Source of the DNA: a virus
Virus record (IMG/VR): IMGVR_UViG_3300005826_000294
Span: 237,684-301,683 of that record
Reading direction: 5' to 3' (one strand)
Length of the DNA: 64,000 bases
Each line of letters begins with the position of its first letter. Within the stretch, counting starts at the first letter, position 1. Below are positions 1 through 64,000 of this stretch, piece after piece. The notes below the pieces were generated by a model. That model made no database searches, was not told the DNA's origin, and saw nothing but the letters and a program-made list of their open reading frames with translations. Both the position numbers and the translations under genes were made by a program.

Positions 1-1475
1 CCTTTACCTTCAAGTTCTCCCATTTCTATATTTGGAGGATTAGTTTTACTTTCTTCTTCATCCTCCTTTAATCCACCTTTTAATTTGTTAATAACCTTCT
101 CAATTCTCGAACCAACATAAATATTTAATTCCAAAGCTTTAGCCTGTGCTTCTCCCAATTCTGGAAAATGAGATGCTATATTCAATGCATCAAGCATCAT
201 ATCTGCTTTTGATAATCCACGAATAAATTCTCTTTCACGAAATTTTTGTGATAATGGATTTAAAATATCTAATACATCTTGTACTGTTGCTGAAGAAAAT
301 GGATTTTCTTGTGAAACTTTTTCTGGTTCAGGATTTGGTAATGGTTCTTCTGGAGGTAAAGGTTCTTCAACACCAGCTGGAGGAGCACCTAGTTCTTCTG
401 AAGATGGGCCAATTTCAGGCATCTCAGCCATTTCAGTATTAGGCATTTCATTTGTATCTGTAGATGGAGGCATCATTTCTGATGATACATCCCCTTTCGG
501 AACATCCTCAGATACAGGTTTATCATAATCTTCAAACTCTCTACCAGTAAGCGCTTTTTCAATTTCCGAGGTTATATCTCCTGGAGGTGCAGCGATTTTT
601 CTTAACTCATTAGCACCTTCAATAAATCCATTATATTCCCATATAGATGCTGTTCGTATAATAACATCCTGCATCGAAGCAGTTGTTCTCATCATTGTTA
701 TTTCTCGTTTTAAATCCGATAATCCTTGATGAAGTCTATTATATACTTGATCAGGCCAAACATGAACAAAATTATAAAGCAATCTCTCTGCCGAATTTAA
801 TCTACTTAATAAAGTTTTTTTATAATCATCCAAAGTTTTCTCTTTTTTAATAATTGGAGGATCTGGTTGTTCAATTTCTTCCTGATTATCATTTAGAAGT
901 TGTTGAAGATCTAAATAAGAAGCATTCTTAATATTATATTTTTCATAATCACCTTTTTCATAATATCGTGCCCATGCTTCAAAATCATTTTTTTCCATAG
1001 GACTCCATTCCTCCGTTATTCGTTCAACAGCATTTTTACGATTTTCTCCACTTTTAGTTGCTATATATATCTGGGCAAGTGCTTGAACCCACTTTGAAAT
1101 ATCTCTTTTTGGTTTTAAGTTACTTTCCCCAACCCCTGATATATTTGGATAAGCGACCTTTTTCCTGTTCAATTCTCTCAAAGATTTAAGAACGGCCGCA
1201 CGAATTTTAGTTAAATCAATATCATCTAAACCTTTTAAATAATTAAAAGATTTTACTATAACTGGTTTTTTATCTTTAATGTTATACCCAAATTCCTTAC
1301 ATATATCATCACAAAAATGATCAAGATAAAATGCAAGATTTCGTTCTTGATCATTACTAACATTAAGATCAGATAAAAATTGAGTATCATTATCAAGTAA
1401 ATCTTTTAATTCTTGAGTAAAACCATTATCGGATAAGTCCTGTATTAAATCATCTACATAATTAATCTCACTCAT
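1..1475 (-). CDS. Virion-like protein, C-terminus beyond the window
   Basis: An open frame begins at the ATG at 1475 and runs without a stop to base 1, so about 491 residues are visible and the end is missing. The start overlaps the stop of the upstream gene by eight bases (ATGAGTGA). The N-terminal two thirds look helical and charged. A proline- and glutamate-rich linker follows, then another helical stretch. Around residues 280-300 there is a short segment, NGFIEGANELRKIA, resembling the helical hairpins in the protein at 2290-3165. I do not recognise the family. Position beside other virion-like genes suggests a structural or head-associated role, which is inference only. Confidence 0.7.
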   Translation of the reverse strand, partial: MSEINYVDDLIQDLSDNGFTQELKDLLDNDTQFLSDLNVSNDQERNLAFYLDHFCDDICKEFGYNIKDKKPVIVKSFNYLKGLDDIDLTKIRAAVLKSLRELNRKKVAYPNISGVGESNLKPKRDISKWVQALAQIYIATKSGENRKNAVERITEEWSPMEKNDFEAWARYYEKGDYEKYNIKNASYLDLQQLLNDNQEEIEQPDPPIIKKEKTLDDYKKTLLSRLNSAERLLYNFVHVWPDQVYNRLHQGLSDLKREITMMRTTASMQDVIIRTASIWEYNGFIEGANELRKIAAPPGDITSEIEKALTGREFEDYDKPVSEDVPKGDVSSEMMPPSTDTNEMPNTEMAEMPEIGPSSEELGAPPAGVEEPLPPEEPLPNPEPEKVSQENPFSSATVQDVLDILNPLSQKFREREFIRGLSKADMMLDALNIASHFPELGEAQAKALELNIYVGSRIEKVINKLKGGLKEDEEESKTNPPNIEMGELEGK

Positions 1476-2214
1476 CTTCTGCCTCAACATCTTGTATTTT
1501 TTCTGCCAATGCCTGAGTATTGTTATGCATCTCAGATATACTCTCATGATTTTTCTTTCTATATGATAATTCAGCAATTTTATTACTTAATCTATGCATG
1601 AATCTAGTTGCTGTTTCATGGTCCATTTCTTCTTCTATAGTTTCCCTTACAGCACTACGTATTGCGGCCATTTGATCTTCAATTATGGTAATATTAACAT
1701 TTGTTTCTATTGTTTTATCAGCAATCTTATCAACATATTTTGCCCATTGTTGTATTGTTGTTGTCCATCCAGCAAAATATTTATGTAAATTTGCTTCTTC
1801 ATTTACAGAAAGTGTTCCCTCTGCTGCTCTGTCAAATAGATCTTCAACTCTCATTTTCACTGTTACTAAAAGTTCTTGTAATTCTTGGCGAATATCTACA
1901 TGAAGATTTGCCGCCTTTTCAACAGCTTGACGAAAAGCAGGAATTCTACGTAATTTGCTTTCTTCTTTCTTTTTATCTTTAATTTCTTTTTTCTCTCTTG
2001 TTGCTTGCTTTACAGAATCTAAAACATCTCCTTCTAAATTTAAATGCTGTTTTCTAAATTTTTGTAAAGTTGTTGGAGTAACATGTAATTTTTTATCTTT
2101 GGGATGTAGATTTTTAAGTTCTTTAGCTACAGCTCTAACCCCATGCCCATTTGTAAGCATGCGAACAATAAGATTTTTATTTGGATGACCTAAAATTTTA
2201 GAAAAAGATGACAT
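1468..2214 (-). CDS. HTH plus coiled-coil protein, possible small terminase subunit
   Basis: 248 residues. The N-terminal ~70 residues read as a helix-turn-helix (VRAVAKEL followed by TPTTLQKFRKQHL). A lysine/glutamate-rich helix and a long helical region follow. DNA-binding head plus helical oligomerisation segment is the layout of phage small terminase subunits, but no diagnostic motif is visible. An upstream ATG at 2229 sits directly against the T-run of a terminator, whereas the ATG at 2214 has GGAGA about four bases ahead, so 2214 is chosen. The stop overlaps the start of the next gene. Small terminase is an inference; another DNA-binding virion protein is possible. Confidence 0.6.
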   Translation of the reverse strand: MSSFSKILGHPNKNLIVRMLTNGHGVRAVAKELKNLHPKDKKLHVTPTTLQKFRKQHLNLEGDVLDSVKQATREKKEIKDKKKEESKLRRIPAFRQAVEKAANLHVDIRQELQELLVTVKMRVEDLFDRAAEGTLSVNEEANLHKYFAGWTTTIQQWAKYVDKIADKTIETNVNITIIEDQMAAIRSAVRETIEEEMDHETATRFMHRLSNKIAELSYRKKNHESISEMHNNTQALAEKIQDVEAEDE

Positions 2215-2229
2215 AATTCTCCATTTCAT

Positions 2230-2281
2230 AAAAAACGCCCAATAGTGGCTCGTCTAGAATAAATACGAGTTCTATCGGGCG
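2230..2281 (-). terminator. Rho-independent terminator
   Basis: An imperfect inverted repeat pairs CGCCC (2236-2240) with GGGCG (2277-2281) and CTCG (2249-2252) with CGAG (2266-2269). On the minus strand the stem is followed by six T residues (2230-2235). It lies just after the stop of the 2290-3165 gene. The T-run touches an in-frame ATG at 2229, which argues that this ATG is not the real start of the next gene. Confidence 0.8.
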
Positions 2282-2289
2282 AGAATGAC

Positions 2290-3165
2290 TTAATTAATTC
2301 TATTTAATATACTTTGACGACTATCATAAACTCTCATAGGAATACCACCATAATTACTAGTTGTTGGTGTTTGTGCCGATATACTCCCGCCAGGAACTCT
2401 CTGTCCTTGATAATTTTTATAACCTATTTCATAATTATAAACTTTTCCATCTATTGGACATTGATATATTCTTTCAGAAACTCTTGTAGCTTGTGTTCCA
2501 TTATGATCTGGACAATATCTTGTAGATAAATGCCCTTCATTAGGAGGTTGAATCGGATTACTATTTAATTCTTCTTCTGCTATAATATCTAATTCATTAG
2601 CTAAAAGATGAGCCCCTAATGTATCTGAAAATTCAGCTAATTTTATAATATCCATAATACGTTCTGACTTTTTTTGCTGAATTTGCTCCATTCTATTTGT
2701 TCTTTCAATAAGTCCAAATACTAATTTTCTTAAATCCATTAATTCTGCGTTTAATCCCTCAAGAGTTAATTCAGAAGCATTCTTTAGAAAATTATCAATC
2801 TTATTTGCAAGACCTTTATAACCTTGTTTATCTAAAGCATCAGCTAATTTAATAAGATCATTAGTTAAAATTTGAGCTTTTGCCCGTGTTGGATAAGATT
2901 GTAATTGAGCAATAAATTTTGGTCCTATTTGCTTATTAAACTTATTTACAAAATTTCCAAAATAAGTATTATAATTAATAAGATCTTCAAATAAGTTATA
3001 TATTTGTGATTTTATCGCAAAATACTCATCTTTAGTTATTCTTCCATTTACCATACTAGAATATAAACCAGATAATTTACGTGTATATTGTTGATAAGAA
3101 TAAGCAGCCTGAGATAATGTATTAAATACATTTTCCATTTCATTAACTAATTGAGTATTAACCAT
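2290..3165 (-). CDS. Virion-associated-like protein with helical hairpins and a Cys-rich tail
   Basis: 291 residues, unknown function. The N-terminus is helical. Two short hairpins resemble each other: KLADALDKQGYKGLANKIDNF around residue 125 and KLAEFSDTLGAHLLANELD around residue 172. The C-terminal ~75 residues contain a possible zinc or knuckle module (YCPDH...YQCPIDGKVYNYE) followed by a glycine- and asparagine-rich tail with VPGG. I recall similar tails in other phage proteins of unknown function, but cannot name the family. It starts two bases after the upstream stop with AGGTGA ahead of the ATG. A terminator follows the gene. Confidence 0.7.
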   Translation of the reverse strand: MVNTQLVNEMENVFNTLSQAAYSYQQYTRKLSGLYSSMVNGRITKDEYFAIKSQIYNLFEDLINYNTYFGNFVNKFNKQIGPKFIAQLQSYPTRAKAQILTNDLIKLADALDKQGYKGLANKIDNFLKNASELTLEGLNAELMDLRKLVFGLIERTNRMEQIQQKKSERIMDIIKLAEFSDTLGAHLLANELDIIAEEELNSNPIQPPNEGHLSTRYCPDHNGTQATRVSERIYQCPIDGKVYNYEIGYKNYQGQRVPGGSISAQTPTTSNYGGIPMRVYDSRQSILNRIN

Positions 3166-3167
3166 AA

Positions 3168-4841
3168 TTAATCACCTACTAATACTTTTGCTGTACTAAA
3201 AAATGCTTCGATATGTTTCTTAGCATCTTGAGCAGCATACGTTGATCGCTTATGCCAAATACCATTATCATCTCTAATTAATTCATGAGCAGGCAAACCA
3301 AGTTTTTTATGAATTGGATACATTGAATTTGGAGTTTTAACAAACTGATCACTATCTTCATATGCCTGAACCATTATATCTTTAGCAGATCCCAATTTAG
3401 ATAAAAATCCATGATAATCTGCTACAACAGAACGATATGTATTTTCATCATATTGTTGAGAAATAATCTCTAAAACTTCATCACAAGTATCAAAATCCCC
3501 TTTGGCAGCTGATTTACTCATAATATCTCTAAGATTACCTAAATTCATAGAATATAATTGATTGTCTAATCTTATTGCTCCATCTGTTTTTCCGGCCTCT
3601 TTCATCGCGAGTGCCTGAAGATTTGGTGCAGTAAAATCAGCAATATAATCATTTTTAGCAAATACAGAAGGAAGTAATGGGGAATTTCCATTCATTTCAA
3701 TTGGAACTTCAATTTTTAATTTTCCTTGTGGAGTATTAAGAATTGCTTCACAAATAAAACCATCATTAGTAGAAGAAGAAATTCTAACCTGAGAATTCTT
3801 AAAACCCATTGAACCAAGTTCAGAAATAATCATACGCTTTGCCATTCTAACAGATGCTTGTGGATAACCAACAGATGCTTCTAATACACTTTCTTCAATA
3901 TCTGTTGCTAAAGTTTTTAATTCTGATGGGACTGGAGTTTTTGGAATTTCGACATCTTTAAGAATATTATAATCTTTTAATTCAGCAAAAGATCCTGGAG
4001 CAGATAATCCTTCACTACCATTTGATTGTGGAAGACTATTAAATAGTTGAGCAAATTCTTCTTTTGCTGTTAACTTTGGAGCAGCCCCAAGTGCGTGATC
4101 TAATGTGTTAAGAATATTAGAAACTTCTGGAAGATGTCCCCTATTATTAGAAGCGGAATTTAAATATTCAGATAATTTAGCAGTAGTTAATTGTTCAAAA
4201 GTATTTGACCCAACAAAAACACTTGGAAGTTTGTCTCCATTTGATTCCGCAGGAATATAAACTGGAATAGAACCACGATTAGTATCTAAATTGGTAGCAA
4301 AAACTAAAAATCTTGAATTTCCTCCTGCTAAACGAACACGAGGATTTGTGAAACCCATTGACCTTAATTCTAATTCTACTTTTTCTTTTGCTTTAGAAGC
4401 ATTCTGTGGATCATATCTATTAGATGCTTGACTAAAAAGATTATCAAACCCATCTTTGACTTTATTATCAACATCATACTCTAGAAAACCTTCTACTGGA
4501 TCTCTCATTGATTCAATATAATTATTATTTTCAGAGTTTTTAATGTTTTTATCAGAAATTAACAGATCTCCTAAAACTTCTCTAAATCGTGTATTTGTAT
4601 TTAATCCTACAAGTTGTTGATATATTTCTTCTAATTGCCCTTGAGTTATTAACCCTTGTGGATCTTTAGAACATAATTTTTCGACAACACTTGCTACAGA
4701 TTTAATTACAATGTCGCCAGGATTTTCATCCGCCGCTTGACGTAGTCTTTGACTTAAATCACCAATATGAAATCCCTTTCCATGCTCAAGTTTGGCCAGC
4801 AAGTATTCTGCTTGATTTTTCAGAGCATTAAAATTAGCCAT
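3168..4841 (-). CDS. Virion-like protein with an internal duplicated domain
   Basis: 557 residues. Two regions of roughly 95 residues resemble each other. Each contains EL(R/G)SMGF followed by strands, then a proline-valine strand and LPSVF. They appear near residues 150-250 and 325-420, suggesting an ancient domain duplication. The remainder is helical. The start is the ATG at 4841, which has GGAGG nine bases upstream. It overlaps the upstream stop by eight bases, so an ATG further upstream is not needed. Function is unknown. Context with neighbours at 1-6246 suggests a structural or head/tail component. Confidence 0.7.
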   Translation of the reverse strand: MANFNALKNQAEYLLAKLEHGKGFHIGDLSQRLRQAADENPGDIVIKSVASVVEKLCSKDPQGLITQGQLEEIYQQLVGLNTNTRFREVLGDLLISDKNIKNSENNNYIESMRDPVEGFLEYDVDNKVKDGFDNLFSQASNRYDPQNASKAKEKVELELRSMGFTNPRVRLAGGNSRFLVFATNLDTNRGSIPVYIPAESNGDKLPSVFVGSNTFEQLTTAKLSEYLNSASNNRGHLPEVSNILNTLDHALGAAPKLTAKEEFAQLFNSLPQSNGSEGLSAPGSFAELKDYNILKDVEIPKTPVPSELKTLATDIEESVLEASVGYPQASVRMAKRMIISELGSMGFKNSQVRISSSTNDGFICEAILNTPQGKLKIEVPIEMNGNSPLLPSVFAKNDYIADFTAPNLQALAMKEAGKTDGAIRLDNQLYSMNLGNLRDIMSKSAAKGDFDTCDEVLEIISQQYDENTYRSVVADYHGFLSKLGSAKDIMVQAYEDSDQFVKTPNSMYPIHKKLGLPAHELIRDDNGIWHKRSTYAAQDAKKHIEAFFSTAKVLVGD

Positions 4842-6246
4842 TTGTTTTTGCCTCCAAATAATTTTCAAGCGCCTGCTGATCTACTGGCGCCAATGTTTTT
4901 ATATCTTTAAGAATTCTTTTCAATTCTTCAGGACTTACCAATTTAGTACCTAATTCTTCTATGTCTGAATCTGTTAATTCTATTTCTTCTGGAGCCCATT
5001 GACCTTCATCAGAATTAACATCAGTAAAATCAAATTTATCTTCATTATCTTGCTCTGCGTATTTATTTTCAATATCAAAAATAAGTTTTTCAAGTTCATC
5101 ACCACTATCCATCTCTGGATATTTTTCATTCTGTAAATCAGAAATCAATGTTTCAACTTTTTCAATTTCATCTAAATCTAATGGATATTCACTTATTAAA
5201 TTTTCTGCTTTATCTATTAAATATTCTCTATCTGCTTCAACACCTTCCGATGATTGAGAACCAGGACCATAGGTTTCCATTCCGGAATCCCAAAAAGCCT
5301 TATCTTCTTCATCTAATTCAGCACGAACCATAAGTTTCATTTCTAAAGCTGCTAAAGCATCATTTTCATAAGGCCATGCTTCTTCTAACTCTTTAAATAG
5401 TTTAGAAATTTCTTTTTTTGGAAGATCCCCAATTGTTTCAACATTATTTTTCTCAAGATATTTTGAACGAATTTCATCAAAAACTTTATTATATTTTACA
5501 CCATTATTATTTGAATCATATTCATCTCCAAACATATCTTTTACATCATTTATACCACATTTTCCACAATGAGCTTCTTTATTCAGGTGAAGATTAAAAA
5601 ATGCCAAACTCCATTCTTTATCATTATTAGCAAGATTACCAAATGGAACGGCTGGTTCTTTTTTTAAATCAACTGCTTCCTGCTCATCTTCAGTCTCTTC
5701 AATTTCAGAATCATTTTTATCAACAATTTCTTTGATCTCTTCAATAATTGGATCAGTAATATCTTTAGCTGTAATCCAATTTTTTATATCTTCTAATAAA
5801 CCAGATTGCTTTATAGCAACAAATTTTTCACTAGGAAGTTCAGATAATAGTTTTAAAGCAAATTTTCCATCTGAAGATAATTTTTTATACACAACTCCTT
5901 GAAGAGATTTTCCATCATATGGAGTTTCAGCTCCAAAATCTTTACTAGCAAGACGTATTAGCGGAACATTATTAAAAGAAATTGTAAGATTAGCATACTT
6001 TTTATCAGCCATTACTGACCAATTAGATGCCTCTACTTTATCTTCATCTAAAGAATATGTGCGAACTAAAAATTCATTCCCATCATCATCCGCTTGTAAT
6101 TGCCATAAATCATCTGATTCATCTCCATCTATACGAAACATATCAAATGCGACTTTAACAAGTCTATGCTCATTTCCCTTTAAAGGAATTCGATTCGAAT
6201 CAAGCATTTTTGCTATTTTTGTAAAGTCCACGTGGTACTTTTCCAT
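4834..6246 (-). CDS. Acidic virion-like protein of unknown function
   Basis: 470 residues, strongly acidic, first gene of the left-hand minus-strand block. The N-terminal ~160 residues look globular. The rest is low-complexity acid-rich helix with one Cys-rich spot (HCGKCG near residue 230). An in-frame GTG at 6255 abuts the ribosome binding site, while the ATG at 6246 lies nine bases after GGAGG, so 6246 is taken as the start. No family recognised. The acidic composition would fit a scaffold or internal head protein, but this is inference. Confidence 0.65.
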   Translation of the reverse strand: MEKYHVDFTKIAKMLDSNRIPLKGNEHRLVKVAFDMFRIDGDESDDLWQLQADDDGNEFLVRTYSLDEDKVEASNWSVMADKKYANLTISFNNVPLIRLASKDFGAETPYDGKSLQGVVYKKLSSDGKFALKLLSELPSEKFVAIKQSGLLEDIKNWITAKDITDPIIEEIKEIVDKNDSEIEETEDEQEAVDLKKEPAVPFGNLANNDKEWSLAFFNLHLNKEAHCGKCGINDVKDMFGDEYDSNNNGVKYNKVFDEIRSKYLEKNNVETIGDLPKKEISKLFKELEEAWPYENDALAALEMKLMVRAELDEEDKAFWDSGMETYGPGSQSSEGVEADREYLIDKAENLISEYPLDLDEIEKVETLISDLQNEKYPEMDSGDELEKLIFDIENKYAEQDNEDKFDFTDVNSDEGQWAPEEIELTDSDIEELGTKLVSPEELKRILKDIKTLAPVDQQALENYLEAKTNG

Positions 6247-6593
6247 TAATTTCACCCTCCAACTATGTGTATAAAAAATAGTTTCTCTCTGTAATATCTG
6301 TGTATTGATAGAAACTTACAAGTGAAATGTGGACAAGTTATAACGAAATATAATCTAAGTTTAACAAAATAGCATTATATTTTAATCAATATATAACATT
6401 TTTAATATATAATTATTATAAGTTCTTAAAATTATTGTAAAAAAATAAATATATACTATTAATAAATAAATCTAAAAACCTCCAACAACCTAATTATATT
6501 GATGAAAAATATTTTTCCTAATTATAGAAATTTGACGCATTGAGTCGTCCTAAAATCTAGACGCACTACTCCTTCGATTTTTATAATACAAAT
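6247..6593. other. AT-rich intergenic region, probable leader and promoter zone
   Basis: About 350 bases without a convincing gene. It is very AT-rich and holds several TATAAT-like words on the minus strand (for example in the 6370-6460 stretch). It separates the terminator at 6594-6630 from the start of the left-hand virion-like block at 6246, so a minus-strand promoter is expected here. I cannot pick a single -35/-10 pair with confidence. A GGAGG ribosome binding site occupies 6256-6260. Confidence 0.4.
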
Positions 6594-6630
6594 AAAAAAA
6601 GGGCCGGAGAAATCTCCGGCCCAAAAAAAA
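6594..6630 (-). terminator. Strong terminator, possibly bidirectional
   Basis: A perfect inverted repeat, GGGCCGGAGA then AATCTCCGGCCC, occupies 6601-6622. It is flanked by seven A residues on the left and eight on the right, so either strand reads as a GC-rich hairpin followed by a T-run. On the minus strand it lies immediately after the TAG stop of the 6631-6939 gene and closes that operon. Confidence 0.92.
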
Positions 6631-6939
6631 CTAAAACTTAATTCCTTCTTCTTTTATATAAAAATCTATTGCTTCTGTCAACTCTTCCATAGGATTATGA
6701 GAAATAAAATAATAATAAAATTCCATTGAATCAATAGACTCTTTTGTTAAAGAAATTGTAATGCTAAGAAAATCAGGATCCCTAGACTTAATACTTATCC
6801 ACATTTCTTTATTACCTTTCCAACAAGCAAAATAATGATTTTTCTTATTTATGATTTCCAATGGAAGTTTTGTAGTAAAATTTTTAACAACATTATTAGT
6901 TAATGATTTTAGCAAATGTCTATGATTTAATAGTTTCAT
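6631..6939 (-). CDS. Hypothetical protein
   Basis: 102 residues, no recognised family. Its start overlaps the end of the APS kinase gene by 20 bases, and it ends in TAG right before a strong terminator, so it is the last gene of its operon. AGGAG lies upstream of the ATG but unusually far away (about 13 bases). The use of TAG here as a plain stop shows this codon is not reassigned. Confidence 0.6.
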   Translation of the reverse strand: MKLLNHRHLLKSLTNNVVKNFTTKLPLEIINKKNHYFACWKGNKEMWISIKSRDPDFLSITISLTKESIDSMEFYYYFISHNPMEELTEAIDFYIKEEGIKF

Positions 6940-7447
6940 TTTTTATTATAAACTCCTCTAGTATATTAGAAGCCTCTTCTATAGTTAAATTCTCAGTATT
7001 AATAATCAAATCTGGAGCTGAAGGTTCCTCAAAAGGATCTGAAATTCCTGTAAAATTAGAAATATGATTAATATGATCTTCAGGAAGTAATGCTCTATAA
7101 TAAAGACCCTTCGGGTCTCTGTTTTTCAATACGGATAAAGGACATTGAATATAAACTAACTTTGTACAATCATATGAATTTAATTCGTTTCTTATATCAT
7201 CATAAGGATTAATAGCAGACATTATACTAATTATACCATTTCTAGCTAATATTCTTCCAACAAAACCTAAACGACGAACATTTGTATTTCTATCTTTTTT
7301 TGAAAATCCTAAATCATTACATAAGTTTAAACGATATTCATCTCCATCGATAATCTCAACTTTAAATTTTGTTCTTAATTTTTGAGAAACAAAATTAGCA
7401 ATAGTACTTTTTCCAGCCCCACTCATACCAGTTAATTGATAAAACAT
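6920..7447 (-). CDS. cysC: Adenylyl-sulfate (APS) kinase
   Basis: 175 residues, close to the usual kinase-domain length. APS kinase phosphorylates adenosine 5'-phosphosulfate to PAPS with ATP. Visible family marks are the P-loop GMSGAGKST at residues 7-15, DGDEYR, the FSKKDR..N.RR segment, RDPKGLYYRA, and FTGISDPFE near the C-terminus. It joins its upstream neighbour by a TAATG overlap. No sulfurylase or sulfotransferase is visible nearby, so the use of PAPS by the phage is unclear. It may supply a modification pathway elsewhere or alter host sulfur flux. Confidence 0.88.
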   Translation of the reverse strand: MFYQLTGMSGAGKSTIANFVSQKLRTKFKVEIIDGDEYRLNLCNDLGFSKKDRNTNVRRLGFVGRILARNGIISIMSAINPYDDIRNELNSYDCTKLVYIQCPLSVLKNRDPKGLYYRALLPEDHINHISNFTGISDPFEEPSAPDLIINTENLTIEEASNILEEFIIKNETIKS

Positions 7448-7713
7448 TATATTTTTCTAGTATCAACATATACACCTTCTATAGATGAATATGCCCATCT
7501 TTCTCCATTATTTAATTTAACAACTGATATTAGTTTTTCATCATAACCATATATATCAGGATTCCATAAATGTAAGATTGTAGCATTTTCCTTTATTTCT
7601 AAAGTATAATCGTTTGATTTTCCTGGGTGTAAAAGAGTTCCATGGAAAAATATTAAATGAGGACAATCAATCATATCCGAAGGAACAATACAACTATAAT
7701 AAGATTTCTTCAT
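7447..7713 (-). CDS. Hypothetical protein
   Basis: 88 residues, no recognised family. A run of short predicted strands, and a sequence such as FFHGTLLHPGKSNDYTLEI, hint at a small beta fold. It is coupled at both ends by single-base TAATG overlaps with the homing endonuclease upstream and the APS kinase downstream, and has GGAGA ahead of its start. Confidence 0.6.
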   Translation of the reverse strand: MKKSYYSCIVPSDMIDCPHLIFFHGTLLHPGKSNDYTLEIKENATILHLWNPDIYGYDEKLISVVKLNNGERWAYSSIEGVYVDTRKI

Positions 7714-8996
7714 TACCCATCTCCATATGTATATATAATAAAATATCCACTATTAATTATTGCTTCTCTTCTCTTTAAAGTTCTTTCATATAATTTTTTA
7801 TACTTTATCCCACTTATAGGATGCTTTTTATTTAAATCCATATCATCTTTACCATGCCAAAAAAAATGGTCATATTCATAAACAATTTTTTTCTTCTTAT
7901 CTAGAGCATCAACTCTGACCATTTTTCCATTTTTTAATCTTATTGATTTTTCCCTATATTCTTTTGGAACTCCAAGCATATCTAACCATTCTTGACTTGC
8001 TTTAGAAACCGTATGATTACATTTAACACATCCTCTTCCAATTAAATGATCATGAGGGGCTTGAGAAAATTCCCCATGTTTCTCACATATTATAATAACT
8101 TCAATTCTATTATTCTTATATTCTACTTTTGAATAATCATATTTATTACCATGAATTTTCCTAGATTTTTTAATAAATTCTTTTGTGTTAGATTTCTTGG
8201 TTCCCTTACATTCAAAACATTCATGTCCATTAAAATGATTCTTTGCGTTTTGTTCAAATTCTCCATGAATAGGACATATTATAATAACCTTTAATTCACC
8301 ATTAATATATTTTACTTTCGAATAATCATATTTATCACCATGTGCTTCTCGTGATCTTCTAATAAATTCATCTTTTCCTATTCTTTTTTTACGATTTCTG
8401 GATGTTTTTCCACATTTAGGACAACCACTACCATTTAAATGACTTTTAAAATTTTGAGAAAACTCTCCATGATTCCTACATATAATAGTTATTTTAGATT
8501 TATTACAATCTGTTTTAGAATAATCATATCTATTTTTATGAACCTTTCTTGCTTCTTTTATAAACATATCATTATCTATTTTTATCTTACCATGTTTTCT
8601 AGAATATATATTAAGTTTTCTCATACACATAGGGCAACCATGATTCCCAAGATGATTTTCCGCTTTTTGAGAAAATTCTCCATGTTCTCTACATATAATA
8701 GTTATTTTTGTTTTATTATTCTTATATTCTATTTTTGAATAATCATATTTATTACCATGGATTTTTATAGCATCTTGTATAAACTCTTTATTTGTTTTTC
8801 TTTTATTACCAAAACACTTAAAACATCCATGACCATATAAATGACTTTTAGGATTCTGAAAAAACTCTCCATGTTCACTACATATGATGATTATTTTTGT
8901 TTTATTATTTTTATATTTTGTTTTTGAATAATCATATCTATTACCATGAACTTGTTTTGCTTGAAATATAAATTCATCTATAGTTTTTCTAACCAT
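7713..8996 (-). CDS. Homing-endonuclease-like protein with five zinc-type repeats
   Basis: 427 residues. Five tandem repeats of about 60 residues each follow the pattern HGNKYDYSK...IIIC..HGEF.Q....HL.G.GC.KC. In each, the Cys, His and terminal C-x2-C look able to bind zinc. The repeats are followed by a C-terminal domain with IVYEYDHFFWHG that resembles Vsr/PD-(D/E)XK-type nucleases. Repeats of this kind (DUF723-like) are known in phage free-standing endonucleases, where they probably read DNA. Two relatives occur here, at 31849-33309 and 42266-42991. It sits between an HTH gene and small genes, with coupled stops and starts, as expected for an inserted mobile gene. Confidence 0.78.
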   Translation of the reverse strand: MVRKTIDEFIFQAKQVHGNRYDYSKTKYKNNKTKIIIICSEHGEFFQNPKSHLYGHGCFKCFGNKRKTNKEFIQDAIKIHGNKYDYSKIEYKNNKTKITIICREHGEFSQKAENHLGNHGCPMCMRKLNIYSRKHGKIKIDNDMFIKEARKVHKNRYDYSKTDCNKSKITIICRNHGEFSQNFKSHLNGSGCPKCGKTSRNRKKRIGKDEFIRRSREAHGDKYDYSKVKYINGELKVIIICPIHGEFEQNAKNHFNGHECFECKGTKKSNTKEFIKKSRKIHGNKYDYSKVEYKNNRIEVIIICEKHGEFSQAPHDHLIGRGCVKCNHTVSKASQEWLDMLGVPKEYREKSIRLKNGKMVRVDALDKKKKIVYEYDHFFWHGKDDMDLNKKHPISGIKYKKLYERTLKRREAIINSGYFIIYTYGDG

Positions 8997-9444
8997 CTTC
9001 TTCGCCAGATAATTTATTTCTCAAAAGATCCATTTTTTGTAATATCTCTAAAACATTTTCATCCTTAAAACATATTTTCTTCATTTTTTTTAATAACCCA
9101 CCATATCTCTTTTTTTTATTGTTATAGTCAATATTTCCGCGAAAAAGTTTATGAACCGTAGTTTGATGAATACCCAATTCTTTTCCTATCTCAATCTGAG
9201 TTTTTCCTTCTAAATATAAAGTAGCAACTTCACATTGTCTTTTAGTTAATTGAGTATTTATTATTCTAACAACCTCAACCATAAGTTGTCTTTGTAATTC
9301 ATAGAATTCCTCAGAATACTTAGATAAATTTAGTTGAGATCCAAGTCCATTGGCAGCAGAAACATCATTTAAAACATTTGGATCTACTGCTATTTCAACT
9401 ATTTTATATTGATATGAGTCTGATTTATTTTTTTTACGAGCCAT
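8989..9444 (-). CDS. Sigma-region-4-like HTH protein
   Basis: 151 residues. The centre (LTKRQCEVATLYLEGKTQ and IGKELGIHQTTVHKLF) is a clear helix-turn-helix of the type seen in sigma factor region 4 and LuxR-like regulators. Flanking helices are lysine-rich. There is no region 2, so it is not a complete sigma factor. It could be a transcription regulator, or a DNA-binding accessory to the sigma factor at 25002-25544. It starts two bases after the primase half gene with GAGGT ahead of the ATG, and overlaps the homing endonuclease start. Confidence 0.7.
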   Translation of the reverse strand: MARKKNKSDSYQYKIVEIAVDPNVLNDVSAANGLGSQLNLSKYSEEFYELQRQLMVEVVRIINTQLTKRQCEVATLYLEGKTQIEIGKELGIHQTTVHKLFRGNIDYNNKKKRYGGLLKKMKKICFKDENVLEILQKMDLLRNKLSGEEDG

Positions 9445-9445
9445 A

Positions 9446-10198
9446 TTACCTCGAATTTAAGGTTTTAGATATGTGGGTTTTTAAAATAGATACAAAATCT
9501 TTTATTGTATATTTAGATAAAAATTCATCTACATCTTTCGAATCTGTATTTTTTAAAGGATTTGCAGCAATAATTTTAACATTTTCATATTGTTTTTTCA
9601 ATGCGATTTGATTTGCTCTAAATTGAGCATCTTCTTCATTATCAAATAATAATACTATTCTATTTGTATATCTTGCTAATAATGCTATATGTCTTATAGA
9701 TAAATATTTTCCACAGACTGCTACTACATTATCTAAACCTTTTTGGTGTGGAGTAATAACATCAAAATATCCTTCAACCACAAACACTATATTTTTTTTC
9801 AAAATACTTCGTTTTGCGTAATTCAATCCAAAAAGGTGTTTGCTTTTTGAATATTTTGAATTCATATATTTTAATATTCTATTTTTATTTCTTTCTTTCT
9901 CTGATAACCGAGTTCTTCCAGCAATAGCAATATAATTATTATATACATCTTTAATTGGAAAAATTAAATCTTGGTTTTTAAATTTACTATAAGAAGCATT
10001 TTGTATAATATCTGCTTCTCTTAGATCTTTAGGATTTAAAGTAAATAAATCTCTTAAATCTTGAGGGAAAATTCCTATTTCAAACTTTGTAATAGATTCA
10101 TCTGTCAAACCTCTATTTTTAAGATATGTAATAACTTCTTGGTCTTTCAGTAGCCTTTTATGACAGAACTTAGCTACTTTACTATATACATTACTCAC
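9446..10198 (-). CDS. DNA primase catalytic (TOPRIM) half of a split DnaG
   Basis: 250 residues covering the RNA-polymerase core of DnaG without the zinc domain or the helicase-binding domain. The N-terminus (YLKNRGLTDESITKFEIGIF) matches the start of the primase core. TOPRIM marks are FVVEGYFDVI and LLFDNEEDA. The zinc-binding half is a separate gene about 21 kb away at 31225-31845. The start is GTG, supported by AAGGA upstream; no in-frame ATG exists nearby. It makes RNA primers, presumably for the polymerase at 16426-21132. Confidence 0.85.
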   Translation of the reverse strand: MSNVYSKVAKFCHKRLLKDQEVITYLKNRGLTDESITKFEIGIFPQDLRDLFTLNPKDLREADIIQNASYSKFKNQDLIFPIKDVYNNYIAIAGRTRLSEKERNKNRILKYMNSKYSKSKHLFGLNYAKRSILKKNIVFVVEGYFDVITPHQKGLDNVVAVCGKYLSIRHIALLARYTNRIVLLFDNEEDAQFRANQIALKKQYENVKIIAANPLKNTDSKDVDEFLSKYTIKDFVSILKTHISKTLNSR

Positions 10199-10529
10199 TC
10201 TTTTCCTTTTCCTGTCTTTCTAGATGTAATGCCAATCCATGAAGAAATGCTGGTGCTACTGGAACATGAGAACCACACTTTTCACAATAAGCCTTATTAT
10301 CTTTTATAAATAATGATCTATGAGTATTACATGTATTACAATGGGCCTGAAAAGGTTTTTTCTCAACATTTCTAAGGACTTGTCCTATACTATTAAGTGC
10401 TTTTTTTGTAAATTGTGTAATATTTAGGATAGGATTCCCACAATTATCACAAATAACTTCTCCTGATATTCTATTTAATTTTGCTTCAGTTTGCTGTAAA
10501 CAACCTTTTGTGGTACAAGAAATAAGCAT
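10191..10529 (-). CDS. Zinc-ribbon protein
   Basis: 112 residues with eight cysteines in four pairs: C...C near the N-terminus, CDNC, CNTC and CEKC. It reads as two zinc ribbons separated by a helix, with a charged helical tail. Function is unknown. It lies between recA and the primase core, overlapping the latter start, and has AGGAGG eight bases ahead of its ATG. A replication-associated role is a guess from context. Confidence 0.6.
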   Translation of the reverse strand: MLISCTTKGCLQQTEAKLNRISGEVICDNCGNPILNITQFTKKALNSIGQVLRNVEKKPFQAHCNTCNTHRSLFIKDNKAYCEKCGSHVPVAPAFLHGLALHLERQEKEKSE

Positions 10530-10541
10530 TTTAAAAACCTC

Positions 10542-11642
10542 CTAGTTTTCATCAATATCTGCTTCATCAATAATAACTTCTTCTACTCCTCGACTTTTAG
10601 CTTCTTTTATTTTTTCTAACAATTCTTTTTGTGGAATTTTATTATTTAATACTGCTTCATAATAATTTTCTTTTCCAGAAATTTTTTCTTCATTATAAAT
10701 ATATGATCTATTATTTGGTCTCTCAACAACTCCATATTTAGTTGCTAAATTCGCTATTTCAACATGTTGATTCGCTATTCCTTCTACATATTTAATATCA
10801 AATTCACATATTCTTTTAGGAGGACCAATTCTATTTTTATCTATTCTTGCTCTTAAAGAATGACCTATTTGCTCTCCATTATCATTAAATATCTTACTAT
10901 CTTTACTTTCAGACATAAGGAAATGAACCATAATCGAACAAAAATGCTTCCAAGCTGATCCACCAGGTGTAGAAGTAGGGTCTCCATACATTTTACCAGG
11001 ATCAGTTCTAACTTGATTAATAGCAATAAACATTACACATGTTTGGCTAAGTAATGGTGTTAATTTTCTAAGTTCTGGTGGTAAAAATCTTGCTATTAAA
11101 GCCATATTACTTTTACCCGATTCGCTAGATATTTCTAATGGAGGTGCTATTGCTGCAACACTATCAAGAACAATAACTCCTAATCCTGAGGTATCAGAAC
11201 CTCCTGCTTCTTTAACAAGATCTAATAAACCCTTCTTTGATTTTGCTTTTTTTGGATCTTTATTAGGAACACCACATAGTTTTTCAAATATTTCTGCTCC
11301 ATTATTAGATCTCAATATCTTAATTCTACTTAAATCTAAACCAAGTGTTTTTGCCCAATCAAGATTAAAACCACATTCAGCATCAATAAAATATGCCCAA
11401 TTATGAGAAGCTAAATTTTGCCAATGTTTAATTGCCATTAGACTCATAAATGTTTTTCCGCTACTTTCTCTTCCAGCATATTGAATAATTCTTCCTCTTG
11501 GATTCCCCCAAGGACCAATAGCATCATCTAAAGCATAACTTCCAGTTGATAATGTCTCAACTTCTTTTACACCATCAAGACCATCATCTCCATATAATTT
11601 CTCCATTTGGTCCCATATTTGTACCATACTTGGTTTAGTCAT
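10542..11642 (-). CDS. recA: RecA-like recombinase
   Basis: 366 residues. RecA forms ATP-dependent filaments on single-stranded DNA and drives strand exchange. Walker A is GRESSGKT at residues 57-64 and Walker B is [10 protein letters not shown]. The [20 protein letters not shown] segment matches loop L2, and GGSAWKHF follows. The C-terminus is acidic, as in bacterial RecA. It is more RecA-like than T4 UvsX-like in these motifs. The start overlaps dnaJ by eight bases with GAGGA upstream. It probably acts with the SSB at 13865 and the gp46/47 pair at 27846-31228. Confidence 0.9.
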
Positions 11643-12597
11643 TCTTTTCCTCCAGATTCTGTATCTTTTGTAATAAACCCTTTTGCTCTTCTGTAAGACT
11701 TGTTGGTAGTTTTACTTTTACCTGTAATAAATGATCTCCATATCTTTCACTTAATCTCATTCCAGCTTCTTTAATTCTTAATATAGTTTCTGGCTGACAA
11801 CTTGCTGGAATTTTTACTTTTTTAACTCCTCCTAATGTATTAACAGAAATACTTCCACCCAATAATGCTGTAAATAAATCTATTTCTTTTTGACTAATAA
11901 TATTTAAAGAATTTTGGATTGTTTTATATTCTTTATGAGGAGCATATAATATTTGAATTTGTAAATTATTAGATGGCTTCAGTTTCGCACCATTCAGTAT
12001 TCCTGGTGGAATGTTAATGGTAATCTCTTCATTTGACTCTTTTTTTCCTTTACCATTACATTCTTTACATCTATTACCTATTTGTTTTCCTAAACCCTTA
12101 CAACTATTACAGGAAGAAATCATAGATATAGCTCCCTGAGAAACTCGTCGTTGCCCAGTTCCACCACAAGTAGAACAATTTTTATCACTAAGATTGTATC
12201 CTAATCCTTTACAAGAATTACAATTTTCGGTCTCTCCAACATTAATTTTTTTCGTACATCCATTATATGCTTCTTCAAGAGTAATAGACATTCTTCCTTT
12301 TTTTACTCTGTTTGCATTTCTAAATGGATTTTGTCCGAAAGCTTGATTAAAAATATCATCAAAACTAAATCCAAAACCTGGAAACCCATTAAAATCAAAT
12401 GAATTTTGATGTTGTTGCCAATTATTATTTTTTAAAGCCTCGTAGGCTCCACTAATTTCTTTAAACTTTTCTTCAGCATTTTTATCTTCTGGATGTCTAT
12501 CAGGATGATGTTCTAATGCTAATTTTTTATAAGCCTTTTTTATCTCTTCTTCCGATGCTCCAGGATTTAATCCTAAAATTTTAAATGGATCATTCAT
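11635..12597 (-). CDS. dnaJ: DnaJ (Hsp40) co-chaperone
   Basis: 320 residues. It has a J-domain with HPD at residues 31-33, a G/F-rich stretch around 65-95, and a cysteine-rich domain. All four CxxCxGxG repeats are present (starting near 126, 141, 163 and 177), followed by the C-terminal substrate-binding region. It should stimulate host DnaK. It is slightly short compared with the usual ~375. No dnaK or grpE is present here. It overlaps ruvC by eight bases and recA by eight bases. Confidence 0.93.
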
Positions 12598-13198
12598 TTT
12601 TCTTACCTAATTGTATACTATATGCCCAAGAAGCAATAATTCCATCTGCTTCATCATATGTTTCGTTTGATATATTATTGTTTTTATTAATTATATTTGA
12701 AAATTTTGGTTCAAAATATGTTCTTATAATATTAGGAATATCTTCTTTCTTAAATTTTGGGTCGATATTAGAATTTACTTCTCTAATAAGTTTTCTTATC
12801 GTCCCAACAGAAAATAATTCTGGTTCAATTCCTGTATTCATATAAACACTTAATCCAACCGTCCTATTAAAAATAGCTAATGTAGTAATGGTTTTTGCAC
12901 TTGATTTTCCTTTCATATGTAAAAGAATATCCTCTATCACAACATGAGTAGGGTTTACCTCCTCACACAAAAATCTAATTTTTTCATGAACATCCTTTAA
13001 TCGTTCAAACATATTATGTTTAGAATTTAATGGTTTTATATGACCATAGGCAGCTAATATAGGATTATTATTTAATGTACAAAGTCCCCAACCAATTGTG
13101 CTAGAACTACAATCTAAACCTAATATTCTAAATTTTGAAGTTTTATATCTTCTTTTTGGAAATGATATAAAACGTGTTTTTGGCTTAGTTCGTCTCAT
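12590..13198 (-). CDS. RuvC-like Holliday junction resolvase
   Basis: 202 residues from the ATG at 13198; an upstream in-frame TTG lacks a ribosome binding site. The RNase H-like fold is shown by [15 protein letters not shown] (first catalytic Asp), VVIEDIL (catalytic Glu) and [12 protein letters not shown] (final Asp pair). It should cut four-way junctions or branched replication intermediates before packaging. It belongs to the broad RuvC/poxvirus-type resolvase group, and the exact subfamily is not certain. The neighbours recA and SSB support a recombination role. Confidence 0.75.
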
Positions 13199-13796
13199 TT
13201 TCTGTATGTGTTTCTTCAAATAAATGAAGCATGTATCCTAATTTATGACCAACTAGACCAATATCTTTATTATTTGTCTCTTCAAATTCCATACAACATT
13301 GAATTAGTTCAGCATCATCATTCCTTTCTTCTGAAATCATTGCTTCATAAAAATTGTCCCATGACCCATTATAATGTTGATCTTTAAGGGCTGATAAATG
13401 TTCTGGATAAAATCCCGCAAGATCAACTTTTCCAAACATAGATATATCTAGTCTAGTAAAATCAAGTTGTTCAGAAAATTTATCAGCAAAAACTTTAATT
13501 TCTGTTAAGCAATCTTTTATCTTTTTAAGGTATTTATTTAAAGATTTTATAGTTGGAAGAACAGTTCCTATAAGAAAAGTCATACTTGGGTCATCTAATC
13601 CTCCAAAGTGAGGAGGAGAACAACCAAATCCATGTTCATGTGATATTTCCATTAAAGTAAAAATTAATTTTTGGCTAATATGATCACGATCAAATATCAC
13701 CTTTGCTTCAATTCTTTGAGGCTTTGAACAAATATATAAAATTTTAAATCCATCTAAATCAATTAATTCAATCTTATATTTTTCATCTATAAGCAT
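13185..13796 (-). CDS. Hypothetical protein
   Basis: 203 residues, no recognised family. The N-terminal half has alternating strands (LDGFKILYIC) and the C-terminal half is helical and acidic. It is the first gene after the terminator that follows the SSB gene, with AGGTGA ahead of the ATG, and overlaps the RuvC-like gene. It may belong to the recombination operon, but nothing in the sequence gives a function. Confidence 0.55.
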   Translation of the reverse strand: MLIDEKYKIELIDLDGFKILYICSKPQRIEAKVIFDRDHISQKLIFTLMEISHEHGFGCSPPHFGGLDDPSMTFLIGTVLPTIKSLNKYLKKIKDCLTEIKVFADKFSEQLDFTRLDISMFGKVDLAGFYPEHLSALKDQHYNGSWDNFYEAMISEERNDDAELIQCCMEFEETNNKDIGLVGHKLGYMLHLFEETHTENETN

Positions 13797-13806
13797 TTAT
13801 TCACCT

Positions 13807-13857
13807 AAAAAAATGCCAGTGGGTCCCACAGCCGCATTAATTTTGGGACCCACTGGC
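13807..13857 (-). terminator. Rho-independent terminator after the SSB gene
   Basis: A perfect 14-base inverted repeat (GCCAGTGGGTCCCA at 13815-13828 and its complement at 13844-13857) has a 15-base loop. On the minus strand it is followed by seven T residues within 13807-13813. It lies eight bases after the SSB stop codon, so SSB can be expressed separately from the genes downstream. Confidence 0.92.
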
Positions 13858-13864
13858 TAAAATA

Positions 13865-14566
13865 TTATTCGTCGTCTTCTAGTTCTTCATCTCCAAATTC
13901 AAACTCATCATCTCCAACTGTTGGCTTTACACCAGCTTCTGTATTCTTAGCTGTTTTTGTTCCCACTGCATACTTTTGACCAGCTGGTGTTGCTGTATCA
14001 CTACTATACATACCCATTTTCTCTGCAACCTCTTCAGGTGTCGAAGGTTGAGTAAACTTACTAATATCAATCTTATTTAAAAAACCCTCAACAAGACTTG
14101 TTTCTTCTTCAGTAATATCTTTCATCTTTGGACTAGGTTTTACCTGATATAGAGGTTGAGTTCCCTTTGGTCCTCTAGTAATATTAACATCATAAGCTAA
14201 TATATTTCCCCAAGGCTTCTTAAAAGTTTCATTCCAATCTGGATCATTAACATAAGCCCGAATTCCTCTAAAAATCTGACTTCCAATTTCAAGAATCTTA
14301 GGTCTTCCACTCTTATAATCTAAAACTCCAAGATACCAACGAGTTTGAGAATCAGCTCCTTGACGACAAAGTGGGCAGTTTTTAATAGCACAACGGATCT
14401 TACGATTTTGACCGCTTGCATCTCTTGCCCAATGAACTACAAATTGATAAGGATTCGTCACAATTCTTACCTTATTATCACCTTCTATGAGATTCATAAA
14501 ATCACTAGGACCAGATACATCTCCTTCATTCCAATCAGATAATTCTCCATACTTTACTTCAGACAT
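13865..14566 (-). CDS. ssb: gp32-like single-stranded DNA-binding protein
   Basis: 233 residues. An OB-fold-like core (NKVRIVTNPYQFVVHW) is followed by a zinc-site candidate (C59, C64 and C67 with H45 nearby). Next come KILEIG and a basic linker, then a strongly acidic C-terminal tail, the hallmark of replication SSBs that recruit partners. This layout is that of T4 gp32-like proteins. AAAGGAG precedes the ATG. It is flanked by a strong terminator downstream and a structured 99-base leader upstream, so its level is probably controlled independently. Confidence 0.78.
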   Translation of the reverse strand: MSEVKYGELSDWNEGDVSGPSDFMNLIEGDNKVRIVTNPYQFVVHWARDASGQNRKIRCAIKNCPLCRQGADSQTRWYLGVLDYKSGRPKILEIGSQIFRGIRAYVNDPDWNETFKKPWGNILAYDVNITRGPKGTQPLYQVKPSPKMKDITEEETSLVEGFLNKIDISKFTQPSTPEEVAEKMGMYSSDTATPAGQKYAVGTKTAKNTEAGVKPTVGDDEFEFGDEELEDDE

Positions 14567-14585
14567 ATTTTTCTCCTTTGTTTAA

Positions 14586-14652
14586 GTGCCCTGGTACTCC
14601 ATGTACATATTGGGCTGTTTAATATTTGGATGTTTTGTCATTATGACGGCAC
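14586..14652 (-). promoter_or_regulatory. Potentially structured leader upstream of SSB
   Basis: The 99-base gap ahead of the SSB gene contains nested complementary segments. GTGCC (14586-14590) can pair with GGCAC (14648-14652). Inside lie a GTAC/GTAC hairpin (14594-14606) and the palindrome GTCATTATGAC (14637-14647). Together they could form a three-way RNA structure close to the ribosome binding site. The stems are short, so this is only a candidate. The palindrome could instead be a protein operator. Confidence 0.3.
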
Positions 14653-14665
14653 CCTTTAACGCGGC

Positions 14666-14968
14666 TTATCTCTTAATATACACCAAACTTTTGATGTAGT
14701 CAATATTTTCATAAGGAATCCAAACTTCTTCATATTGTTGACTATCTAAATATTGTTGAGTTACAGTCATATTAGGATCTAAATTTGGGACATCTTCTGA
14801 CCAAAATCCAACACCGTTAAAAGTTGTAGATAGAAAATGTTCTTTTTTCTTTACTACAATAAATATTCTATTCATTTCTTTTATAGTTTTCTTTTTTAAA
14901 AAAACAGCAAATGTTGGTTTATCAATTTGAACTTTTTTAACATGCATATCTATATCAAAATCTACCAT
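14666..14968 (-). CDS. Hypothetical protein
   Basis: 100 residues, unrecognised. It appears as a beta-rich small domain (TFAVFLKKK, NRIFIVVKKKEHFLSTTF) with a short helix near the C-terminus (VTQQYLDSQQYEEVW). AGGAG lies upstream of the ATG, ten bases after the stop of the next gene. Confidence 0.55.
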   Translation of the reverse strand: MVDFDIDMHVKKVQIDKPTFAVFLKKKTIKEMNRIFIVVKKKEHFLSTTFNGVGFWSEDVPNLDPNMTVTQQYLDSQQYEEVWIPYENIDYIKSLVYIKR

Positions 14969-14978
14969 ATTTTATCTC

Positions 14979-15500
14979 CTAAGTCCAAGTTTTTTCTCCC
15001 CAAGATTTTTCATTTGCTTCACCAGAAGTCTCAGAAAATCCAGAAGCATTTTGGTGCCTGTATTCTCCACGAAGTCTTTGCTTCATTAAATGATGAGCTT
15101 CAACAAACCATTTTTGCTTTAAATCAAAAAATCTACGAGCACCATGCATCTCATTAAAAGCATCAACAGCACTTATATAATCTTCATGGCTTTCGGAGTA
15201 TGCTTCTCGTTCTTTAACTGTTTTATGTCCTTCTTCAGCTGCCTGTAAATATAATCTTCCTTTTACAGAACTCATTAAAGATTTTGCTTTACCTTCCGCT
15301 AAAATTAATGTTGATAATATTTCACTACATCTATCAGCCGCCTTAAGAAATTTTGCAGCAAGATTTTCCGCAATTGATATATCTATATTCGCATCTTTCG
15401 GCATAGCATCTGATAATTCTTTAAACTCTGATATTTCAATATCTAATGGATTAAAATTTTCAAGGTTTAAATGATTTCTAACTGTTATTCTTTCTATCAT
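14979..15500 (-). CDS. Helical protein, possible recombination mediator
   Basis: 173 residues, almost entirely helical. It has a middle helix (LAAKFLKAADRCSEILSTLI), a linker (VKEREAYSESHEDY) and a long C-terminal helix pair ending HHLMKQRLRGEYRHQ. The size, helical layout and position among SSB and RecA genes recall UvsY-type mediators that load recombinase onto SSB-coated DNA. No diagnostic motif confirms this, so the function is tentative. The start has GGAG seven bases upstream and overlaps the preceding gene. Confidence 0.5.
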   Translation of the reverse strand: MIERITVRNHLNLENFNPLDIEISEFKELSDAMPKDANIDISIAENLAAKFLKAADRCSEILSTLILAEGKAKSLMSSVKGRLYLQAAEEGHKTVKEREAYSESHEDYISAVDAFNEMHGARRFFDLKQKWFVEAHHLMKQRLRGEYRHQNASGFSETSGEANEKSWGEKTWT

Positions 15501-15771
15501 TAATAAACTCCATAACCCATCGTTCCATACGTCTCATTCTTTGATTAATCATTAAATTTTGTAAAAAACAAAGAACAACCCACGCTATTTGTTTTTTTAT
15601 AGGTGGTTTTACTAAAACAATGCAAGCATCATCATCAACTTCAAATGTATCACGAAACTGCTCTTTTCCTGAATAAGATCCATCAGAAAATTCATTTACA
15701 ATTTGTTGATAATATTTATATTCTTCATCAATCATATCAACTTCTTTATAATCTATAATTCTAATAGACAT
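15478..15771 (-). CDS. Hypothetical protein
   Basis: 97 residues, unrecognised. The N-terminal half is acidic, and the C-terminal half is a basic amphipathic helix (QNLMINQRMRRMERWVMEF). It is coupled upstream by TAATG and has AGGAG ahead of the start. Nothing indicates a function. Confidence 0.55.
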   Translation of the reverse strand: MSIRIIDYKEVDMIDEEYKYYQQIVNEFSDGSYSGKEQFRDTFEVDDDACIVLVKPPIKKQIAWVVLCFLQNLMINQRMRRMERWVMEFINDRKNNS

Positions 15772-16367
15772 TAACTACTCCTACGAAAAGCCCCAGCACC
15801 ACCACCATTCATGGCTCTCTGTTGTTTTGCTAACCTAGCAACACGATCTTGCTCTAAAATAGGAACACTTGATCCCTCTGAAAAAATAGAATCAGATGCT
15901 ACAATATCTACTTGAGATTCATCAATATCATTCGTCATTATATCGCTCTGAATTTGATCAACAGTTTGGTATTTCTTTCTCACCGCTTCTTCAAAAATCT
16001 TATCACGTTCTCTATCTGATATTCCTTCTGGAATTTCTGGAACTTGAACAACATCCGATTCACGTTTAATAGCTTGTTTTATACTACTTGGAGGAGCTAT
16101 TTTATAAGGAACAGATTTCGGATTTTGTTTTATAGGAAGTTCAGAATTTATAAGAGAAATATCATATTTTGCTACTAAAGTCATAGCAAGATGATGAGCT
16201 GTTTCATCACGAACAGATGCCTCTTCTTTTATTAAATTTTCTATATTTTCAATTAATGCTAATGACTCTTCATCCATTATTTGACTACCACATGCTGGGC
16301 ATTCATTTTTAGATATTGCATGCTTAAACGATGCTAATATTGGAGTTCCACAAGATCTACACTGCAT
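15771..16367 (-). CDS. Zinc-ribbon protein of unknown function
   Basis: 198 residues. The N-terminus is a zinc ribbon (CRSC...CPAC within the first 25 residues). A helix and a long polar, probably disordered, segment follow, ending in a glycine-rich basic tail (GGGAGAFRRSS). It is the first gene after the polymerase in this orientation and has AGGTG ahead of the ATG. A replication adaptor role is possible from context only. Confidence 0.6.
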   Translation of the reverse strand: MQCRSCGTPILASFKHAISKNECPACGSQIMDEESLALIENIENLIKEEASVRDETAHHLAMTLVAKYDISLINSELPIKQNPKSVPYKIAPPSSIKQAIKRESDVVQVPEIPEGISDRERDKIFEEAVRKKYQTVDQIQSDIMTNDIDESQVDIVASDSIFSEGSSVPILEQDRVARLAKQQRAMNGGGAGAFRRSS

Positions 16368-16425
16368 ATAATTTCACCTCTCTATACTAATTTAAACCTT
16401 ATTAATAGATAGTCAATAAAAAATA
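16368..16425 (-). promoter_or_regulatory. Candidate promoter ahead of 15771-16367
   Basis: The 58-base gap is AT-rich. On the minus strand it reads TTGATA, 16 bases, then TATTAA, a plausible sigma-70-like pair. Closer to the gene is ATTAGTATA (complement at 16383-16391), a word also found upstream of the starts at 40293 and 50930. Which of these is used cannot be told by eye. Confidence 0.35.
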
Positions 16426-19400
16426 TCAATTCTCATAAATATTTATTACTTCTTTTAATATCAATGTTTTAGTTCCATTGTAATCACTAACTTCACATGA
16501 AATTCTAGCAGGTTTTCCAATCTTCATATGATTTTTATATTTAGCATAATCCTCTGGCCAAAGAGTTAGTTCCACATCAGAACCCATAACATCTTCAATT
16601 AAATATTTACCCATTAATTTTCCAGCAGATCTTCCATTTTTAATTTTAAATTCACGAAGAAATGCTTTTATTATTACTTCAATTAATATTACATGGCGAT
16701 TGGGAAGATTTTTTAATCTAGAAATATAAGTTATATTATTTTTTGTAAAAAAATTTGGAAAAAGGTCATTTATATTACCCGAAACTAATTCTCCAAGAAC
16801 TTCCTGTTCATATCTTAATTTTTCCTGTTTTGACCATTCATTACCAGATAATTTAAAAGGAAACTCATCAATAACCATATCAACATCATATCCATCTTTT
16901 ATCTTTTTTCTAAGAAAAGTATTCATTTTATCACGAACCTTTTTTCCTTCATCATGAATATCTTTTCTATTTACATCTAATGAATCAAAACATCCAGCTT
17001 TTGATAATGCTTCAATTTTACTTTTATTTATAATTCTACCATCTACTCTATATAGAAAATCAACAAAAGAAGAAAAAGGTTGCTTTTTTATTATTTCATC
17101 TAAAGCCTTATCTCCCATCCCTTTTATGGCCGCCAATCCCATTACAATAGTTTTTTCATCTAAAACTTCATATCCAGATTTACTTTTATTTATATCTGGG
17201 GGAATAATTGTAACTCCTAATCTTCTACATTCTGCCTTTGCTCCATTTATTTCGTCATCTCTGCTAATTCCTCCTTTTGCTGTTTTAACTTTTAAATAAG
17301 CCGCTAAAAAAGCGGCCGGATAATGACATTTTAAATATGCGGTAATATATCCATTTATTGAATAGAATACAGCATGAGACTTATTAAATCCGTAACCTCC
17401 GAACCCAGAAACATATTTATCCCATACTTCTTTCGCCAATTCATATTCTACCTTATGAGTTTGCATCATTCCTTCTATAAATTCTGCTTCTAATTTTAAA
17501 GCAAAATCTGGATCTTTACCTTTAATTTTAGTAAATTTTCTCAGTTTATCAGCCTTATTTAGATCCCATCCCGCTACTTCACCAGCAATGCTCATTAATT
17601 GCTCTTCTGTTATTGCTAAACCATATGTTTCTCCAAGAGGACCTGATAAAGATTCATGAGGATAAGTAATATCTTTTTTCCCTATTCTTCGATCAATATA
17701 TTCATCTCTAGTTCCTTTTATACCGTCTTTAGCGGCAGCAGCCGGTCTTCCAAGAGCATTGATTATAGCAATATCTAAAATATTATTAGGTTTAATTTTT
17801 TTACATAAAATAGCCATAATCCCAGACTTACCTAATTGAAAAACACATTTGGTTTGACCTTTTTGAATCATATTATAAGTATCAATATCATTAATAGGAA
17901 TATCTTCCATTTGACTTGGAGCATTTTCTATACCAAGATTTCGTATATTCTTAAATGATTCATCTATAATATCTAATGTTGAAATAGCGAGAAAATCCAT
18001 TTTCACTAATCCTTCCTCTTCACATCTGTTTTTCTCATATTGAACTGCTATTTCATTATTTTTATCAATTCTTAATGGAGCAAAATCAAAAATAGGAATA
18101 TCAGAAACAACCATCCCAGCGGCATGTGTAGAATATTCTTTAGGCATTCCAACAATTTTATCAGCATATTCCATAAGTTCTGGGCATCTATCAGCAAAAT
18201 TTTTAAGAATTGGAGATAGTTCCATAGCTCTCTCCAAAGTTTTTACTTTCTTACCATCTTTATCTTGTTCAGGAATGGCCGCTTTAATTGCTTCAGCTAC
18301 TTTTACATAGTTGGTTCCTTCAGGAATTAATCCAGGCATTACATTTCTCATAGATTTTACGAGATCTGGAATTACATTTTTAGGCGTATATGTATTAATA
18401 TTAGAAACTTGGGCACAATGATCTCTTCCATATTTTTCCCTTACATATTCCTGTACTTTATCCCTACCGCTTGATGTAAAATCTGTATCAATATCTGGAA
18501 GATCTTTCTTATGAGCATTTTGAAATCTTTCAAATAATAATCCATAGTCTAATGGATCTACTCCATGAATTCCTAATAAATACGCAATCATAGAACCACC
18601 AACACTATTATGAGATGCATAATTTTGAGTAATATAAGAAAAATCATCTTCAACACTTATATCAAATACCTTATTTGGTTTTACATTAGAAACTTGTAGG
18701 ACTTTTGAGAAAAATCCATCTTTTCTAATATTCCTTTTTCTTACATTTGAAATTAAATTGAGAGAAAACTCTATACTATATGCATCTTTTCTATTATAGA
18801 TTTTATCATCAACTTTCCATTCTCCCCCTTTTCTAAAAATAACAGAAGAAGGTGTATTTAAGTAAATCAAAGCCTCTCTAATTTCAAACATTAATCTATT
18901 ACTACTAGTTATAATAGTACTTGTTTTTCCACGTCTATACCCATCAGAATCAATTAATCCTTCTATTAATGATCTTAATAGTGTATTTGGAAGACATCTA
19001 AAAAATCCTAAATATTTAGTATCACTCGTTTTCTTATATTCTGGAAATAAAGAATTAAATAAATTTACTAATATTTTATCATAAATACATATCTCCACAC
19101 AATTTCCTTTAATATACTTTTTACAAACAAATCCAAGATTATCAAAGAAATTATGTATCCTATCAATCCCGCTATCTTTTATATTACAGGAAAAAGAAAT
19201 ATAATATGAATAATTTTTATCACTTTTATAAGTCCCGTCTCCTATCCACCTTCCAAGAATATAATAAAAATCTTTATTTGCTGGAATAAATCTTTTATAT
19301 TTTACAATATCTTTTTCTTTAGTCCAATTTTCATAAGATATTCCTAATGTTTGTAAATACGAATATATTTTTTCATTACGAATAGAGCTTCTCTTATATT

Positions 19401-21132
19401 TTGCTATAGTTTTGAGAGATAATTTAGTATTTTTAGATATATTAATATTAGAAACAGACCTATTTTTATAATACTCTTTACTTATATATCTACTTCTAAT
19501 TGTATACTTATCATTAGCAAATTGACTTAAATCAATAGATTTTGGTTTAATAATTGTTCTTTTAATGGCTGGAGTAAAAAGAAAATCTCCTGCCTCAATT
19601 TCTCCAGCACCAATCCATTTTAAATTATCTCCTCTAATATGATGTGTATAATTTTTATGGGATCCATATAATCTATGAAGTTTTCCCTCCTTTGTTTCCA
19701 TCTTTTTAGAAACCAATAATCTATGATTTTTTGTAAAAACTAATTGCCCACAAGAATATTGGGTAGAAATAGAAACACAATCTTCATCTATATCATATTT
19801 AAATACATCTAATACTTCTTTAATATTTCCAGTATGAGTATATACTTTTTCTCCTATATTAACTTCATTTATATTCTTAAATCCATTTTGAGTTAAAACT
19901 TTTGTTTCTTTTGTTGTACAACCTCTTCCTATTCCAACTAAAATATTATTATTTTTAGCCCAATTAATCATATCTTCTGTAATAAGCATATAAGATGAGA
20001 AATTATTTCCTTCCAAAATCTTTAACTCTTTCTTAATTCTATTCCATCTTTTAGTTCTTTCTTCTTTATTAAAATGACCAAATTTTTTCTTGAACCCCTT
20101 AATAATATGAAATCGCATATATGCTTTATCTTGAGATAAATCTTCTGGTATATTAGATTTTCTCCTCCATTTCATAAATTCTTCAAAATCCTTTTCTTTG
20201 CTGGGATCAAAGATTGGAAGATGATTTTCTTTGGATTCTAAATAATCAGGATTATCACATCTATCAACTATTTTAATAGTATTTAAAACAGCCTCTTCAG
20301 CAACTTCTATACCATGATGTTTTAAAAGAAAATCATAAACCTCATCTCCATCTTTTACATAAAACTCATCAATTCCATATCTATGACGATCTGGATCATC
20401 AACAGGTTTTTTAGAATTTATAGCCATTAACACATCATGAACTTTAGCATCTTCTTTTGTTAAGTAATGAGCATCTGTCGCCACAACTAATGGTAATTCC
20501 AACTCCTTAGACATTTTAATTAAATTATTATTTAATTTTATTTGACTAAAATAATCATCTTTAAGATCATGAGGTTGAATTTCTAAATAAAACCTATCTT
20601 TAAAAATATTTGCTAATTTTGTAGCATACTTTACTGCTTCATCATATTTATCTTCAAATATAAACTTAGCCAGAATTCCATTACCACACGCAGAAGTAGC
20701 GATAATACCTTCATTATATTCTTCCAATACTTCCCAACTTATTCTTGGAAAAACTCTACCCATACTCACAACAAAATGCTGAAATCCAATATAATTAATT
20801 TTTAATAAATTTTTATATCCTTTTTCATTTTGAGATAATAAAACAATATGCTTTCTTTTTTCGGTTCTTTTTCTACCCTTCTTTCCTGCTTCTGGTTCTA
20901 TAATATCATATGAATGAACGAAATATTGTTCGCACCCAGGAATAAACTTAATTCCTGTTCTCTTATATGCCTTATACGCATCAAAATGAGCCGCTAAAGT
21001 CCCATGATCTGTAACTGCTAATGCTTTTTGTCCCTTTAGTTTTACTAAATCAAATAAATCATCTACACTTTGTAAGGCATCAAGCATACTCCCAAAATTA
21101 TTATGAGTATGTAAATGTGCGAAGTCTTTCAT
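16426..21132 (-). CDS. dnaE: DNA polymerase III alpha subunit, intein-containing precursor
   Basis: 1568-residue precursor; about 1130 residues remain after removal of a 438-residue intein, the usual DnaE size. The PHP domain opens the protein (HLHTHNNFG at 6-14, AVTDHGT). The catalytic palm carries D880 and D882 (DLPDIDTDF). The finger and tandem HhH regions follow, and the C-terminus has an OB-like segment (RHVILIEVIIKAFLREFKI). The intein interrupts the GRG|SVGG active-site loop at residues 405-842. It is the replicative polymerase of this genome. No beta clamp or clamp loader is visible in the window. The start overlaps the upstream stop. Confidence 0.95.
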   Translation of the reverse strand: MKDFAHLHTHNNFGSMLDALQSVDDLFDLVKLKGQKALAVTDHGTLAAHFDAYKAYKRTGIKFIPGCEQYFVHSYDIIEPEAGKKGRKRTEKRKHIVLLSQNEKGYKNLLKINYIGFQHFVVSMGRVFPRISWEVLEEYNEGIIATSACGNGILAKFIFEDKYDEAVKYATKLANIFKDRFYLEIQPHDLKDDYFSQIKLNNNLIKMSKELELPLVVATDAHYLTKEDAKVHDVLMAINSKKPVDDPDRHRYGIDEFYVKDGDEVYDFLLKHHGIEVAEEAVLNTIKIVDRCDNPDYLESKENHLPIFDPSKEKDFEEFMKWRRKSNIPEDLSQDKAYMRFHIIKGFKKKFGHFNKEERTKRWNRIKKELKILEGNNFSSYMLITEDMINWAKNNNILVGIGRGCTTKETKVLTQNGFKNINEVNIGEKVYTHTGNIKEVLDVFKYDIDEDCVSISTQYSCGQLVFTKNHRLLVSKKMETKEGKLHRLYGSHKNYTHHIRGDNLKWIGAGEIEAGDFLFTPAIKRTIIKPKSIDLSQFANDKYTIRSRYISKEYYKNRSVSNINISKNTKLSLKTIAKYKRSSIRNEKIYSYLQTLGISYENWTKEKDIVKYKRFIPANKDFYYILGRWIGDGTYKSDKNYSYYISFSCNIKDSGIDRIHNFFDNLGFVCKKYIKGNCVEICIYDKILVNLFNSLFPEYKKTSDTKYLGFFRCLPNTLLRSLIEGLIDSDGYRRGKTSTIITSSNRLMFEIREALIYLNTPSSVIFRKGGEWKVDDKIYNRKDAYSIEFSLNLISNVRKRNIRKDGFFSKVLQVSNVKPNKVFDISVEDDFSYITQNYASHNSVGGSMIAYLLGIHGVDPLDYGLLFERFQNAHKKDLPDIDTDFTSSGRDKVQEYVREKYGRDHCAQVSNINTYTPKNVIPDLVKSMRNVMPGLIPEGTNYVKVAEAIKAAIPEQDKDGKKVKTLERAMELSPILKNFADRCPELMEYADKIVGMPKEYSTHAAGMVVSDIPIFDFAPLRIDKNNEIAVQYEKNRCEEEGLVKMDFLAISTLDIIDESFKNIRNLGIENAPSQMEDIPINDIDTYNMIQKGQTKCVFQLGKSGIMAILCKKIKPNNILDIAIINALGRPAAAAKDGIKGTRDEYIDRRIGKKDITYPHESLSGPLGETYGLAITEEQLMSIAGEVAGWDLNKADKLRKFTKIKGKDPDFALKLEAEFIEGMMQTHKVEYELAKEVWDKYVSGFGGYGFNKSHAVFYSINGYITAYLKCHYPAAFLAAYLKVKTAKGGISRDDEINGAKAECRRLGVTIIPPDINKSKSGYEVLDEKTIVMGLAAIKGMGDKALDEIIKKQPFSSFVDFLYRVDGRIINKSKIEALSKAGCFDSLDVNRKDIHDEGKKVRDKMNTFLRKKIKDGYDVDMVIDEFPFKLSGNEWSKQEKLRYEQEVLGELVSGNINDLFPNFFTKNNITYISRLKNLPNRHVILIEVIIKAFLREFKIKNGRSAGKLMGKYLIEDVMGSDVELTLWPEDYAKYKNHMKIGKPARISCEVSDYNGTKTLILKEVINIYEN
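18607..19920 (-). mobile_element. LAGLIDADG intein within DnaE
   Basis: 438 codons in frame, beginning at Cys405 and ending with SHN before Ser843 of the host protein. Splicing block A starts CTTKETKVL, block B holds TKNHRLLV, and block F has VFDISVEDDFSYI; block G is NYASHN followed by Ser. Two LAGLIDADG motifs lie between them (LGRWIGDGT and LIEGLIDSDG), so the homing endonuclease looks intact. The insertion is in the most conserved polymerase loop, the usual choice for inteins. All splicing residues appear present, so it should be active. Confidence 0.95.
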
Positions 21133-21443
21133 TATTTTCCCCTTAAACTTTCTAAATATTGAATTAAAGCGTCTTCAAATATGTTAAGAATTTCTTTTGA
21201 TTCTTTTTTAATAGTAAATCTAATTTCTTTTAATCTTCTAACTCCTGTTATTGAGAAATTTTCATTTTCAATTCTTAATATTGATGTTTGTTTGAAATTA
21301 AATGCAGGCTCACCCATAGAACTAAGAAACTGAATTATTGTTTCATCTAACCTATTTGGAATAGTATAAATAAAAGCTTTTTGCCCACATTTACAATTTT
21401 GGGTTTGCCTGCATTTAACATCATATTGCTGAAGTTTATTCAT
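21132..21443 (-). CDS. Hypothetical protein
   Basis: 103 residues, unrecognised. The N-terminus has three cysteines (C10, C17 and C19, in KCRQTQNCKCGQK). The C-terminus contains alternating strands and a helix (FEDALIQYLESL). It is coupled to dnaE by single-base overlap and to the upstream gene in the same way, so it is probably co-translated with the polymerase. Confidence 0.6.
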   Translation of the reverse strand: MNKLQQYDVKCRQTQNCKCGQKAFIYTIPNRLDETIIQFLSSMGEPAFNFKQTSILRIENENFSITGVRRLKEIRFTIKKESKEILNIFEDALIQYLESLRGK

Positions 21444-21829
21444 TAATCAGGTCTCTGCATCGTTAATTCTACAAGACTTTGCTCTCCTTCAGCGGCAGCA
21501 TGCGTTCCTAGTGCTCCAAGAACAGCAATTCCTACATCAGAGGTTAAAGCCTCCAAAACAAGTTTGATTTTATCCTGCTTTACAACAAAATTAGATACAG
21601 TGAATTCATATGATGTTGATTGTTCCGCATCTTCCGAATTTCGCAAAGCAACCCCAACAGATGATGTGTCGGCCGCCGTTGAATGTAATTCCAATGATTC
21701 TAAAACATCAGCTATATCTCCATCACCAGCTCTAATATCATCCTTATCTCCAGATAAAACTACTTTTACACTATCATTTTTACCAGTAAAACTTACTACT
21801 CCAAATCCTTGAACTACTCTTACTGTCAT
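21443..21829 (-). CDS. Hypothetical protein of unusually Ala/Val/Asp-rich composition
   Basis: 128 residues, beta-rich and rich in Ala, Ser, Val and Asp, with few of the Lys/Asn/Ile residues that dominate neighbouring proteins. That composition suggests either an abundant, stable protein (perhaps a small virion or coat component) or more recent transfer. It lies directly downstream of trigger factor with GGAGAA ahead of its ATG. No family recognised. Confidence 0.55.
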   Translation of the reverse strand: MTVRVVQGFGVVSFTGKNDSVKVVLSGDKDDIRAGDGDIADVLESLELHSTAADTSSVGVALRNSEDAEQSTSYEFTVSNFVVKQDKIKLVLEALTSDVGIAVLGALGTHAAAEGEQSLVELTMQRPD

Positions 21830-21830
21830 C

Positions 21831-23159
21831 TTATTCTCCTTCTTCTAATGGATTCTCTGGAATCTCATATGTTTCATTTATCTGCTCTTCTACTTCTTCT
21901 GTAATTTGAGCTTGACTAATAATAAAATCTAATACTTTTCTATGTTTAACTAAACCTAAAACTCCATCAAGCATATTTTTTTCTTTTAAATCTTTCTTTA
22001 ATACTAATGGGCTTACTTGTTTGATCTTTGCTTCTCTCGCCAACCAATCTTCAAACTCTTCTTTAGTTACTTTAAGATTAGGTTCAGCATCATATATAGC
22101 TTCAAGCATAAATGTTCTTCTAACATTTCTTTCTGCCATGTCATGAATATGTGCTTTTATTCCCTCATCAATATTTCCCTGAAGACCTAATTGAGATGTA
22201 AGATACTTTGCCTCATCTAAAACCCAATCAGAAGGAACTTCAAAACTATGTGATTCTAATAATTTAGAAATTATTTCTTCTTCAATAGATTGTTGTTCTT
22301 TTGTTGAAGCCTCATAATCCGCTCTTTTTGTAAAAGCATTCATAAGATCTTCAAGAGACGGTGCCTGCATAGCAACAACCAGATCTTCTTCTGTTGGATG
22401 AACTCTTTCAAAAATAGATTTAATAGTAGCCTCTACACGAGCAGATTTTCCACCATAAGTTTCATTATTTTCTGGAAGAACAATATTTTCTACAAAACTA
22501 TCACCTACTTTTTTCCCAACAAGATTCTCCCCAAATGGAGGTTCTTGATCTTTATTAATAATAAAACTATTATCTTTTCCCTCCGAAATTTTCTCTTCAT
22601 CCTCTCCTATCGCAATAAAATCTAAATTTACTAGAGATCCAATTTTTACCTCATCTGTTGGAATTTCTAACATATGCTCATGTTTAGCATTTTCAATCAA
22701 TCTCTCTCGTATCTCATCTCTATTAATATTTGGTTTTTTAAGTTTTAAACCCACATATCCTGAAGCCTCAATGGTAGGTCTAACCTCTAAAGTAATATCA
22801 CAAGTAAATGTTCCATCAAAATGAAATTCCGCATTGTCTGGTTTTGGTTCTCCAAGTGGTTGTATTTTTTGCTCAAAACAACCATGTAAAAAACCTTCTT
22901 GAACTAACATAGAAGATGCTGATTTTTCAATTTCTTCAGCACAATAATTTTGTACTAATTGTTTTGGAGCTTTTCCTCTTCTAAATCCTTTAATATGTGC
23001 TCTTTTCCCAACCAATTCACAAGATTTTTCTAAAGCCATTTGAACTGCTATAGTATCATATGTAACATGAAGTTTTCGTTTTAGATCTCCTAAATCTTCC
23101 ATTGTTACAATATGATGCCATTCTTCTTTTACATCTTGTTCAATATTTTTTTCTACCAT
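21831..23159 (-). CDS. tig: Trigger factor, ribosome-associated chaperone
   Basis: 442 residues, the usual bacterial length. The ribosome-binding signature is GFRRGKAP at residues 58-65. The FKBP-like peptidyl-prolyl isomerase domain spans roughly 165-255 (VKIGSLVNLDFIAIG, PPFGENLVGKKVGD). The helical C-terminal chaperone domain follows, and the last ~20 residues are acidic. It should bind ribosomes at the exit tunnel and help fold nascent, perhaps phage, proteins. All three domains are present. It is one of several translation-associated genes here (DnaJ, tmRNA, EF-Ts, Pth2). Confidence 0.92.
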   Translation of the reverse strand: MVEKNIEQDVKEEWHHIVTMEDLGDLKRKLHVTYDTIAVQMALEKSCELVGKRAHIKGFRRGKAPKQLVQNYCAEEIEKSASSMLVQEGFLHGCFEQKIQPLGEPKPDNAEFHFDGTFTCDITLEVRPTIEASGYVGLKLKKPNINRDEIRERLIENAKHEHMLEIPTDEVKIGSLVNLDFIAIGEDEEKISEGKDNSFIINKDQEPPFGENLVGKKVGDSFVENIVLPENNETYGGKSARVEATIKSIFERVHPTEEDLVVAMQAPSLEDLMNAFTKRADYEASTKEQQSIEEEIISKLLESHSFEVPSDWVLDEAKYLTSQLGLQGNIDEGIKAHIHDMAERNVRRTFMLEAIYDAEPNLKVTKEEFEDWLAREAKIKQVSPLVLKKDLKEKNMLDGVLGLVKHRKVLDFIISQAQITEEVEEQINETYEIPENPLEEGE

Positions 23160-23168
23160 TATAACTCC

Positions 23169-24998
23169 CTATAATAAAACGGTAATACCAGTTTCTTTTC
23201 TGGCTTTTTTAACTTTTTGTTTCCAAAATTTCCAAAATGCTTGATCTGAGTTTCCTGTTTCTTCTTCCTCTAAAATCTTATCTATAATATTAAGACTAGA
23301 TCTTAAACGTAAGATCCTTTGTATTGGTGAATGTGTATGATGCCCAGACATTACTATTGCTTCTACAAATACTTCATCTCCAACTTTTAAATTTGTTTGT
23401 TTCAATTTTATCGCATTCCATTCAATATAATCTACATCATTTATAAATTCAACTCCATTTTTTTTAATTGAATAAACTCTAACCAATCTTGGTTTGTTTT
23501 TAGAATTTTTTTGTTTAATTGATGTATTATTCAATATTGTATATTTCTCATCAACAATAGAATAAAATTCCGTTTTTGGACCATCGGTAAATTTCGGTTT
23601 ACGGCAAAACCACCCGAAATCTTTAAGAAATTTTATTTTTGGATCTAATTTTGTAAATTCTTTAATATTATTCTCTAATAATCTCATCCATTCATAAAAT
23701 ATCGTTTGATGAACGGAAACTTCTTCTCCTCTTGTATTTTTGTCTGTCTTATAATTAAAAAAATAATTATTAGCGTCTTGATTATATTTAATTATCCAAT
23801 TTATAACACTAATTAGAAAATACCAATAAACTAAACCAGATGTGTTTTTTTGTGTTTTAGATAATTGTATTATAATTTCATCAATTAATAAATTTAATTT
23901 TTGTTTTATATAAATATCATCAAAATATGGTTTATCTACGATTTGATTTTTTAATGTATCATTTGATCTAAATATATTGTCATCTAATATTAAATCTTCT
24001 TTAATAGTCCATATCCTAACTGAAGGTAATCCTGTAAACAATCCGGACTTTTCTTTAAATCCTGATTGTTTTTTAATTGCCATTCTTGGCGTAAATTTAG
24101 TTTCGCAATATGGACAGGTCAAGTATAAATCCAACATAGAATTTGGAGGTTTTTTAAAAGATTGAATACTTTTAGGAACAAACAAATTTATTGAACAATG
24201 TTTTTCAAAACAAGATATAGGAATAAACTTTCCTAAACAATTGTTAGATGGACAAATACAAGTTATTCCTATAAAACTTTCAAAAATCTTTCTTTTTTTA
24301 TAAAGTTTATAAATTTTTATATCTTTTAATGCTTCTTTTTCAAGATTTTCTGTTGCTATTTTACATCTGGGACAAGAATAAATATTATTAGAATATTTCA
24401 ATAACCGAACTTTAACTGATGGTTTTAATGATAAACAATAAGGACAGGCTAATATATTTTTAGATTTATAACCCATATCTAATCCCACTTCTCTAATAAA
24501 TTCATTTTTAAGAGAATTAACTATATATCCACTTAATTGTTTTATTTCTCCATCACACCAATCTCTTTTAAAATATTTATATAGAACTATATATGTTTTT
24601 TCTACAATTTTAGCAATTCTGGATTTTCCATAAGAAGTGGATTCAATATTATTTTTTTCAACATCATAAAATAATGGAAAGGGAGCCCCTCGTGAAATAG
24701 AATTACTATATTTTACTCTATCAAACCATGTTTTTCCAAAAAATATTACAGCATGAGGAAGAATCCATTGTTCAAAAAGATCATTTCTATTTAATATTTC
24801 ATTCCAATTTTCAGGATTTCCAACAATATTATTAAAAGATATTGAATCTTTTATATTAGAAAAAACCCCTAGATTTTCCACTTCTTGGGGTTCAGGCCAA
24901 CTTCCATTAAACAATTTTTGTTTTGAATTCTCAGAAATTAGTTCTAAAGGACTTATTTGATTGGAATGTTCAGCGAACTTTCTTGTTTCATATTTCAT
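23169..24998 (-). CDS. Unknown 609-residue multi-zinc-site protein
   Basis: I do not recognise this protein. The first ~170 residues look alpha/beta. Then come several Cys clusters: CPYC at 185 with CPRC at 209 (a zinc ribbon), a set around 247-268 (C247, C249, C254, C263, C268), and CPYC at 295. The region 370-470 is helical. A possible small beta-barrel sits near the C-terminus (LKVGDEVFVEAIVMSG), followed by a charged helical tail. It lies between trigger factor and the sigma factor, only three bases from the latter stop. A nucleic-acid or transcription role is plausible but unproven. Confidence 0.7.
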   Translation of the reverse strand: MKYETRKFAEHSNQISPLELISENSKQKLFNGSWPEPQEVENLGVFSNIKDSISFNNIVGNPENWNEILNRNDLFEQWILPHAVIFFGKTWFDRVKYSNSISRGAPFPLFYDVEKNNIESTSYGKSRIAKIVEKTYIVLYKYFKRDWCDGEIKQLSGYIVNSLKNEFIREVGLDMGYKSKNILACPYCLSLKPSVKVRLLKYSNNIYSCPRCKIATENLEKEALKDIKIYKLYKKRKIFESFIGITCICPSNNCLGKFIPISCFEKHCSINLFVPKSIQSFKKPPNSMLDLYLTCPYCETKFTPRMAIKKQSGFKEKSGLFTGLPSVRIWTIKEDLILDDNIFRSNDTLKNQIVDKPYFDDIYIKQKLNLLIDEIIIQLSKTQKNTSGLVYWYFLISVINWIIKYNQDANNYFFNYKTDKNTRGEEVSVHQTIFYEWMRLLENNIKEFTKLDPKIKFLKDFGWFCRKPKFTDGPKTEFYSIVDEKYTILNNTSIKQKNSKNKPRLVRVYSIKKNGVEFINDVDYIEWNAIKLKQTNLKVGDEVFVEAIVMSGHHTHSPIQRILRLRSSLNIIDKILEEEETGNSDQAFWKFWKQKVKKARKETGITVLL

Positions 24999-25001
24999 GT
25001 C

Positions 25002-25544
25002 TTACCTTAATTCTTTAGCCTTCAACAGTTTTTTACGAATAGCTCTGGTCAAACCCCATGGCGTCATTCCCTCATCTTTCGCAACATCGGAAATTTTATC
25101 TCCACCTATAAAAACCCTAAATATAGCACGACGCCATTTATTATCCCAATTTTGTATTCTTTTAAGAAGATCTATTTTTTCTATAGGATCATAATAAAAA
25201 TCACGATAATCATTATATGAGATATATTTATTTTTTAAAGGATCTTTTTTACGATAATTATCTATTAAACGATTTTTAACAGATCTATATAAAAAAGTAG
25301 ATAACGATGCCCCTTTATTAGGATTATATTTTGATATTCCTTCCAAAATATAAACATATATATCTTGTTTTATGTCTTCTTTATTATAACAAGAGCTAAA
25401 ACGCATTAATATATTAATATACGATTCCATTAGTTCAATAACTTTATGAAACCCTGTTCCATCGGCAGTGTCTATAAATACATTCTGATTTTTTACAACA
25501 ACAAAACCAGAAAATCTTTTTTTCTTACTATTAATCGTTCTCAT
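25002..25544 (-). CDS. Phage sigma-70-family transcription factor
   Basis: 180 residues. Region 2 is visible at about 55-100 (DIKQDIYVYILEGISKYNP and FLYRSVKNRLIDNYRKKD). A region-4-like HTH lies at the C-terminus (KISDVAKDEGMTPWGLTRAI). The small size and lack of regions 1 and 3 resemble compact phage or ECF-type sigma factors such as T4 gp55. It probably redirects host RNA polymerase to phage promoters. The TATA-like words listed elsewhere in this window are candidate targets, by inference only. Confidence 0.8.
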   Translation of the reverse strand: MRTINSKKKRFSGFVVVKNQNVFIDTADGTGFHKVIELMESYINILMRFSSCYNKEDIKQDIYVYILEGISKYNPNKGASLSTFLYRSVKNRLIDNYRKKDPLKNKYISYNDYRDFYYDPIEKIDLLKRIQNWDNKWRRAIFRVFIGGDKISDVAKDEGMTPWGLTRAIRKKLLKAKELR

Positions 25545-25552
25545 TCATTCCC

Positions 25553-26302
25553 CTACCAAGTGGTTAAACAGGGATCCTTAAAATCACACCAATCACATAA
25601 TTTAGAATATTTAGGAATCCACTTTCCTTCTTCTATGATACTATCGGCATATCTTATAAGTTTTTTCTTACATTTTTCCACATCATCTTTATTAAGATCA
25701 TATGGAACAAGTTTTCCACCGAAACGCATCATAATATAAGATGCACGAAAACGATCTATGTCTTTATATTTATTTAATAAATGAATACCATATACTTGAA
25801 GTTGAAATGGTTCCATATATTTAAGACTTTTATTTGTCTTATAATCTTTAATATGATATAATCCATCTTCATCTAAATCCAATCTATCAACAAAACCTTT
25901 AATATTATATTTATCATTTAAAGAAATATCAAAATCTTCTTCTAAACAGATTACTTCAGAACCAATTCCTTCTGTTTCCATTCTGTTTAAATATTCTATA
26001 AGTAAATCTCTGGCTTCTAATAACACTGAATTAGCAAGAGGTTTGTTTTTTTCCATATCTTTTCTTTGAGTTTTAAAAGATTTTTTCATTAATTTTTTAA
26101 GATTTTTATCTTCTCCATCTTTCTTAAATCCTTTATGAAAATATTCTAAAGCTCCATGGACGAGAGTTCCCAAATCAAAATGTGCCCATTCTTTTCTAGG
26201 CAATTTCTCAACATAATTATAATAATATTTTCTTGGACATTGTTGGTAGGTCTTCACTCTAGACGCAGAAAGGGTTAATATACTATCTTTTTTTTCTATC
26301 AT
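25553..26302 (-). CDS. Cas4/RecB-like PD-(D/E)XK exonuclease with iron-sulfur cysteines
   Basis: 249 residues. The nuclease core has GTLVHGALEYF, a conserved Asp in FVDRLDLDEDG, and IKDYKTNK as the (D/E)XK strand, followed by QLQVYG. One Cys near the N-terminus (QCPRKYYYNYV) and three at the C-terminus (CDWCDFKDPC) match the four ligands of a 4Fe-4S cluster in AddB, Cas4 and related nucleases. It probably resects or processes DNA ends with the recombination genes. No CRISPR array is present, so a CRISPR role is unlikely. Confidence 0.85.
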   Translation of the reverse strand: MIEKKDSILTLSASRVKTYQQCPRKYYYNYVEKLPRKEWAHFDLGTLVHGALEYFHKGFKKDGEDKNLKKLMKKSFKTQRKDMEKNKPLANSVLLEARDLLIEYLNRMETEGIGSEVICLEEDFDISLNDKYNIKGFVDRLDLDEDGLYHIKDYKTNKSLKYMEPFQLQVYGIHLLNKYKDIDRFRASYIMMRFGGKLVPYDLNKDDVEKCKKKLIRYADSIIEEGKWIPKYSKLCDWCDFKDPCLTTW

Positions 26303-26309
26303 AATTATC

Positions 26310-27206
26310 CTAAATCATTGATCTTTTATTATATATCCATTTAAATACCAAAGGCGGACCGAATTCTCTTCTATCACCAATTCCTTTAGGTATTATATTT
26401 GGATCAAATCTTTGAACACTTTTAATCCATCTCGTTTCATTATGATCAAAATAATAAGCACATGCCAAACCATATCCATCTTTTATTGTATAAAAGGTCC
26501 TAACATGACCCCCAGATATATATGGAGTTGGTTCATAAAGAGATTTTCCATTAAGATATTTAGTCATATCCATTGTATTACCATATGGTCTATTAATAAT
26601 ATAAACAGACTGATCTTCATATCCTTCTTTTCCATCTATTACAATATATAATGATCTTGGATTAAAATATACATTTTTATTATTTGGAGAACTTGCTTGA
26701 TGACTTATTTCAGGTCTTCCTCCAATTACTAAACCATTTATAATTGCTGTTCCTCTTCCTTCACCATTTGGACCACTTCTTGAATCTTGTATTTCTAAAT
26801 CATTAAGTTCATAATCAGAATATCTTGCTGGAACATCTACAACTAAATTATTATTTGGTTTATATCCATCTAAAAGAACAGATGCTACATTATAAGCATC
26901 AACAGCAATACCAAGTCCATAACCATCTATTCTTCTAGGATATGTTAAATCTGAAGAATCTGTGCTAAAAGTTATATCTAAATTTCCATAATCTGTCCCA
27001 CTGATTGCCCAAACTCTTAATCTTGTAGATGTTTCAGTCGGCATAAGTATAGCAGACGTATATACTCTAGATAAAACACTTGGAGCACTACCATCTAATG
27101 TATAAAATATTGTAGCAGGAATATTGGTAGACAAAGATACTTGGAATGGAATTCCAGAAATCAGTTGAGGCCCAAGTCCTGTAGCGGTGATGGTAATTAC
27201 AGCCAT
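26310..27206 (-). CDS. Virion/tail protein with a chitobiase-type domain
   Basis: 298 residues, beta-rich. Residues ~15-70 (IFYTLDGSAPSVLS, YTSAI, TRLRVWAIS) match the chitobiase/beta-hexosaminidase C-terminal Ig-like module, known in phage tail and baseplate proteins. The remainder contains repeated glycine-aspartate-tyrosine (DGYG) and proline-rich stretches typical of receptor-binding or whisker proteins. AAAGGA precedes the ATG. It is an isolated structural gene among DNA-metabolism genes. Confidence 0.7.
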   Translation of the reverse strand: MAVITITATGLGPQLISGIPFQVSLSTNIPATIFYTLDGSAPSVLSRVYTSAILMPTETSTRLRVWAISGTDYGNLDITFSTDSSDLTYPRRIDGYGLGIAVDAYNVASVLLDGYKPNNNLVVDVPARYSDYELNDLEIQDSRSGPNGEGRGTAIINGLVIGGRPEISHQASSPNNKNVYFNPRSLYIVIDGKEGYEDQSVYIINRPYGNTMDMTKYLNGKSLYEPTPYISGGHVRTFYTIKDGYGLACAYYFDHNETRWIKSVQRFDPNIIPKGIGDRREFGPPLVFKWIYNKRSMI

Positions 27207-27256
27207 TATTTATCCTTTGGAGCAGATCTATAAAGTAAATCTACTAAAAAATTTTA

Positions 27257-27808
27257 TTACGTATTAAATCGTTCATAAAATTCTTTAAAGCCTTCTCTAG
27301 CGTTTTCCAATGTATCAAAAACATTATCAAATTTAAAAAATGTTCTTCTATATATCTGTAAACAATTATGTATTTTTCTATTAAGAATTCTTGTTTCTGG
27401 AAAATATTTATCAAAGTCTTTATAATAAAGTTTATGATTTCTTGAAACTATTATTATTTTAGGTTTTGTTGCTATAATAGAATCTAATTCATCTTCCGTC
27501 CTAATATCTGTAATCACTGAATTTTCATATTTATTAGCTTTATCTAAAACTTTATTAATAAAATATAAATTACCTTTTTTTTCCTTGACTTTATCGCTAA
27601 ATTCCCATAATTCTTTACGAATTCTATTTTCTTCTGGTGTTCCTCTACAAGATTTAAAATATTCCTCAGTAATACCAGACTCAGAATAATAACATCTTTT
27701 TATTTCATCAGCAAAAGCAAATCTAATAAAACCATATTTAGTTATTAAAACATGCGATACAACATCATCTTTTCCAGCTTCTGGTTCTCCTATTAATCCT
27801 ATCTTCAC
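27257..27808 (-). CDS. Deoxynucleoside monophosphate kinase-like P-loop protein
   Basis: 183 residues. The N-terminus is a P-loop (GLIGEPEAGKDDV). FAFADEIKR and VITDIRTEDEL follow, a layout like T4 gp1 and related dNMP kinases, which convert dNMPs to dNDPs. It starts with GTG, and AGGAG six bases upstream supports this. It fits the nucleotide-supply genes elsewhere in the window. An uncharacterised P-loop kinase of other specificity cannot be excluded. Confidence 0.65.
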   Translation of the reverse strand: MKIGLIGEPEAGKDDVVSHVLITKYGFIRFAFADEIKRCYYSESGITEEYFKSCRGTPEENRIRKELWEFSDKVKEKKGNLYFINKVLDKANKYENSVITDIRTEDELDSIIATKPKIIIVSRNHKLYYKDFDKYFPETRILNRKIHNCLQIYRRTFFKFDNVFDTLENAREGFKEFYERFNT

Positions 27809-27845
27809 AACAAACTCCTTTAAATATGGTAAAATTGATAGTTTT

Positions 27846-30029
27846 TTACTGGCTTAAAATACTTCCAGCCGAACCTTTTTGAATTGTAATTATGTTTTCA
27901 AACTTTTCTTTCATTCCTTCATTATGCGTAATTACCAATATTTTCAACTTCTTAGATAATAATAAAATTGCTGATGCTAAAGCATCAATTCCCTGTCGGT
28001 CAAGAGCCTGATCAACTTCATCTAAAAGAAGGAATTTAACATTGCTTCCCACACGCCTCATTAAAAGTTGACTTATTGCTAATCTAAGAGCAATTGATAC
28101 TCTAACTTGTTCTCCACCACTTAAATCATCAAAATCTAAATCACTACTACCAACTGAAATCTTTATCTCAAATTGCTCTTTCCAAGAACCAGTCACAGTT
28201 TGAGATTGAGTAATAAAATCTATACTCATTGGATCACTACAAATCTGTTTTAAAACAGCATTAGTATATTTTCTAAGATCTTCAGTTACATTTTCCATAA
28301 TAATTGCTTGAATACCATCTTTACTAAAGGCTTTTGATAAATTTTTATAAACATCTATTTCTTGTGAAATTATTTTAAGTTGATTTTCTATAACTATTCT
28401 TTCAGAATTACGTCTTTCTAATTCTTCTCCATATCCTTTGATCATTCCATATTGAACACTTAAATCTAATAAATCTTTTTTACATTTTTCCACATTATTA
28501 GAAATTTCATCTAATACTAATTTTGATCTTTCTAATTCAGTATGAATGTCTTCATCTTTTTTAACATTATTCAAAATATTATTTATTTTATTATATTCTT
28601 CTTTTAACTTTTCCAACGCCATACCAAGATTTTTACGCTCTAATTGAAATATTTCATTACAATGGATTGCTTCTGAATACGCCGACATTCTTTTAGTTAT
28701 AACAATTTCCGTTCTTTCCATTTCTATAAGAGCATCTTTAGCATTATTTATAGCATTTTGTTCCTTCTTTACTTCTTCAAATAATTGTTCAATAATTTTC
28801 TCTTCCTGACTTATTCTAGATTTAATAAATTTTTTCTTTTCTTTACGACGTTTTTCTATATCTTGAAGATTATCTATATTAGATAAACATGTAGGACACT
28901 CATTTCCAGGCCTCACAGCATTAAGATTTCCAAAATCCTGCTTTAAAGAATTAAGAATTTTATTATGATCATTAAGATCTTTTATATTTTTGTCTAAAGA
29001 TGCTTGACTATATTGATTTTTTGGTGGTTCAAATTTAGAACATATCTCTTTATTTTCAAATCCAGATACTTTCATTACTTTTTTAGAAAGTTTAACAAGT
29101 TTTTCTTCTAAATTATTACAATCATTATTAGAATTAGCTATTATAGAATTATTATCTTTAATTTTATCTGCAAGTTCATTTAACTTATTTTTAATTTCAG
29201 ATGCCCTTACAGAAATGCTTTTTTTCTCTTCTTTAAGTTTAGAAAAATTAAATCCACCTTTTTGAGAAATTATCGTTTCAAGATTACTTACCAATTGTTT
29301 TTGTTTATAAAACTCTGCTTCTAAATCTTTAATTTCTTTATTAGATTTCTCTATTTCTAATTGTAAAAATTTTAATTTTTCTTTATTTTCATTTTTTTGA
29401 GATTCAACATTACCAATAATTTTTAATCGATCATTTAAATTATTACGTTGTGTTTCATATTGTTTAACATTATCTTTTGCTATTTGTTGATATACATCCC
29501 AAATACCAATTTGTAATATTTCTTTTAAAATTTCTTTTCTTTTTGAAGTTGTTGCCGAAGCAAAACCAGAAACATCATTTTGTTTAAAATATACAGAATT
29601 AACAAATGTATCATCGCTCATTTTAATAATTTCAACAATTTTTTTATTAGTCATTGTTGATGTATCACAAGTTAAACCTTCATTTTCCCATTTTCCTCCA
29701 ATTTTTTTAGAAAAAACCACATCTATAATATTTGAACGCTTGCTAAGTTTGCGAACAATTCTATAAATATCATTTTCAATCTTAAACTCAAAAACAACTT
29801 TACAAAACTCTTTTCCGCGTTTTACAACTTTATCTTTTTTACTAAAACGACTTTTTCCTGTAAGAGCCCATCTCATTCCATTGAAAATTGAAGTTTTTCC
29901 AACTCCATTTGAAATATAAGGATTTCCACTATGTGATCCAACTAATAAGGCAGCATCAAATTTTGTAAAATCTAATTCTGAACGAACATGTGAAATAAAA
30001 TTTTCTAAAACAAGTCTTAATGGGATCAT
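27846..30029 (-). CDS. sbcC: SbcC/Rad50-like recombination ATPase (gp46-like)
   Basis: 727 residues. Walker A lies at residues 41-47 (NGVGKTS). Long coiled coils flank a central zinc hook (NECPTCLSN). The C-terminal half has the ABC signature LSGGEQVRVS and Walker B FLLLDEVDQALD. This is the SMC-like ATPase that works with the adjacent Mre11/SbcD nuclease in end resection and recombination-dependent replication. It is longer than T4 gp46 (about 560) and shorter than bacterial SbcC (about 1050). The start overlaps the SbcD stop by four bases. Confidence 0.92.
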   Translation of the reverse strand: MIPLRLVLENFISHVRSELDFTKFDAALLVGSHSGNPYISNGVGKTSIFNGMRWALTGKSRFSKKDKVVKRGKEFCKVVFEFKIENDIYRIVRKLSKRSNIIDVVFSKKIGGKWENEGLTCDTSTMTNKKIVEIIKMSDDTFVNSVYFKQNDVSGFASATTSKRKEILKEILQIGIWDVYQQIAKDNVKQYETQRNNLNDRLKIIGNVESQKNENKEKLKFLQLEIEKSNKEIKDLEAEFYKQKQLVSNLETIISQKGGFNFSKLKEEKKSISVRASEIKNKLNELADKIKDNNSIIANSNNDCNNLEEKLVKLSKKVMKVSGFENKEICSKFEPPKNQYSQASLDKNIKDLNDHNKILNSLKQDFGNLNAVRPGNECPTCLSNIDNLQDIEKRRKEKKKFIKSRISQEEKIIEQLFEEVKKEQNAINNAKDALIEMERTEIVITKRMSAYSEAIHCNEIFQLERKNLGMALEKLKEEYNKINNILNNVKKDEDIHTELERSKLVLDEISNNVEKCKKDLLDLSVQYGMIKGYGEELERRNSERIVIENQLKIISQEIDVYKNLSKAFSKDGIQAIIMENVTEDLRKYTNAVLKQICSDPMSIDFITQSQTVTGSWKEQFEIKISVGSSDLDFDDLSGGEQVRVSIALRLAISQLLMRRVGSNVKFLLLDEVDQALDRQGIDALASAILLLSKKLKILVITHNEGMKEKFENIITIQKGSAGSILSQ

Positions 30030-31228
30030 TCATTACTCCTACTATTAATAATTCTATTGCCTCTTATTCTCATAAGTTCTCTCATTTCTTCATCATCTAT
30101 AAGAGTAAGATATTCTTCAAATGATTTTAATGGATCTATACGCTCTGTAATTGTAGATTTTCTAAGTTGTCTTTTAGATACAATTTGAGTATGAATGCCT
30201 ACACAATGATGAATTTGTAATTCTTTTTTAAGATAATTACGAATTTTATCTTTTCTTAAATCATACATATTATGCTCATTAACAAAAATACATAATCTTA
30301 TAATACTTTCATTCATTTTGTGTTTTTTAGAAAAACTAGTTAATTGCTCAATACATTTTTCAGTAGCAATTTTTCCATCAAGAATAGAAGATTGGTCTAA
30401 TTCAATATCATAAATAGGTCTAACAGGGAGTTTTTCAAATTGATAAATTAATTTTTCTTTATTCTTATTAACTACAAGAAAATATTTCAAATGCCCACTA
30501 TCTCCAAAATCTTTTCTCTCCATAGAACCTATATAAGCAATAAGAGGACTTTTTTGTATTACACAATGTGGATGAACATGTCCCATAATAGTTCCATCTA
30601 AATCTTTAAACATATCTTGAGGTAATGATATTTCTCCTGCTTGATTTTCAGCAACATTATCTCCCAATATTGTTCCCTGTAACATAAAATGTCCAACTAA
30701 TATTTTCGGTCCTTTTCCAATTCCACGAATTTCATATTGTAATCTATCAGATAATCTTTGAACAGCATCTTCATTATTAGAACAACCCAACATCTGTCTT
30801 GTTCTAAATGGAAAAAATATAAGATTAATAATATCATCTGTATTATCTTTACAAACAACACTATCTATGTCTGTATAAATATGAACCATCGAAAGCTTAA
30901 GACGCCTTAATACATCTATCGTAGTCGTACATTGATCTCTTATCATATCATGATTTCCAATAACAATATAAGTATGTACTCCTATTTCTGATAATCTTTG
31001 TAATTTTTCCGAAAATAAACTAAGTTCAGATGCGTGGGGCCTTCTATATTCAAAGATATCTCCTGTAATAATAAAATGCTTAATATCATTTGCTTTTATA
31101 TAATCAATAACATAATCAAATGTGTTAGAAAAATCTATAAGCCTACTATTAAGTTGTCTATACGAATTTATAGTTCCTAAAGAAAAACCTCCTCCAAAAT
31201 GTGTATCTCCTAAAATTAATATCTTCAT
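30026..31228 (-). CDS. sbcD: SbcD/Mre11-like nuclease (gp47-like)
   Basis: 400 residues. Metallophosphoesterase motifs are GDTHFGG near residue 7, ITGDIFEYRRPH, IGNHD, VGHFM and GTIMGHVHPH, supplying the metal ligands of Mre11/SbcD/gp47 nucleases. It should form a complex with the SbcC-like protein encoded immediately downstream. The C-terminal capping region is less conserved. Coupling is by ATGA-type overlaps with both neighbours. Confidence 0.92.
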   Translation of the reverse strand: MKILILGDTHFGGGFSLGTINSYRQLNSRLIDFSNTFDYVIDYIKANDIKHFIITGDIFEYRRPHASELSLFSEKLQRLSEIGVHTYIVIGNHDMIRDQCTTTIDVLRRLKLSMVHIYTDIDSVVCKDNTDDIINLIFFPFRTRQMLGCSNNEDAVQRLSDRLQYEIRGIGKGPKILVGHFMLQGTILGDNVAENQAGEISLPQDMFKDLDGTIMGHVHPHCVIQKSPLIAYIGSMERKDFGDSGHLKYFLVVNKNKEKLIYQFEKLPVRPIYDIELDQSSILDGKIATEKCIEQLTSFSKKHKMNESIIRLCIFVNEHNMYDLRKDKIRNYLKKELQIHHCVGIHTQIVSKRQLRKSTITERIDPLKSFEEYLTLIDDEEMRELMRIRGNRIINSRSNE

Positions 31229-31845
31229 TTATTGACTCTACTTTTAATTATCTTAGAAAGATTATCTCTCAATTTTATAGCATCTTCCCAATCTTCATTA
31301 GTAATATTATCAAGATAATTATCAAGTTTTTTACATATTTTTTCTACCCATCTTAACTCTTTTTCAAAATTATCTGACTTAATAAACTTTTTAATATATC
31401 TCCTAATAATATCACTCATTTCTATTATATATGGTTCAGAAATTTTTGTTGGATCAAATGGAACTATAAATTCAGTATCTAATTGTAAATCATCCCACTT
31501 TCCATCTTTTATTAAACCTATTGATTTTGCTAGTTGATGTAAAGCTACTATTGGAGGACAACCTTCCATAATACTAACAAAATCAATAAGACTTCCTGTT
31601 GAATTACATCCATAACAACAAAAAGAATTTGTTTTTTCTGAAACAAAAAAAGATGGAGTTCTTTCTTGTCCTCCATTTTTTCCACTATGGAATGGGCAAT
31701 ATGCTCTATGACTAAATGTTCCCGTATTTTTTTCTTCTAATTTAACACCATATTTTTTCATTAACTCTACAATAGAAATTTTTGAGTCAATTATAGGTTT
31801 AAACTCCCAACCTTTATTTAGATCTTCATTTTTTAAGAAATTCAT
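31225..31845 (-). CDS. Zinc-binding (CHC2) half of a split primase
   Basis: 206 residues. Zinc ligands are C50, H53, C77 and C80 in a DnaG-type CHC2 domain (YCPFHSGK...CCYGCNSTGSLIDFV). HQLAKSIGL follows, as in DnaG. A helical tail replaces the catalytic core, which lies at 9446-10198. In DnaG this zinc domain reads the template initiation site, so the two products probably act together as a two-piece primase. It overlaps SbcD by four bases and is followed by a homing endonuclease. Confidence 0.88.
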   Translation of the reverse strand: MNFLKNEDLNKGWEFKPIIDSKISIVELMKKYGVKLEEKNTGTFSHRAYCPFHSGKNGGQERTPSFFVSEKTNSFCCYGCNSTGSLIDFVSIMEGCPPIVALHQLAKSIGLIKDGKWDDLQLDTEFIVPFDPTKISEPYIIEMSDIIRRYIKKFIKSDNFEKELRWVEKICKKLDNYLDNITNEDWEDAIKLRDNLSKIIKSRVNK

Positions 31846-31848
31846 ATT

Positions 31849-33309
31849 TTATCCTTTAAATTCACTCTCCCATATGGAAATAACATCATAACCATCATTC
31901 ATAAGATTTTGTTCTTTCTCCAAAGTTTTTTTATATAATTCCATAAAAGTTGTTTTTGTTATAGGATTAATATCATTTGGATTAAACATGTTTGGATTCC
32001 CATGAAAAAAATCACCATTAAACTCATAAATAATATTATTTATAGGATCAAAAGCATCAACTATATATTTTTGATTACAAGATCTTATTATCTTTTCCCT
32101 AAATTCTTCAGAAACACCACAATCATCTAACCATAATTGAGATATTTTGGAAATATTATTAGTACAATAACCACAACCTCCACCATTTAAATGATTATTA
32201 GGAATTTGTTTAAACTCTCCATGTTTTGGACAAATTATTATTATTTTAGTACAATTATTTTTATATTTAACCTTATCATAATTATATTTATCTCCATGTA
32301 TCTTTCTTGCCTTCTCTATAAATTCTTTTGTATTACTTCTACTATTTCTAATACTACACTTTCTACATCCACTTCCTCCTAAATGATTTATTGGAATTTG
32401 TAGAAAATCTCCGTCCTCTGGGCATGTTATAATAATTTTTGTAGAAGCATTTGTATATTTAACCTTATCATAATTATATTTATTTCCATGGATCTTTCTT
32501 GCTCTTTTTATAAAAATATTTGTTCCAAGAGATTGATCTTCATTAACACATTTTAAACAACCATGTCCTCCTAAATGATTTGCTGGATTTTGTTTAAACT
32601 CTCCATGTCTAGGACAAATTATAGTTATTTTTGTATAACTATTAATATAATCTACTTTTGAATAATCAAACTTATCATTATGAACTTTTCTAAACTCTTT
32701 AATAAGTTTATCTTGATCCTTTGTCATTCTTTCATTTACACACTTAACACATCCACTTCTAGAATGCGTTGTGGGAGTTTGTAAAAACTCCCCATGTTTA
32801 GGACATATTATTATTACTTTTTTACGATAATTAATATAATTAACTTTTGAGTAATCATATTTATTTCCATGTATTTTATTAGATTTATCTATAAATTCAT
32901 CTTTAGATAATCTAAATAACTTTGATGTAAATTCATTAGCACAAGAACGACAACCATGTCCTTTTAAATGATGATATGGTCTTTGTAAAAATTCTCCATG
33001 AATTGAACATATTATTATAATCTTTGTGGAGTTATTCTTATATTCTACTTTGGAATAATCATATCTACCATTATGTACTTTTTTTGCTTTCTTTACAAAC
33101 TCTTCTGTATTTCCTCTTTTATTATTACATTTTTTACAACCACCTCCTCCTAAATGATTATTAGGAAACTTTATAAATTCTCCATGTCTTGGACAAATTA
33201 TTATTATTCTTGTAATAGCATCAACATAATTTACTTTAGAATAATCATATTTATTTCCATGTATTTTTCTTGCCTGTTTTATAAATTCTTCTGTAATTTT
33301 CTTTTTCAT
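31849..33309 (-). CDS. Homing-endonuclease-like protein with six zinc-type repeats
   Basis: 486 residues. Six tandem ~60-residue repeats follow the pattern (R/K)KIHGNKYDYSKV...IIICP.HGEF.Q.P..HL.G.GC.KC. The fifth has ITCPEDGDF, where His is replaced. A C-terminal nuclease-like domain carries IIYEFNGDFFHGNP. It resembles the proteins at 7713-8996 and 42266-42991. It lies between the primase zinc half and the FtsK-like gene with only one- or three-base gaps and a weak ribosome binding site, as expected for an inserted mobile gene. Confidence 0.8.
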   Translation of the reverse strand: MKKKITEEFIKQARKIHGNKYDYSKVNYVDAITRIIIICPRHGEFIKFPNNHLGGGGCKKCNNKRGNTEEFVKKAKKVHNGRYDYSKVEYKNNSTKIIIICSIHGEFLQRPYHHLKGHGCRSCANEFTSKLFRLSKDEFIDKSNKIHGNKYDYSKVNYINYRKKVIIICPKHGEFLQTPTTHSRSGCVKCVNERMTKDQDKLIKEFRKVHNDKFDYSKVDYINSYTKITIICPRHGEFKQNPANHLGGHGCLKCVNEDQSLGTNIFIKRARKIHGNKYNYDKVKYTNASTKIIITCPEDGDFLQIPINHLGGSGCRKCSIRNSRSNTKEFIEKARKIHGDKYNYDKVKYKNNCTKIIIICPKHGEFKQIPNNHLNGGGCGYCTNNISKISQLWLDDCGVSEEFREKIIRSCNQKYIVDAFDPINNIIYEFNGDFFHGNPNMFNPNDINPITKTTFMELYKKTLEKEQNLMNDGYDVISIWESEFKG

Positions 33310-33310
33310 A

Positions 33311-34372
33311 TTAAGAATTCCAAATTCTACTAAACCAAGATTTCTTATTTTTAATATTCAAAAATATTTCTTTCTCTGATATAAATGATCCTTTAAATCT
33401 AACAAACTTATGCTCATTACAATTAAGAATAGCATCACCCTTTCCAGAAAGGCGTTCTGCCCCATTTCTATCCAATAAAATTCTACTATCAATTGGAGAA
33501 CTTACTTGACAACTCAATCTAGAAGACAAATTTGCTTTGATAATTCCAGTAATAATTGACGCCGTTGGTCTTTGAGTAGATACAATAAGATGAATCCCAC
33601 AAGCTCTCGCCTTTTGTGCTATACGACAAATATATTCTTGTGTATTCTTCTTTGAAACCATCATTAAATCTGCAAGTTCATCTATTATTACTACAATATA
33701 TGGCATCTTTCCTTTATATGTACTTATATCTCTAGCACCTGACTTTTCAAGTCTAGAAAATCTTTTTTCCATTTCTTTTACAAGTTCTTTTAATAACTCC
33801 ACAGCACTTTCGGGTTCTCTGGCTACAGGACCATATAATTGCGAAAGAGAATTATAACATGAAAACTCTACTCTTTTAGGATCAATAAGAGCAAAATTAA
33901 TGAACTGCTTTTCATTAAGCAATAAACTATTTATTATTACTTGAAGCATTATAGATTTTCCAGACCCAGTTGCACCTCCTAGCAACAGATGAGGCATTGT
34001 TGATAAATCAGCTATAAGTGGAGTTCCATTATGACTTTTTCCTAATGCTAATGGTAATATTGCCTTTGAAGTTTTATAAACATTAGAATTTATTATATCT
34101 TTAAAATACACATCTACTGGTTCGGAAATTGTAATTTCCATACGAATAATTCCTTCTCTTGTTATTGGATAAATTAAAGGTTCGGATAGTGCTTTTAAAG
34201 ACAAAGCAATCTCTGTTGAATATTGCTCTAGTTTGCGGAATGTTCCACCTGGTTTCAATAAAATATCAAATACCAGAAAATTCTCCTCTTTTATACATTG
34301 TTTAATATCTGCCTTAATCTTGAGTTGCTCAAAAAGTTTTATAAGGGCTTTTGTAGCAACACTTTTATTCAT
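33311..34372 (-). CDS. Compact FtsK/SpoIIIE-like DNA translocase
   Basis: 353 residues. Walker A is GATGSGKS at 133-140. FALIDPKRVEF, Walker B VVIIDELADLM and IVSTQRP...GIIKANLSSRL are the standard FtsK motor motifs. There are no membrane helices and no gamma domain, so only the soluble motor remains. FtsK proteins move double-stranded DNA. Here it could help resolve, segregate or package phage DNA, but the role is inferred. It is coupled by TAATG-type overlap to a small upstream gene. Confidence 0.88.
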   Translation of the reverse strand: MNKSVATKALIKLFEQLKIKADIKQCIKEENFLVFDILLKPGGTFRKLEQYSTEIALSLKALSEPLIYPITREGIIRMEITISEPVDVYFKDIINSNVYKTSKAILPLALGKSHNGTPLIADLSTMPHLLLGGATGSGKSIMLQVIINSLLLNEKQFINFALIDPKRVEFSCYNSLSQLYGPVAREPESAVELLKELVKEMEKRFSRLEKSGARDISTYKGKMPYIVVIIDELADLMMVSKKNTQEYICRIAQKARACGIHLIVSTQRPTASIITGIIKANLSSRLSCQVSSPIDSRILLDRNGAERLSGKGDAILNCNEHKFVRFKGSFISEKEIFLNIKNKKSWFSRIWNS

Positions 34373-34560
34373 TATTTCCTTTGTTTTATTTCATCTCTTA
34401 TTCTCTCACAGAGTTCTACCATACGTCTGTGTGCGTGTTTAGCATTAAGATCTTTTACTTCATTTATTTTTTGAAACAATCTTTGATATTCCGAATGTTC
34501 TTTATTTAATTCCATAAGAATATTAGAGATTATCTCATCTATAACATCAAATTTAATCAT
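34372..34560 (-). CDS. Small helical protein
   Basis: 62 residues, entirely helical and charged, unrecognised. An in-frame TTG at 34572 lies inside the upstream gene. The ATG at 34560 follows GAGG by about six bases, so that start is used. It is coupled at its stop to the FtsK-like gene and could be a partner protein. Confidence 0.55.
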   Translation of the reverse strand: MIKFDVIDEIISNILMELNKEHSEYQRLFQKINEVKDLNAKHAHRRMVELCERIRDEIKQRK

Positions 34561-34561
34561 T

Positions 34562-35146
34562 TTATTCCTCAATATTTATTTTTAACCCCAACTTTTCTGC
34601 TTGTTCAATAAGAAATTGTTTTTCTCTTGCTTTTGGATCCTCTTTTGGTGGTTCAACACCAATTGCTTTTTCAAGTTGTTCCACTCTTTTTTCTAAAAGA
34701 AAACTCTTATGTGATAATTTATTATTTACATTCCTTAATAGTAAAGAAAGTCGTGTAGAAAAAACACATAAACTCATTGTTCCTTCTCCAGGTTCTAATC
34801 TTTCCACTTCCTGAACGGCTGAAATAAGTTTATTAATAATTGTTGTTTCTTCTTGTTTTTCTTTTTCTGATCTATTTTCCAATAGTTTAGAATCACTTAA
34901 TAATTTACTAAAATCCCTCATTGTGTCAATTAAAGCATTTTTAGCATTATTAATCTTTGTTATAATTTTGGCCGCCTCTTCTGTTGGAGGTTCAAGGTCT
35001 TCCATTGGAATTTCTGGAGGTTGAACATTTCTTATAACCTTTGTATTTTGTTGAGATCTTTGTTCTATTTTATTCTTTATTTTTACTCCCCCCGCTGGTC
35101 TTATATCTTTTAGATCTTTGTTTTTTAACATTTTTGGCTTGTCCAT
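34562..35146 (-). CDS. Helical protein of unknown function
   Basis: 194 residues. The first ~60 residues are basic then proline-rich (QPPEIPMEDLEPP), and the rest is heptad-like helix. A short C-terminal segment (AREKQFLIEQAEKLGLKI) is a separate helix. GAGGAG precedes the ATG. Its first 77 bases lie within the end of the upstream lysine-rich gene in another frame, an unusually long overlap. No family recognised. Confidence 0.55.
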   Translation of the reverse strand: MDKPKMLKNKDLKDIRPAGGVKIKNKIEQRSQQNTKVIRNVQPPEIPMEDLEPPTEEAAKIITKINNAKNALIDTMRDFSKLLSDSKLLENRSEKEKQEETTIINKLISAVQEVERLEPGEGTMSLCVFSTRLSLLLRNVNNKLSHKSFLLEKRVEQLEKAIGVEPPKEDPKAREKQFLIEQAEKLGLKINIEE

Positions 35147-35684
35147 TAACTATCTCCTCTAAAACTGGAATATGCTTATTCATTCTTTTACATTTATCAC
35201 AACAACTTCCAAATGAAAAATCATTAAATATACGAAAAATACATGAAATATTATTTACATATTGGTGAGTGTCTGGGCAGAAAAAAAATTCTTTTGATAC
35301 TTTTTCTTTTATTTGATCAACTAGAAGAATATCTATATTTTTTGATATTAATGTTTTCTTTTTCTTATGAGCTTGTTTTTTAAGCTTTTCTTCTTTCCTT
35401 ATAATTCTTTCTTCTCTCTTCTTTTCTCTCTCTCTTATTTTTCGTTCTTTTTCTATTTTTTTATCCAATTTTTCTTTTTCTATTAAATTATTTTGCCTCG
35501 TCGTCCATTTTAACCATTTTGTATCAGTTTTAGCCATCTTACGCATAACTTTCAATGCTGTTAAAGTAGAAACTTTAGGCATTTTTTCTTCTATTAAAGA
35601 AAGTCTTTCTTTTGTATTTATCCCTTCTTTCCAACATTCATATAAAATATCTAATTGTTTTTTTGTTAGTTTTGCTTTCATCAT
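35070..35684 (-). CDS. Lysine-rich coiled-coil protein with a Cys cluster
   Basis: 204 residues from the ATG at 35684, which overlaps the upstream TGA (ATGA); an ATG at 35705 lies further inside the upstream gene. The N-terminus looks like an HTH (KLTKKQLDILYECWKEG). A very basic lysine/glutamate coiled coil follows around 75-115. A Cys/His cluster comes next (FFFCPDTHQY, then CCDKC). It is probably a nucleic-acid-binding protein. The overlap of 77 bases with the downstream gene is notable. Confidence 0.6.
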   Translation of the reverse strand: MMKAKLTKKQLDILYECWKEGINTKERLSLIEEKMPKVSTLTALKVMRKMAKTDTKWLKWTTRQNNLIEKEKLDKKIEKERKIREREKKREERIIRKEEKLKKQAHKKKKTLISKNIDILLVDQIKEKVSKEFFFCPDTHQYVNNISCIFRIFNDFSFGSCCDKCKRMNKHIPVLEEIVNGQAKNVKKQRSKRYKTSGGSKNKE

Positions 35685-36058
35685 AATATCTTTGAAATAT
35701 AACAACCTGCTTTATTTACATCAGCAGATCCTTTACTTAATCCTTTAATTAAAAAAGTAGCATCATTACGCTTATTAATAGTCTTAGTCTGCGTTCCGAA
35801 TATATCATTTATATCTTTATAATTACATTGAACAACAACCTTTACATTTCTATATTTTTTATTAATTACTCTAATTGTAATACTACGCCATGGAGAATTA
35901 CAGTTTCCATATGATGGAAAACTTTTTACTGGACAGTTATTTTCCCATGAATAATATGGGTCAATATATACTGATCCTTCAGGCATTTTAGAATGAAACG
36001 CTGGTTTTGTAAAACTACATCCCATAACCATAAAAATTAAAACATATAACTTTCTCAT
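35681..36058 (-). CDS. Predicted lipoprotein
   Basis: 125 residues. The N-terminus MRKLYVLIFMVMGCSF is a signal peptide with lipobox VMGC, so Cys14 would be lipidated after cleavage. The mature part is beta-rich with three further cysteines. Phage lipoproteins often act as outer spanins or superinfection-exclusion proteins. Either is possible, but neither is shown by sequence. It is coupled to the cysteine desulfurase gene upstream. Confidence 0.7.
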   Translation of the reverse strand: MRKLYVLIFMVMGCSFTKPAFHSKMPEGSVYIDPYYSWENNCPVKSFPSYGNCNSPWRSITIRVINKKYRNVKVVVQCNYKDINDIFGTQTKTINKRNDATFLIKGLSKGSADVNKAGCYISKIL

Positions 36059-37161
36059 TTTCTTTCCTCCGAATTAACAATCTTCACAGCGTCAGAAATA
36101 ATTTGTGCGGCCTCTCGCACTTCATCCAACGTATTAAATCTTCCAGTACATAATCTTATAGATCGTTTTATCTCTTTAGGTCCTAATATTTTTGCTAAGA
36201 CTTGTGATGGTTCATTATTAATAGACATACAGGCACTTGCTGTTGAAATTGCTACTTTATTTCCAATTAACGCTAATAATTTCGTCATATTATCACAAGG
36301 TAAAGCAAGATGTAGACTTCCTGGTACTTTTGGATGAAAATCATGAAATTGTAAATCTGGAATAAGATTTAGAAGTTTTTCTAAAAGTAAATCTCTTGTT
36401 AATGATAATTGAGATCTTATTTGATATATTTCATTCTTGATAATTTCACATGCTTTTCCAAAACCAACAATAGCAGGAACATTTAATGTTCCTGATCGTA
36501 TTTCATCTTCTTGTCCTCCACCATGTAATAATGGTTCAATTGAACCACTTTTTATATAAAGGGCTCCAATACCTTTTGGTCCATACATTTTATGAGCAGA
36601 AAATGAAGCAAAATCTACATTCAACTTTTTAACATTAACTAATATTTTTCCAACAGCCTGAGCCATGTCTGAATGTATAAGCGTTCCATTTTCTCTTAAT
36701 TCATTTAATCTAAAAACAGGTTGAATTGTTCCAATTTCATTATTAACTAACATTAAAGAAATTAAATCTGGCTTTGGAAGGATCTTTAATCTATTAATAT
36801 CACAAACTCCATTTTTATTGGGTTTTAAAAAAGCAATATGTTTTTTACCATCAAAATAATCACAGATTTTTGAAATAGAACTATGTTCTATTTTGCTTGT
36901 AATTATTGATTTAAATGAATTTTGTTTTAGAATTGTATTATTTGATTCTGTTGCTCCACTAGTAAACACAATTTGATAAGGAGAACATGATATTAATGTA
37001 GCAACTTGTTCTCTTGCTGTTTCTACAGCATCTTCAGCATCCCAACCATATTTATGTGTCCTACTTGAAGCATTACCATAATATTCTTTAAGGTAAGGCA
37101 ACATCACCTCTAAAACACGTGGATCTAGAGGTGTAGTTGCGTGGTGATCTAAATATATCAT
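36055..37161 (-). CDS. Cysteine desulfurase (NifS/IscS-like)
   Basis: 368 residues, slightly shorter than IscS. It removes sulfur from cysteine and holds it as a persulfide. PLP-binding Lys191 lies in SFSAHKMYGPKG, and catalytic Cys311 in STASACMSINNEPS. The N-terminus YLDHHATTPLDP is standard. No iron-sulfur scaffold or Dnd genes are visible here, so acceptors may be host proteins, a tRNA-thiolation enzyme or DNA modification outside the window. AAGGA precedes the start. Confidence 0.92.
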   Translation of the reverse strand: MIYLDHHATTPLDPRVLEVMLPYLKEYYGNASSRTHKYGWDAEDAVETAREQVATLISCSPYQIVFTSGATESNNTILKQNSFKSIITSKIEHSSISKICDYFDGKKHIAFLKPNKNGVCDINRLKILPKPDLISLMLVNNEIGTIQPVFRLNELRENGTLIHSDMAQAVGKILVNVKKLNVDFASFSAHKMYGPKGIGALYIKSGSIEPLLHGGGQEDEIRSGTLNVPAIVGFGKACEIIKNEIYQIRSQLSLTRDLLLEKLLNLIPDLQFHDFHPKVPGSLHLALPCDNMTKLLALIGNKVAISTASACMSINNEPSQVLAKILGPKEIKRSIRLCTGRFNTLDEVREAAQIISDAVKIVNSEERK

Positions 37162-37170
37162 TATCTTTCC

Positions 37171-40100
37171 TTATGATACTACTGTTCTATCTGTTGTCCT
37201 ACGCCAATCTGTTCCATCAGAAAAAGCTGTTACTGATCCTCCAGTTTCATCTGGAACATAAATAATTTGTCCCGCTGGAGATGCAGAAGGAAGTTGTAAG
37301 ACATTATATTCTGGTAATAAAGTATATAAACTCCCTCTACTAGTAAGTTGTGTTATATTACCATAATTATCCATTATATGAAGTTCCGCATATCCATCTA
37401 TCTGTTCTGCATATGCTATACTGGAATTAAAAATTGAATTTACACCAGATGTATTACCAAAAGTAATGTAACCATCTAATTCTACAGCATTATCTCCATT
37501 AGCATTAATAAAAATCGGCCCAGAATCTGCTAAAATAGTCCTTCCATCTCCAGAACCTTCAGCGTCATAAACTTGATCTAAAGAAGTACTATGAGGATTA
37601 TTTGTATTACTTGTATGTATGTTTAAATTAGAATTAATGCTTGTTAATTCACCATCCTGATAAGCGTCATCATTTGTAATACTTTGAAACTGATTCGGAA
37701 GATTATAACCATCTACAGTCCCAACATTTATAATATTATTATTTCCAATATCAAGATTTCCAGACATAGAATTAGAACCATCAAGAGCCATGTATGAATC
37801 AAGTAACACTCCATCTATTAAAGTAGCATCTATTATTATAGAATTAAGTTCAGAGAGTGTTCCGTTTCCTAAATTTCCAACATCAGTGCTATGTGGATTG
37901 CTAATATTATTCTCATGACTTGTTAAATTCATAGCCGTAGCATAATTATCTAGTAAAGAAATATCAAATAAAGTAGCATCAGAAATTTTTGTATTAAAGT
38001 TTTCTAATGTATCTGCTGTATGTTCTTCTCCTCCAACTAAATGTGCGTTTATCTCATCAGAATTAAGTGTCCCATCTTTTGTTATTTGAACAGAATTTCC
38101 AGAGGCATCTTTATAAAACAATTCTGTATCACCAGAATCATCCATAACATAAATAAGACCTTTATCTAATAAAGATGTTGGATCAGATATTTCTTGTAAA
38201 CCAATATATCCATCTAGTCGTAATGCTTCATTTCCAGAAGCACTCAACAAAATAGCTCCAGAATCTACTATAATTTCTCTTCCAGCACCAGAACCGTTTT
38301 CATCATAAGATTGATCTAATGTATTATGGATCACAATTTCATCAGCATTAAGAGTTCCATCTTTTGTTATTTGAATAATATTATTATAATTATCCATATA
38401 GAATAATTCAATATCTCCACCGTCAGATTTTACATAAACAAACCCCTTATCAGTAGCAACCATAGGATGATCTAATACTCCGTCAAAACCAACATATCCA
38501 TCAATACTTAATGCTTCATATGAATCATAAGCATCTGTTGCTAAAATAGTTACTGGTAAATTATCTTCTACACTAATAATTCTTCCTGCTCCTAAACCAC
38601 CTTGATTATATGCTTGACCAAGTTTGTTTCCAGCACCAGAAGCATTAACTACTCCATCTTCTGTAATTTTAACAATTCTTCCTAAATTATCTATGTAATA
38701 TAATTCCGTATCACCAGCATCATCTTTTGTATATAAAGAACCTATATTTGATAAAGAACCTGGATCAGTTATTTCTTTTAATGCTAAATACCCATCATTT
38801 AAACGAATAAATCCAGATTCAGCATATAAAGAAATATCCCAATTAGAACCTATTAGTTTTGTTCCTATCTGTCTACCAGAAGAAACACCACTTTCACTAC
38901 CACGAAATGCTACAATATCAGATCCAGATAAAGCAGATGTTCCATTAATAATTCCTGATACCGCCGAAACTTCATAACCACTTGCTGTCGCTCCAGAAAC
39001 AATATTTCCCTGTATAGCTTTCCCATTATTAAATCCATCAGCATCGAATTCTACTAAAACTCCTTCAACACCAGCAACACCACCCTTCGCATCAACATAA
39101 ATAGCATTAGAAGAATACCCAGCATATCCAGTAGCAGAAATCTCTAATCCATGATTATCTGCTCCAACATTAATTAAAACAGATCCAGCATCAGCAACAA
39201 TAGTTCTTCCGACACCACTCCCACCCTCATCATATGCTTCATTTAATGTATTAGCTGATAAAGAAACATCAATGCTTCCATCTTTTGTAATCTGAACAGC
39301 GTTTCCAGAATTATCCATATAAAATAATTCCGTATCACCAGCATCATCTTTTACATAAATAAAACCTTTATTTAATTCCGCAGTTGGATTTGTTATTTCA
39401 TTTAAACTTATATAACCATCTAATTCAATAGCATTATCTCCACCAGCATCAATAAATACTGCCCCAGAATCTGCTAAAATACTTCTTCCAGATCCAGAAC
39501 CTCCTTCATCATATGCTTGATCCAATGTATTACTACTTAAAGAAATAGATGTTGGAGTCCAAACTCCACCCGTAAATACCAAAACATCATTTGGACTTGG
39601 ACCATTATTAGATACATTTTGTCCTTGAATTTTAACAACATATGGACTTGGATATGTACCAGCCAAATCTCCAGTCGCCGATCCAGAAGGAGATCTAGAA
39701 GCACTGGAACTATCTAATGTAGCATCAGATATTTTATTGTTAAGATCAGAAAGAGTTGTAGTACTATGTTTAGAACCACTTAAACTGTGTGTTAAAGGTG
39801 TCCTAGAATTACTACTATTATCTAAAGTAGCATCGGAAATTTTAGAATTAAGTTGTGCTAATGTAGAGGGTGTATGTGTTGAACCACCAATAGTATGTGT
39901 GCTTCCAGCAAATGTATCTAAAGCAACCATAGCATTATATATTGCTTCAGCCCATCCTTGTAAAGGGTCAAACTCACTTTGTTCCTGAGAAGCTGGAATT
40001 CTAATACCTAAAGATGTAAGAACAGCTCCAATAACAGTATCTGTATCACTATCAGAACTTCCAATAACAGTTAATCTAATTAAATATGATCCAACAACAT

Positions 40101-40293
40101 CTGGAACAAAAGATGCTGTAGATGAAGATGGTGTTAAAATAGTTGCTGTAGATACAGGTGGCTTAGATATAAATTGCCAAGACCAAGATGTGACTCCAGT
40201 ATTATTAGAATTTGATAAAGCAACGGAAACACCAGTATTTAAACTATCGTTACTTCCCTGAACACCATTTATTTTTATAGAAGCAGTTACCAT
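37171..40293 (-). CDS. Long repetitive tail-fibre-like protein
   Basis: 1040 residues from the ATG at 40293 (GGAGG six bases ahead; an ATG at 40308 is upstream of that site). The N-terminus carries a PKD/Ig-like domain (SVALSNSNN, SWSWQFIS, VGSYLIRLTV). Two repeat types then alternate: about five copies of L.(Q/E)AYDEGGSG.GR.I..D.G, and about five of KGFIYVKDDAGDTELFYMDN. Four NxKISDATL segments add to these. The C-terminus PAGQIIYVPDETGG with WRRTTDR is a common fibre ending. It probably contacts the host surface. Confidence 0.82.
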   Translation of the reverse strand: MVTASIKINGVQGSNDSLNTGVSVALSNSNNTGVTSWSWQFISKPPVSTATILTPSSSTASFVPDVVGSYLIRLTVIGSSDSDTDTVIGAVLTSLGIRIPASQEQSEFDPLQGWAEAIYNAMVALDTFAGSTHTIGGSTHTPSTLAQLNSKISDATLDNSSNSRTPLTHSLSGSKHSTTTLSDLNNKISDATLDSSSASRSPSGSATGDLAGTYPSPYVVKIQGQNVSNNGPSPNDVLVFTGGVWTPTSISLSSNTLDQAYDEGGSGSGRSILADSGAVFIDAGGDNAIELDGYISLNEITNPTAELNKGFIYVKDDAGDTELFYMDNSGNAVQITKDGSIDVSLSANTLNEAYDEGGSGVGRTIVADAGSVLINVGADNHGLEISATGYAGYSSNAIYVDAKGGVAGVEGVLVEFDADGFNNGKAIQGNIVSGATASGYEVSAVSGIINGTSALSGSDIVAFRGSESGVSSGRQIGTKLIGSNWDISLYAESGFIRLNDGYLALKEITDPGSLSNIGSLYTKDDAGDTELYYIDNLGRIVKITEDGVVNASGAGNKLGQAYNQGGLGAGRIISVEDNLPVTILATDAYDSYEALSIDGYVGFDGVLDHPMVATDKGFVYVKSDGGDIELFYMDNYNNIIQITKDGTLNADEIVIHNTLDQSYDENGSGAGREIIVDSGAILLSASGNEALRLDGYIGLQEISDPTSLLDKGLIYVMDDSGDTELFYKDASGNSVQITKDGTLNSDEINAHLVGGEEHTADTLENFNTKISDATLFDISLLDNYATAMNLTSHENNISNPHSTDVGNLGNGTLSELNSIIIDATLIDGVLLDSYMALDGSNSMSGNLDIGNNNIINVGTVDGYNLPNQFQSITNDDAYQDGELTSINSNLNIHTSNTNNPHSTSLDQVYDAEGSGDGRTILADSGPIFINANGDNAVELDGYITFGNTSGVNSIFNSSIAYAEQIDGYAELHIMDNYGNITQLTSRGSLYTLLPEYNVLQLPSASPAGQIIYVPDETGGSVTAFSDGTDWRRTTDRTVVS

Positions 40294-40368
40294 TAAATTC
40301 CTCCACATAATATACTAATACATTAAATTACTAATATATTAATAGATATTAGAGAAGGAAGTTTTTGT
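40294..40368 (-). promoter_or_regulatory. AT-rich promoter candidate ahead of the tail fibre
   Basis: The 75-base gap between gyrB and the fibre gene is almost all A and T. On the minus strand it reads ATTAGTATATTATG (complement beginning near 40306) about 18 bases before the start codon, plus a second ATTAGTAA word. The same ATTAGTATA word precedes the genes starting at 16367 and 50930. GGAGG sits between it and the ATG. Confidence 0.35.
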
Positions 40369-42276
40369 CTAAATATCTAAATTCTTTACATTGATAGCAT
40401 TTTCTACAATAAAGTCTTTTCTTGGTTCTACTTGATTTCCCATAAGAATACTAAATATTTTATCTGCTTCAACATAATTCTCAATAGTTACTTTCAAAAG
40501 TGTTCTTCTTTCTGGATCTAAAGTGGTGTTCCATAACTGTTCTGGACTCATTTCTCCAAGTCCTTTAAATCTTTGAAGTTTAAATGAACCCGTTTTTAAA
40601 TTATTATCTTCAACAAAGGTTTTAAGTTCTCTCTCATTTTTAATATAAAAATGATTTCTTCTATAAGTTATTCTATATAAAGGTGGCTGAGCTATATATA
40701 TATTATCATTAATAATTAATTGGGGCATTTGTCTAAAAATAAATGTTAATAATAAAGTTCGTATATGACTTCCATCAACATCTGAATCACATAGAATTAT
40801 AATTTTTCCATATCTTAATTTATTTAAATTAAACCCTTTCCCAATTCCAACACCAGATGCTGTTATAAGATTATTTAATTCTTCATTTGCCATCATCTTT
40901 TGGAATTCACATTTTTCAACATTTAGAACTTTTCCTCTAAGAGGTAGAACTGCTTGATATCGTCTATCACGACCTTGTTTTGTTGAACCTCCGGCACTAT
41001 TTCCTTCTACCACAAATAATTCACATTCATCAGGATCACGAGAACTACAATCTGCTAATTTGCCAGGCAAAATACTTCCACCATCCTTAAATACAGATTT
41101 TCTTGTTGCCTCTCTTGCTTTTTTGGCCGCTTCTCTTGCTTTATGAGCATTAATACATTGGGTTACAATTTTTTTAGCAGTTGGAGGATTTTGTTCTAAA
41201 TACCTCATAACATTATGAGAAACAATTGACTCAACAGCATTTCTTGCATCTTCCGAAACGAGTTTTTCTTTTGTTTGAGAACTAAATTTTGGATCTGGAT
41301 GTCTTATACTTACAACAGATATTAAACCTTCACGAATATCATCTCCAGAAAGAGAAACTTTTAATGTCTTTGGAAGATCAGAAGAACTAATATAATTATT
41401 TATTGTCCTTGTTAAAGCTGATTTAAAACCAAAAGAATGAGACCCTCCATCTGGATTAGGGATGTTATTTGTAAAATATCTAGCAATTTCTATCTCTGAA
41501 CCTCCTTCCAACCATTGAAGTCCAACATCAATAGTTATATCATTACTAATATCAGTAAAAACAATCGGTTTATCTAATAAAGAAGAAGGAGCAAGATGCT
41601 CAATAAATCCTGAAATATCGTTATCTCCGCCAAATATTTTTTTGGTTTTACTTAATTCATTAATAAATTCAATTTCTAACCCTCTACAAAGATATGATAA
41701 TTCTCTTAATTTTCGTTCTATAATATTTGAATCAAAATCTATAACATTGGTAAAAATTGTTGTATCTGGTACAAAACGGATAAATGTTCCTGTTTCTTTT
41801 GATTTTATTGACTTTTCTGAGAATTCTTCTATCTTTTTCCCTTTTTCAAAAGCCATCGTATATTCTTTACCATCTTTTTTAACTATTACTCTAAGACGAC
41901 TTGAAAGAGCAACCGAGACACTAATGCCAACTCCGTGTAATCCTCCACTTATCTTATAATTATTATTATTTTTAAATTTCCCTCCTGCGTGTAGTGTAGT
42001 CATAACTACTTCTAAAGCACTCATTTTCTTTTCAGGCATATAATATGTTGGAATACCTCTTCCATTATCTAAAACTGATATTGAACCATCTTTATATAAT
42101 GTAATAGATATTTTATTACAATGACCAGCAAGATATTCATCTACAGAATTATCTAAAATTTCAAAAAACAAGTGGTGTAATCCCGTTCCATCCTGAGTAT
42201 TTCCTATATACATTCCACTTACTTCTCTAACTGCTTCAAGATTTTCCAATGCTTGAATTTTATATTCATTCTTCAT
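40369..42276 (-). CDS. gyrB: DNA gyrase subunit B-like type IIA topoisomerase
   Basis: 635 residues from the ATG at 42276 (GGAGA upstream; an in-frame TTG at 42291 is not needed). The GHKL ATPase has EILDNSVDE, DNGRGIP and GGLHGVG. The TOPRIM domain has VVEGNSAGGS and CDSDVDGSHIRTL, and PLRGKVLNVE is present. Length and motifs are those of bacterial GyrB/ParE. No gyrA/parC is in the window; it may pair with a subunit elsewhere or with the host. A yacG homologue, an inhibitor of gyrase, lies 1.1 kb upstream. Confidence 0.95.
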   Translation of the reverse strand: MKNEYKIQALENLEAVREVSGMYIGNTQDGTGLHHLFFEILDNSVDEYLAGHCNKISITLYKDGSISVLDNGRGIPTYYMPEKKMSALEVVMTTLHAGGKFKNNNNYKISGGLHGVGISVSVALSSRLRVIVKKDGKEYTMAFEKGKKIEEFSEKSIKSKETGTFIRFVPDTTIFTNVIDFDSNIIERKLRELSYLCRGLEIEFINELSKTKKIFGGDNDISGFIEHLAPSSLLDKPIVFTDISNDITIDVGLQWLEGGSEIEIARYFTNNIPNPDGGSHSFGFKSALTRTINNYISSSDLPKTLKVSLSGDDIREGLISVVSIRHPDPKFSSQTKEKLVSEDARNAVESIVSHNVMRYLEQNPPTAKKIVTQCINAHKAREAAKKAREATRKSVFKDGGSILPGKLADCSSRDPDECELFVVEGNSAGGSTKQGRDRRYQAVLPLRGKVLNVEKCEFQKMMANEELNNLITASGVGIGKGFNLNKLRYGKIIILCDSDVDGSHIRTLLLTFIFRQMPQLIINDNIYIAQPPLYRITYRRNHFYIKNERELKTFVEDNNLKTGSFKLQRFKGLGEMSPEQLWNTTLDPERRTLLKVTIENYVEADKIFSILMGNQVEPRKDFIVENAINVKNLDI

Positions 42277-42991
42277 TAAATTTTTCTCCAACTTTCATAT
42301 CGTGATCTGTTTCCCATTTATATATTAAACTATATCCTTCATTAATTAAAATCTTTGCTCTTTCTATTGTTTTATTATATAATTCACCAAATTTTATTTT
42401 AAGCCTTTTATTTAATTCATTTGATTTATAAAGTTTAGGGTTCCCATGCCAGAAATCTCCATAGTATTCATATATTGTATTTGTTCTTTTATTAAAACCA
42501 TCAACCAAAAATTTATTTTCTTTAATATATATTATCTTTTCTTGTTCTATATTGTTAATATTACTTAACCATTCATCTGCTTGTTTAGATTTATTAGAGT
42601 AGGCACATCTTGGACATCCATTTTTTCTCATATGGCAATTCGGGATTTGATAAAACTCACCATGATCTGGACAAATTATTATTACTTTCCTATGAGCATT
42701 AATATAATTTACTTTTGAATAATCATATTTATTATTATGGGTTTTATTTGATCTCTTTAAAAATTCTTCTTTTGATAGTTGAAACTTTTTTCTTAACTTG
42801 TATTTCATACATTTTCTACAATCTTGCCCAATTAAATGTTTTGATGGTTTTTGTTGAAACTCTCCATGTCTTGGACAAATTATTGTAATTTTTGTATTTA
42901 AATTCACATATTCTATTTTCTCATAATTATATTTATTTCCATGAACTTCTTTTGCTCTTCTTAAAAACCATTCTTTTTTATATGCCTTCAT
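42266..42991 (-). CDS. Homing-endonuclease-like protein with two zinc-type repeats
   Basis: 241 residues. Two ~60-residue repeats of the HGNKYNYEK...IICPRHGEF.Q.P..HL family are followed by a Vsr/PD-(D/E)XK-like domain with IYEYYGDFWHGNP. It is the smallest of three relatives in the window (others at 7713-8996 and 31849-33309). It sits between mazG and gyrB, with ATGA overlap upstream and an 11-base overlap with gyrB, so the insertion preserved both neighbours. Confidence 0.78.
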   Translation of the reverse strand: MKAYKKEWFLRRAKEVHGNKYNYEKIEYVNLNTKITIICPRHGEFQQKPSKHLIGQDCRKCMKYKLRKKFQLSKEEFLKRSNKTHNNKYDYSKVNYINAHRKVIIICPDHGEFYQIPNCHMRKNGCPRCAYSNKSKQADEWLSNINNIEQEKIIYIKENKFLVDGFNKRTNTIYEYYGDFWHGNPKLYKSNELNKRLKIKFGELYNKTIERAKILINEGYSLIYKWETDHDMKVGEKFNEE

Positions 42992-43380
42992 TCTTTATTT
43001 TCATATTTTGCCCATAATTCTTCTTGCTTTTTTAGTTTATTTTTTACTCTTTTTAGCATTTCATAAATATTTAATTCTTCAATATTTCCCAAAGCAAGTG
43101 TGATTACAAGAACATCAATTATTTCTTCCTGAAGTTTTTCTTTTGATGTTGCTATATCCTTAAATTTATTCATTTTATTTGGAGAACCATGATTGTATTC
43201 AATTGCTTCTGAATATTCTCCAACTTCTTCTACCAACTTTCTAAATAATCTTTCTCTATCATCATATCCATTTACTTTAAAATTAGATATAAGTTTTTCA
43301 ATATCTTTTATTAACATATCATTAGGCATAGATAATAAAGATCTAAATATACTTTGTAAATCTATATGAATATCAGACAT
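42988..43380 (-). CDS. MazG-like nucleotide pyrophosphohydrolase
   Basis: 130 residues from the ATG at 43380 (GGAGG upstream). The all-alpha MazG core is seen in KLVEEVGEYSEAIEY and LQEEIIDVLVITLALG, which supply the metal-binding Glu/Asp residues. MazG enzymes hydrolyse NTPs or dNTPs to monophosphates. Phage members may trim the dNTP pool or lower ppGpp. It is coupled by TAATG to the yacG gene. The MazG call is fairly firm; substrate is unknown. Confidence 0.75.
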   Translation of the reverse strand: MSDIHIDLQSIFRSLLSMPNDMLIKDIEKLISNFKVNGYDDRERLFRKLVEEVGEYSEAIEYNHGSPNKMNKFKDIATSKEKLQEEIIDVLVITLALGNIEELNIYEMLKRVKNKLKKQEELWAKYENKE

Positions 43381-43574
43381 TAATTCCTCCAAAATGGATC
43401 TGGTTTTTCTGTATTTTCATCTACATTTGGAACTGGTTCTGATATAACATATTCTTCAGAAAACCATCCCCATAAATCTATCATTTGACATCTCTCTGAA
43501 CAAAATGGATAATATCTATTATTTTCTAATATATCTCTTTCTGATTCGCATATTATACATTTTCCAAATTTCAT
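43380..43574 (-). CDS. yacG: YacG-like gyrase inhibitor (zinc protein)
   Basis: 64 residues, the usual YacG length. Zinc ligands C6, C9, C25 and C29 follow the family spacing C-x2-C-x15-C-x3-C, and FCSERCQMIDLWGWFSEEY is the diagnostic core. In bacteria YacG binds GyrB and blocks DNA binding by gyrase. A phage gyrB lies 1.1 kb downstream, so this product may silence host gyrase or regulate the phage enzyme. It is coupled to both neighbours by TAATG. Confidence 0.85.
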   Translation of the reverse strand: MKFGKCIICESERDILENNRYYPFCSERCQMIDLWGWFSEEYVISEPVPNVDENTEKPDPFWRN

Positions 43575-44053
43575 TAACTACAATCCTCCACTATTATAAT
43601 AGATCCATCTTTAACTCCTTGATCTAATATAGTATTTGTATAAACGTCATTATTACTTATACTTATTTTACATATATTTCCTTCTATTTTAGAAATTTGT
43701 TCTTGCTTTTTTTGAAAATTATCAATTTCTTCTTTTAAATATTGAATAAGTTTTCCAGCTGTAATGTTATATCCAAATCCTCTATATTTAGGTGGAACTT
43801 CATTTAAATTAAAGATTTCTAATGATTTTATATTTTTCATAGTAACATCAATATCATGTTGAATATTATCTAATATCTGCTTTTTAGAATCACTTTCTAT
43901 TCTTGTCTCATTATCATAAAATCCATTATTTTTAATATGATCTATTATATTTAGAGATTTTCTACCACATGTTGGGCATGGATCTATATTTTCAATCTTG
44001 ATTGTAAAACTTGAAGAACTACTATTACTTACAAATCCATTTCTAATCTTCAT
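43574..44053 (-). CDS. SNSSSSSF-leader protein, copy 3
   Basis: 159 residues starting MKIRNGFVSNSSSSSF. Following this leader is a Cys pair (CPTC), then helices and strands unlike the other two leader-bearing proteins. AGGTGA precedes the ATG. Proteins beginning with this leader are common in phage genomes, and I know of no established function. The leader is followed directly by hydrophobic residues (TIKIENI). No signal-peptide character is present. Confidence 0.65.
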   Translation of the reverse strand: MKIRNGFVSNSSSSSFTIKIENIDPCPTCGRKSLNIIDHIKNNGFYDNETRIESDSKKQILDNIQHDIDVTMKNIKSLEIFNLNEVPPKYRGFGYNITAGKLIQYLKEEIDNFQKKQEQISKIEGNICKISISNNDVYTNTILDQGVKDGSIIIVEDCS

Positions 44054-44061
44054 GTTATCAC

Positions 44062-44382
44062 CTACATATCTATAGAATATGAAAAAACTTCTTCTTTGTT
44101 TTTATTAACCATAACTTTATATTTATCCCATATTGAATAAATTTTGTCTTCTTCAATATCAATATTTAATTCACATAAAGTATAAAAATCTTCACTTGAA
44201 ACACATTCTCCAACAATTAAATCAAATCCACAAAATTTACTTTTTTGGTTCATAATAGCATTTACTACAGACTTTTCTATTTCATTAAGTTGGTCCATTA
44301 CTTTTTGATGATTTTGAATAGTAGTTGCTATAATAAAACTTGAAGAACTACTGTTGCTTACAAATCCATTTCTAATCTTCAT
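44062..44382 (-). CDS. SNSSSSSF-leader protein, copy 2
   Basis: 106 residues from the ATG at 44382; an ATG at 44400 lies inside the upstream gene, and GGGAGGAG sits between them. It starts with the same 16-residue leader as its two neighbours, then IIATTIQNHQKVM and an unrelated alpha/beta body. It overlaps the upstream stop (ATGA). Function unknown. Confidence 0.65.
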   Translation of the reverse strand: MKIRNGFVSNSSSSSFIIATTIQNHQKVMDQLNEIEKSVVNAIMNQKSKFCGFDLIVGECVSSEDFYTLCELNIDIEEDKIYSIWDKYKVMVNKNKEEVFSYSIDM

Positions 44383-44843
44383 TTCTTTTTCTCCTCCCAT
44401 CCTTTTAGATTTTTAAATTTCTCTCTAATTTCCTGATGAATTTTATCACGATTTTGAGAAAACTTTTCTAACAAAAAATCTGCTTCTAAATTTTTAGAAA
44501 TATAAGTTAAATTACAAATAGGGCAAACTTCTTCATGTAATCTAAAACCATTATATTTCTTAATCCACCTTATTTTATCTTCAGTTTCAAGAAAATCATT
44601 AACTTGACTATCTATAAGATTTAATTTTTCAATTACTTTATTAATATCAGAAGATAATTCATTTATAGATTTATCTATCCATTTTTCACAATCCTGACAA
44701 ATCTCATGATCACGACAACAATAATATACATCTATCTCATATTGATTATCATATCCTTCATATACCTCATATACCTCATTACAAACATTACAAACAAAAC
44801 TTGAAGAACTACTATTGCTTACAAATCCATTTCTAATCTTCAT
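44379..44843 (-). CDS. SNSSSSSF-leader protein, copy 1, Cys-rich
   Basis: 154 residues. The leader is followed by a Cys-rich body (CNVC, YYCCRDHEICQDC, and later CPIC), which probably binds zinc. Helices lie between the Cys clusters. Only the leader is shared with the two downstream neighbours. It overlaps the rnhB stop by four bases and uses GGAG within the end of rnhB as ribosome binding site. Confidence 0.65.
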   Translation of the reverse strand: MKIRNGFVSNSSSSSFVCNVCNEVYEVYEGYDNQYEIDVYYCCRDHEICQDCEKWIDKSINELSSDINKVIEKLNLIDSQVNDFLETEDKIRWIKKYNGFRLHEEVCPICNLTYISKNLEADFLLEKFSQNRDKIHQEIREKFKNLKGWEEKKK

Positions 44844-45571
44844 TCAATCTCCATATTAGGTAATATTGGTTTCCAAATCTTTTTTGACTCTTTCCATATA
44901 ATATAATCGGATTTCTTTTTCCCATTTACTACATTATCTTTAAAAAAATCATCTATTCCAATTTTATCTTTAATTGCTTGATATTCTTTATATCTTTCCA
45001 TACAATATTTAAAATACATAAATTGTGTACGATGAATATCGCATGGTCCATGTAAAACTATTCCCAATCTATGAGTTGGAGAATAATAACCCGCATTGTT
45101 TTCAAATCCATAATAACTATATATATCTGTTTTTGATAATTCCTCCATCATATTATCTCTATGAACTTTGGCAATAATAGAGGCTGCCCCAGTTTGCCAA
45201 AACTTTGCGTCTGCCTTTATAACAGCTTCTTGTTCTATATCTAAATCTGGAATTATGAATTTTCCATCAACAATTACCTTTTTTATTTTTATACCTCTAT
45301 TTATAAAATCTAAAACCGCTTCCTTCATCGCTAAAAAACGAGCATAAAAAACATTATAATCTAATATGTTTTTTACAGATCCAGACTTTATAGAATGAGG
45401 AAGTTTCATCAACTCAACCGATAATTTCTCTCTCGTTTTTTTAGTAAGTTTTTTACTATCTCGAATTCCAGATATAGGTGGTTTCTCATTTTCATCTACA
45501 GCAACAGCTCCAACTATCAAATCTCCTGCTATACTTGACATTCCAACTTCATCTACATAAACATTAACCAT
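44840..45571 (-). CDS. rnhB: Ribonuclease HII
   Basis: 243 residues. RNase HII cuts RNA in RNA-DNA hybrids. D7 and E8 (VDEVG) plus DSKKLT, VDGKF and KADAKFWQTGAASIIAKV supply the catalytic carboxylates and the family signature. GYYSPTHR is the usual C-terminal motif. It probably removes primers or misincorporated ribonucleotides. It is the first gene after a short promoter-like gap at 45572-45642. Confidence 0.92.
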   Translation of the reverse strand: MVNVYVDEVGMSSIAGDLIVGAVAVDENEKPPISGIRDSKKLTKKTREKLSVELMKLPHSIKSGSVKNILDYNVFYARFLAMKEAVLDFINRGIKIKKVIVDGKFIIPDLDIEQEAVIKADAKFWQTGAASIIAKVHRDNMMEELSKTDIYSYYGFENNAGYYSPTHRLGIVLHGPCDIHRTQFMYFKYCMERYKEYQAIKDKIGIDDFFKDNVVNGKKKSDYIIWKESKKIWKPILPNMEIE

Positions 45572-45642
45572 TTGTCTATCCTATTACACAAATCTATCCT
45601 ATACTATAATATATAGTTTTTTTAACCAATTTATTGTTTGAA

Positions 45643-45855
45643 TTAAACTCCGTAGGCAGGTGCTGATCTTCCTAAATTACTATATGGATCTCTTGGATCA
45701 CGTGTTCCAGAAAATAAATAATTAAAATCCAATTTTCCTTGCTCTAAAAGTTCCAAAAACTCTTCAAAATCTTTATCTATAATATCGGCCAATTGATGGT
45801 TCCCCTCTTCATCCAACTGATCTGCCAATTTAACAAGAAATTCTCTATAATTCAA
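45643..45855 (-). CDS. Small protein with a helical-hairpin motif
   Basis: 70 residues. It begins with a TTG codon, supported by AGGTGA seven bases ahead and by lack of another start. The N-terminal 35 residues form FLVKLADQLDEEGNHQLADIID, the same hairpin pattern seen twice in the virion-like protein at 2290-3165. A polar tail ends GRSAPAYGV. It may be a small virion-associated protein. Confidence 0.6.
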   Translation of the reverse strand: MNYREFLVKLADQLDEEGNHQLADIIDKDFEEFLELLEQGKLDFNYLFSGTRDPRDPYSNLGRSAPAYGV

Positions 45856-45885
45856 TTTATCACCTCGCTAGAATATAAAGAAATA

Positions 45886-46341
45886 TTAATAGCGTCCATA
45901 CTTACTATAAGAAAATATAGTATTTTCAACACGTTTTCTTGTTTTCTCATGTAATTTTATATTCTTTTTATTTTCTTTATACCATTTTGCCACTCCAAAC
46001 CATCCATCATTTTTTTGAGCCATTCTTGCTCCATACCAATCACATATCATTTCAAACATAGCATCATAACTCATCTCCATAGCTATTATATTTCCATAAT
46101 CTTCATTAAGTAACCACCACTGCCAATGATGATCATTATTATTTTGATGATGAAGCCAAGCATAATTAAAATTCTTTTCATCATTTCCATAAAAATAACT
46201 TACATATGGAAACCATTCAATAGAAGAGAATTTTGATATATCATGAAAAATTCCACGAAAATATATCCCATGTTTAAAGCATTCTTTCATAACAAACCAC
46301 TTATGTTTTAGAACATATTTTAAATATTTTAAATGTCTCAT
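45886..46341 (-). CDS. DUF5662-like protein
   Basis: 151 residues. His-rich motifs HDISKFSSIEW, WLHHQNNNDHHWQWW and MSYDAMFEMICDWYGA match a family (DUF5662) known in phages and bacteria. The HD and HH pairs suggest a metal-binding HD-like hydrolase fold. Substrate is unknown. GTAGG precedes the ATG and it abuts the dUTPase gene. Confidence 0.7.
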   Translation of the reverse strand: MRHLKYLKYVLKHKWFVMKECFKHGIYFRGIFHDISKFSSIEWFPYVSYFYGNDEKNFNYAWLHHQNNNDHHWQWWLLNEDYGNIIAMEMSYDAMFEMICDWYGARMAQKNDGWFGVAKWYKENKKNIKLHEKTRKRVENTIFSYSKYGRY

Positions 46342-46779
46342 TTACCTACCAGATGATCCAAATCCACCACGGCTTTTCCCAGCAAAATTCCTATTATCTT
46401 GTTCTATCCAATGAATTGTATTGTTTTTTTCAAGAATAAGTTGGCCTACGCGATCACCTTTTGAAATAGAATTTCCATAATCTCTTATATTCTCAAGCAT
46501 AATTTTCATTTCATCCTTTTCTCCACAAAAACTAAAATCAATTATTCCAACAGAATTTGCTATTCTAAACCCTTTTTTTAAAGCCATTGAAGATCTTAGA
46601 CAAAGCTTAAAATGATATCCAAATGGTGCTTCAGCAATAATTCCAAGAGGAACAAGCTTTGTTTCATATGACTCAAAAATTACATCTTCCGATGCATATA
46701 CATCATATCCGGCATCACCTTTATTCGCTTGGTTTGGTAAAGGATTATCTTTACAAATTCTATAGATTCTTACATCCAT
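46342..46779 (-). CDS. dut: dUTP diphosphatase (dUTPase)
   Basis: 145 residues, the trimeric dUTPase size. All five motifs are visible: GDAGYDVYA, RSSMA, GIIDFSFCGEKD, GDRVGQLIL and the C-terminal RGGFGSSG. Motif 3 has Phe where Tyr is common, but keeps the catalytic Asp. It hydrolyses dUTP to dUMP, keeping uracil out of DNA and providing dUMP, together with the dCMP deaminase at 47741. Confidence 0.94.
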   Translation of the reverse strand: MDVRIYRICKDNPLPNQANKGDAGYDVYASEDVIFESYETKLVPLGIIAEAPFGYHFKLCLRSSMALKKGFRIANSVGIIDFSFCGEKDEMKIMLENIRDYGNSISKGDRVGQLILEKNNTIHWIEQDNRNFAGKSRGGFGSSGR

Positions 46780-46781
46780 TA

Positions 46782-46952
46782 TTATTTCTCCTGTTTTTTA
46801 TTTGAATAATCAAATATATCAAGTAAAGCATCCAAAGCTTTTTTTACTAATTCTTCTCCTTTTTTATCATATAAAATTTCAAATTTTATATTATTAACAT
46901 ATTCATATGCTTTTACAGATTGTTCATTTATAAACTTATAATTAGGTTTCAT
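46782..46952 (-). CDS. Small hypothetical protein
   Basis: 56 residues, ATG at 46952 and TAA at 46782-46784. AAAGGA lies six bases ahead of the start. It fills the gap between the deoxyribosyltransferase-like gene (11-base overlap) and the dUTPase gene. The sequence is helical and lysine-rich (EELVKKALDALLDIFDY). No family recognised. Confidence 0.6.
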   Translation of the reverse strand: MKPNYKFINEQSVKAYEYVNNIKFEILYDKKGEELVKKALDALLDIFDYSNKKQEK

Positions 46953-47415
46953 TATTATCCTTTAAATATCTTACTAATTCATTCAAATTATAGAATCTTT
47001 TGGTAAAACAAGCAAGAAACCATCCTAAAATATTTTCATTACTTAATGAAGAAACTAAATAAGTAGGTTTACCTATTTCATATGCATGTCCAACTTCATG
47101 AAAAGTTCCAGAACTTCTTTCTCCATTCCATTTTACTATAACCATATCTGAATTATCAATAAATTTTAAATCTTGCTTAATAAATTCTCTAATAATTTTA
47201 ATATATTTGTTAATATCTGTTTTTTTAAGTTCCTTAATATCTGTTTTTTTAAGTTCCTTAATATTTAAGTTTTTTATTATATTATCTTCTTCGTCATTTG
47301 GTATAATACAAGATATATCAAGGTCTTTAAGAATTTTTTGATATTCTCTTCTCCATTTTAATCCCGCATCTCCTTTTGATTCCATTGCTCCCGCTAAATA
47401 ACAAACTTTTTTCAT
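46942..47415 (-). CDS. Nucleoside 2-deoxyribosyltransferase-like protein
   Basis: 157 residues from the ATG at 47415 (AGAGG upstream; an earlier start at 47457 lies in the upstream gene). YLAGAME at the N-terminus and DNSDMVIVKW...SSGTFHEVGHAYEIGKP at the C-terminus are marks of the deoxyribosyltransferase/DUF4406 fold, with the catalytic Glu in FHEVG. It could exchange nucleobases or act as a nucleoside hydrolase. It contains an 8-residue tandem duplication (KELKKTDI twice). Confidence 0.7.
   Translation of the reverse strand: MKKVCYLAGAMESKGDAGLKWRREYQKILKDLDISCIIPNDEEDNIIKNLNIKELKKTDIKELKKTDINKYIKIIREFIKQDLKFIDNSDMVIVKWNGERSSGTFHEVGHAYEIGKPTYLVSSLSNENILGWFLACFTKRFYNLNELVRYLKDNNET
47211..47258 (-). 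repeat. 24-base tandem duplication inside a gene
   Basis: Two adjacent identical 24-base units (47211-47234 and 47235-47258) encode KELKKTDI twice in the gene at 46942-47415. The unit is a multiple of three so the frame is kept. It looks like a recent slippage duplication. Confidence 0.9.
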
Positions 47416-47741
47416 TACACAACCTCTTTTAATTCTAGGCGAAGATATAAACCACACCTAGCGTGATCAACACAAAACTCTTCCATATATTTAAATTTTA
47501 TCTTTTGAATTACAGGTTTTCCAATTTCGCTGAATTTATCTTGAACATTCCAAATTGCTGTATGGACATTATTATATAAAGGACGATCAAACAATCTAAA
47601 ATTTGAATCTAAATAATCTTTAATTTTAACATTAATAGAACTGTTTTTTGTAAGATCAAGAATTTCATTTGATATTCCAGAACAAGAAATAAAACCATCT
47701 CTTTCTCGTCCCCAACATCCAAGAATAAGAACTATTTTCAT
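47415..47741 (-). CDS. Hypothetical protein
   Basis: 108 residues, unrecognised, with ILGCWGRERDG near the N-terminus and an alternating strand/helix layout. It is coupled by TAATG to both neighbours, and its ribosome binding site is weak, so translation probably depends on the upstream gene. Confidence 0.6.
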   Translation of the reverse strand: MKIVLILGCWGRERDGFISCSGISNEILDLTKNSSINVKIKDYLDSNFRLFDRPLYNNVHTAIWNVQDKFSEIGKPVIQKIKFKYMEEFCVDHARCGLYLRLELKEVV

Positions 47742-48229
47742 TAATCATCTTCTATAAAATTCAGTTTAAGATAAGACCTAGAAGGTTCAAATTTTACATA
47801 AGTAATTCCAGCTAAATCAAATAATTTACGAGATGCTATACATGAATTAGTATTATGATATTTATCATTTAAATATATAACTTTTTTAATTCCTGATTGA
47901 ATTATATCCTGAGCACAAAAATTACATGGAAAAAGAGTAACATATATAGTAGCTCCTTCAAGATTATCTGTTGAATTATGAATAGCATTTTTTTCACTAT
48001 GACAAACATAAAAATATTTTGTATCTAATTCATTTCCAACTTTTCCCCATGGTAAATCATCATCACTACATCCATTTGGAAATCCATTGTATCCTATACC
48101 AATTACTCTTTTTTTATTATTAATTATACATGAACCAACCTGGGTTGACGGATCCTTTGACCTTTTAGAGGCTGTAATAGCTAAAGCCATAAAACATTCA
48201 TCCCAACTTATATAATCCGCTCTCTTCAT
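47741..48229 (-). CDS. Deoxycytidylate (dCMP) deaminase
   Basis: 162 residues. Zinc ligands H77, C102 and C105 and proton shuttle E79 lie in CHSEKNA and FPCNFCAQ. DPSTQVGSCI and GYNGFP complete the family motif. It converts dCMP to dUMP, feeding thymidylate synthesis with the dUTPase at 46342. GGAG is upstream of the ATG. Confidence 0.93.
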   Translation of the reverse strand: MKRADYISWDECFMALAITASKRSKDPSTQVGSCIINNKKRVIGIGYNGFPNGCSDDDLPWGKVGNELDTKYFYVCHSEKNAIHNSTDNLEGATIYVTLFPCNFCAQDIIQSGIKKVIYLNDKYHNTNSCIASRKLFDLAGITYVKFEPSRSYLKLNFIEDD

Positions 48230-48231
48230 AT

Positions 48232-48636
48232 TTACTCCAATAATCTTAATTTTTTTAAGTATTTAGGAACATTATCACAATGAATTGGAATAATACCCAT
48301 ACAAGTTAAAGTTGTTCCATCTTTTTCTTCAGGATCCAACATTGTTAAACAACTATCATAAATCAATTTATATCTCAACTCGTCGGAGTCAAGTTTTTTA
48401 ACAATATTAAGCAATTTCTCCTTACTTTTTACATAAACCACAAGTTTGGTAAATTTACCCATTAACCATTTTTCAACATTAATATGATATCTATAATATT
48501 TACTTATATTACAATCGTTTAATCTACTATCTACTACTATACCTAATGAGGCGTGAGCTACTTGTGATGAGGTTTTTCCAATTCCCATTTTTGATACTAA
48601 ATCTTTTCTAACAATAATGTATTGTAAATAACTCAT
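48232..48636 (-). CDS. Peptidyl-tRNA hydrolase, Pth2 family
   Basis: 134 residues from the ATG at 48636 (AGGAG seven bases ahead; the ATG overlaps the pyrD stop). QYIIVRKDL, MGIGKTSSQVAHASLG, KLVVYVKSKEKL, and GTTLTCMGIIP match Pth2, the form typical of archaea and eukaryotes and scattered in bacteria. Pth2 frees tRNA from peptidyl-tRNA lost during abortive translation. It fits with the tmRNA and EF-Ts genes here. Confidence 0.8.
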   Translation of the reverse strand: MSYLQYIIVRKDLVSKMGIGKTSSQVAHASLGIVVDSRLNDCNISKYYRYHINVEKWLMGKFTKLVVYVKSKEKLLNIVKKLDSDELRYKLIYDSCLTMLDPEEKDGTTLTCMGIIPIHCDNVPKYLKKLRLLE

Positions 48637-49721
48637 GCCCAATCTCCTACTATATCTTTGATTTTTTGATTTTCGTTTAAATTATACAAAATTCCATTTA
48701 ATATCCTAACAGGAGTTCTTGGACCATGAATAACAAAACCGGTATATAACTGAACCAATGAAGCTCCACATTTAATATATGTTAAAGCATCAACATCCTT
48801 TTCAATTCCCCCTACACCAATTATAGGAAGGTTTCCCCCAGTATGTTTATAAGCAGCTTGTACAGATCTAATACCATATTCTTTAAGAAAATGACCGCTT
48901 CTTCCCCCCCGTGTCCTAATACCATTAATATTTATAACATCAGGAAAAGTATTTACTAAAATAACACCAGACATTTCATATTTTAATAATAAATCTAATC
49001 GTTTTTTTAATATATCAAAATCAAATGTTGGCTTAAAATTAGGTTCAGGATAAGTTAAACTTGGCCCCATTTTCATAAAAAACGGAATATCCTTCATGCC
49101 CATACTATTAAAAAACTTTCTATTTTTTAAAATACTACATAGAATTCTTTCTTCATCGTAAAGTCCATCTTCTCTTACATTTGGACATGATAGATTTATT
49201 GTTATATAATCTACATAACTAGTTAATGCATTATATATTCTAAATAAAGTATCTTCATCTGTTCTTCCTATGTTAAATTCTAATTCTGGTGATATACTTG
49301 CTCCAATTATTCCATCAAACTTATATGATGATATATTTTTACAAATTTTTAAATATCCTGAATTAGGAAGTCCCATACAATTAAAAAGTTCTCTATTATC
49401 TAATCTCCAAACTCGTGGTTTTTGTTTTCCATTTCTTGGATGAAAAGTCATAGTTCCAACTTCAACATGACCAAAACCAAGAGAAAAAAGACTAGGAAAA
49501 ACATAACCTTCTTTATCAAATCCGGCAGCCATTCCAATTGGATTATTAAACCTAATACCAGCAACATCAATATTAAGTCTATCATCTTTAGGCACTTTTC
49601 TATTCATTAATTTAGAAATAGTTTCACTTCTAGAAGATTTTCTTAAAAACCATAAAGCCATATTATGAGCTTTTTCAGCATCCATTTTTGAAAGAAAATT
49701 TTTATATAACCATCTATACAT
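48633..49721 (-). CDS. pyrD: Dihydroorotate dehydrogenase
   Basis: 362 residues. The N-terminal helical hat (FLSKMDAEKAHNMALWFLR) and NPIGMAAGFDKEG resemble class 2, membrane-linked, quinone-dependent enzymes. EVGTMTFHPRNGKQKPRVWR and IIGVGGIEKDVDAL with ASLVQLYTGF are FMN-binding motifs. The base position reads INLSCPN, a Cys, whereas class 2 enzymes use Ser. NCMGLPNSG also resembles class 1. It oxidises dihydroorotate to orotate in pyrimidine synthesis. Confidence 0.92.
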   Translation of the reverse strand: MYRWLYKNFLSKMDAEKAHNMALWFLRKSSRSETISKLMNRKVPKDDRLNIDVAGIRFNNPIGMAAGFDKEGYVFPSLFSLGFGHVEVGTMTFHPRNGKQKPRVWRLDNRELFNCMGLPNSGYLKICKNISSYKFDGIIGASISPELEFNIGRTDEDTLFRIYNALTSYVDYITINLSCPNVREDGLYDEERILCSILKNRKFFNSMGMKDIPFFMKMGPSLTYPEPNFKPTFDFDILKKRLDLLLKYEMSGVILVNTFPDVININGIRTRGGRSGHFLKEYGIRSVQAAYKHTGGNLPIIGVGGIEKDVDALTYIKCGASLVQLYTGFVIHGPRTPVRILNGILYNLNENQKIKDIVGDWA

Positions 49722-50173
49722 TATATTTTTCCATAAAGTTTTTTTACTACTGCAGTTTTTACTAAAGATCCGTCCAATTTATTATTCTTCATAATATATC
49801 CTATTACTGTTCCAACATTATATCCTACATTCTTTATTGCATCATCTACAATTTTATCTAAATCTTTTAATTTATTTTCCTCATTTGGTAAAAATTGATT
49901 ACAATATTTAATTTCGTCTTTATATTCTTCAACAAGTTTAATAGATATATCTCCTCCACTTTTTAATTGTTTAATTGCTTTTTCTAAAGATTTTTTATGA
50001 GAATTTATAACAAATAAAACACATTCATCACTAGGAATTTTATCTCTATTTAAACCATGTAATATTTCATATTCCGTAATTTTTGATTTAATTGATCTAA
50101 TATAATTTTTTCTTGCTTCATTCTTGGCAAACATTGCTTCTTTTAATTGTTTATTTAGTTCATCAAATATCAT
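49721..50173 (-). CDS. yqeY: YqeY/GatB-domain protein
   Basis: 150 residues, the usual length. An N-terminal helical part (QLKEAMFAKNEARKNYIRSI) and a C-terminal helical GatB/YqeY domain (VGTVIGYIMKNNKLDGSLV) are visible. This domain is found in the tRNA amidotransferase GatB and stand-alone YqeY proteins, and probably contacts tRNA. Its exact function is unknown. It is coupled to pyrD. Confidence 0.85.
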   Translation of the reverse strand: MIFDELNKQLKEAMFAKNEARKNYIRSIKSKITEYEILHGLNRDKIPSDECVLFVINSHKKSLEKAIKQLKSGGDISIKLVEEYKDEIKYCNQFLPNEENKLKDLDKIVDDAIKNVGYNVGTVIGYIMKNNKLDGSLVKTAVVKKLYGKI

Positions 50174-50174
50174 T

Positions 50175-50930
50175 TTAATTTTCCTTTATTTCTTTATAAC
50201 ATCGAAAACACATATTTTCAGGTTTTCCAAAGTCTTTAGAACGTGAATCATCTCCACACACATAGCATGGTTTTTTTGTTTTTTTAAGATTATTATTAAA
50301 TTTATTTTCTAATTCTTCTATAGAAAGTAATACTTCAGGTTCATCAGATTTTTTTGATATTTCGGATCTAGCAAACTCTCTAATATCAGGAGGACCCATA
50401 TATGATAATTCATCTATAACTCCTCGTAATAAATCAATAAGTTTAAAATCTTTACTTGACTTAAATTTCTCTTCTTCTTTTTCTCCAACTATTATATATT
50501 CTTCATCTAATATTAAAGGATAAAACACTAATTCATTTATTGGAGTAAATTCTAATGAATAACTATCATTTCCCATCCCATAAAATCTTAGACATTCATA
50601 TATTTTATCTTGTTCAATAAATGAAAACCAAGATAGTTTTAAAACCACCATTCCAATTTTATCTCTAGATTTTACTGGAGATGATAAAGCCTCTTCAACC
50701 AAGTCATCTAAAAATGGACATCCAACAATAAGAGATAAAGCATCAACATGTTTTTTTACTAATAAAAACAAATCTTTTAATGTAATCCCCCTTTCCAAAC
50801 ATATTGAATCATAAAAATGAAACATAAGTTCTTCATTAATCATTTCTTTTTCAATGAAATCGTTATAATCTTTATCCCATTCTTTAATAAATAATCTTCC
50901 GCCTTTTTTAAGCTGTAAGTCTTTTGACAA
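50175..50930 (-). CDS. Hypothetical protein with a C-terminal zinc ribbon
   Basis: 251 residues, unrecognised. The start is TTG at 50930, with AAAGGAG six bases ahead. The body is alpha/beta. Near the C-terminus CYVCGDD...MCFRCYK gives four cysteines for a zinc ribbon. It is the promoter-proximal gene of the YqeY/PyrD/Pth2 operon. Confidence 0.6.
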   Translation of the reverse strand: MSKDLQLKKGGRLFIKEWDKDYNDFIEKEMINEELMFHFYDSICLERGITLKDLFLLVKKHVDALSLIVGCPFLDDLVEEALSSPVKSRDKIGMVVLKLSWFSFIEQDKIYECLRFYGMGNDSYSLEFTPINELVFYPLILDEEYIIVGEKEEEKFKSSKDFKLIDLLRGVIDELSYMGPPDIREFARSEISKKSDEPEVLLSIEELENKFNNNLKKTKKPCYVCGDDSRSKDFGKPENMCFRCYKEIKEN

Positions 50931-51146
50931 TTTATACTCCTTTAATCTACTATTAATAAAATATACTAATTTATTTTGTTTTTCTATATGAAAATTAGGA
51001 ATATTTTTAAAAATCTTTTAATTTCAATGAGTTTTGTATATTTATTTACAATATTATTTTAAATAATCTATTTTTTTATAACTATAAAAGTTCTATTAAT
51101 ACAATGATATAATAAAGATAGTTTAAAAATACGGGAGAAATGCATA
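50931..51146. promoter_or_regulatory. Divergent promoter region
   Basis: This gap separates the only plus-strand gene from the minus-strand operon. For the plus strand, TGATATAAT at 51105-51113 is an extended -10 element (TGnTATAAT), about 34 bases before the ATG at 51147. The -35 is weak. For the minus strand, ATTAGTATATT (complement from 50962) lies about 32 bases before the TTG start at 50930. The rest is AT-rich with no gene. Confidence 0.55.
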
Positions 51147-54100
51147 ATGAAAAGACATGATTATATAAAATCTATTTTTAGTCAAGTAGTTCTTGAAGAT
51201 TTAATTATCTCTTTATCCTCAGATAAAGAAATGACTAATGAAGAAATAGAAGAACTTAAAAAAAATATTCGTGAAATGCAAGAAGAGCAACTTAAACTTA
51301 AAAAAGAACAAGAAGAATTTGATCTTGGAGAATCAGATGAGGTGTTTGATGAAGAAACACCAGAAAAACCACAGGAACAACAGGAACCAGAAGAAATAGT
51401 CCCAGATGAAGAAAAAATAGAAATGCCTGGGCAATTAGAAAAAGGTCAACTTGAATGGGCTGAAACTGGTGCTGGTGTCGGTGCTCTTAAAAAATATTCT
51501 CCAAATGCTGTCCTAGCAAAAGTATGTCCTGTTTGTACTTTTGAAAATAGACCTATCTATGTAAAAGAATGCTCAAATTGTAAAAAAATATATCAAAATA
51601 TAAAAAGATTTTATAATAATAAGAAAAGACAAAATAAAAACTATACTCCCGAAATGGCGTTTGAAGAACTTGCTCCTCGTTACAGATATGTTGGACCACG
51701 TGCTTTAAGAGAGATTTTTGAAACAAAAGGAATAACAAAACTTAATGAAATTAACGAGATAAACTCTTCTCCTCGTAAAGAATTAGATGATATGTTATGG
51801 TATAGATTAAATGTTAAAAAAGATCCAAAAACAAATGAACCTATACTTGATAATAAAGGAATGCCTATCCCTCTTGATAATAAAAAATATTTTTCTACCG
51901 AAGAAATGACTGAAGCACTACATATCTCTCCAGAAAAATTAAGAGAAATGGTGGCTAAATATAATGGAAATATAATTCAAAGTCTTCCAGAAAATATACA
52001 AAAAACTATTAGAAAAGATGAAAATGGAGAAATACTACCATCTTCAGCAAGACAACTGTCCCAATATGGTTTTATAGCACCTGCAGTCGTTATGGGAACT
52101 GGAATGGCTGATGTTCGTCGTCGTTTAACACATGATCAAGAAGAAAAACTTTCTCCAGAACAAGTAGAAGGTTTAAAAGGATCAGACTTTAAGAGTGTTG
52201 ATATTGCTGCTTGGGATTGGGATAAACTAAAAACTGTATTTGGTTGGGATGAAAAAACCCAATCATTTAATCATGGTTGGATGAAATATCTGCGAGAAGA
52301 ATTTCTTCCAGCAATTGAAAAAGATAAATTGGAACGTAAAATAGGATCTCTTCAAAGAGTTGTCGATAAATATAAGCGTATTGCTCAATCACAAGAAGAA
52401 GATTGGGACAATATTTGGCATTCCCCTAAAAATATTGGAGCCAGACTTCATGGTTATTTAGAAAAACATGGAATGACCGTAAAACAATTTAAAAAAGAAT
52501 GGGAAGATGAATATGATAATGAATATAAACCAGAATATAAAAAAGTTATTAGAAAGAAAAAATTCGATGCCCAATTAGAAAAAACTCATCCAGAAATTCT
52601 ACAAACTCTTCGTAAATATGATGAAAGAGAAGAACCTATTGGATATGAGGAACGTAAGGGATTAATTGAAGGTATTGCCTCAGCCCTTAATGTTGATCCA
52701 GAAAAAATAGAAGCACATTTTGATCTTAGAGATGATGCCGATCAAATAGAAAAAGAAAGTGCTCCAGAATTAGAATTTATGAGATTTCTAGAAGCAAATC
52801 CAAAAGAAACCAGACAGAGTCTTAAAAAATTCCGAGGTCGCTTAAAAAGATTAAGCAATATATATGCTAAAAAAATGGAAGCTGCCAAACAATTTAAAAC
52901 AAAAGCAGAAAAATTAGAAGAAAAACTTCCAGAATTAAAGATAGAACTAGAAGAAATAAATACTCTTCCAGAAAACTTTGATCTAGCAGAATCTCTTAGA
53001 AAATATCAAGAATCAGAGGGTTTCAAAGATGTAGATCCAGAAACAGAAAAAGATCTAGAACAAGCAGAAGCTGAAATAGCAAAAGAACATCCAACTCCAC
53101 AACCAAAAAGTCCAGAACAAATAAATGAAAAAACAAGTTCTAGATTAAGTTATATTACTCGTTTAGCAGTTGGAGGACAACTTGGTTTATTCGGTCCAGA
53201 ACCAGAGGAAAAAAAAGAGGAAAAAAAAGAAATAGACCCTCATGATGTCTCCGTATGGATGAACCCACCTAAAAAAAAATTCTCTAGAGAACCAAATACA
53301 AAATATTCTAAAGTTGTGTCTTGGTTAAATAATTCAACTAATCAAATTGAAAACCAAGAAAGTCCGTTTACTTTTCAAGGCCCAGAAACATTAGAAAAAG
53401 CTTTAACTAATGATGTGAAAAATAATGAATACAACAATTTAGGAGTTATTCCTGGTGATGAACTATTTGTAACCCTTACTGATCCAAATAATTTACAACA
53501 AGTATATAAATTTATGCTTGATGATAATAATGATATTATCTATAAGGGAGCCGTTCATCGTGTTGGAGATATTATTCCCATTCCAGAAACCGAAGAACTT
53601 CCTGAACCAGAAGTTAATCAACAAGAAAAAGCTGAAGAAGCTCCTGTCGAAAATTTTGGTAAAATAAAAGGTAAATATTTTGTATTTTTCGAGTGGAACC
53701 CAGATTATCCAGGACAACCAAATTCATATAAAGCATTTTTTAAGTATACTCCATCAAAAAATACAGATTTTGAAGAACTTCTCCAATCAAAAATCGGCAA
53801 AAGATTTGGACCAAAACTTATCCAATTAATGAAGAGTGATGATGTAGAAGATAAAACATCTAAAAAGTATATCCATATTACCGTTATTGAACCAGAAACA
53901 GAAAGACGTAGAAGATTTGGAGCAACAATTAATAAAGACACAGGATATATAAGATGGATAGGAACAGGTGGTGTCGTAAAACGTAAAGAAAAAGAACGAC
54001 GACTTAATTTAGAACAATATAAAGATCTTAAAAAAGAAGTAAATCTCGGTATTACAAAACTAGAAGATATTAAATTAGTAGGAGATAATGATCTTGAATT

Positions 54101-55328
54101 AACACAAAAAGAAAAAGGCGGAACCTATGTTAAACCAAAAACTCCACCCAAACCAGTCACCGATGAAGAACGAAGATTAAGATTAGAAAGAGAACATAAA
54201 AGAAAACTGCGTAAAGAAAAATTACAAAAAGAAGAAAATCCTACTTTTGAAGAAGAAGAAGAAGAAACTATATTTCCTGGAATGAAAGAAAGAACTGAGA
54301 CTCCAGAAGGAACTCCAGAATCAGAAGCTCCTATTAGAAAAGTAGTCATCAAACGCAGTTTTTTCAAGGAAATAATGTCTATTCCTGTTAAAAATCCTGC
54401 AACAAATCGTCCAGAAGTAAATAATTCTGGTAAAATAATTAAGAAAAAGAAAGAAATCATTATTCCTCAAGTTGAAAGTACATTAGTAACCATTAGAGTA
54501 AAAAACAATGGAGAACCTGCTTATGCTTCTGCCGAAAAAATAGGAGTATCTTTTAAAAATACAGGAGAAACTTACGAAAAAAGAGCATACCCAAAAATCT
54601 TCAAAAATGTTCGCACAGAAATTGACAAAGAAAACCCAAATATGAGAAAAGAAAAACTCTGGGACGAACGAAGAACTTTAATGGAAAATAAATATATTGA
54701 AAATGTTAAAAAACTTGAAGGAGAAAATGCTAAACCGTTTATTAAAGCAAGGAAACAAGAACCATATGTAACAGAACATTCTGCTGATATGAGTGCAAGA
54801 CCTCACGATAAATGTCCTCCTGTGCATGCTCCTTTTAAAACAGCATGCCCAGAAATTAAAGCTGCTTTAGCTTCGTTAAAAGGTGAAGCAATTCCAAAAT
54901 ATTATGAAGTATATGATTGGGACACAATTAAAAGAAAACCAGGATTAGAAACATCACAAGAAAAAGCAGAAAGAAGAAGACGACATGATGTAACAGACTT
55001 CTTTGCGGATGATAAAACAGCAAATAATAAATATAATTTACAAAAAATATCTGCTGAATATCAAGGTAAAAATGTAACCCTAAATGATCCTATTAGAAAT
55101 CCTCCGGGAAGTAAAAAGAAATTTCATGTATTTGTAAAAGATAAGTCAAATAATATTAAGAAAGTTCAGTTTGGCGATCCAAATATGGAAATTAAACGGG
55201 ATGACCCAGAAAGAAGAAGATCATTTAGAGCAAGACATAAATGTGATAGTGAAGAAGCAAAAGATAAAACAAAAGGTAAATATTGGTCTTGCTATCAATG
55301 GAGAGCAAATAAAAAAGTAGATGACTAA
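51147..55328 (+). CDS. Large virion-like protein, the only plus-strand gene
   Basis: 1393 residues, highly charged, rich in Glu, Lys and Pro. The N-terminal ~85 residues are coiled coil and acidic. A four-Cys zinc site follows around 130 (VCPVCTF...ECSNCKK). Long helical, low-complexity stretches fill the middle. The C-terminus has HDKCPPVHAPFKTACP and then FGDPNMEIKR...FRARHKC...YWSCYQW, a module I associate with phage head-region proteins of unknown function. GGGAG precedes the ATG, and the gene has its own promoter. It could be an internal head, scaffold or maturation protein. Confidence 0.75.
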   Translation: MKRHDYIKSIFSQVVLEDLIISLSSDKEMTNEEIEELKKNIREMQEEQLKLKKEQEEFDLGESDEVFDEETPEKPQEQQEPEEIVPDEEKIEMPGQLEKGQLEWAETGAGVGALKKYSPNAVLAKVCPVCTFENRPIYVKECSNCKKIYQNIKRFYNNKKRQNKNYTPEMAFEELAPRYRYVGPRALREIFETKGITKLNEINEINSSPRKELDDMLWYRLNVKKDPKTNEPILDNKGMPIPLDNKKYFSTEEMTEALHISPEKLREMVAKYNGNIIQSLPENIQKTIRKDENGEILPSSARQLSQYGFIAPAVVMGTGMADVRRRLTHDQEEKLSPEQVEGLKGSDFKSVDIAAWDWDKLKTVFGWDEKTQSFNHGWMKYLREEFLPAIEKDKLERKIGSLQRVVDKYKRIAQSQEEDWDNIWHSPKNIGARLHGYLEKHGMTVKQFKKEWEDEYDNEYKPEYKKVIRKKKFDAQLEKTHPEILQTLRKYDEREEPIGYEERKGLIEGIASALNVDPEKIEAHFDLRDDADQIEKESAPELEFMRFLEANPKETRQSLKKFRGRLKRLSNIYAKKMEAAKQFKTKAEKLEEKLPELKIELEEINTLPENFDLAESLRKYQESEGFKDVDPETEKDLEQAEAEIAKEHPTPQPKSPEQINEKTSSRLSYITRLAVGGQLGLFGPEPEEKKEEKKEIDPHDVSVWMNPPKKKFSREPNTKYSKVVSWLNNSTNQIENQESPFTFQGPETLEKALTNDVKNNEYNNLGVIPGDELFVTLTDPNNLQQVYKFMLDDNNDIIYKGAVHRVGDIIPIPETEELPEPEVNQQEKAEEAPVENFGKIKGKYFVFFEWNPDYPGQPNSYKAFFKYTPSKNTDFEELLQSKIGKRFGPKLIQLMKSDDVEDKTSKKYIHITVIEPETERRRRFGATINKDTGYIRWIGTGGVVKRKEKERRLNLEQYKDLKKEVNLGITKLEDIKLVGDNDLELTQKEKGGTYVKPKTPPKPVTDEERRLRLEREHKRKLRKEKLQKEENPTFEEEEEETIFPGMKERTETPEGTPESEAPIRKVVIKRSFFKEIMSIPVKNPATNRPEVNNSGKIIKKKKEIIIPQVESTLVTIRVKNNGEPAYASAEKIGVSFKNTGETYEKRAYPKIFKNVRTEIDKENPNMRKEKLWDERRTLMENKYIENVKKLEGENAKPFIKARKQEPYVTEHSADMSARPHDKCPPVHAPFKTACPEIKAALASLKGEAIPKYYEVYDWDTIKRKPGLETSQEKAERRRRHDVTDFFADDKTANNKYNLQKISAEYQGKNVTLNDPIRNPPGSKKKFHVFVKDKSNNIKKVQFGDPNMEIKRDDPERRRSFRARHKCDSEEAKDKTKGKYWSCYQWRANKKVDD

Positions 55329-55358
55329 TAATTCAATAACTTTTCTTCCTAACTATAA

Positions 55359-55844
55359 TTATCCTATTTCAATTAATTGACGATTACCTTCTTTCCATTC
55401 ATTATAATATTTTAATGAAGATAAACAAGTTGATATTAACTTGGGATGTAATTCTTTATCATTTATATCAACCCAATTAGCAGATAAAGCATCATCATTT
55501 GCTTTTGGTTCTTTTTCATCATTAATTTTCATAACAACATTAATAATAACAACATGCCAACGTGGATCTGAATCAGGAGAAGATATTATATTAAGAATAC
55601 CAATAGGATTTGCTGATATTCCTGTCTCTTCATATACTTCTCTAATTGCTGTTTCATCAATCGTTTCTCCTAATTCCATCATACCTCCAGGCCAAGCAAA
55701 CCCATAAGGAGGGTATTTTCTCTTAATTATAAGAAGTTTATTATTAGGTGATTCAACAATACCTACGACAGCAACTTTTGGAGTAACTATCTTATTCTTC
55801 CATTCATTTTCGGGTATTCTAGAACTAAAATTGAAGTGTATCAT
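55359..55844 (-). CDS. Nudix hydrolase
   Basis: 161 residues. The Nudix box runs from G53 (GGMMELGETIDETAIREVY followed by EETG) with the metal-binding REVYEE core intact. Family members hydrolyse nucleoside diphosphates linked to another group. The substrate is unknown; oxidised dNTPs or capped/NAD-RNA are possible. It ends 31 bases from the convergent plus-strand gene. Confidence 0.88.
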   Translation of the reverse strand: MIHFNFSSRIPENEWKNKIVTPKVAVVGIVESPNNKLLIIKRKYPPYGFAWPGGMMELGETIDETAIREVYEETGISANPIGILNIISSPDSDPRWHVVIINVVMKINDEKEPKANDDALSANWVDINDKELHPKLISTCLSSLKYYNEWKEGNRQLIEIG

Positions 55845-55886
55845 TAGAACCTCTATAGAAGATTATATAATATATAAATATTTCTC

Positions 55887-55933
55887 CTTGACGTTCAATT
55901 ACTAACTTAAATTACGAAATCAAAAGCGTCAAG
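55887..55933. repeat. Inverted repeat with TTGACG arms
   Basis: CTTGACG (55887-55893) and its exact complement CGTCAAG (55927-55933) are separated by 33 AT-rich bases in the gap between the HNH and Nudix genes. Each arm reads TTGACG, a good -35 element, so it may be part of a promoter or an operator. No T-run follows on the minus strand, so it is not a minus-strand terminator. Confidence 0.4.
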
Positions 55934-55946
55934 AAAAAATTAAAAA

Positions 55947-56456
55947 TTATTTTAAGTAGCAGAAATCTTTCCACATTTCGGGAATTTCTTTTCTTGAAAG
56001 GGTTTTTGAGAAAATCGGGATCCAATCAGGAATTGTAGGCTGTTTTCTTAATCTCATTCCAGCTTCCTGAGGTGTTCTATTACCTTTCTTGCTATTACAT
56101 TCAGAACAACAAGTTATAATATTCAACCAAGTAGTCTTTCCGCCTTTTGATCGTGGAATTAAATGATCAAATGTAAGTTCATTAGTATTAAATGGTTGGT
56201 GGCAATATTGACAATGCCAACTATCTCTCGCTAGAACATTTAGTTTATTGAACTTTACTTTTTTACGAGGTCTGCGGAAAGTATTTAGAAGCCTAATAAC
56301 TGCTGGCATTTTAAATATAAGAAATTTTGAACGAATACTCTTATCATATTCCCTAAGTATCTCTACTTTGTTTAAAATTACTAGACGAATTGCTTTTTGC
56401 CAACTAAGTATAGATATAGGCTCATATGATTGGTTCAACAACAAAACTCTTTCCAT
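55947..56456 (-). CDS. HNH endonuclease
   Basis: 169 residues from the ATG at 56456 (AAGGTGG upstream). The C-terminal half has CQYCHQPF, DHLIPRSKGG and CCSECNSKKGNRTP, a classical HNH with zinc cysteines. The N-terminal part (NQSYEPISILSWQKAI) matches a widespread stand-alone HNH family, so this is not obviously a mobile element. It may act in packaging, restriction or host DNA breakdown. Confidence 0.88.
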   Translation of the reverse strand: MERVLLLNQSYEPISILSWQKAIRLVILNKVEILREYDKSIRSKFLIFKMPAVIRLLNTFRRPRKKVKFNKLNVLARDSWHCQYCHQPFNTNELTFDHLIPRSKGGKTTWLNIITCCSECNSKKGNRTPQEAGMRLRKQPTIPDWIPIFSKTLSRKEIPEMWKDFCYLK

Positions 56457-56512
56457 AAAAACCACCTTCTATTTTAACTGATAAATCTCCTTATAATACT
56501 TTATTATTAGTA

Positions 56513-57856
56513 TTACTTAAATTTTGGAAGAACAGGATAATTACCAGAAAAACAAGCATCACAATAACAATTCATACGATTTTCATCAATCCCAGATTTC
56601 ATTCCATTAAGACTTATATATTCTAATGAATCTGCTTCTATATATATTTTTATTTCTTCTTTGAGTTTACTATTAGCAATTAATTCATTTTTACTAGGAA
56701 TATCAATTCCGTAATAACAAGGAAACTTTACAGGAGGAGAACTTATTCTTAAATGAACCTCTTTTGCCCCAACATCTCTTAACATAGAAACAATCTTTTT
56801 AGAAGTTGTTCCACGAACTAATGAATCATCTACTACAACAACTCTCTTATTCTTAATTAAACTATAAACTGGTGAAAGTTTTAATCTAACCTTTAAACCA
56901 CGAGTAGATTTCTCTGGTTCAATAAATGTTCTTCCAATATAATGGTTCCTAACCAATCCCATTCCAAATGGAATTTTTGATTCCTCAGAATAACCAAGAG
57001 CAGATGTAGTCCCAGAATCTGGAACAGAAATAATAATATCTGCTGGAACAAAATGCTCTTTTGCTAATATTTGACCTAATTTATATCTTGATTCATATAC
57101 ACTAAATGGACCAAGTTGTGAGTCTGGTCTGGCAAAATATACATGCTCAAATATACAAAACTTTGGAGTAATTGATTTATTAGAATGAAATTCTACTCCA
57201 TCTTTATTTACTACAACAATTTCTCCAGGTTTTATTGATCTAATAAGTTTAGCTCCTATAAGATCAAATGCTGATGTTTCAGAAGAAAATATCCATGAAT
57301 TAGAAAGTTTCCCAATACTAAGTGGTCTGAAACCATGAGGATCTCTAATAGCAATCATTTCATTTTCGGTCATAAATAATAATGAATATGCTCCTTTAAT
57401 GCGATCCATTATATTTATAACTCTATCTAAGATATTTAATTTACTATTAGCAAATAAATGAACTATAACTTCTCCATCCACAGAAGAAAAAAATAAAGCT
57501 CCATTTCCTTCTAATTCTTCCCTAAGTTCTCTAAAATTAACGAGATTTCCATTATGTGCTAAGGAAAATTGACCATTAGAATAATCAACCATAAATGGCT
57601 GAGCATTTGATCTATTTGACTCTCCTGCTGTTGAATATCTAACATGTCCAATTGCCATTGTTCCTTTAAGATTATTTATAGATGATTTATTGAATACATT
57701 CGTCACCAATCCCATATTATTATATGAATATAATTGATTTTTATCACTAGAAACAATTCCGGCACTTTCTTGACCACGATGTTGTAATGCTTGTAATCCT
57801 AAATATACTATATTAGCGGCTTCAGGATGATCGTAAATTCCAAAAATTCCGCACAT
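56513..57856 (-). CDS. purF: Amidophosphoribosyltransferase (PurF)
   Basis: 447 residues. It makes phosphoribosylamine from PRPP and glutamine, the first step of purine synthesis. Cys2 is the glutaminase nucleophile (MCGIFGIYD). The PRPP loop VVVVDDSLVRGTT lies at 339-351. C234, C380, C432 and C435 match the iron-sulfur ligands of the Bacillus-type enzyme, which is oxygen-sensitive and regulated. AAAGGAG precedes the ATG. No other purine genes are in the window. Confidence 0.96.
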   Translation of the reverse strand: MCGIFGIYDHPEAANIVYLGLQALQHRGQESAGIVSSDKNQLYSYNNMGLVTNVFNKSSINNLKGTMAIGHVRYSTAGESNRSNAQPFMVDYSNGQFSLAHNGNLVNFRELREELEGNGALFFSSVDGEVIVHLFANSKLNILDRVINIMDRIKGAYSLLFMTENEMIAIRDPHGFRPLSIGKLSNSWIFSSETSAFDLIGAKLIRSIKPGEIVVVNKDGVEFHSNKSITPKFCIFEHVYFARPDSQLGPFSVYESRYKLGQILAKEHFVPADIIISVPDSGTTSALGYSEESKIPFGMGLVRNHYIGRTFIEPEKSTRGLKVRLKLSPVYSLIKNKRVVVVDDSLVRGTTSKKIVSMLRDVGAKEVHLRISSPPVKFPCYYGIDIPSKNELIANSKLKEEIKIYIEADSLEYISLNGMKSGIDENRMNCYCDACFSGNYPVLPKFK

Positions 57857-57866
57857 TTAAGCTCCT

Positions 57867-58061
57867 TTAAATTAAGTTTATATTTTTTACAAAGTCATAT
57901 AGTCTATCCCTTGCTTCTTCCGCAATAGATACTGGGTTTGGTGGTTTATCTATAATTCCAAATAAAAAATCTTTATATCCTTGTTTTTCAATATCCTTCA
58001 TAAGAAGTTTATAATATTCTTTAAATAAAAAATTAATTTGTTGTTCAATTTCATTAATCAT
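57867..58061 (-). CDS. Small helical protein
   Basis: 64 residues, helical, unrecognised. GGAG precedes the ATG, and the start lies about 20 bases after the 3' CCA of the tmRNA. It is therefore probably read from the same transcript after tmRNA processing. Confidence 0.55.
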   Translation of the reverse strand: MINEIEQQINFLFKEYYKLLMKDIEKQGYKDFLFGIIDKPPNPVSIAEEARDRLYDFVKNINLI

Positions 58062-58080
58062 TAATTTGCTCCATATAATT

Positions 58081-58426
58081 TGGTGGAGATGCCGGGCATC
58101 GACTCCCGGGTCCAGACTTGATCAAATAAAGACATTTACAGGTTTAGCCAGCGTTTATAGCAACTTTTAAGCCCACTGGCAGGCTCGCAGTTGCTTGTTG
58201 CTCTATATCTCGCTTATAATCCGAACAACAAAATTATAAACCAACCTATTCATCGGCGCCTCTCTCAATCATCATAGGTAGGAGTTTTGAGGAGACGGGC
58301 TGCTAGGCAGCCATTGCGTATTCTTGTTCGCCAACTATTGTTTTGCCTAAGCTTTTAAAGAGTTCATAGACACACTCTACATGAAGTCTTTACCCAATTC
58401 AAACCTGTCGAATCCAATTCATCCCC
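58081..58426 (-). ncRNA. ssrA: Transfer-messenger RNA (tmRNA)
   Basis: The 5' end reads GGGGATGAATTGGATTCGACA and the 3' end CATCTCCACCA. The two ends form a seven-base-pair acceptor stem, and the encoded CCA is present. The tag frame starts after TAGTT at 58332 and ends with TAG at 58303-58305; it encodes GEQEYAMAA, so the full degradation tag would be A-GEQEYAMAA, ending like YALAA. A hairpin (GGCTGC/GCAGCC) covers the tag stop. tmRNA rescues stalled ribosomes with SmpB; no smpB gene is seen here. The T-loop seems slightly long. Confidence 0.96.
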
Positions 58427-58432
58427 AATATT

Positions 58433-59395
58433 TTATACTAATAACTCTACACATTCAGGCATCATATTTTCAAAAATATTTCTTCCATATGGAACCATAT
58501 TTAACTTTTTAAAATGAGTAATTAATGTTACAGATGAAGAATGACTTTCTATTATTGAATTTCTTATTTCATTACGTAAAATATCTCTTGTAAAATAAAT
58601 TATATCATCTGATAAATTAATCGAATCCAGTTCCTTTACCATACTATGATTAGAAGAAAGAATTATTCTATGTGAAAATCGTTCTGAAGTATCCCAAGAA
58701 ATAAATTTATTAAATTTTCCTATTAAAGAAGATGCTTTTTTAAGTTCCTTTATAGAAAACCATAATAATAATTTCTTTTGTTTTAAACTGCTTCTATATA
58801 TTGTTCCAGTTCTATCCAATCTATTAATTACCCAATGTGGAGTAAAAAATAAAGTTGAAATGAAACCTAAAAATAATTGAGGAGATCCTGTTTTGCTACA
58901 ATAAATAGATCCAACTTTAAGATCTTTATTTAAAATAATACTTAATCCATGATAATTAGATTTAAAACTATTATATAATTGAGAATTTGTTCGTATTAAC
59001 TTCATTTGACTATGATTCAAAAACCAAACAAAATCTCCATTTATTTTACCACCAATATCTATTCCACAATTATATATTATATCTAAAAGAACATCTTCTC
59101 GTAAATCTACAAGATAATTAGGAGGATATATAACTTTATATGCTCTACCTCCTCCAATTCTTTTATCAAGTCCCACTATTCTTAAATTAGATATAGGTTC
59201 ATTTTCTATTATAAAAGATGATCCTGTTTGCCATTTTTTAGCAGTTTTAATAAATCTATCACTATCTGCTGGTACGATAAATACTGGAATTACTTCTACC
59301 GGTTTTTCTTCTGGTTTTAATATAACTGTTTTAGTATTTTCTTTTAAAATAATGAATAGTTTTTCTGGAATACATATTAATTTCCTATCTCCCAT
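58433..59395 (-). CDS. Hypothetical protein between EF-Ts and tmRNA
   Basis: 320 residues, unrecognised. It is alpha/beta, with VIPVFIVPADSDRFIKTA in the N-terminal third, RIGGGRAYKVIYPP after it, and helical stretches later. It ends seven bases before the tmRNA and overlaps tsf by 19 bases. Context suggests a link with translation, but no domain supports that. Confidence 0.55.
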   Translation of the reverse strand: MGDRKLICIPEKLFIILKENTKTVILKPEEKPVEVIPVFIVPADSDRFIKTAKKWQTGSSFIIENEPISNLRIVGLDKRIGGGRAYKVIYPPNYLVDLREDVLLDIIYNCGIDIGGKINGDFVWFLNHSQMKLIRTNSQLYNSFKSNYHGLSIILNKDLKVGSIYCSKTGSPQLFLGFISTLFFTPHWVINRLDRTGTIYRSSLKQKKLLLWFSIKELKKASSLIGKFNKFISWDTSERFSHRIILSSNHSMVKELDSINLSDDIIYFTRDILRNEIRNSIIESHSSSVTLITHFKKLNMVPYGRNIFENMMPECVELLV

Positions 59396-59928
59396 CGTAT
59401 AAACCTTTTTATTCTACATGATTCATTAACTTTATTAATCAATTCCGCCAAAAGTTCTTTTATAATTTTAGAATTATCTTTTATATATGTCTGTTCTAAT
59501 AAACAAACCTCAGAAAACCATTGAACTAATTCCGCTTCAGGATTTGAATTATTTGATCGCCTATCATATTCCTTTAAATAATCTTCTTCTGGAACATCAT
59601 CTCGTGATATATATTTTGGTTTCATTGATGCTATTTGTAAAGCAATCTCTCTCGCAAATCTTTGGAACTCTTCAGTTTTGGCAACAAAATCCGTATCACA
59701 ATGAAGTTCTACGAGAACTCCAATTCTATTTCCTGGATGAATATAAGAATGAACAATACCAATCTCAGATTCATTTGTTGGAGCAGAATTAATTATTCTT
59801 AATCCTCTCTTCATTAAAATATTTTCCGCTTCTTTTATGTCCTGATTTGCTTCTTTCAATGCTTTTTTACATTCAGCATAACTCGCTTGGGTTATTTTTC
59901 TTAAATTTTTAATATTTTCTATATTCAT
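59377..59928 (-). CDS. tsf: Elongation factor Ts, short form
   Basis: 183 residues from the ATG at 59928, which has AGGA seven bases ahead; an ATG at 59934 directly abuts it. An N-terminal UBA-like segment (LRKITQASYAECKKAL) is followed by the core SYIHPGNRIGVLVELHCDTDFV and FARE.ALQIAS. YISRDDVPEE and the C-terminal RFIRWEIG complete the protein. This is the short EF-Ts form. It exchanges GDP for GTP on EF-Tu and presumably binds host EF-Tu. Confidence 0.94.
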   Translation of the reverse strand: MNIENIKNLRKITQASYAECKKALKEANQDIKEAENILMKRGLRIINSAPTNESEIGIVHSYIHPGNRIGVLVELHCDTDFVAKTEEFQRFAREIALQIASMKPKYISRDDVPEEDYLKEYDRRSNNSNPEAELVQWFSEVCLLEQTYIKDNSKIIKELLAELINKVNESCRIKRFIRWEIGN

Positions 59929-59939
59929 TCTCATTTCCT

Positions 59940-60509
59940 TTAATTAATTATATTTAAATCTTTTTGAATAACAATTGTACCATATGGTTTAGCATTTTTT
60001 TCAAGATGAATATTAACTAACTCCCAAACAGCTTTTAATTGGGTTAAATAAATTGCTCTTCCTGCTACTCTAAAATGATATCTACTTTTTACATGATCGA
60101 CGCCTACAAGTAGAGTAGTATGATTTGGACCAACTTCATCCGCAAATGAAACAATTGAATTGGCAATAGGTGCCTCCACACCATTCTTCGCCATCTCAGA
60201 ATATATAGCAATACTATCAATTAACTCTTCATCATATCCACTAAAATATTCTATGGATTTATTTACTTTATCAATCAATTCTTTATGAGAATTTAATACT
60301 TCTATTTTTCCTTTTAATACTTCTATTTTGATTTTAATATATAATCTACTTATTATATATAATAAAATTCCAGATAAAATCCATCCAGAAAAACATAATC
60401 CTTTAATTAATATAGGAGAATAAATAAAATCTATCAAACAAAAACCAGTGAAAAATCCAACAACTGGCAAAAATAATAAATACCAAAATTTATGTATAAA
60501 TTTTCTCAT
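59940..60509 (-). CDS. Membrane protein of unknown function
   Basis: 189 residues. Two predicted membrane helices lie at the N-terminus (WYLLFLPVVGFFTGFCLIDF and a second near 40-58). A coiled segment with a short tandem duplication (KIEVL KGKIEVL) follows, then a soluble C-terminal domain. It might be a holin-like or anchoring protein, but lacks diagnostic features. Confidence 0.6.
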   Translation of the reverse strand: MRKFIHKFWYLLFLPVVGFFTGFCLIDFIYSPILIKGLCFSGWILSGILLYIISRLYIKIKIEVLKGKIEVLNSHKELIDKVNKSIEYFSGYDEELIDSIAIYSEMAKNGVEAPIANSIVSFADEVGPNHTTLLVGVDHVKSRYHFRVAGRAIYLTQLKAVWELVNIHLEKNAKPYGTIVIQKDLNIIN

Positions 60510-60710
60510 CTAAAATAACTCCATTTTAACTATATGATTAGGATTTATAGCCCTACAATATGATTCAATTTCATAAAATGTATTTTTTCTTAAACATTTT
60601 TCAACTTCTAACTTTACAACATTAAAAGCATTATAACTACTATCCGCCTCTTTTTTTATAAATTCTATTTTTCCTATTGATAAATACAACATAATCTTAT
60701 ATTTCTTCAT
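60510..60710 (-). CDS. Small hypothetical protein
   Basis: 66 residues, alpha/beta (NAFNVVKLEVEKCLRKN), unrecognised. It is coupled to the upstream gene by single-base overlap. Confidence 0.5.
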   Translation of the reverse strand: MKKYKIMLYLSIGKIEFIKKEADSSYNAFNVVKLEVEKCLRKNTFYEIESYCRAINPNHIVKMELF

Positions 60711-61006
60711 CAGTTTTTTACCTTATTCTTCTTATTAAGAACTTTTCTTCTAAAAGATTTTATTTCCTCCTCCGACATTCCTAGTGCCTCTTCTATCATT
60801 TTCTCTCTATCTTTTAACAAATTAGAGATCTTTATAGCAACTTCTCGCATTTCCTTATACCATATTTGTCTTGTTGATTTATCTGAATATGCGAGAGCCA
60901 TAATTGTAGTAGCAATAGTATGAATCTCTTCTTCCGACATTTTATGCTCGTTCTCAAATTCATTTAATAAAACCTGCAATTTTACTCTTAAATCTTCTTT
61001 TCCCAT
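60710..61006 (-). CDS. Small helical protein
   Basis: 98 residues, all helical and charged, with MSEEEIHTIATTIMALAYSD and a repeated MSEEEI word near both ends. No family recognised. GAGGT lies ahead of the ATG. Confidence 0.55.
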   Translation of the reverse strand: MGKEDLRVKLQVLLNEFENEHKMSEEEIHTIATTIMALAYSDKSTRQIWYKEMREVAIKISNLLKDREKMIEEALGMSEEEIKSFRRKVLNKKNKVKN

Positions 61007-61007
61007 A

Positions 61008-61283
61008 TTACCTCTCTTTTAAATCACCAAATAATTTCATATCTATCGGCCATATTTCACATTTCTTTAACCCCATAGGCGCCCTAATTGTTATTCCTGA
61101 GCGCCTCTTAATTATAATGGTCTTATAAAATCTATATTTTTTGGTTCTATAATCGTGATCGCATTTTATTAATAGTTTTATAGAAACAGATGAATACGGA
61201 TTGAAAACTTTTAGCTCCGTATATTTAGGTGATACATGTGGAAGAAAACAAAAAACTATTAACCCTAATACTTTCTTATCCAT
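61008..61283 (-). CDS. Small secreted-like protein
   Basis: 91 residues from the ATG at 61283 (AGAGGG upstream; an earlier ATG at 61307 lies inside the upstream gene). It begins with a hydrophobic signal-like segment (KKVLGLIVFCFLPHVS). A small beta-rich domain with two cysteines follows. The strand and Cys pattern recalls the lipoprotein at 35681-36058. Function unknown. Confidence 0.5.
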   Translation of the reverse strand: MDKKVLGLIVFCFLPHVSPKYTELKVFNPYSSVSIKLLIKCDHDYRTKKYRFYKTIIIKRRSGITIRAPMGLKKCEIWPIDMKLFGDLKER

Positions 61284-61735
61284 AATGGAACTTCCCTCTT
61301 TTTCCATGAAAATAAATGCTTCTTATCTCTAATATAATAATTTCTATATGCCTTAATGGGATCTTTATCTTTTAGATCATCAGGAAGTGCCTGAGCAAAT
61401 GGTGTTAAACCTATATCTGGAATCTCTGGAAGATTATCTTTACACCATTCTACAACTCTTTGGGATTTATGTATCTTTTCATATCTATAAGTGTATTCAT
61501 AACATATTTCCATAGTATAATCACATAACCATAAATAATTAGATAGAGATGCTCTGCTCCATTTGGCAGATGGATGGTTTTTATGAGTAAGTTTATATGG
61601 AATATCTTTACCTCCTGAAATGTGATGAACTCCACATAATAATTGGCTCTGTTCTAATATCATTTTTACTACATGGCGATCTACATTATATTGGGCAGAA
61701 AGTTTCTTGTTCTCATCTAAAATAAATATATTCAT
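61265..61735 (-). CDS. Conserved phage protein (AQYNVDRHVVKMILE family)
   Basis: 156 residues. The sequence from FILDENKKLSAQYNVDRHVV through THKNHPSAKWSRAS, GLTPFAQALPD and AYRNYYIRDKKH is strongly reminiscent of a conserved phage protein family that I recall as uncharacterised. Conserved His, Trp and Tyr residues hint at an enzyme, possibly acting on nucleic acids. Confidence 0.7.
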   Translation of the reverse strand: MNIFILDENKKLSAQYNVDRHVVKMILEQSQLLCGVHHISGGKDIPYKLTHKNHPSAKWSRASLSNYLWLCDYTMEICYEYTYRYEKIHKSQRVVEWCKDNLPEIPDIGLTPFAQALPDDLKDKDPIKAYRNYYIRDKKHLFSWKKREVPLWIRKY

Positions 61736-61736
61736 A

Positions 61737-62153
61737 TTATTTTCCGCAGTTTACGCAAACATTATAGTTTTGCGAAAACCCTTTAATTTCCTTTGTTGGA
61801 GAATTACACCAATAACATATATCTCTTCCATTATTATTTTCAGGCTCTTCGTCAAAATTAAAAGTAGTTTGATCAAGTATTGGCCTTTTTCTTGATGAAC
61901 TTTCTGATATACAACTCCATAGATTTTTTCCTACATATTTATATATAACTTTCTGTATTCCATCTTCTAATAAAATAATTTGAACAATATATCCAAAGTT
62001 TATTTTATTAAAAAACTCTATTGCTCCACTTTGTATTATATAATCTCCCGATGTTCCCTGTACTTGTAAAACACCATTAACATATACATTTAAATTAAAT
62101 GGGTCTATCATAGAATTAAATATTTTTTTTGGTATTGGTAATCTCATATTCAT
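61737..62153 (-). CDS. Hypothetical protein with a terminal zinc ribbon
   Basis: 138 residues. The first ~80 residues form a small beta domain (NLNVYVNGVLQVQ, IQSGAIEFF), such as seen in virion decoration proteins. The C-terminus has CYWCNS...VCVNCGK, a zinc ribbon. AAAGGAG precedes the ATG. The mixture of a structural-like domain and zinc ribbon is unrecognised. Confidence 0.6.
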   Translation of the reverse strand: MNMRLPIPKKIFNSMIDPFNLNVYVNGVLQVQGTSGDYIIQSGAIEFFNKINFGYIVQIILLEDGIQKVIYKYVGKNLWSCISESSSRKRPILDQTTFNFDEEPENNNGRDICYWCNSPTKEIKGFSQNYNVCVNCGK

Positions 62154-62163
62154 TTCTTCTCCT

Positions 62164-62346
62164 TTATTTAAGCTTTATTGGCTCTATCCATTTATTACAT
62201 TGTAAACAACCGACTCTTGATAAAAAAACTTCATCTGAAGGAATTCGTATCAATCTTACGCTTCCACAAAATAGACATTCTTTTTCATCAAAAATGCCTA
62301 CTCTTTTATATATATGACCATCTTTTATTATATATTTTTTTTCCAT
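62164..62346 (-). CDS. Small zinc-ribbon protein
   Basis: 60 residues with CLFCGS and GCLQCNK, two C-x2-C pairs forming a zinc ribbon. AAGG precedes the ATG. No family recognised. Confidence 0.6.
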   Translation of the reverse strand: MEKKYIIKDGHIYKRVGIFDEKECLFCGSVRLIRIPSDEVFLSRVGCLQCNKWIEPIKLK

Positions 62347-62369
62347 TTTTTTTACCTTATATTTATTAA

Positions 62370-62504
62370 TTATTGGATGATTTTTTTTTCTTTACACTTA
62401 GCACACCATACCTTAAACTTGGACATTTTTACCAAGTCTTTTGGGTTTGTACGAGGCACCGTAGGGACCTCGAAGAAATCGCTGACATATATTAGTGGCA
62501 GCAT
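62370..62504 (-). CDS. Possible small protein or remnant with one Cys pair
   Basis: 44 residues in the same frame as the decayed resolvase next to it, ending VWCAKCKEKKIIQ. One C-x2-C resembles the first half of a small zinc ribbon. There is no good ribosome binding site at the first ATG. It may be a real small gene or another remnant. Confidence 0.3.
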   Translation of the reverse strand: MLPLIYVSDFFEVPTVPRTNPKDLVKMSKFKVWCAKCKEKKIIQ

Positions 62505-62507
62505 TTT

Positions 62508-62768
62508 AACCAATCTTGCTTGTTATCTATCCAAATCACCTTTCTGTTTCTATTCATGGCTGGATACTCTACAATAAATTGCTATGTCGTCTGTTTGCTC
62601 TTCGTCTTCAAATCCCTACATTGCTTCTATTTCGGAGAGCAAATATCTACGATACCCGCCAATTGTTTTTTGAGGAGAGATCTTACCATCAGACTCTCAT
62701 CTGCGAAGCGTTTTGGGATCTACACCCAATAGTTCTGTGGCTTCTTTTATGATGATGAGTTTATTCAT
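62508..62768 (-). pseudogene. Decayed IS607-type serine resolvase (tnpA) fragment
   Basis: The minus strand reads as the N-terminal part of an IS607-family TnpA. It has a MerR-like HTH (KEATELLGVDPKTLRR, KTIGGYRRY) followed by the start of a serine recombinase domain (AIYCRVSS, GDLDR). Four in-frame stops interrupt it (62697-62699 TGA, 62616-62618 TAG, 62550-62552 TAG, 62523-62525 TAA), but no frameshift. The catalytic domain then ends abruptly. No tnpB is present. It overlaps the end of the 62761-63057 gene. Confidence 0.85.
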
Positions 62769-63057
62769 TGAACTCACTATATGGCAAATTGAATATAAAA
62801 TTTATTTCTTCTTCTGATAAATTAGGAGAAATATCAATTAAACTATCTCCAACCTTAACTTTAATACTATATGTAGAGTATCTCTGTCCATCAAGAACAT
62901 ATTTGGGTGCTCGACTCATCAATAGAATAATTTTTTGCCTGATTTTTTGTGAATAATTTTCTTCGATGGATTTACGGAATTGTTCGTAATTGTTATGCTT
63001 GATAGCAAATTTTCTAATGTAGTTTAATATATTTTCTATTGAGATATTATCACTCAT
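62761..63057 (-). CDS. Hypothetical protein downstream of the methyltransferase
   Basis: 98 residues from the ATG at 63057, with GGTGGAG six bases ahead; it overlaps the methyltransferase stop by eight bases. It has helices followed by a beta-containing C-terminus (STYSIKVKVGDSLIDISPN). It could be an accessory of the methyltransferase, but it is not recognisably a restriction enzyme or Vsr. Confidence 0.55.
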   Translation of the reverse strand: MSDNISIENILNYIRKFAIKHNNYEQFRKSIEENYSQKIRQKIILLMSRAPKYVLDGQRYSTYSIKVKVGDSLIDISPNLSEEEINFIFNLPYSEFNE

Positions 63058-64000
63058 GTTTAACTCCACCGATGGCTTCAAATATTTTAACAGCGATTTG
63101 CTTTATAACAGGAACACATACAGAATTACCAAATTGTTTATATGCTTGTGTGTCACTTACTGGAATTACGAATGACTCTGGAAATCCCTGAAGTCGAGCA
63201 CATTCTCTAGGTGTCAATTTTCTAGGAGTATGTTTATGAGGAACTTTTACTAAAATTTCAGAACCATCTTTATAGTACCTAGCGGATAATGTGGCAGTGT
63301 AATTACTATCTTTAGTAACAATCTGATATCCAAAACCCTTCCCATTTTGTTTGTTGCGTTCCTTTCGTTCCTTGTGAGATGTCCATAACCGTTTCGATAT
63401 ACGATATTTTTTATCTACATTTTTATCTAAAATATCACCAACAACTGTTTGTGTTTCAAACGAATCCGGAAAAACAAAATTATTATATCTCTCTTGGTCT
63501 AAAAAACCAACTATATAAAGACGCCTTCTGTTTTGGGGAACACCAAAATCTTTGCCACTAAGTATTTCATACTTAACATGGTATCCAAGATTGTTAAGAG
63601 TATCTAAAATTACTTTAAATGTATTTCCACCATCATGATTTTTCAATCCAACCACATTCTCTAAAAACACAACTTTTGGTTTTTTATTTTCTATAATTTT
63701 GGCTACATCGAAAAATAACGTGCCCCTTGTATCTTCAAATCCTAATTTTTTTCCAGCGTGAGAAAACGCTTGACAAGGAAACCCAGCACATAAAATATCA
63801 TGATCTGGCACATCACTAGCATTTATTTTTGTTATATCTCCATATGGATTATCACCAAAATTCTTTTCATAAGTTTTAACAGCAAATTTGTCCCACTCAG
63901 ATGAAAATACATATTTCGTCTCTAAAGACATTTGTTGAGCCGCCAAATGAAAACCAAGCCTAATTCCACCAATGCCAGCAAATAAATCTATTAACCTCAT
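63050..64000 (-). CDS. DNA (cytosine-5) methyltransferase
   Basis: 316 residues, apparently complete: the ATG is the last codon of the window and MRLIDLFAGIGGIRLGF is the usual N-terminus, though an earlier start outside the window cannot be excluded. Motif IV is GFPCQAFS with the catalytic Cys. Motif VI is FLENVVG and motif VIII QNRRRLYIVG. GNSVCVPVI is motif X. The target-recognition region is short. No cognate restriction gene is visible, so it may protect phage DNA as an orphan enzyme. Confidence 0.93.
   Translation of the reverse strand: MRLIDLFAGIGGIRLGFHLAAQQMSLETKYVFSSEWDKFAVKTYEKNFGDNPYGDITKINASDVPDHDILCAGFPCQAFSHAGKKLGFEDTRGTLFFDVAKIIENKKPKVVFLENVVGLKNHDGGNTFKVILDTLNNLGYHVKYEILSGKDFGVPQNRRRLYIVGFLDQERYNNFVFPDSFETQTVVGDILDKNVDKKYRISKRLWTSHKERKERNKQNGKGFGYQIVTKDSNYTATLSARYYKDGSEILVKVPHKHTPRKLTPRECARLQGFPESFVIPVSDTQAYKQFGNSVCVPVIKQIAVKIFEAIGGVKHE

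What the first reader, a model, noticed from the sequence alone, without database searches (positions are those of the whole stretch)
58081..58426. Complete phage tmRNA with an unusual short tag
The gene has paired tRNA-like ends, an encoded CCA, and a tag frame giving A-GEQEYAMAA. The nine encoded residues are fewer than in most known tags, and the YAMAA ending differs slightly from the usual YALAA. The resume codon would be GGC rather than the common GCN. Because no smpB is visible, it presumably uses host SmpB. The short tag could alter proteolysis of phage proteins.
Basis: partly seen in the sequence, partly recalled or inferred. Interest (0 to 1): 0.6.

Follow-up and report, generated by a model that had tools for sequence, protein, structure and literature searches.

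The report
Phage tmRNA with a swapped T-loop
A roughly 300-kb phage carries a complete ribosome-rescue RNA (tmRNA) whose degradation tag is of an ordinary bacterial type, but whose tRNA-like elbow has a specific 8-base T-loop that recurs in unrelated phages and was not found in about 1,200 bacterial genomes.

Summary
The tmRNA is real and complete: Rfam RF00023, 148 bits, end to end, on the minus strand at 58081-58426, with G3·U, all four pseudoknots, encoded CCA and tag A-GEQEYAMAA (GGC resume codon). The phage record (301,683 bp) has no SmpB, so host SmpB is inferred. Nine-residue tags read from GGC and ending YALAA/YAMAA (GETSYAMAA, GETNYAMAA, GENNYALAA) occur in 23 of 99 sampled Bacteroidota genomes, and the commonest tag length in the tmRNA database is 10. 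The odd part, which was missed, is the T-loop: 8 nt AGUCGAUG instead of 7-nt UUCRANN. ARAGORN misses the gene. I found the same loop class (AGUCG[GA][AU]G) in 20 further viral contigs, in one-piece and permuted tmRNAs with unrelated bodies. It was absent from 1,194 bacterial genomes of three phyla, while the canonical arm is found in 27 of 40. In an unbiased viral set the loop is either canonical or this one motif. Near-identical phages carry different loops at the same locus, so the loop is swapped in place. My leading reading is a working tmRNA whose T-arm escapes something that targets canonical ssrA. The structure is shown; the selective agent is inferred.

The parts
58081..58426 (-). complete one-piece tmRNA gene (ssrA), 346 nt including encoded CCA
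   Evidence: RF00023 148 bits, model 1-374
58420..58426 (-). 5' acceptor strand GGGGAUG, pairs with CAUCUCC; G3.U identity pair
58085..58091 (-). 3' acceptor strand CAUCUCC
58081..58084 (-). discriminator A plus encoded CCA
   Evidence: 0 of 23 aligned Bacteroidota genes encode CCA
58092..58109 (-). T-arm CCGGG-AGUCGAUG-CCCGG
58097..58104 (-). non-canonical 8-nt T-loop AGUCGAUG
   Evidence: that it causes the ARAGORN miss is inferred
58303..58332 (-). tag reading frame GEQEYAMAA-stop (resume codon GGC, stop UAG)
58298..58312 (-). tag-end hairpin GGCUGC-CUA-GCAGCC with the stop codon starting in its loop
58344..58379 (-). pseudoknot 1
   Evidence: stems 5/6 and 6/6
58244..58297 (-). pseudoknot 2
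   Evidence: stems 6/6, 5/5, 6/6
58195..58241 (-). pseudoknot 3
   Evidence: stems 10/10, 6/6
58147..58195 (-). pseudoknot 4
   Evidence: stems 7/7, 4/4, 7/7
58433..59395 (-). upstream ORF, 320 aa, no Pfam match; stop codon 6 nt before the tmRNA 5' end, same strand
59377..59934 (-). elongation factor Ts, overlapping the 320-aa ORF
   Evidence: PF00889 3.1e-23
57867..58061 (-). downstream ORF, 64 aa, starts 19 nt after the tmRNA 3' end
56513..57856 (-). PurF-like amidophosphoribosyltransferase
   Evidence: PF13537 1e-20, PF00156 6.6e-6

Best explanation
This is a working one-piece tmRNA of a jumbo phage. By family knowledge it is alanylated through G3.U, carried by EF-Tu with host SmpB, rescues stalled ribosomes, and adds A-GEQEYAMAA, a Bacteroidota-type degradation tag. 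The phage keeps it in a gene cluster with EF-Ts, probably co-transcribed, to keep ribosomes in use during infection. Its T-loop has been replaced by a second, specific form (AGUCGRWG, 8 nt) that keeps U55-C56-G57, the bases of the elbow contact, but loses U54 and the 7-nt size. The loop has been swapped repeatedly into unrelated phage tmRNAs. Most likely it makes the phage gene or RNA resistant to an agent that targets canonical ssrA: an integrase or homing endonuclease at DNA level, or an elbow-directed nuclease at RNA level. Shown: structure, tag, loop, distribution, repeated in-place swaps. Inferred: activity, use of host SmpB, and escape as the reason.
For: Full CM match and intact helices. 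Bacteroidota-type tag. Unbiased viral set: all 103 identified T-loops plus the window's are UUCRAN(N) or AGUCG[GA][AU]G, nothing else. 20 further viral contigs with the loop (19 confirmed by cmscan; L340 truncated, by similarity); ARAGORN misses all 21. 0 true hits in 399+396+399 genomes of three phyla, against 27 true canonical T-arms in 40 genomes. T-loop state changes at least 7 times on the body tree, 3 forced by well-supported branches. L055 (AGUCGGUG) and L115/L150 (UUCGAUU) have flanks 93-98% identical. Precedents: phage tRNA-Tyr with a distinctive variable loop resists retron-Eco7 (PMC13096335); the ssrA T-loop is an integrase site (PMC3146451).
Against: No expression or activity data. 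No targeting agent identified. No shared neighbouring gene seen beside the variant tmRNAs. The best relative of comparable size (340 kb, TerL 64%) has EF-Ts but no tmRNA, so the gene may be dispensable. Strong Shine-Dalgarno use (63% of ORFs against 6.5% random) argues against a typical Bacteroidota host.
Confidence: 0.5

Rival explanations
1. The loop is a neutral alternative T-loop that folds equally well and spreads among phages by recombination, with no escape function.
For: U55-C56-G57 are kept; short T-arm stretches are nearly identical between unrelated tmRNAs.
Against: At least four coordinated differences from canonical, no intermediates in 103 viral tmRNAs, and absence from 1,194 bacterial genomes are not expected of a neutral change.
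Confidence: 0.25
2. The loop adapts the tmRNA to a phage factor or to the lack of host modification (TrmA, TruB), or makes it a decoy that binds SmpB without normal tagging.
For: TruB substrates carry 53-GUUYRANYC-61 and TrmA needs a 7-nt loop (PMC7912444); the variant has neither. A TLD-only phage tmRNA inhibits host tmRNA (PMC4131195, PMC11915505).
Against: Tag, pseudoknots and CCA are intact here, which a decoy would not need; no SmpB in the phage.
Confidence: 0.15
3. A tmRNA passively acquired from a host, on its way to decay.
For: Bacteroidota-type tag; relative G017 lacks the gene.
Against: Every helix and the tag frame are intact; the loop is a recurrent motif, not random decay.
Confidence: 0.1

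Closest known systems
Bacterial one-piece tmRNA (RF00023), Bacteroidota type
   Same: four pseudoknots, G3.U, 9-residue GGC-started tag ending YALAA/YAMAA
   Different: 8-nt AGUCGAUG T-loop instead of UUCRANN; encoded CCA (absent in the 23 aligned Bacteroidota genes)
tmRNAs and SmpB of huge phages (Al-Shayeb 2020, PMC7162821), with EF-Ts also reported there
   Same: jumbo-phage translation cargo
   Different: those tmRNAs were called with ARAGORN, which misses this loop class; no SmpB here
Phage tmRNAs of mycobacteriophages, Bacillus phage G and Melnitz (PMC4131195, PMC9004378)
   Same: complete phage-borne ssrA
   Different: Melnitz is permuted two-piece; no 8-nt T-loop mentioned in the passages read
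T5 tRNA-Tyr, resistant to retron-Eco7 cleavage (PMC13096335, PMC11555353)
   Same: phage copy of a translation RNA with an altered loop
   Different: tRNA variable loop, demonstrated function; here a tmRNA T-loop, function inferred

Membership tests
tmRNA (RF00023) | covariance model match over the full length | tested here: met
   148 bits, 1-374
tmRNA (RF00023) | Ala-identity G3.U in a 7-bp acceptor stem and a 3' CCA | tested here: met
tmRNA (RF00023) | tag frame with resume codon after PK1, ending in hydrophobic-Ala-Ala | tested here: met
   GEQEYAMAA
tmRNA (RF00023) | pseudoknots | tested here: met
   stems of PK1-PK4 pair
tmRNA (RF00023) | canonical 7-nt UUCRANN T-loop (usual, not absolute) | tested here: not met
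   8-nt AGUCGAUG
tmRNA (RF00023) | alanylation, SmpB binding, trans-translation | not testable with these tools
   needs experiment
Bacteroidota-type tmRNA | GGC resume codon and G[ED]xxYA[LM]AA tag | tested here: met
   23 of 99 Bacteroidota, 0 of 60 Pseudomonadota
Bacteroidota-type tmRNA | canonical T-loop, no encoded CCA | tested here: not met
Phage of Bacteroidota | weak Shine-Dalgarno use (from general knowledge) | tested here: not met
   63% of ORFs have an SD-like motif

The most novel reading that the evidence does not exclude
Phages maintain a second, mutually exclusive T-loop allele (AGUCGRWG) of tmRNA that toggles with the canonical one between near-identical genomes, because something in host cells or in rival mobile elements attacks the canonical ssrA T-arm. 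It would be a counter-defence or self/non-self mark built into a ribosome-rescue RNA.
Probability: 0.35. Interest if true: 0.75.

Novelty: new variant of a known kind. Interest (0 to 1): 0.5.

Why it matters
The T-loop of tRNA and tmRNA is among the most conserved RNA motifs. A specific alternative that recurs in unrelated phage tmRNAs, and toggles between close relatives, points to a conflict centred on ssrA that can be tested with natural allele pairs. It also means that ARAGORN-based surveys have missed this class of viral tmRNAs.

Tried and rejected
Unusual short tag: rejected. Sequencing error in the loop: rejected, same motif in 20 other contigs. A T-loop change in phage tRNAs generally: no tRNA gene with this loop in the held viral loci. 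A first T-loop pattern hit (L019) was not a tmRNA. EF-Ts and PurF as handles for relatives in viral contigs: nothing; TerL gave 19 relatives, none with a tmRNA above cut-off, most of them fragments. Isolated phages: no relative of the window gene or of four variant tmRNAs, and no true variant T-loop (H41 is chance). Homing endonuclease as a constant neighbour: not seen. Host: the tag says Bacteroidota, SD use says otherwise; left open.

Full report
OBSERVATION. The window is the last 64 kb of a 301,683-bp IMG/VR virus record. Rfam finds one RNA in it, RF00023 tmRNA at 58081-58426 on the minus strand, 148 bits, full model length. Read 5' to 3', acceptor GGGGAUG pairs with CAUCUCC including G3·U, the T-stem is perfect, and the stems of all four pseudoknots and of the tag-end hairpin pair. 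It folds better than all of 100 shuffles (z -3.4). The tag frame is GGC GAA CAA GAA UAC GCA AUG GCU GCC UAG, giving A-GEQEYAMAA. No SmpB is encoded in the record (the same search finds SmpB in 12 of 14 control genomes). The phage has nine tRNA-like genes at 4-14 kb. In window coordinates, in transcription order, the neighbours are EF-Ts (59377-59934), a 320-aa ORF (58433-59395), the tmRNA, a 64-aa ORF and a PurF-like gene, all on the minus strand. The tmRNA begins 6 nt after a stop codon, so co-transcription is likely (inference).

THE TAG IS ORDINARY. I searched 99 genomes of the phylum of a Bacteroidales MAG (L237) for a GGN-GAN-N6-TAY-GCN-NTN-GCN-GCN-TAR frame. 23 had one, all starting with GGC, for example GETSYAMAA, GETNYAMAA, GDYSYAMAA, GENNYALAA. 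All 23 lie in a tmRNA with matching acceptor and T-stems and a frame 89-102 nt from the 5' end (94 in the phage). None of 60 Pseudomonadota genomes had one. The tmRNA database paper gives 10 aa as the commonest tag length and reports tags as short as 2 aa (PMC11915505). Viral tmRNAs in my sample include 8-residue (ADEYAKAA, ANEMAMAA) and 9-residue (VEENFALAA) tags and AMAA endings. So length, ending and resume codon match a common bacterial type. The tag suggests a Bacteroidota host or donor. The strong Shine-Dalgarno use of the phage (63% of ORFs against 6.5% of random sites) argues against a typical Bacteroidota host, so the host is left open. Unlike the 23 Bacteroidota genes, the phage gene encodes its CCA.

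THE T-LOOP IS NOT ORDINARY. ARAGORN misses the gene. Its T-loop is AGUCGAUG, 8 nt, where tmRNAs have UUCRANN. In an unbiased set of viral contigs, found by the 5' end only, 103 T-loops could be read. They are all canonical UUCRAN(N) (one appears as 9 nt only because of a register choice) or AGUCG[GA][AU]G (L055, L080, L128); the window is the fourth example of the second kind. A directed scan gave 16 more contigs, all confirmed as tmRNA by cmscan: 13 one-piece and 3 permuted. L080, L055 and L128 were also confirmed. L340, truncated at its contig end, belongs to the L055 group by similarity. In all, 21 records including the window, about 15 distinct sequences; ARAGORN finds none of them. The scan pattern fixed AGUCG and the last G, so conservation of those bases is partly ascertained in the directed set; the other two bases were free yet only GA, GU and AU occur. 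In one search the loop was not fixed in advance.

BACTERIA. The pattern GGAC-N5-AGTCGRWG-N5-CNNCTCC has no true match in 399 Pseudomonadota, 396 Bacteroidota or 399 genomes of the phylum of a Eubacterium MAG (the one match has an unpaired stem). The same pattern with the canonical loop matches 28 of 40 Pseudomonadota, 27 of them with a paired stem. Other phyla were not searched.

REPEATED SWAPS. On a tree built without the T-arm and 3' acceptor, loop state changes at least 7 times; well-supported branches force 3 (quick tree, several long branches). The permuted forms were not in that tree. The clearest case: L055 (AGUCGGUG) and L115/L150/L075 (UUCGAUU) are close relatives, 97-98% identical over 1.8 kb upstream and about 93% through the tmRNA and downstream, with the loop different in place. 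L128 is 95% identical to canonical L155. The loop keeps U55-C56-G57, changes 54, 60 and usually 58 (the window keeps A58), and adds one base (reading of the sequences).

MECHANISM. Trans-translation itself follows from the family. Why the loop changes is inference. TruB substrates carry 53-GUUYRANYC-61, and TrmA needs a seven-membered loop and also methylates tmRNA (PMC7912444), so the variant should escape m5U54. The middle of the ssrA T-loop is an integration site of genomic islands (PMC3146451) and a group I intron site (PMC11915505). Phage tRNA-Tyr with a distinctive loop resists retron-Eco7 (PMC13096335). Because the loop is confined to tmRNA genes in the held viral loci, I favour an ssrA-specific pressure, at DNA or RNA level, over a general tRNA nuclease. 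No common neighbouring gene was seen.

KNOWN CONTEXT. Huge phages carrying tmRNA, SmpB and EF-Ts have been reported (PMC7162821), with tmRNAs assigned by ARAGORN. A 2021 survey found tmRNAs in 402 of 18,146 phages (PMC9004378). In my literature searches I saw no report of this T-loop; the library does not hold most subscription journals.

Noticed in passing
L055:2534-2725, L115:4099-4290, L340:5064-5255, L171 (ORF within 2930-3196): Viral tmRNA genes with a complete ~60-aa protein ORF (MSENNN..GYEIRQGLLQQAQ.. / MSNKESGYGIRADLL..) nested inside the tmRNA, between tag and 3' tRNA half; absent from shorter relatives such as L110.
   Followed up: partly
L167, L215, L169, L173, L172, L206, L175: A GOLLD RNA (RF02032) lies close to the variant-loop tmRNA in seven contigs.
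   Followed up: no
window 16426-21132: DNA polymerase III alpha-like protein that appears to be interrupted by an intein (CTTKETKVLTQNGFKNINE...NYASHNSVGGS), read by eye.
   Followed up: no
window 43574-44843: Three adjacent genes share the N-terminus MKIRNGFVSNSSSSSF but differ afterwards.
   Followed up: no
window 7713-8996, 31849-33309, 42266-42991: Repeated proteins with many copies of a KYDYSKVxYxNxxTKIxIICxxHGEF unit and an endonuclease-like C-terminus; more copies elsewhere in the record.
   Followed up: no
window 21831-23159, 48232-48642: Phage-encoded trigger factor and Pth2 peptidyl-tRNA hydrolase, further translation-related cargo besides EF-Ts and tmRNA.
   Followed up: partly
L006:12512-12587: ARAGORN reports a tRNA with a four-base anticodon (gaaa) in this phage.
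   Followed up: no
L080:2970-3374: ORF resembling a PARP-type ADP-ribosyltransferase (LFHGTSTKNWVGILSRGL...) close to a variant-loop tmRNA; by eye only.
   Followed up: no
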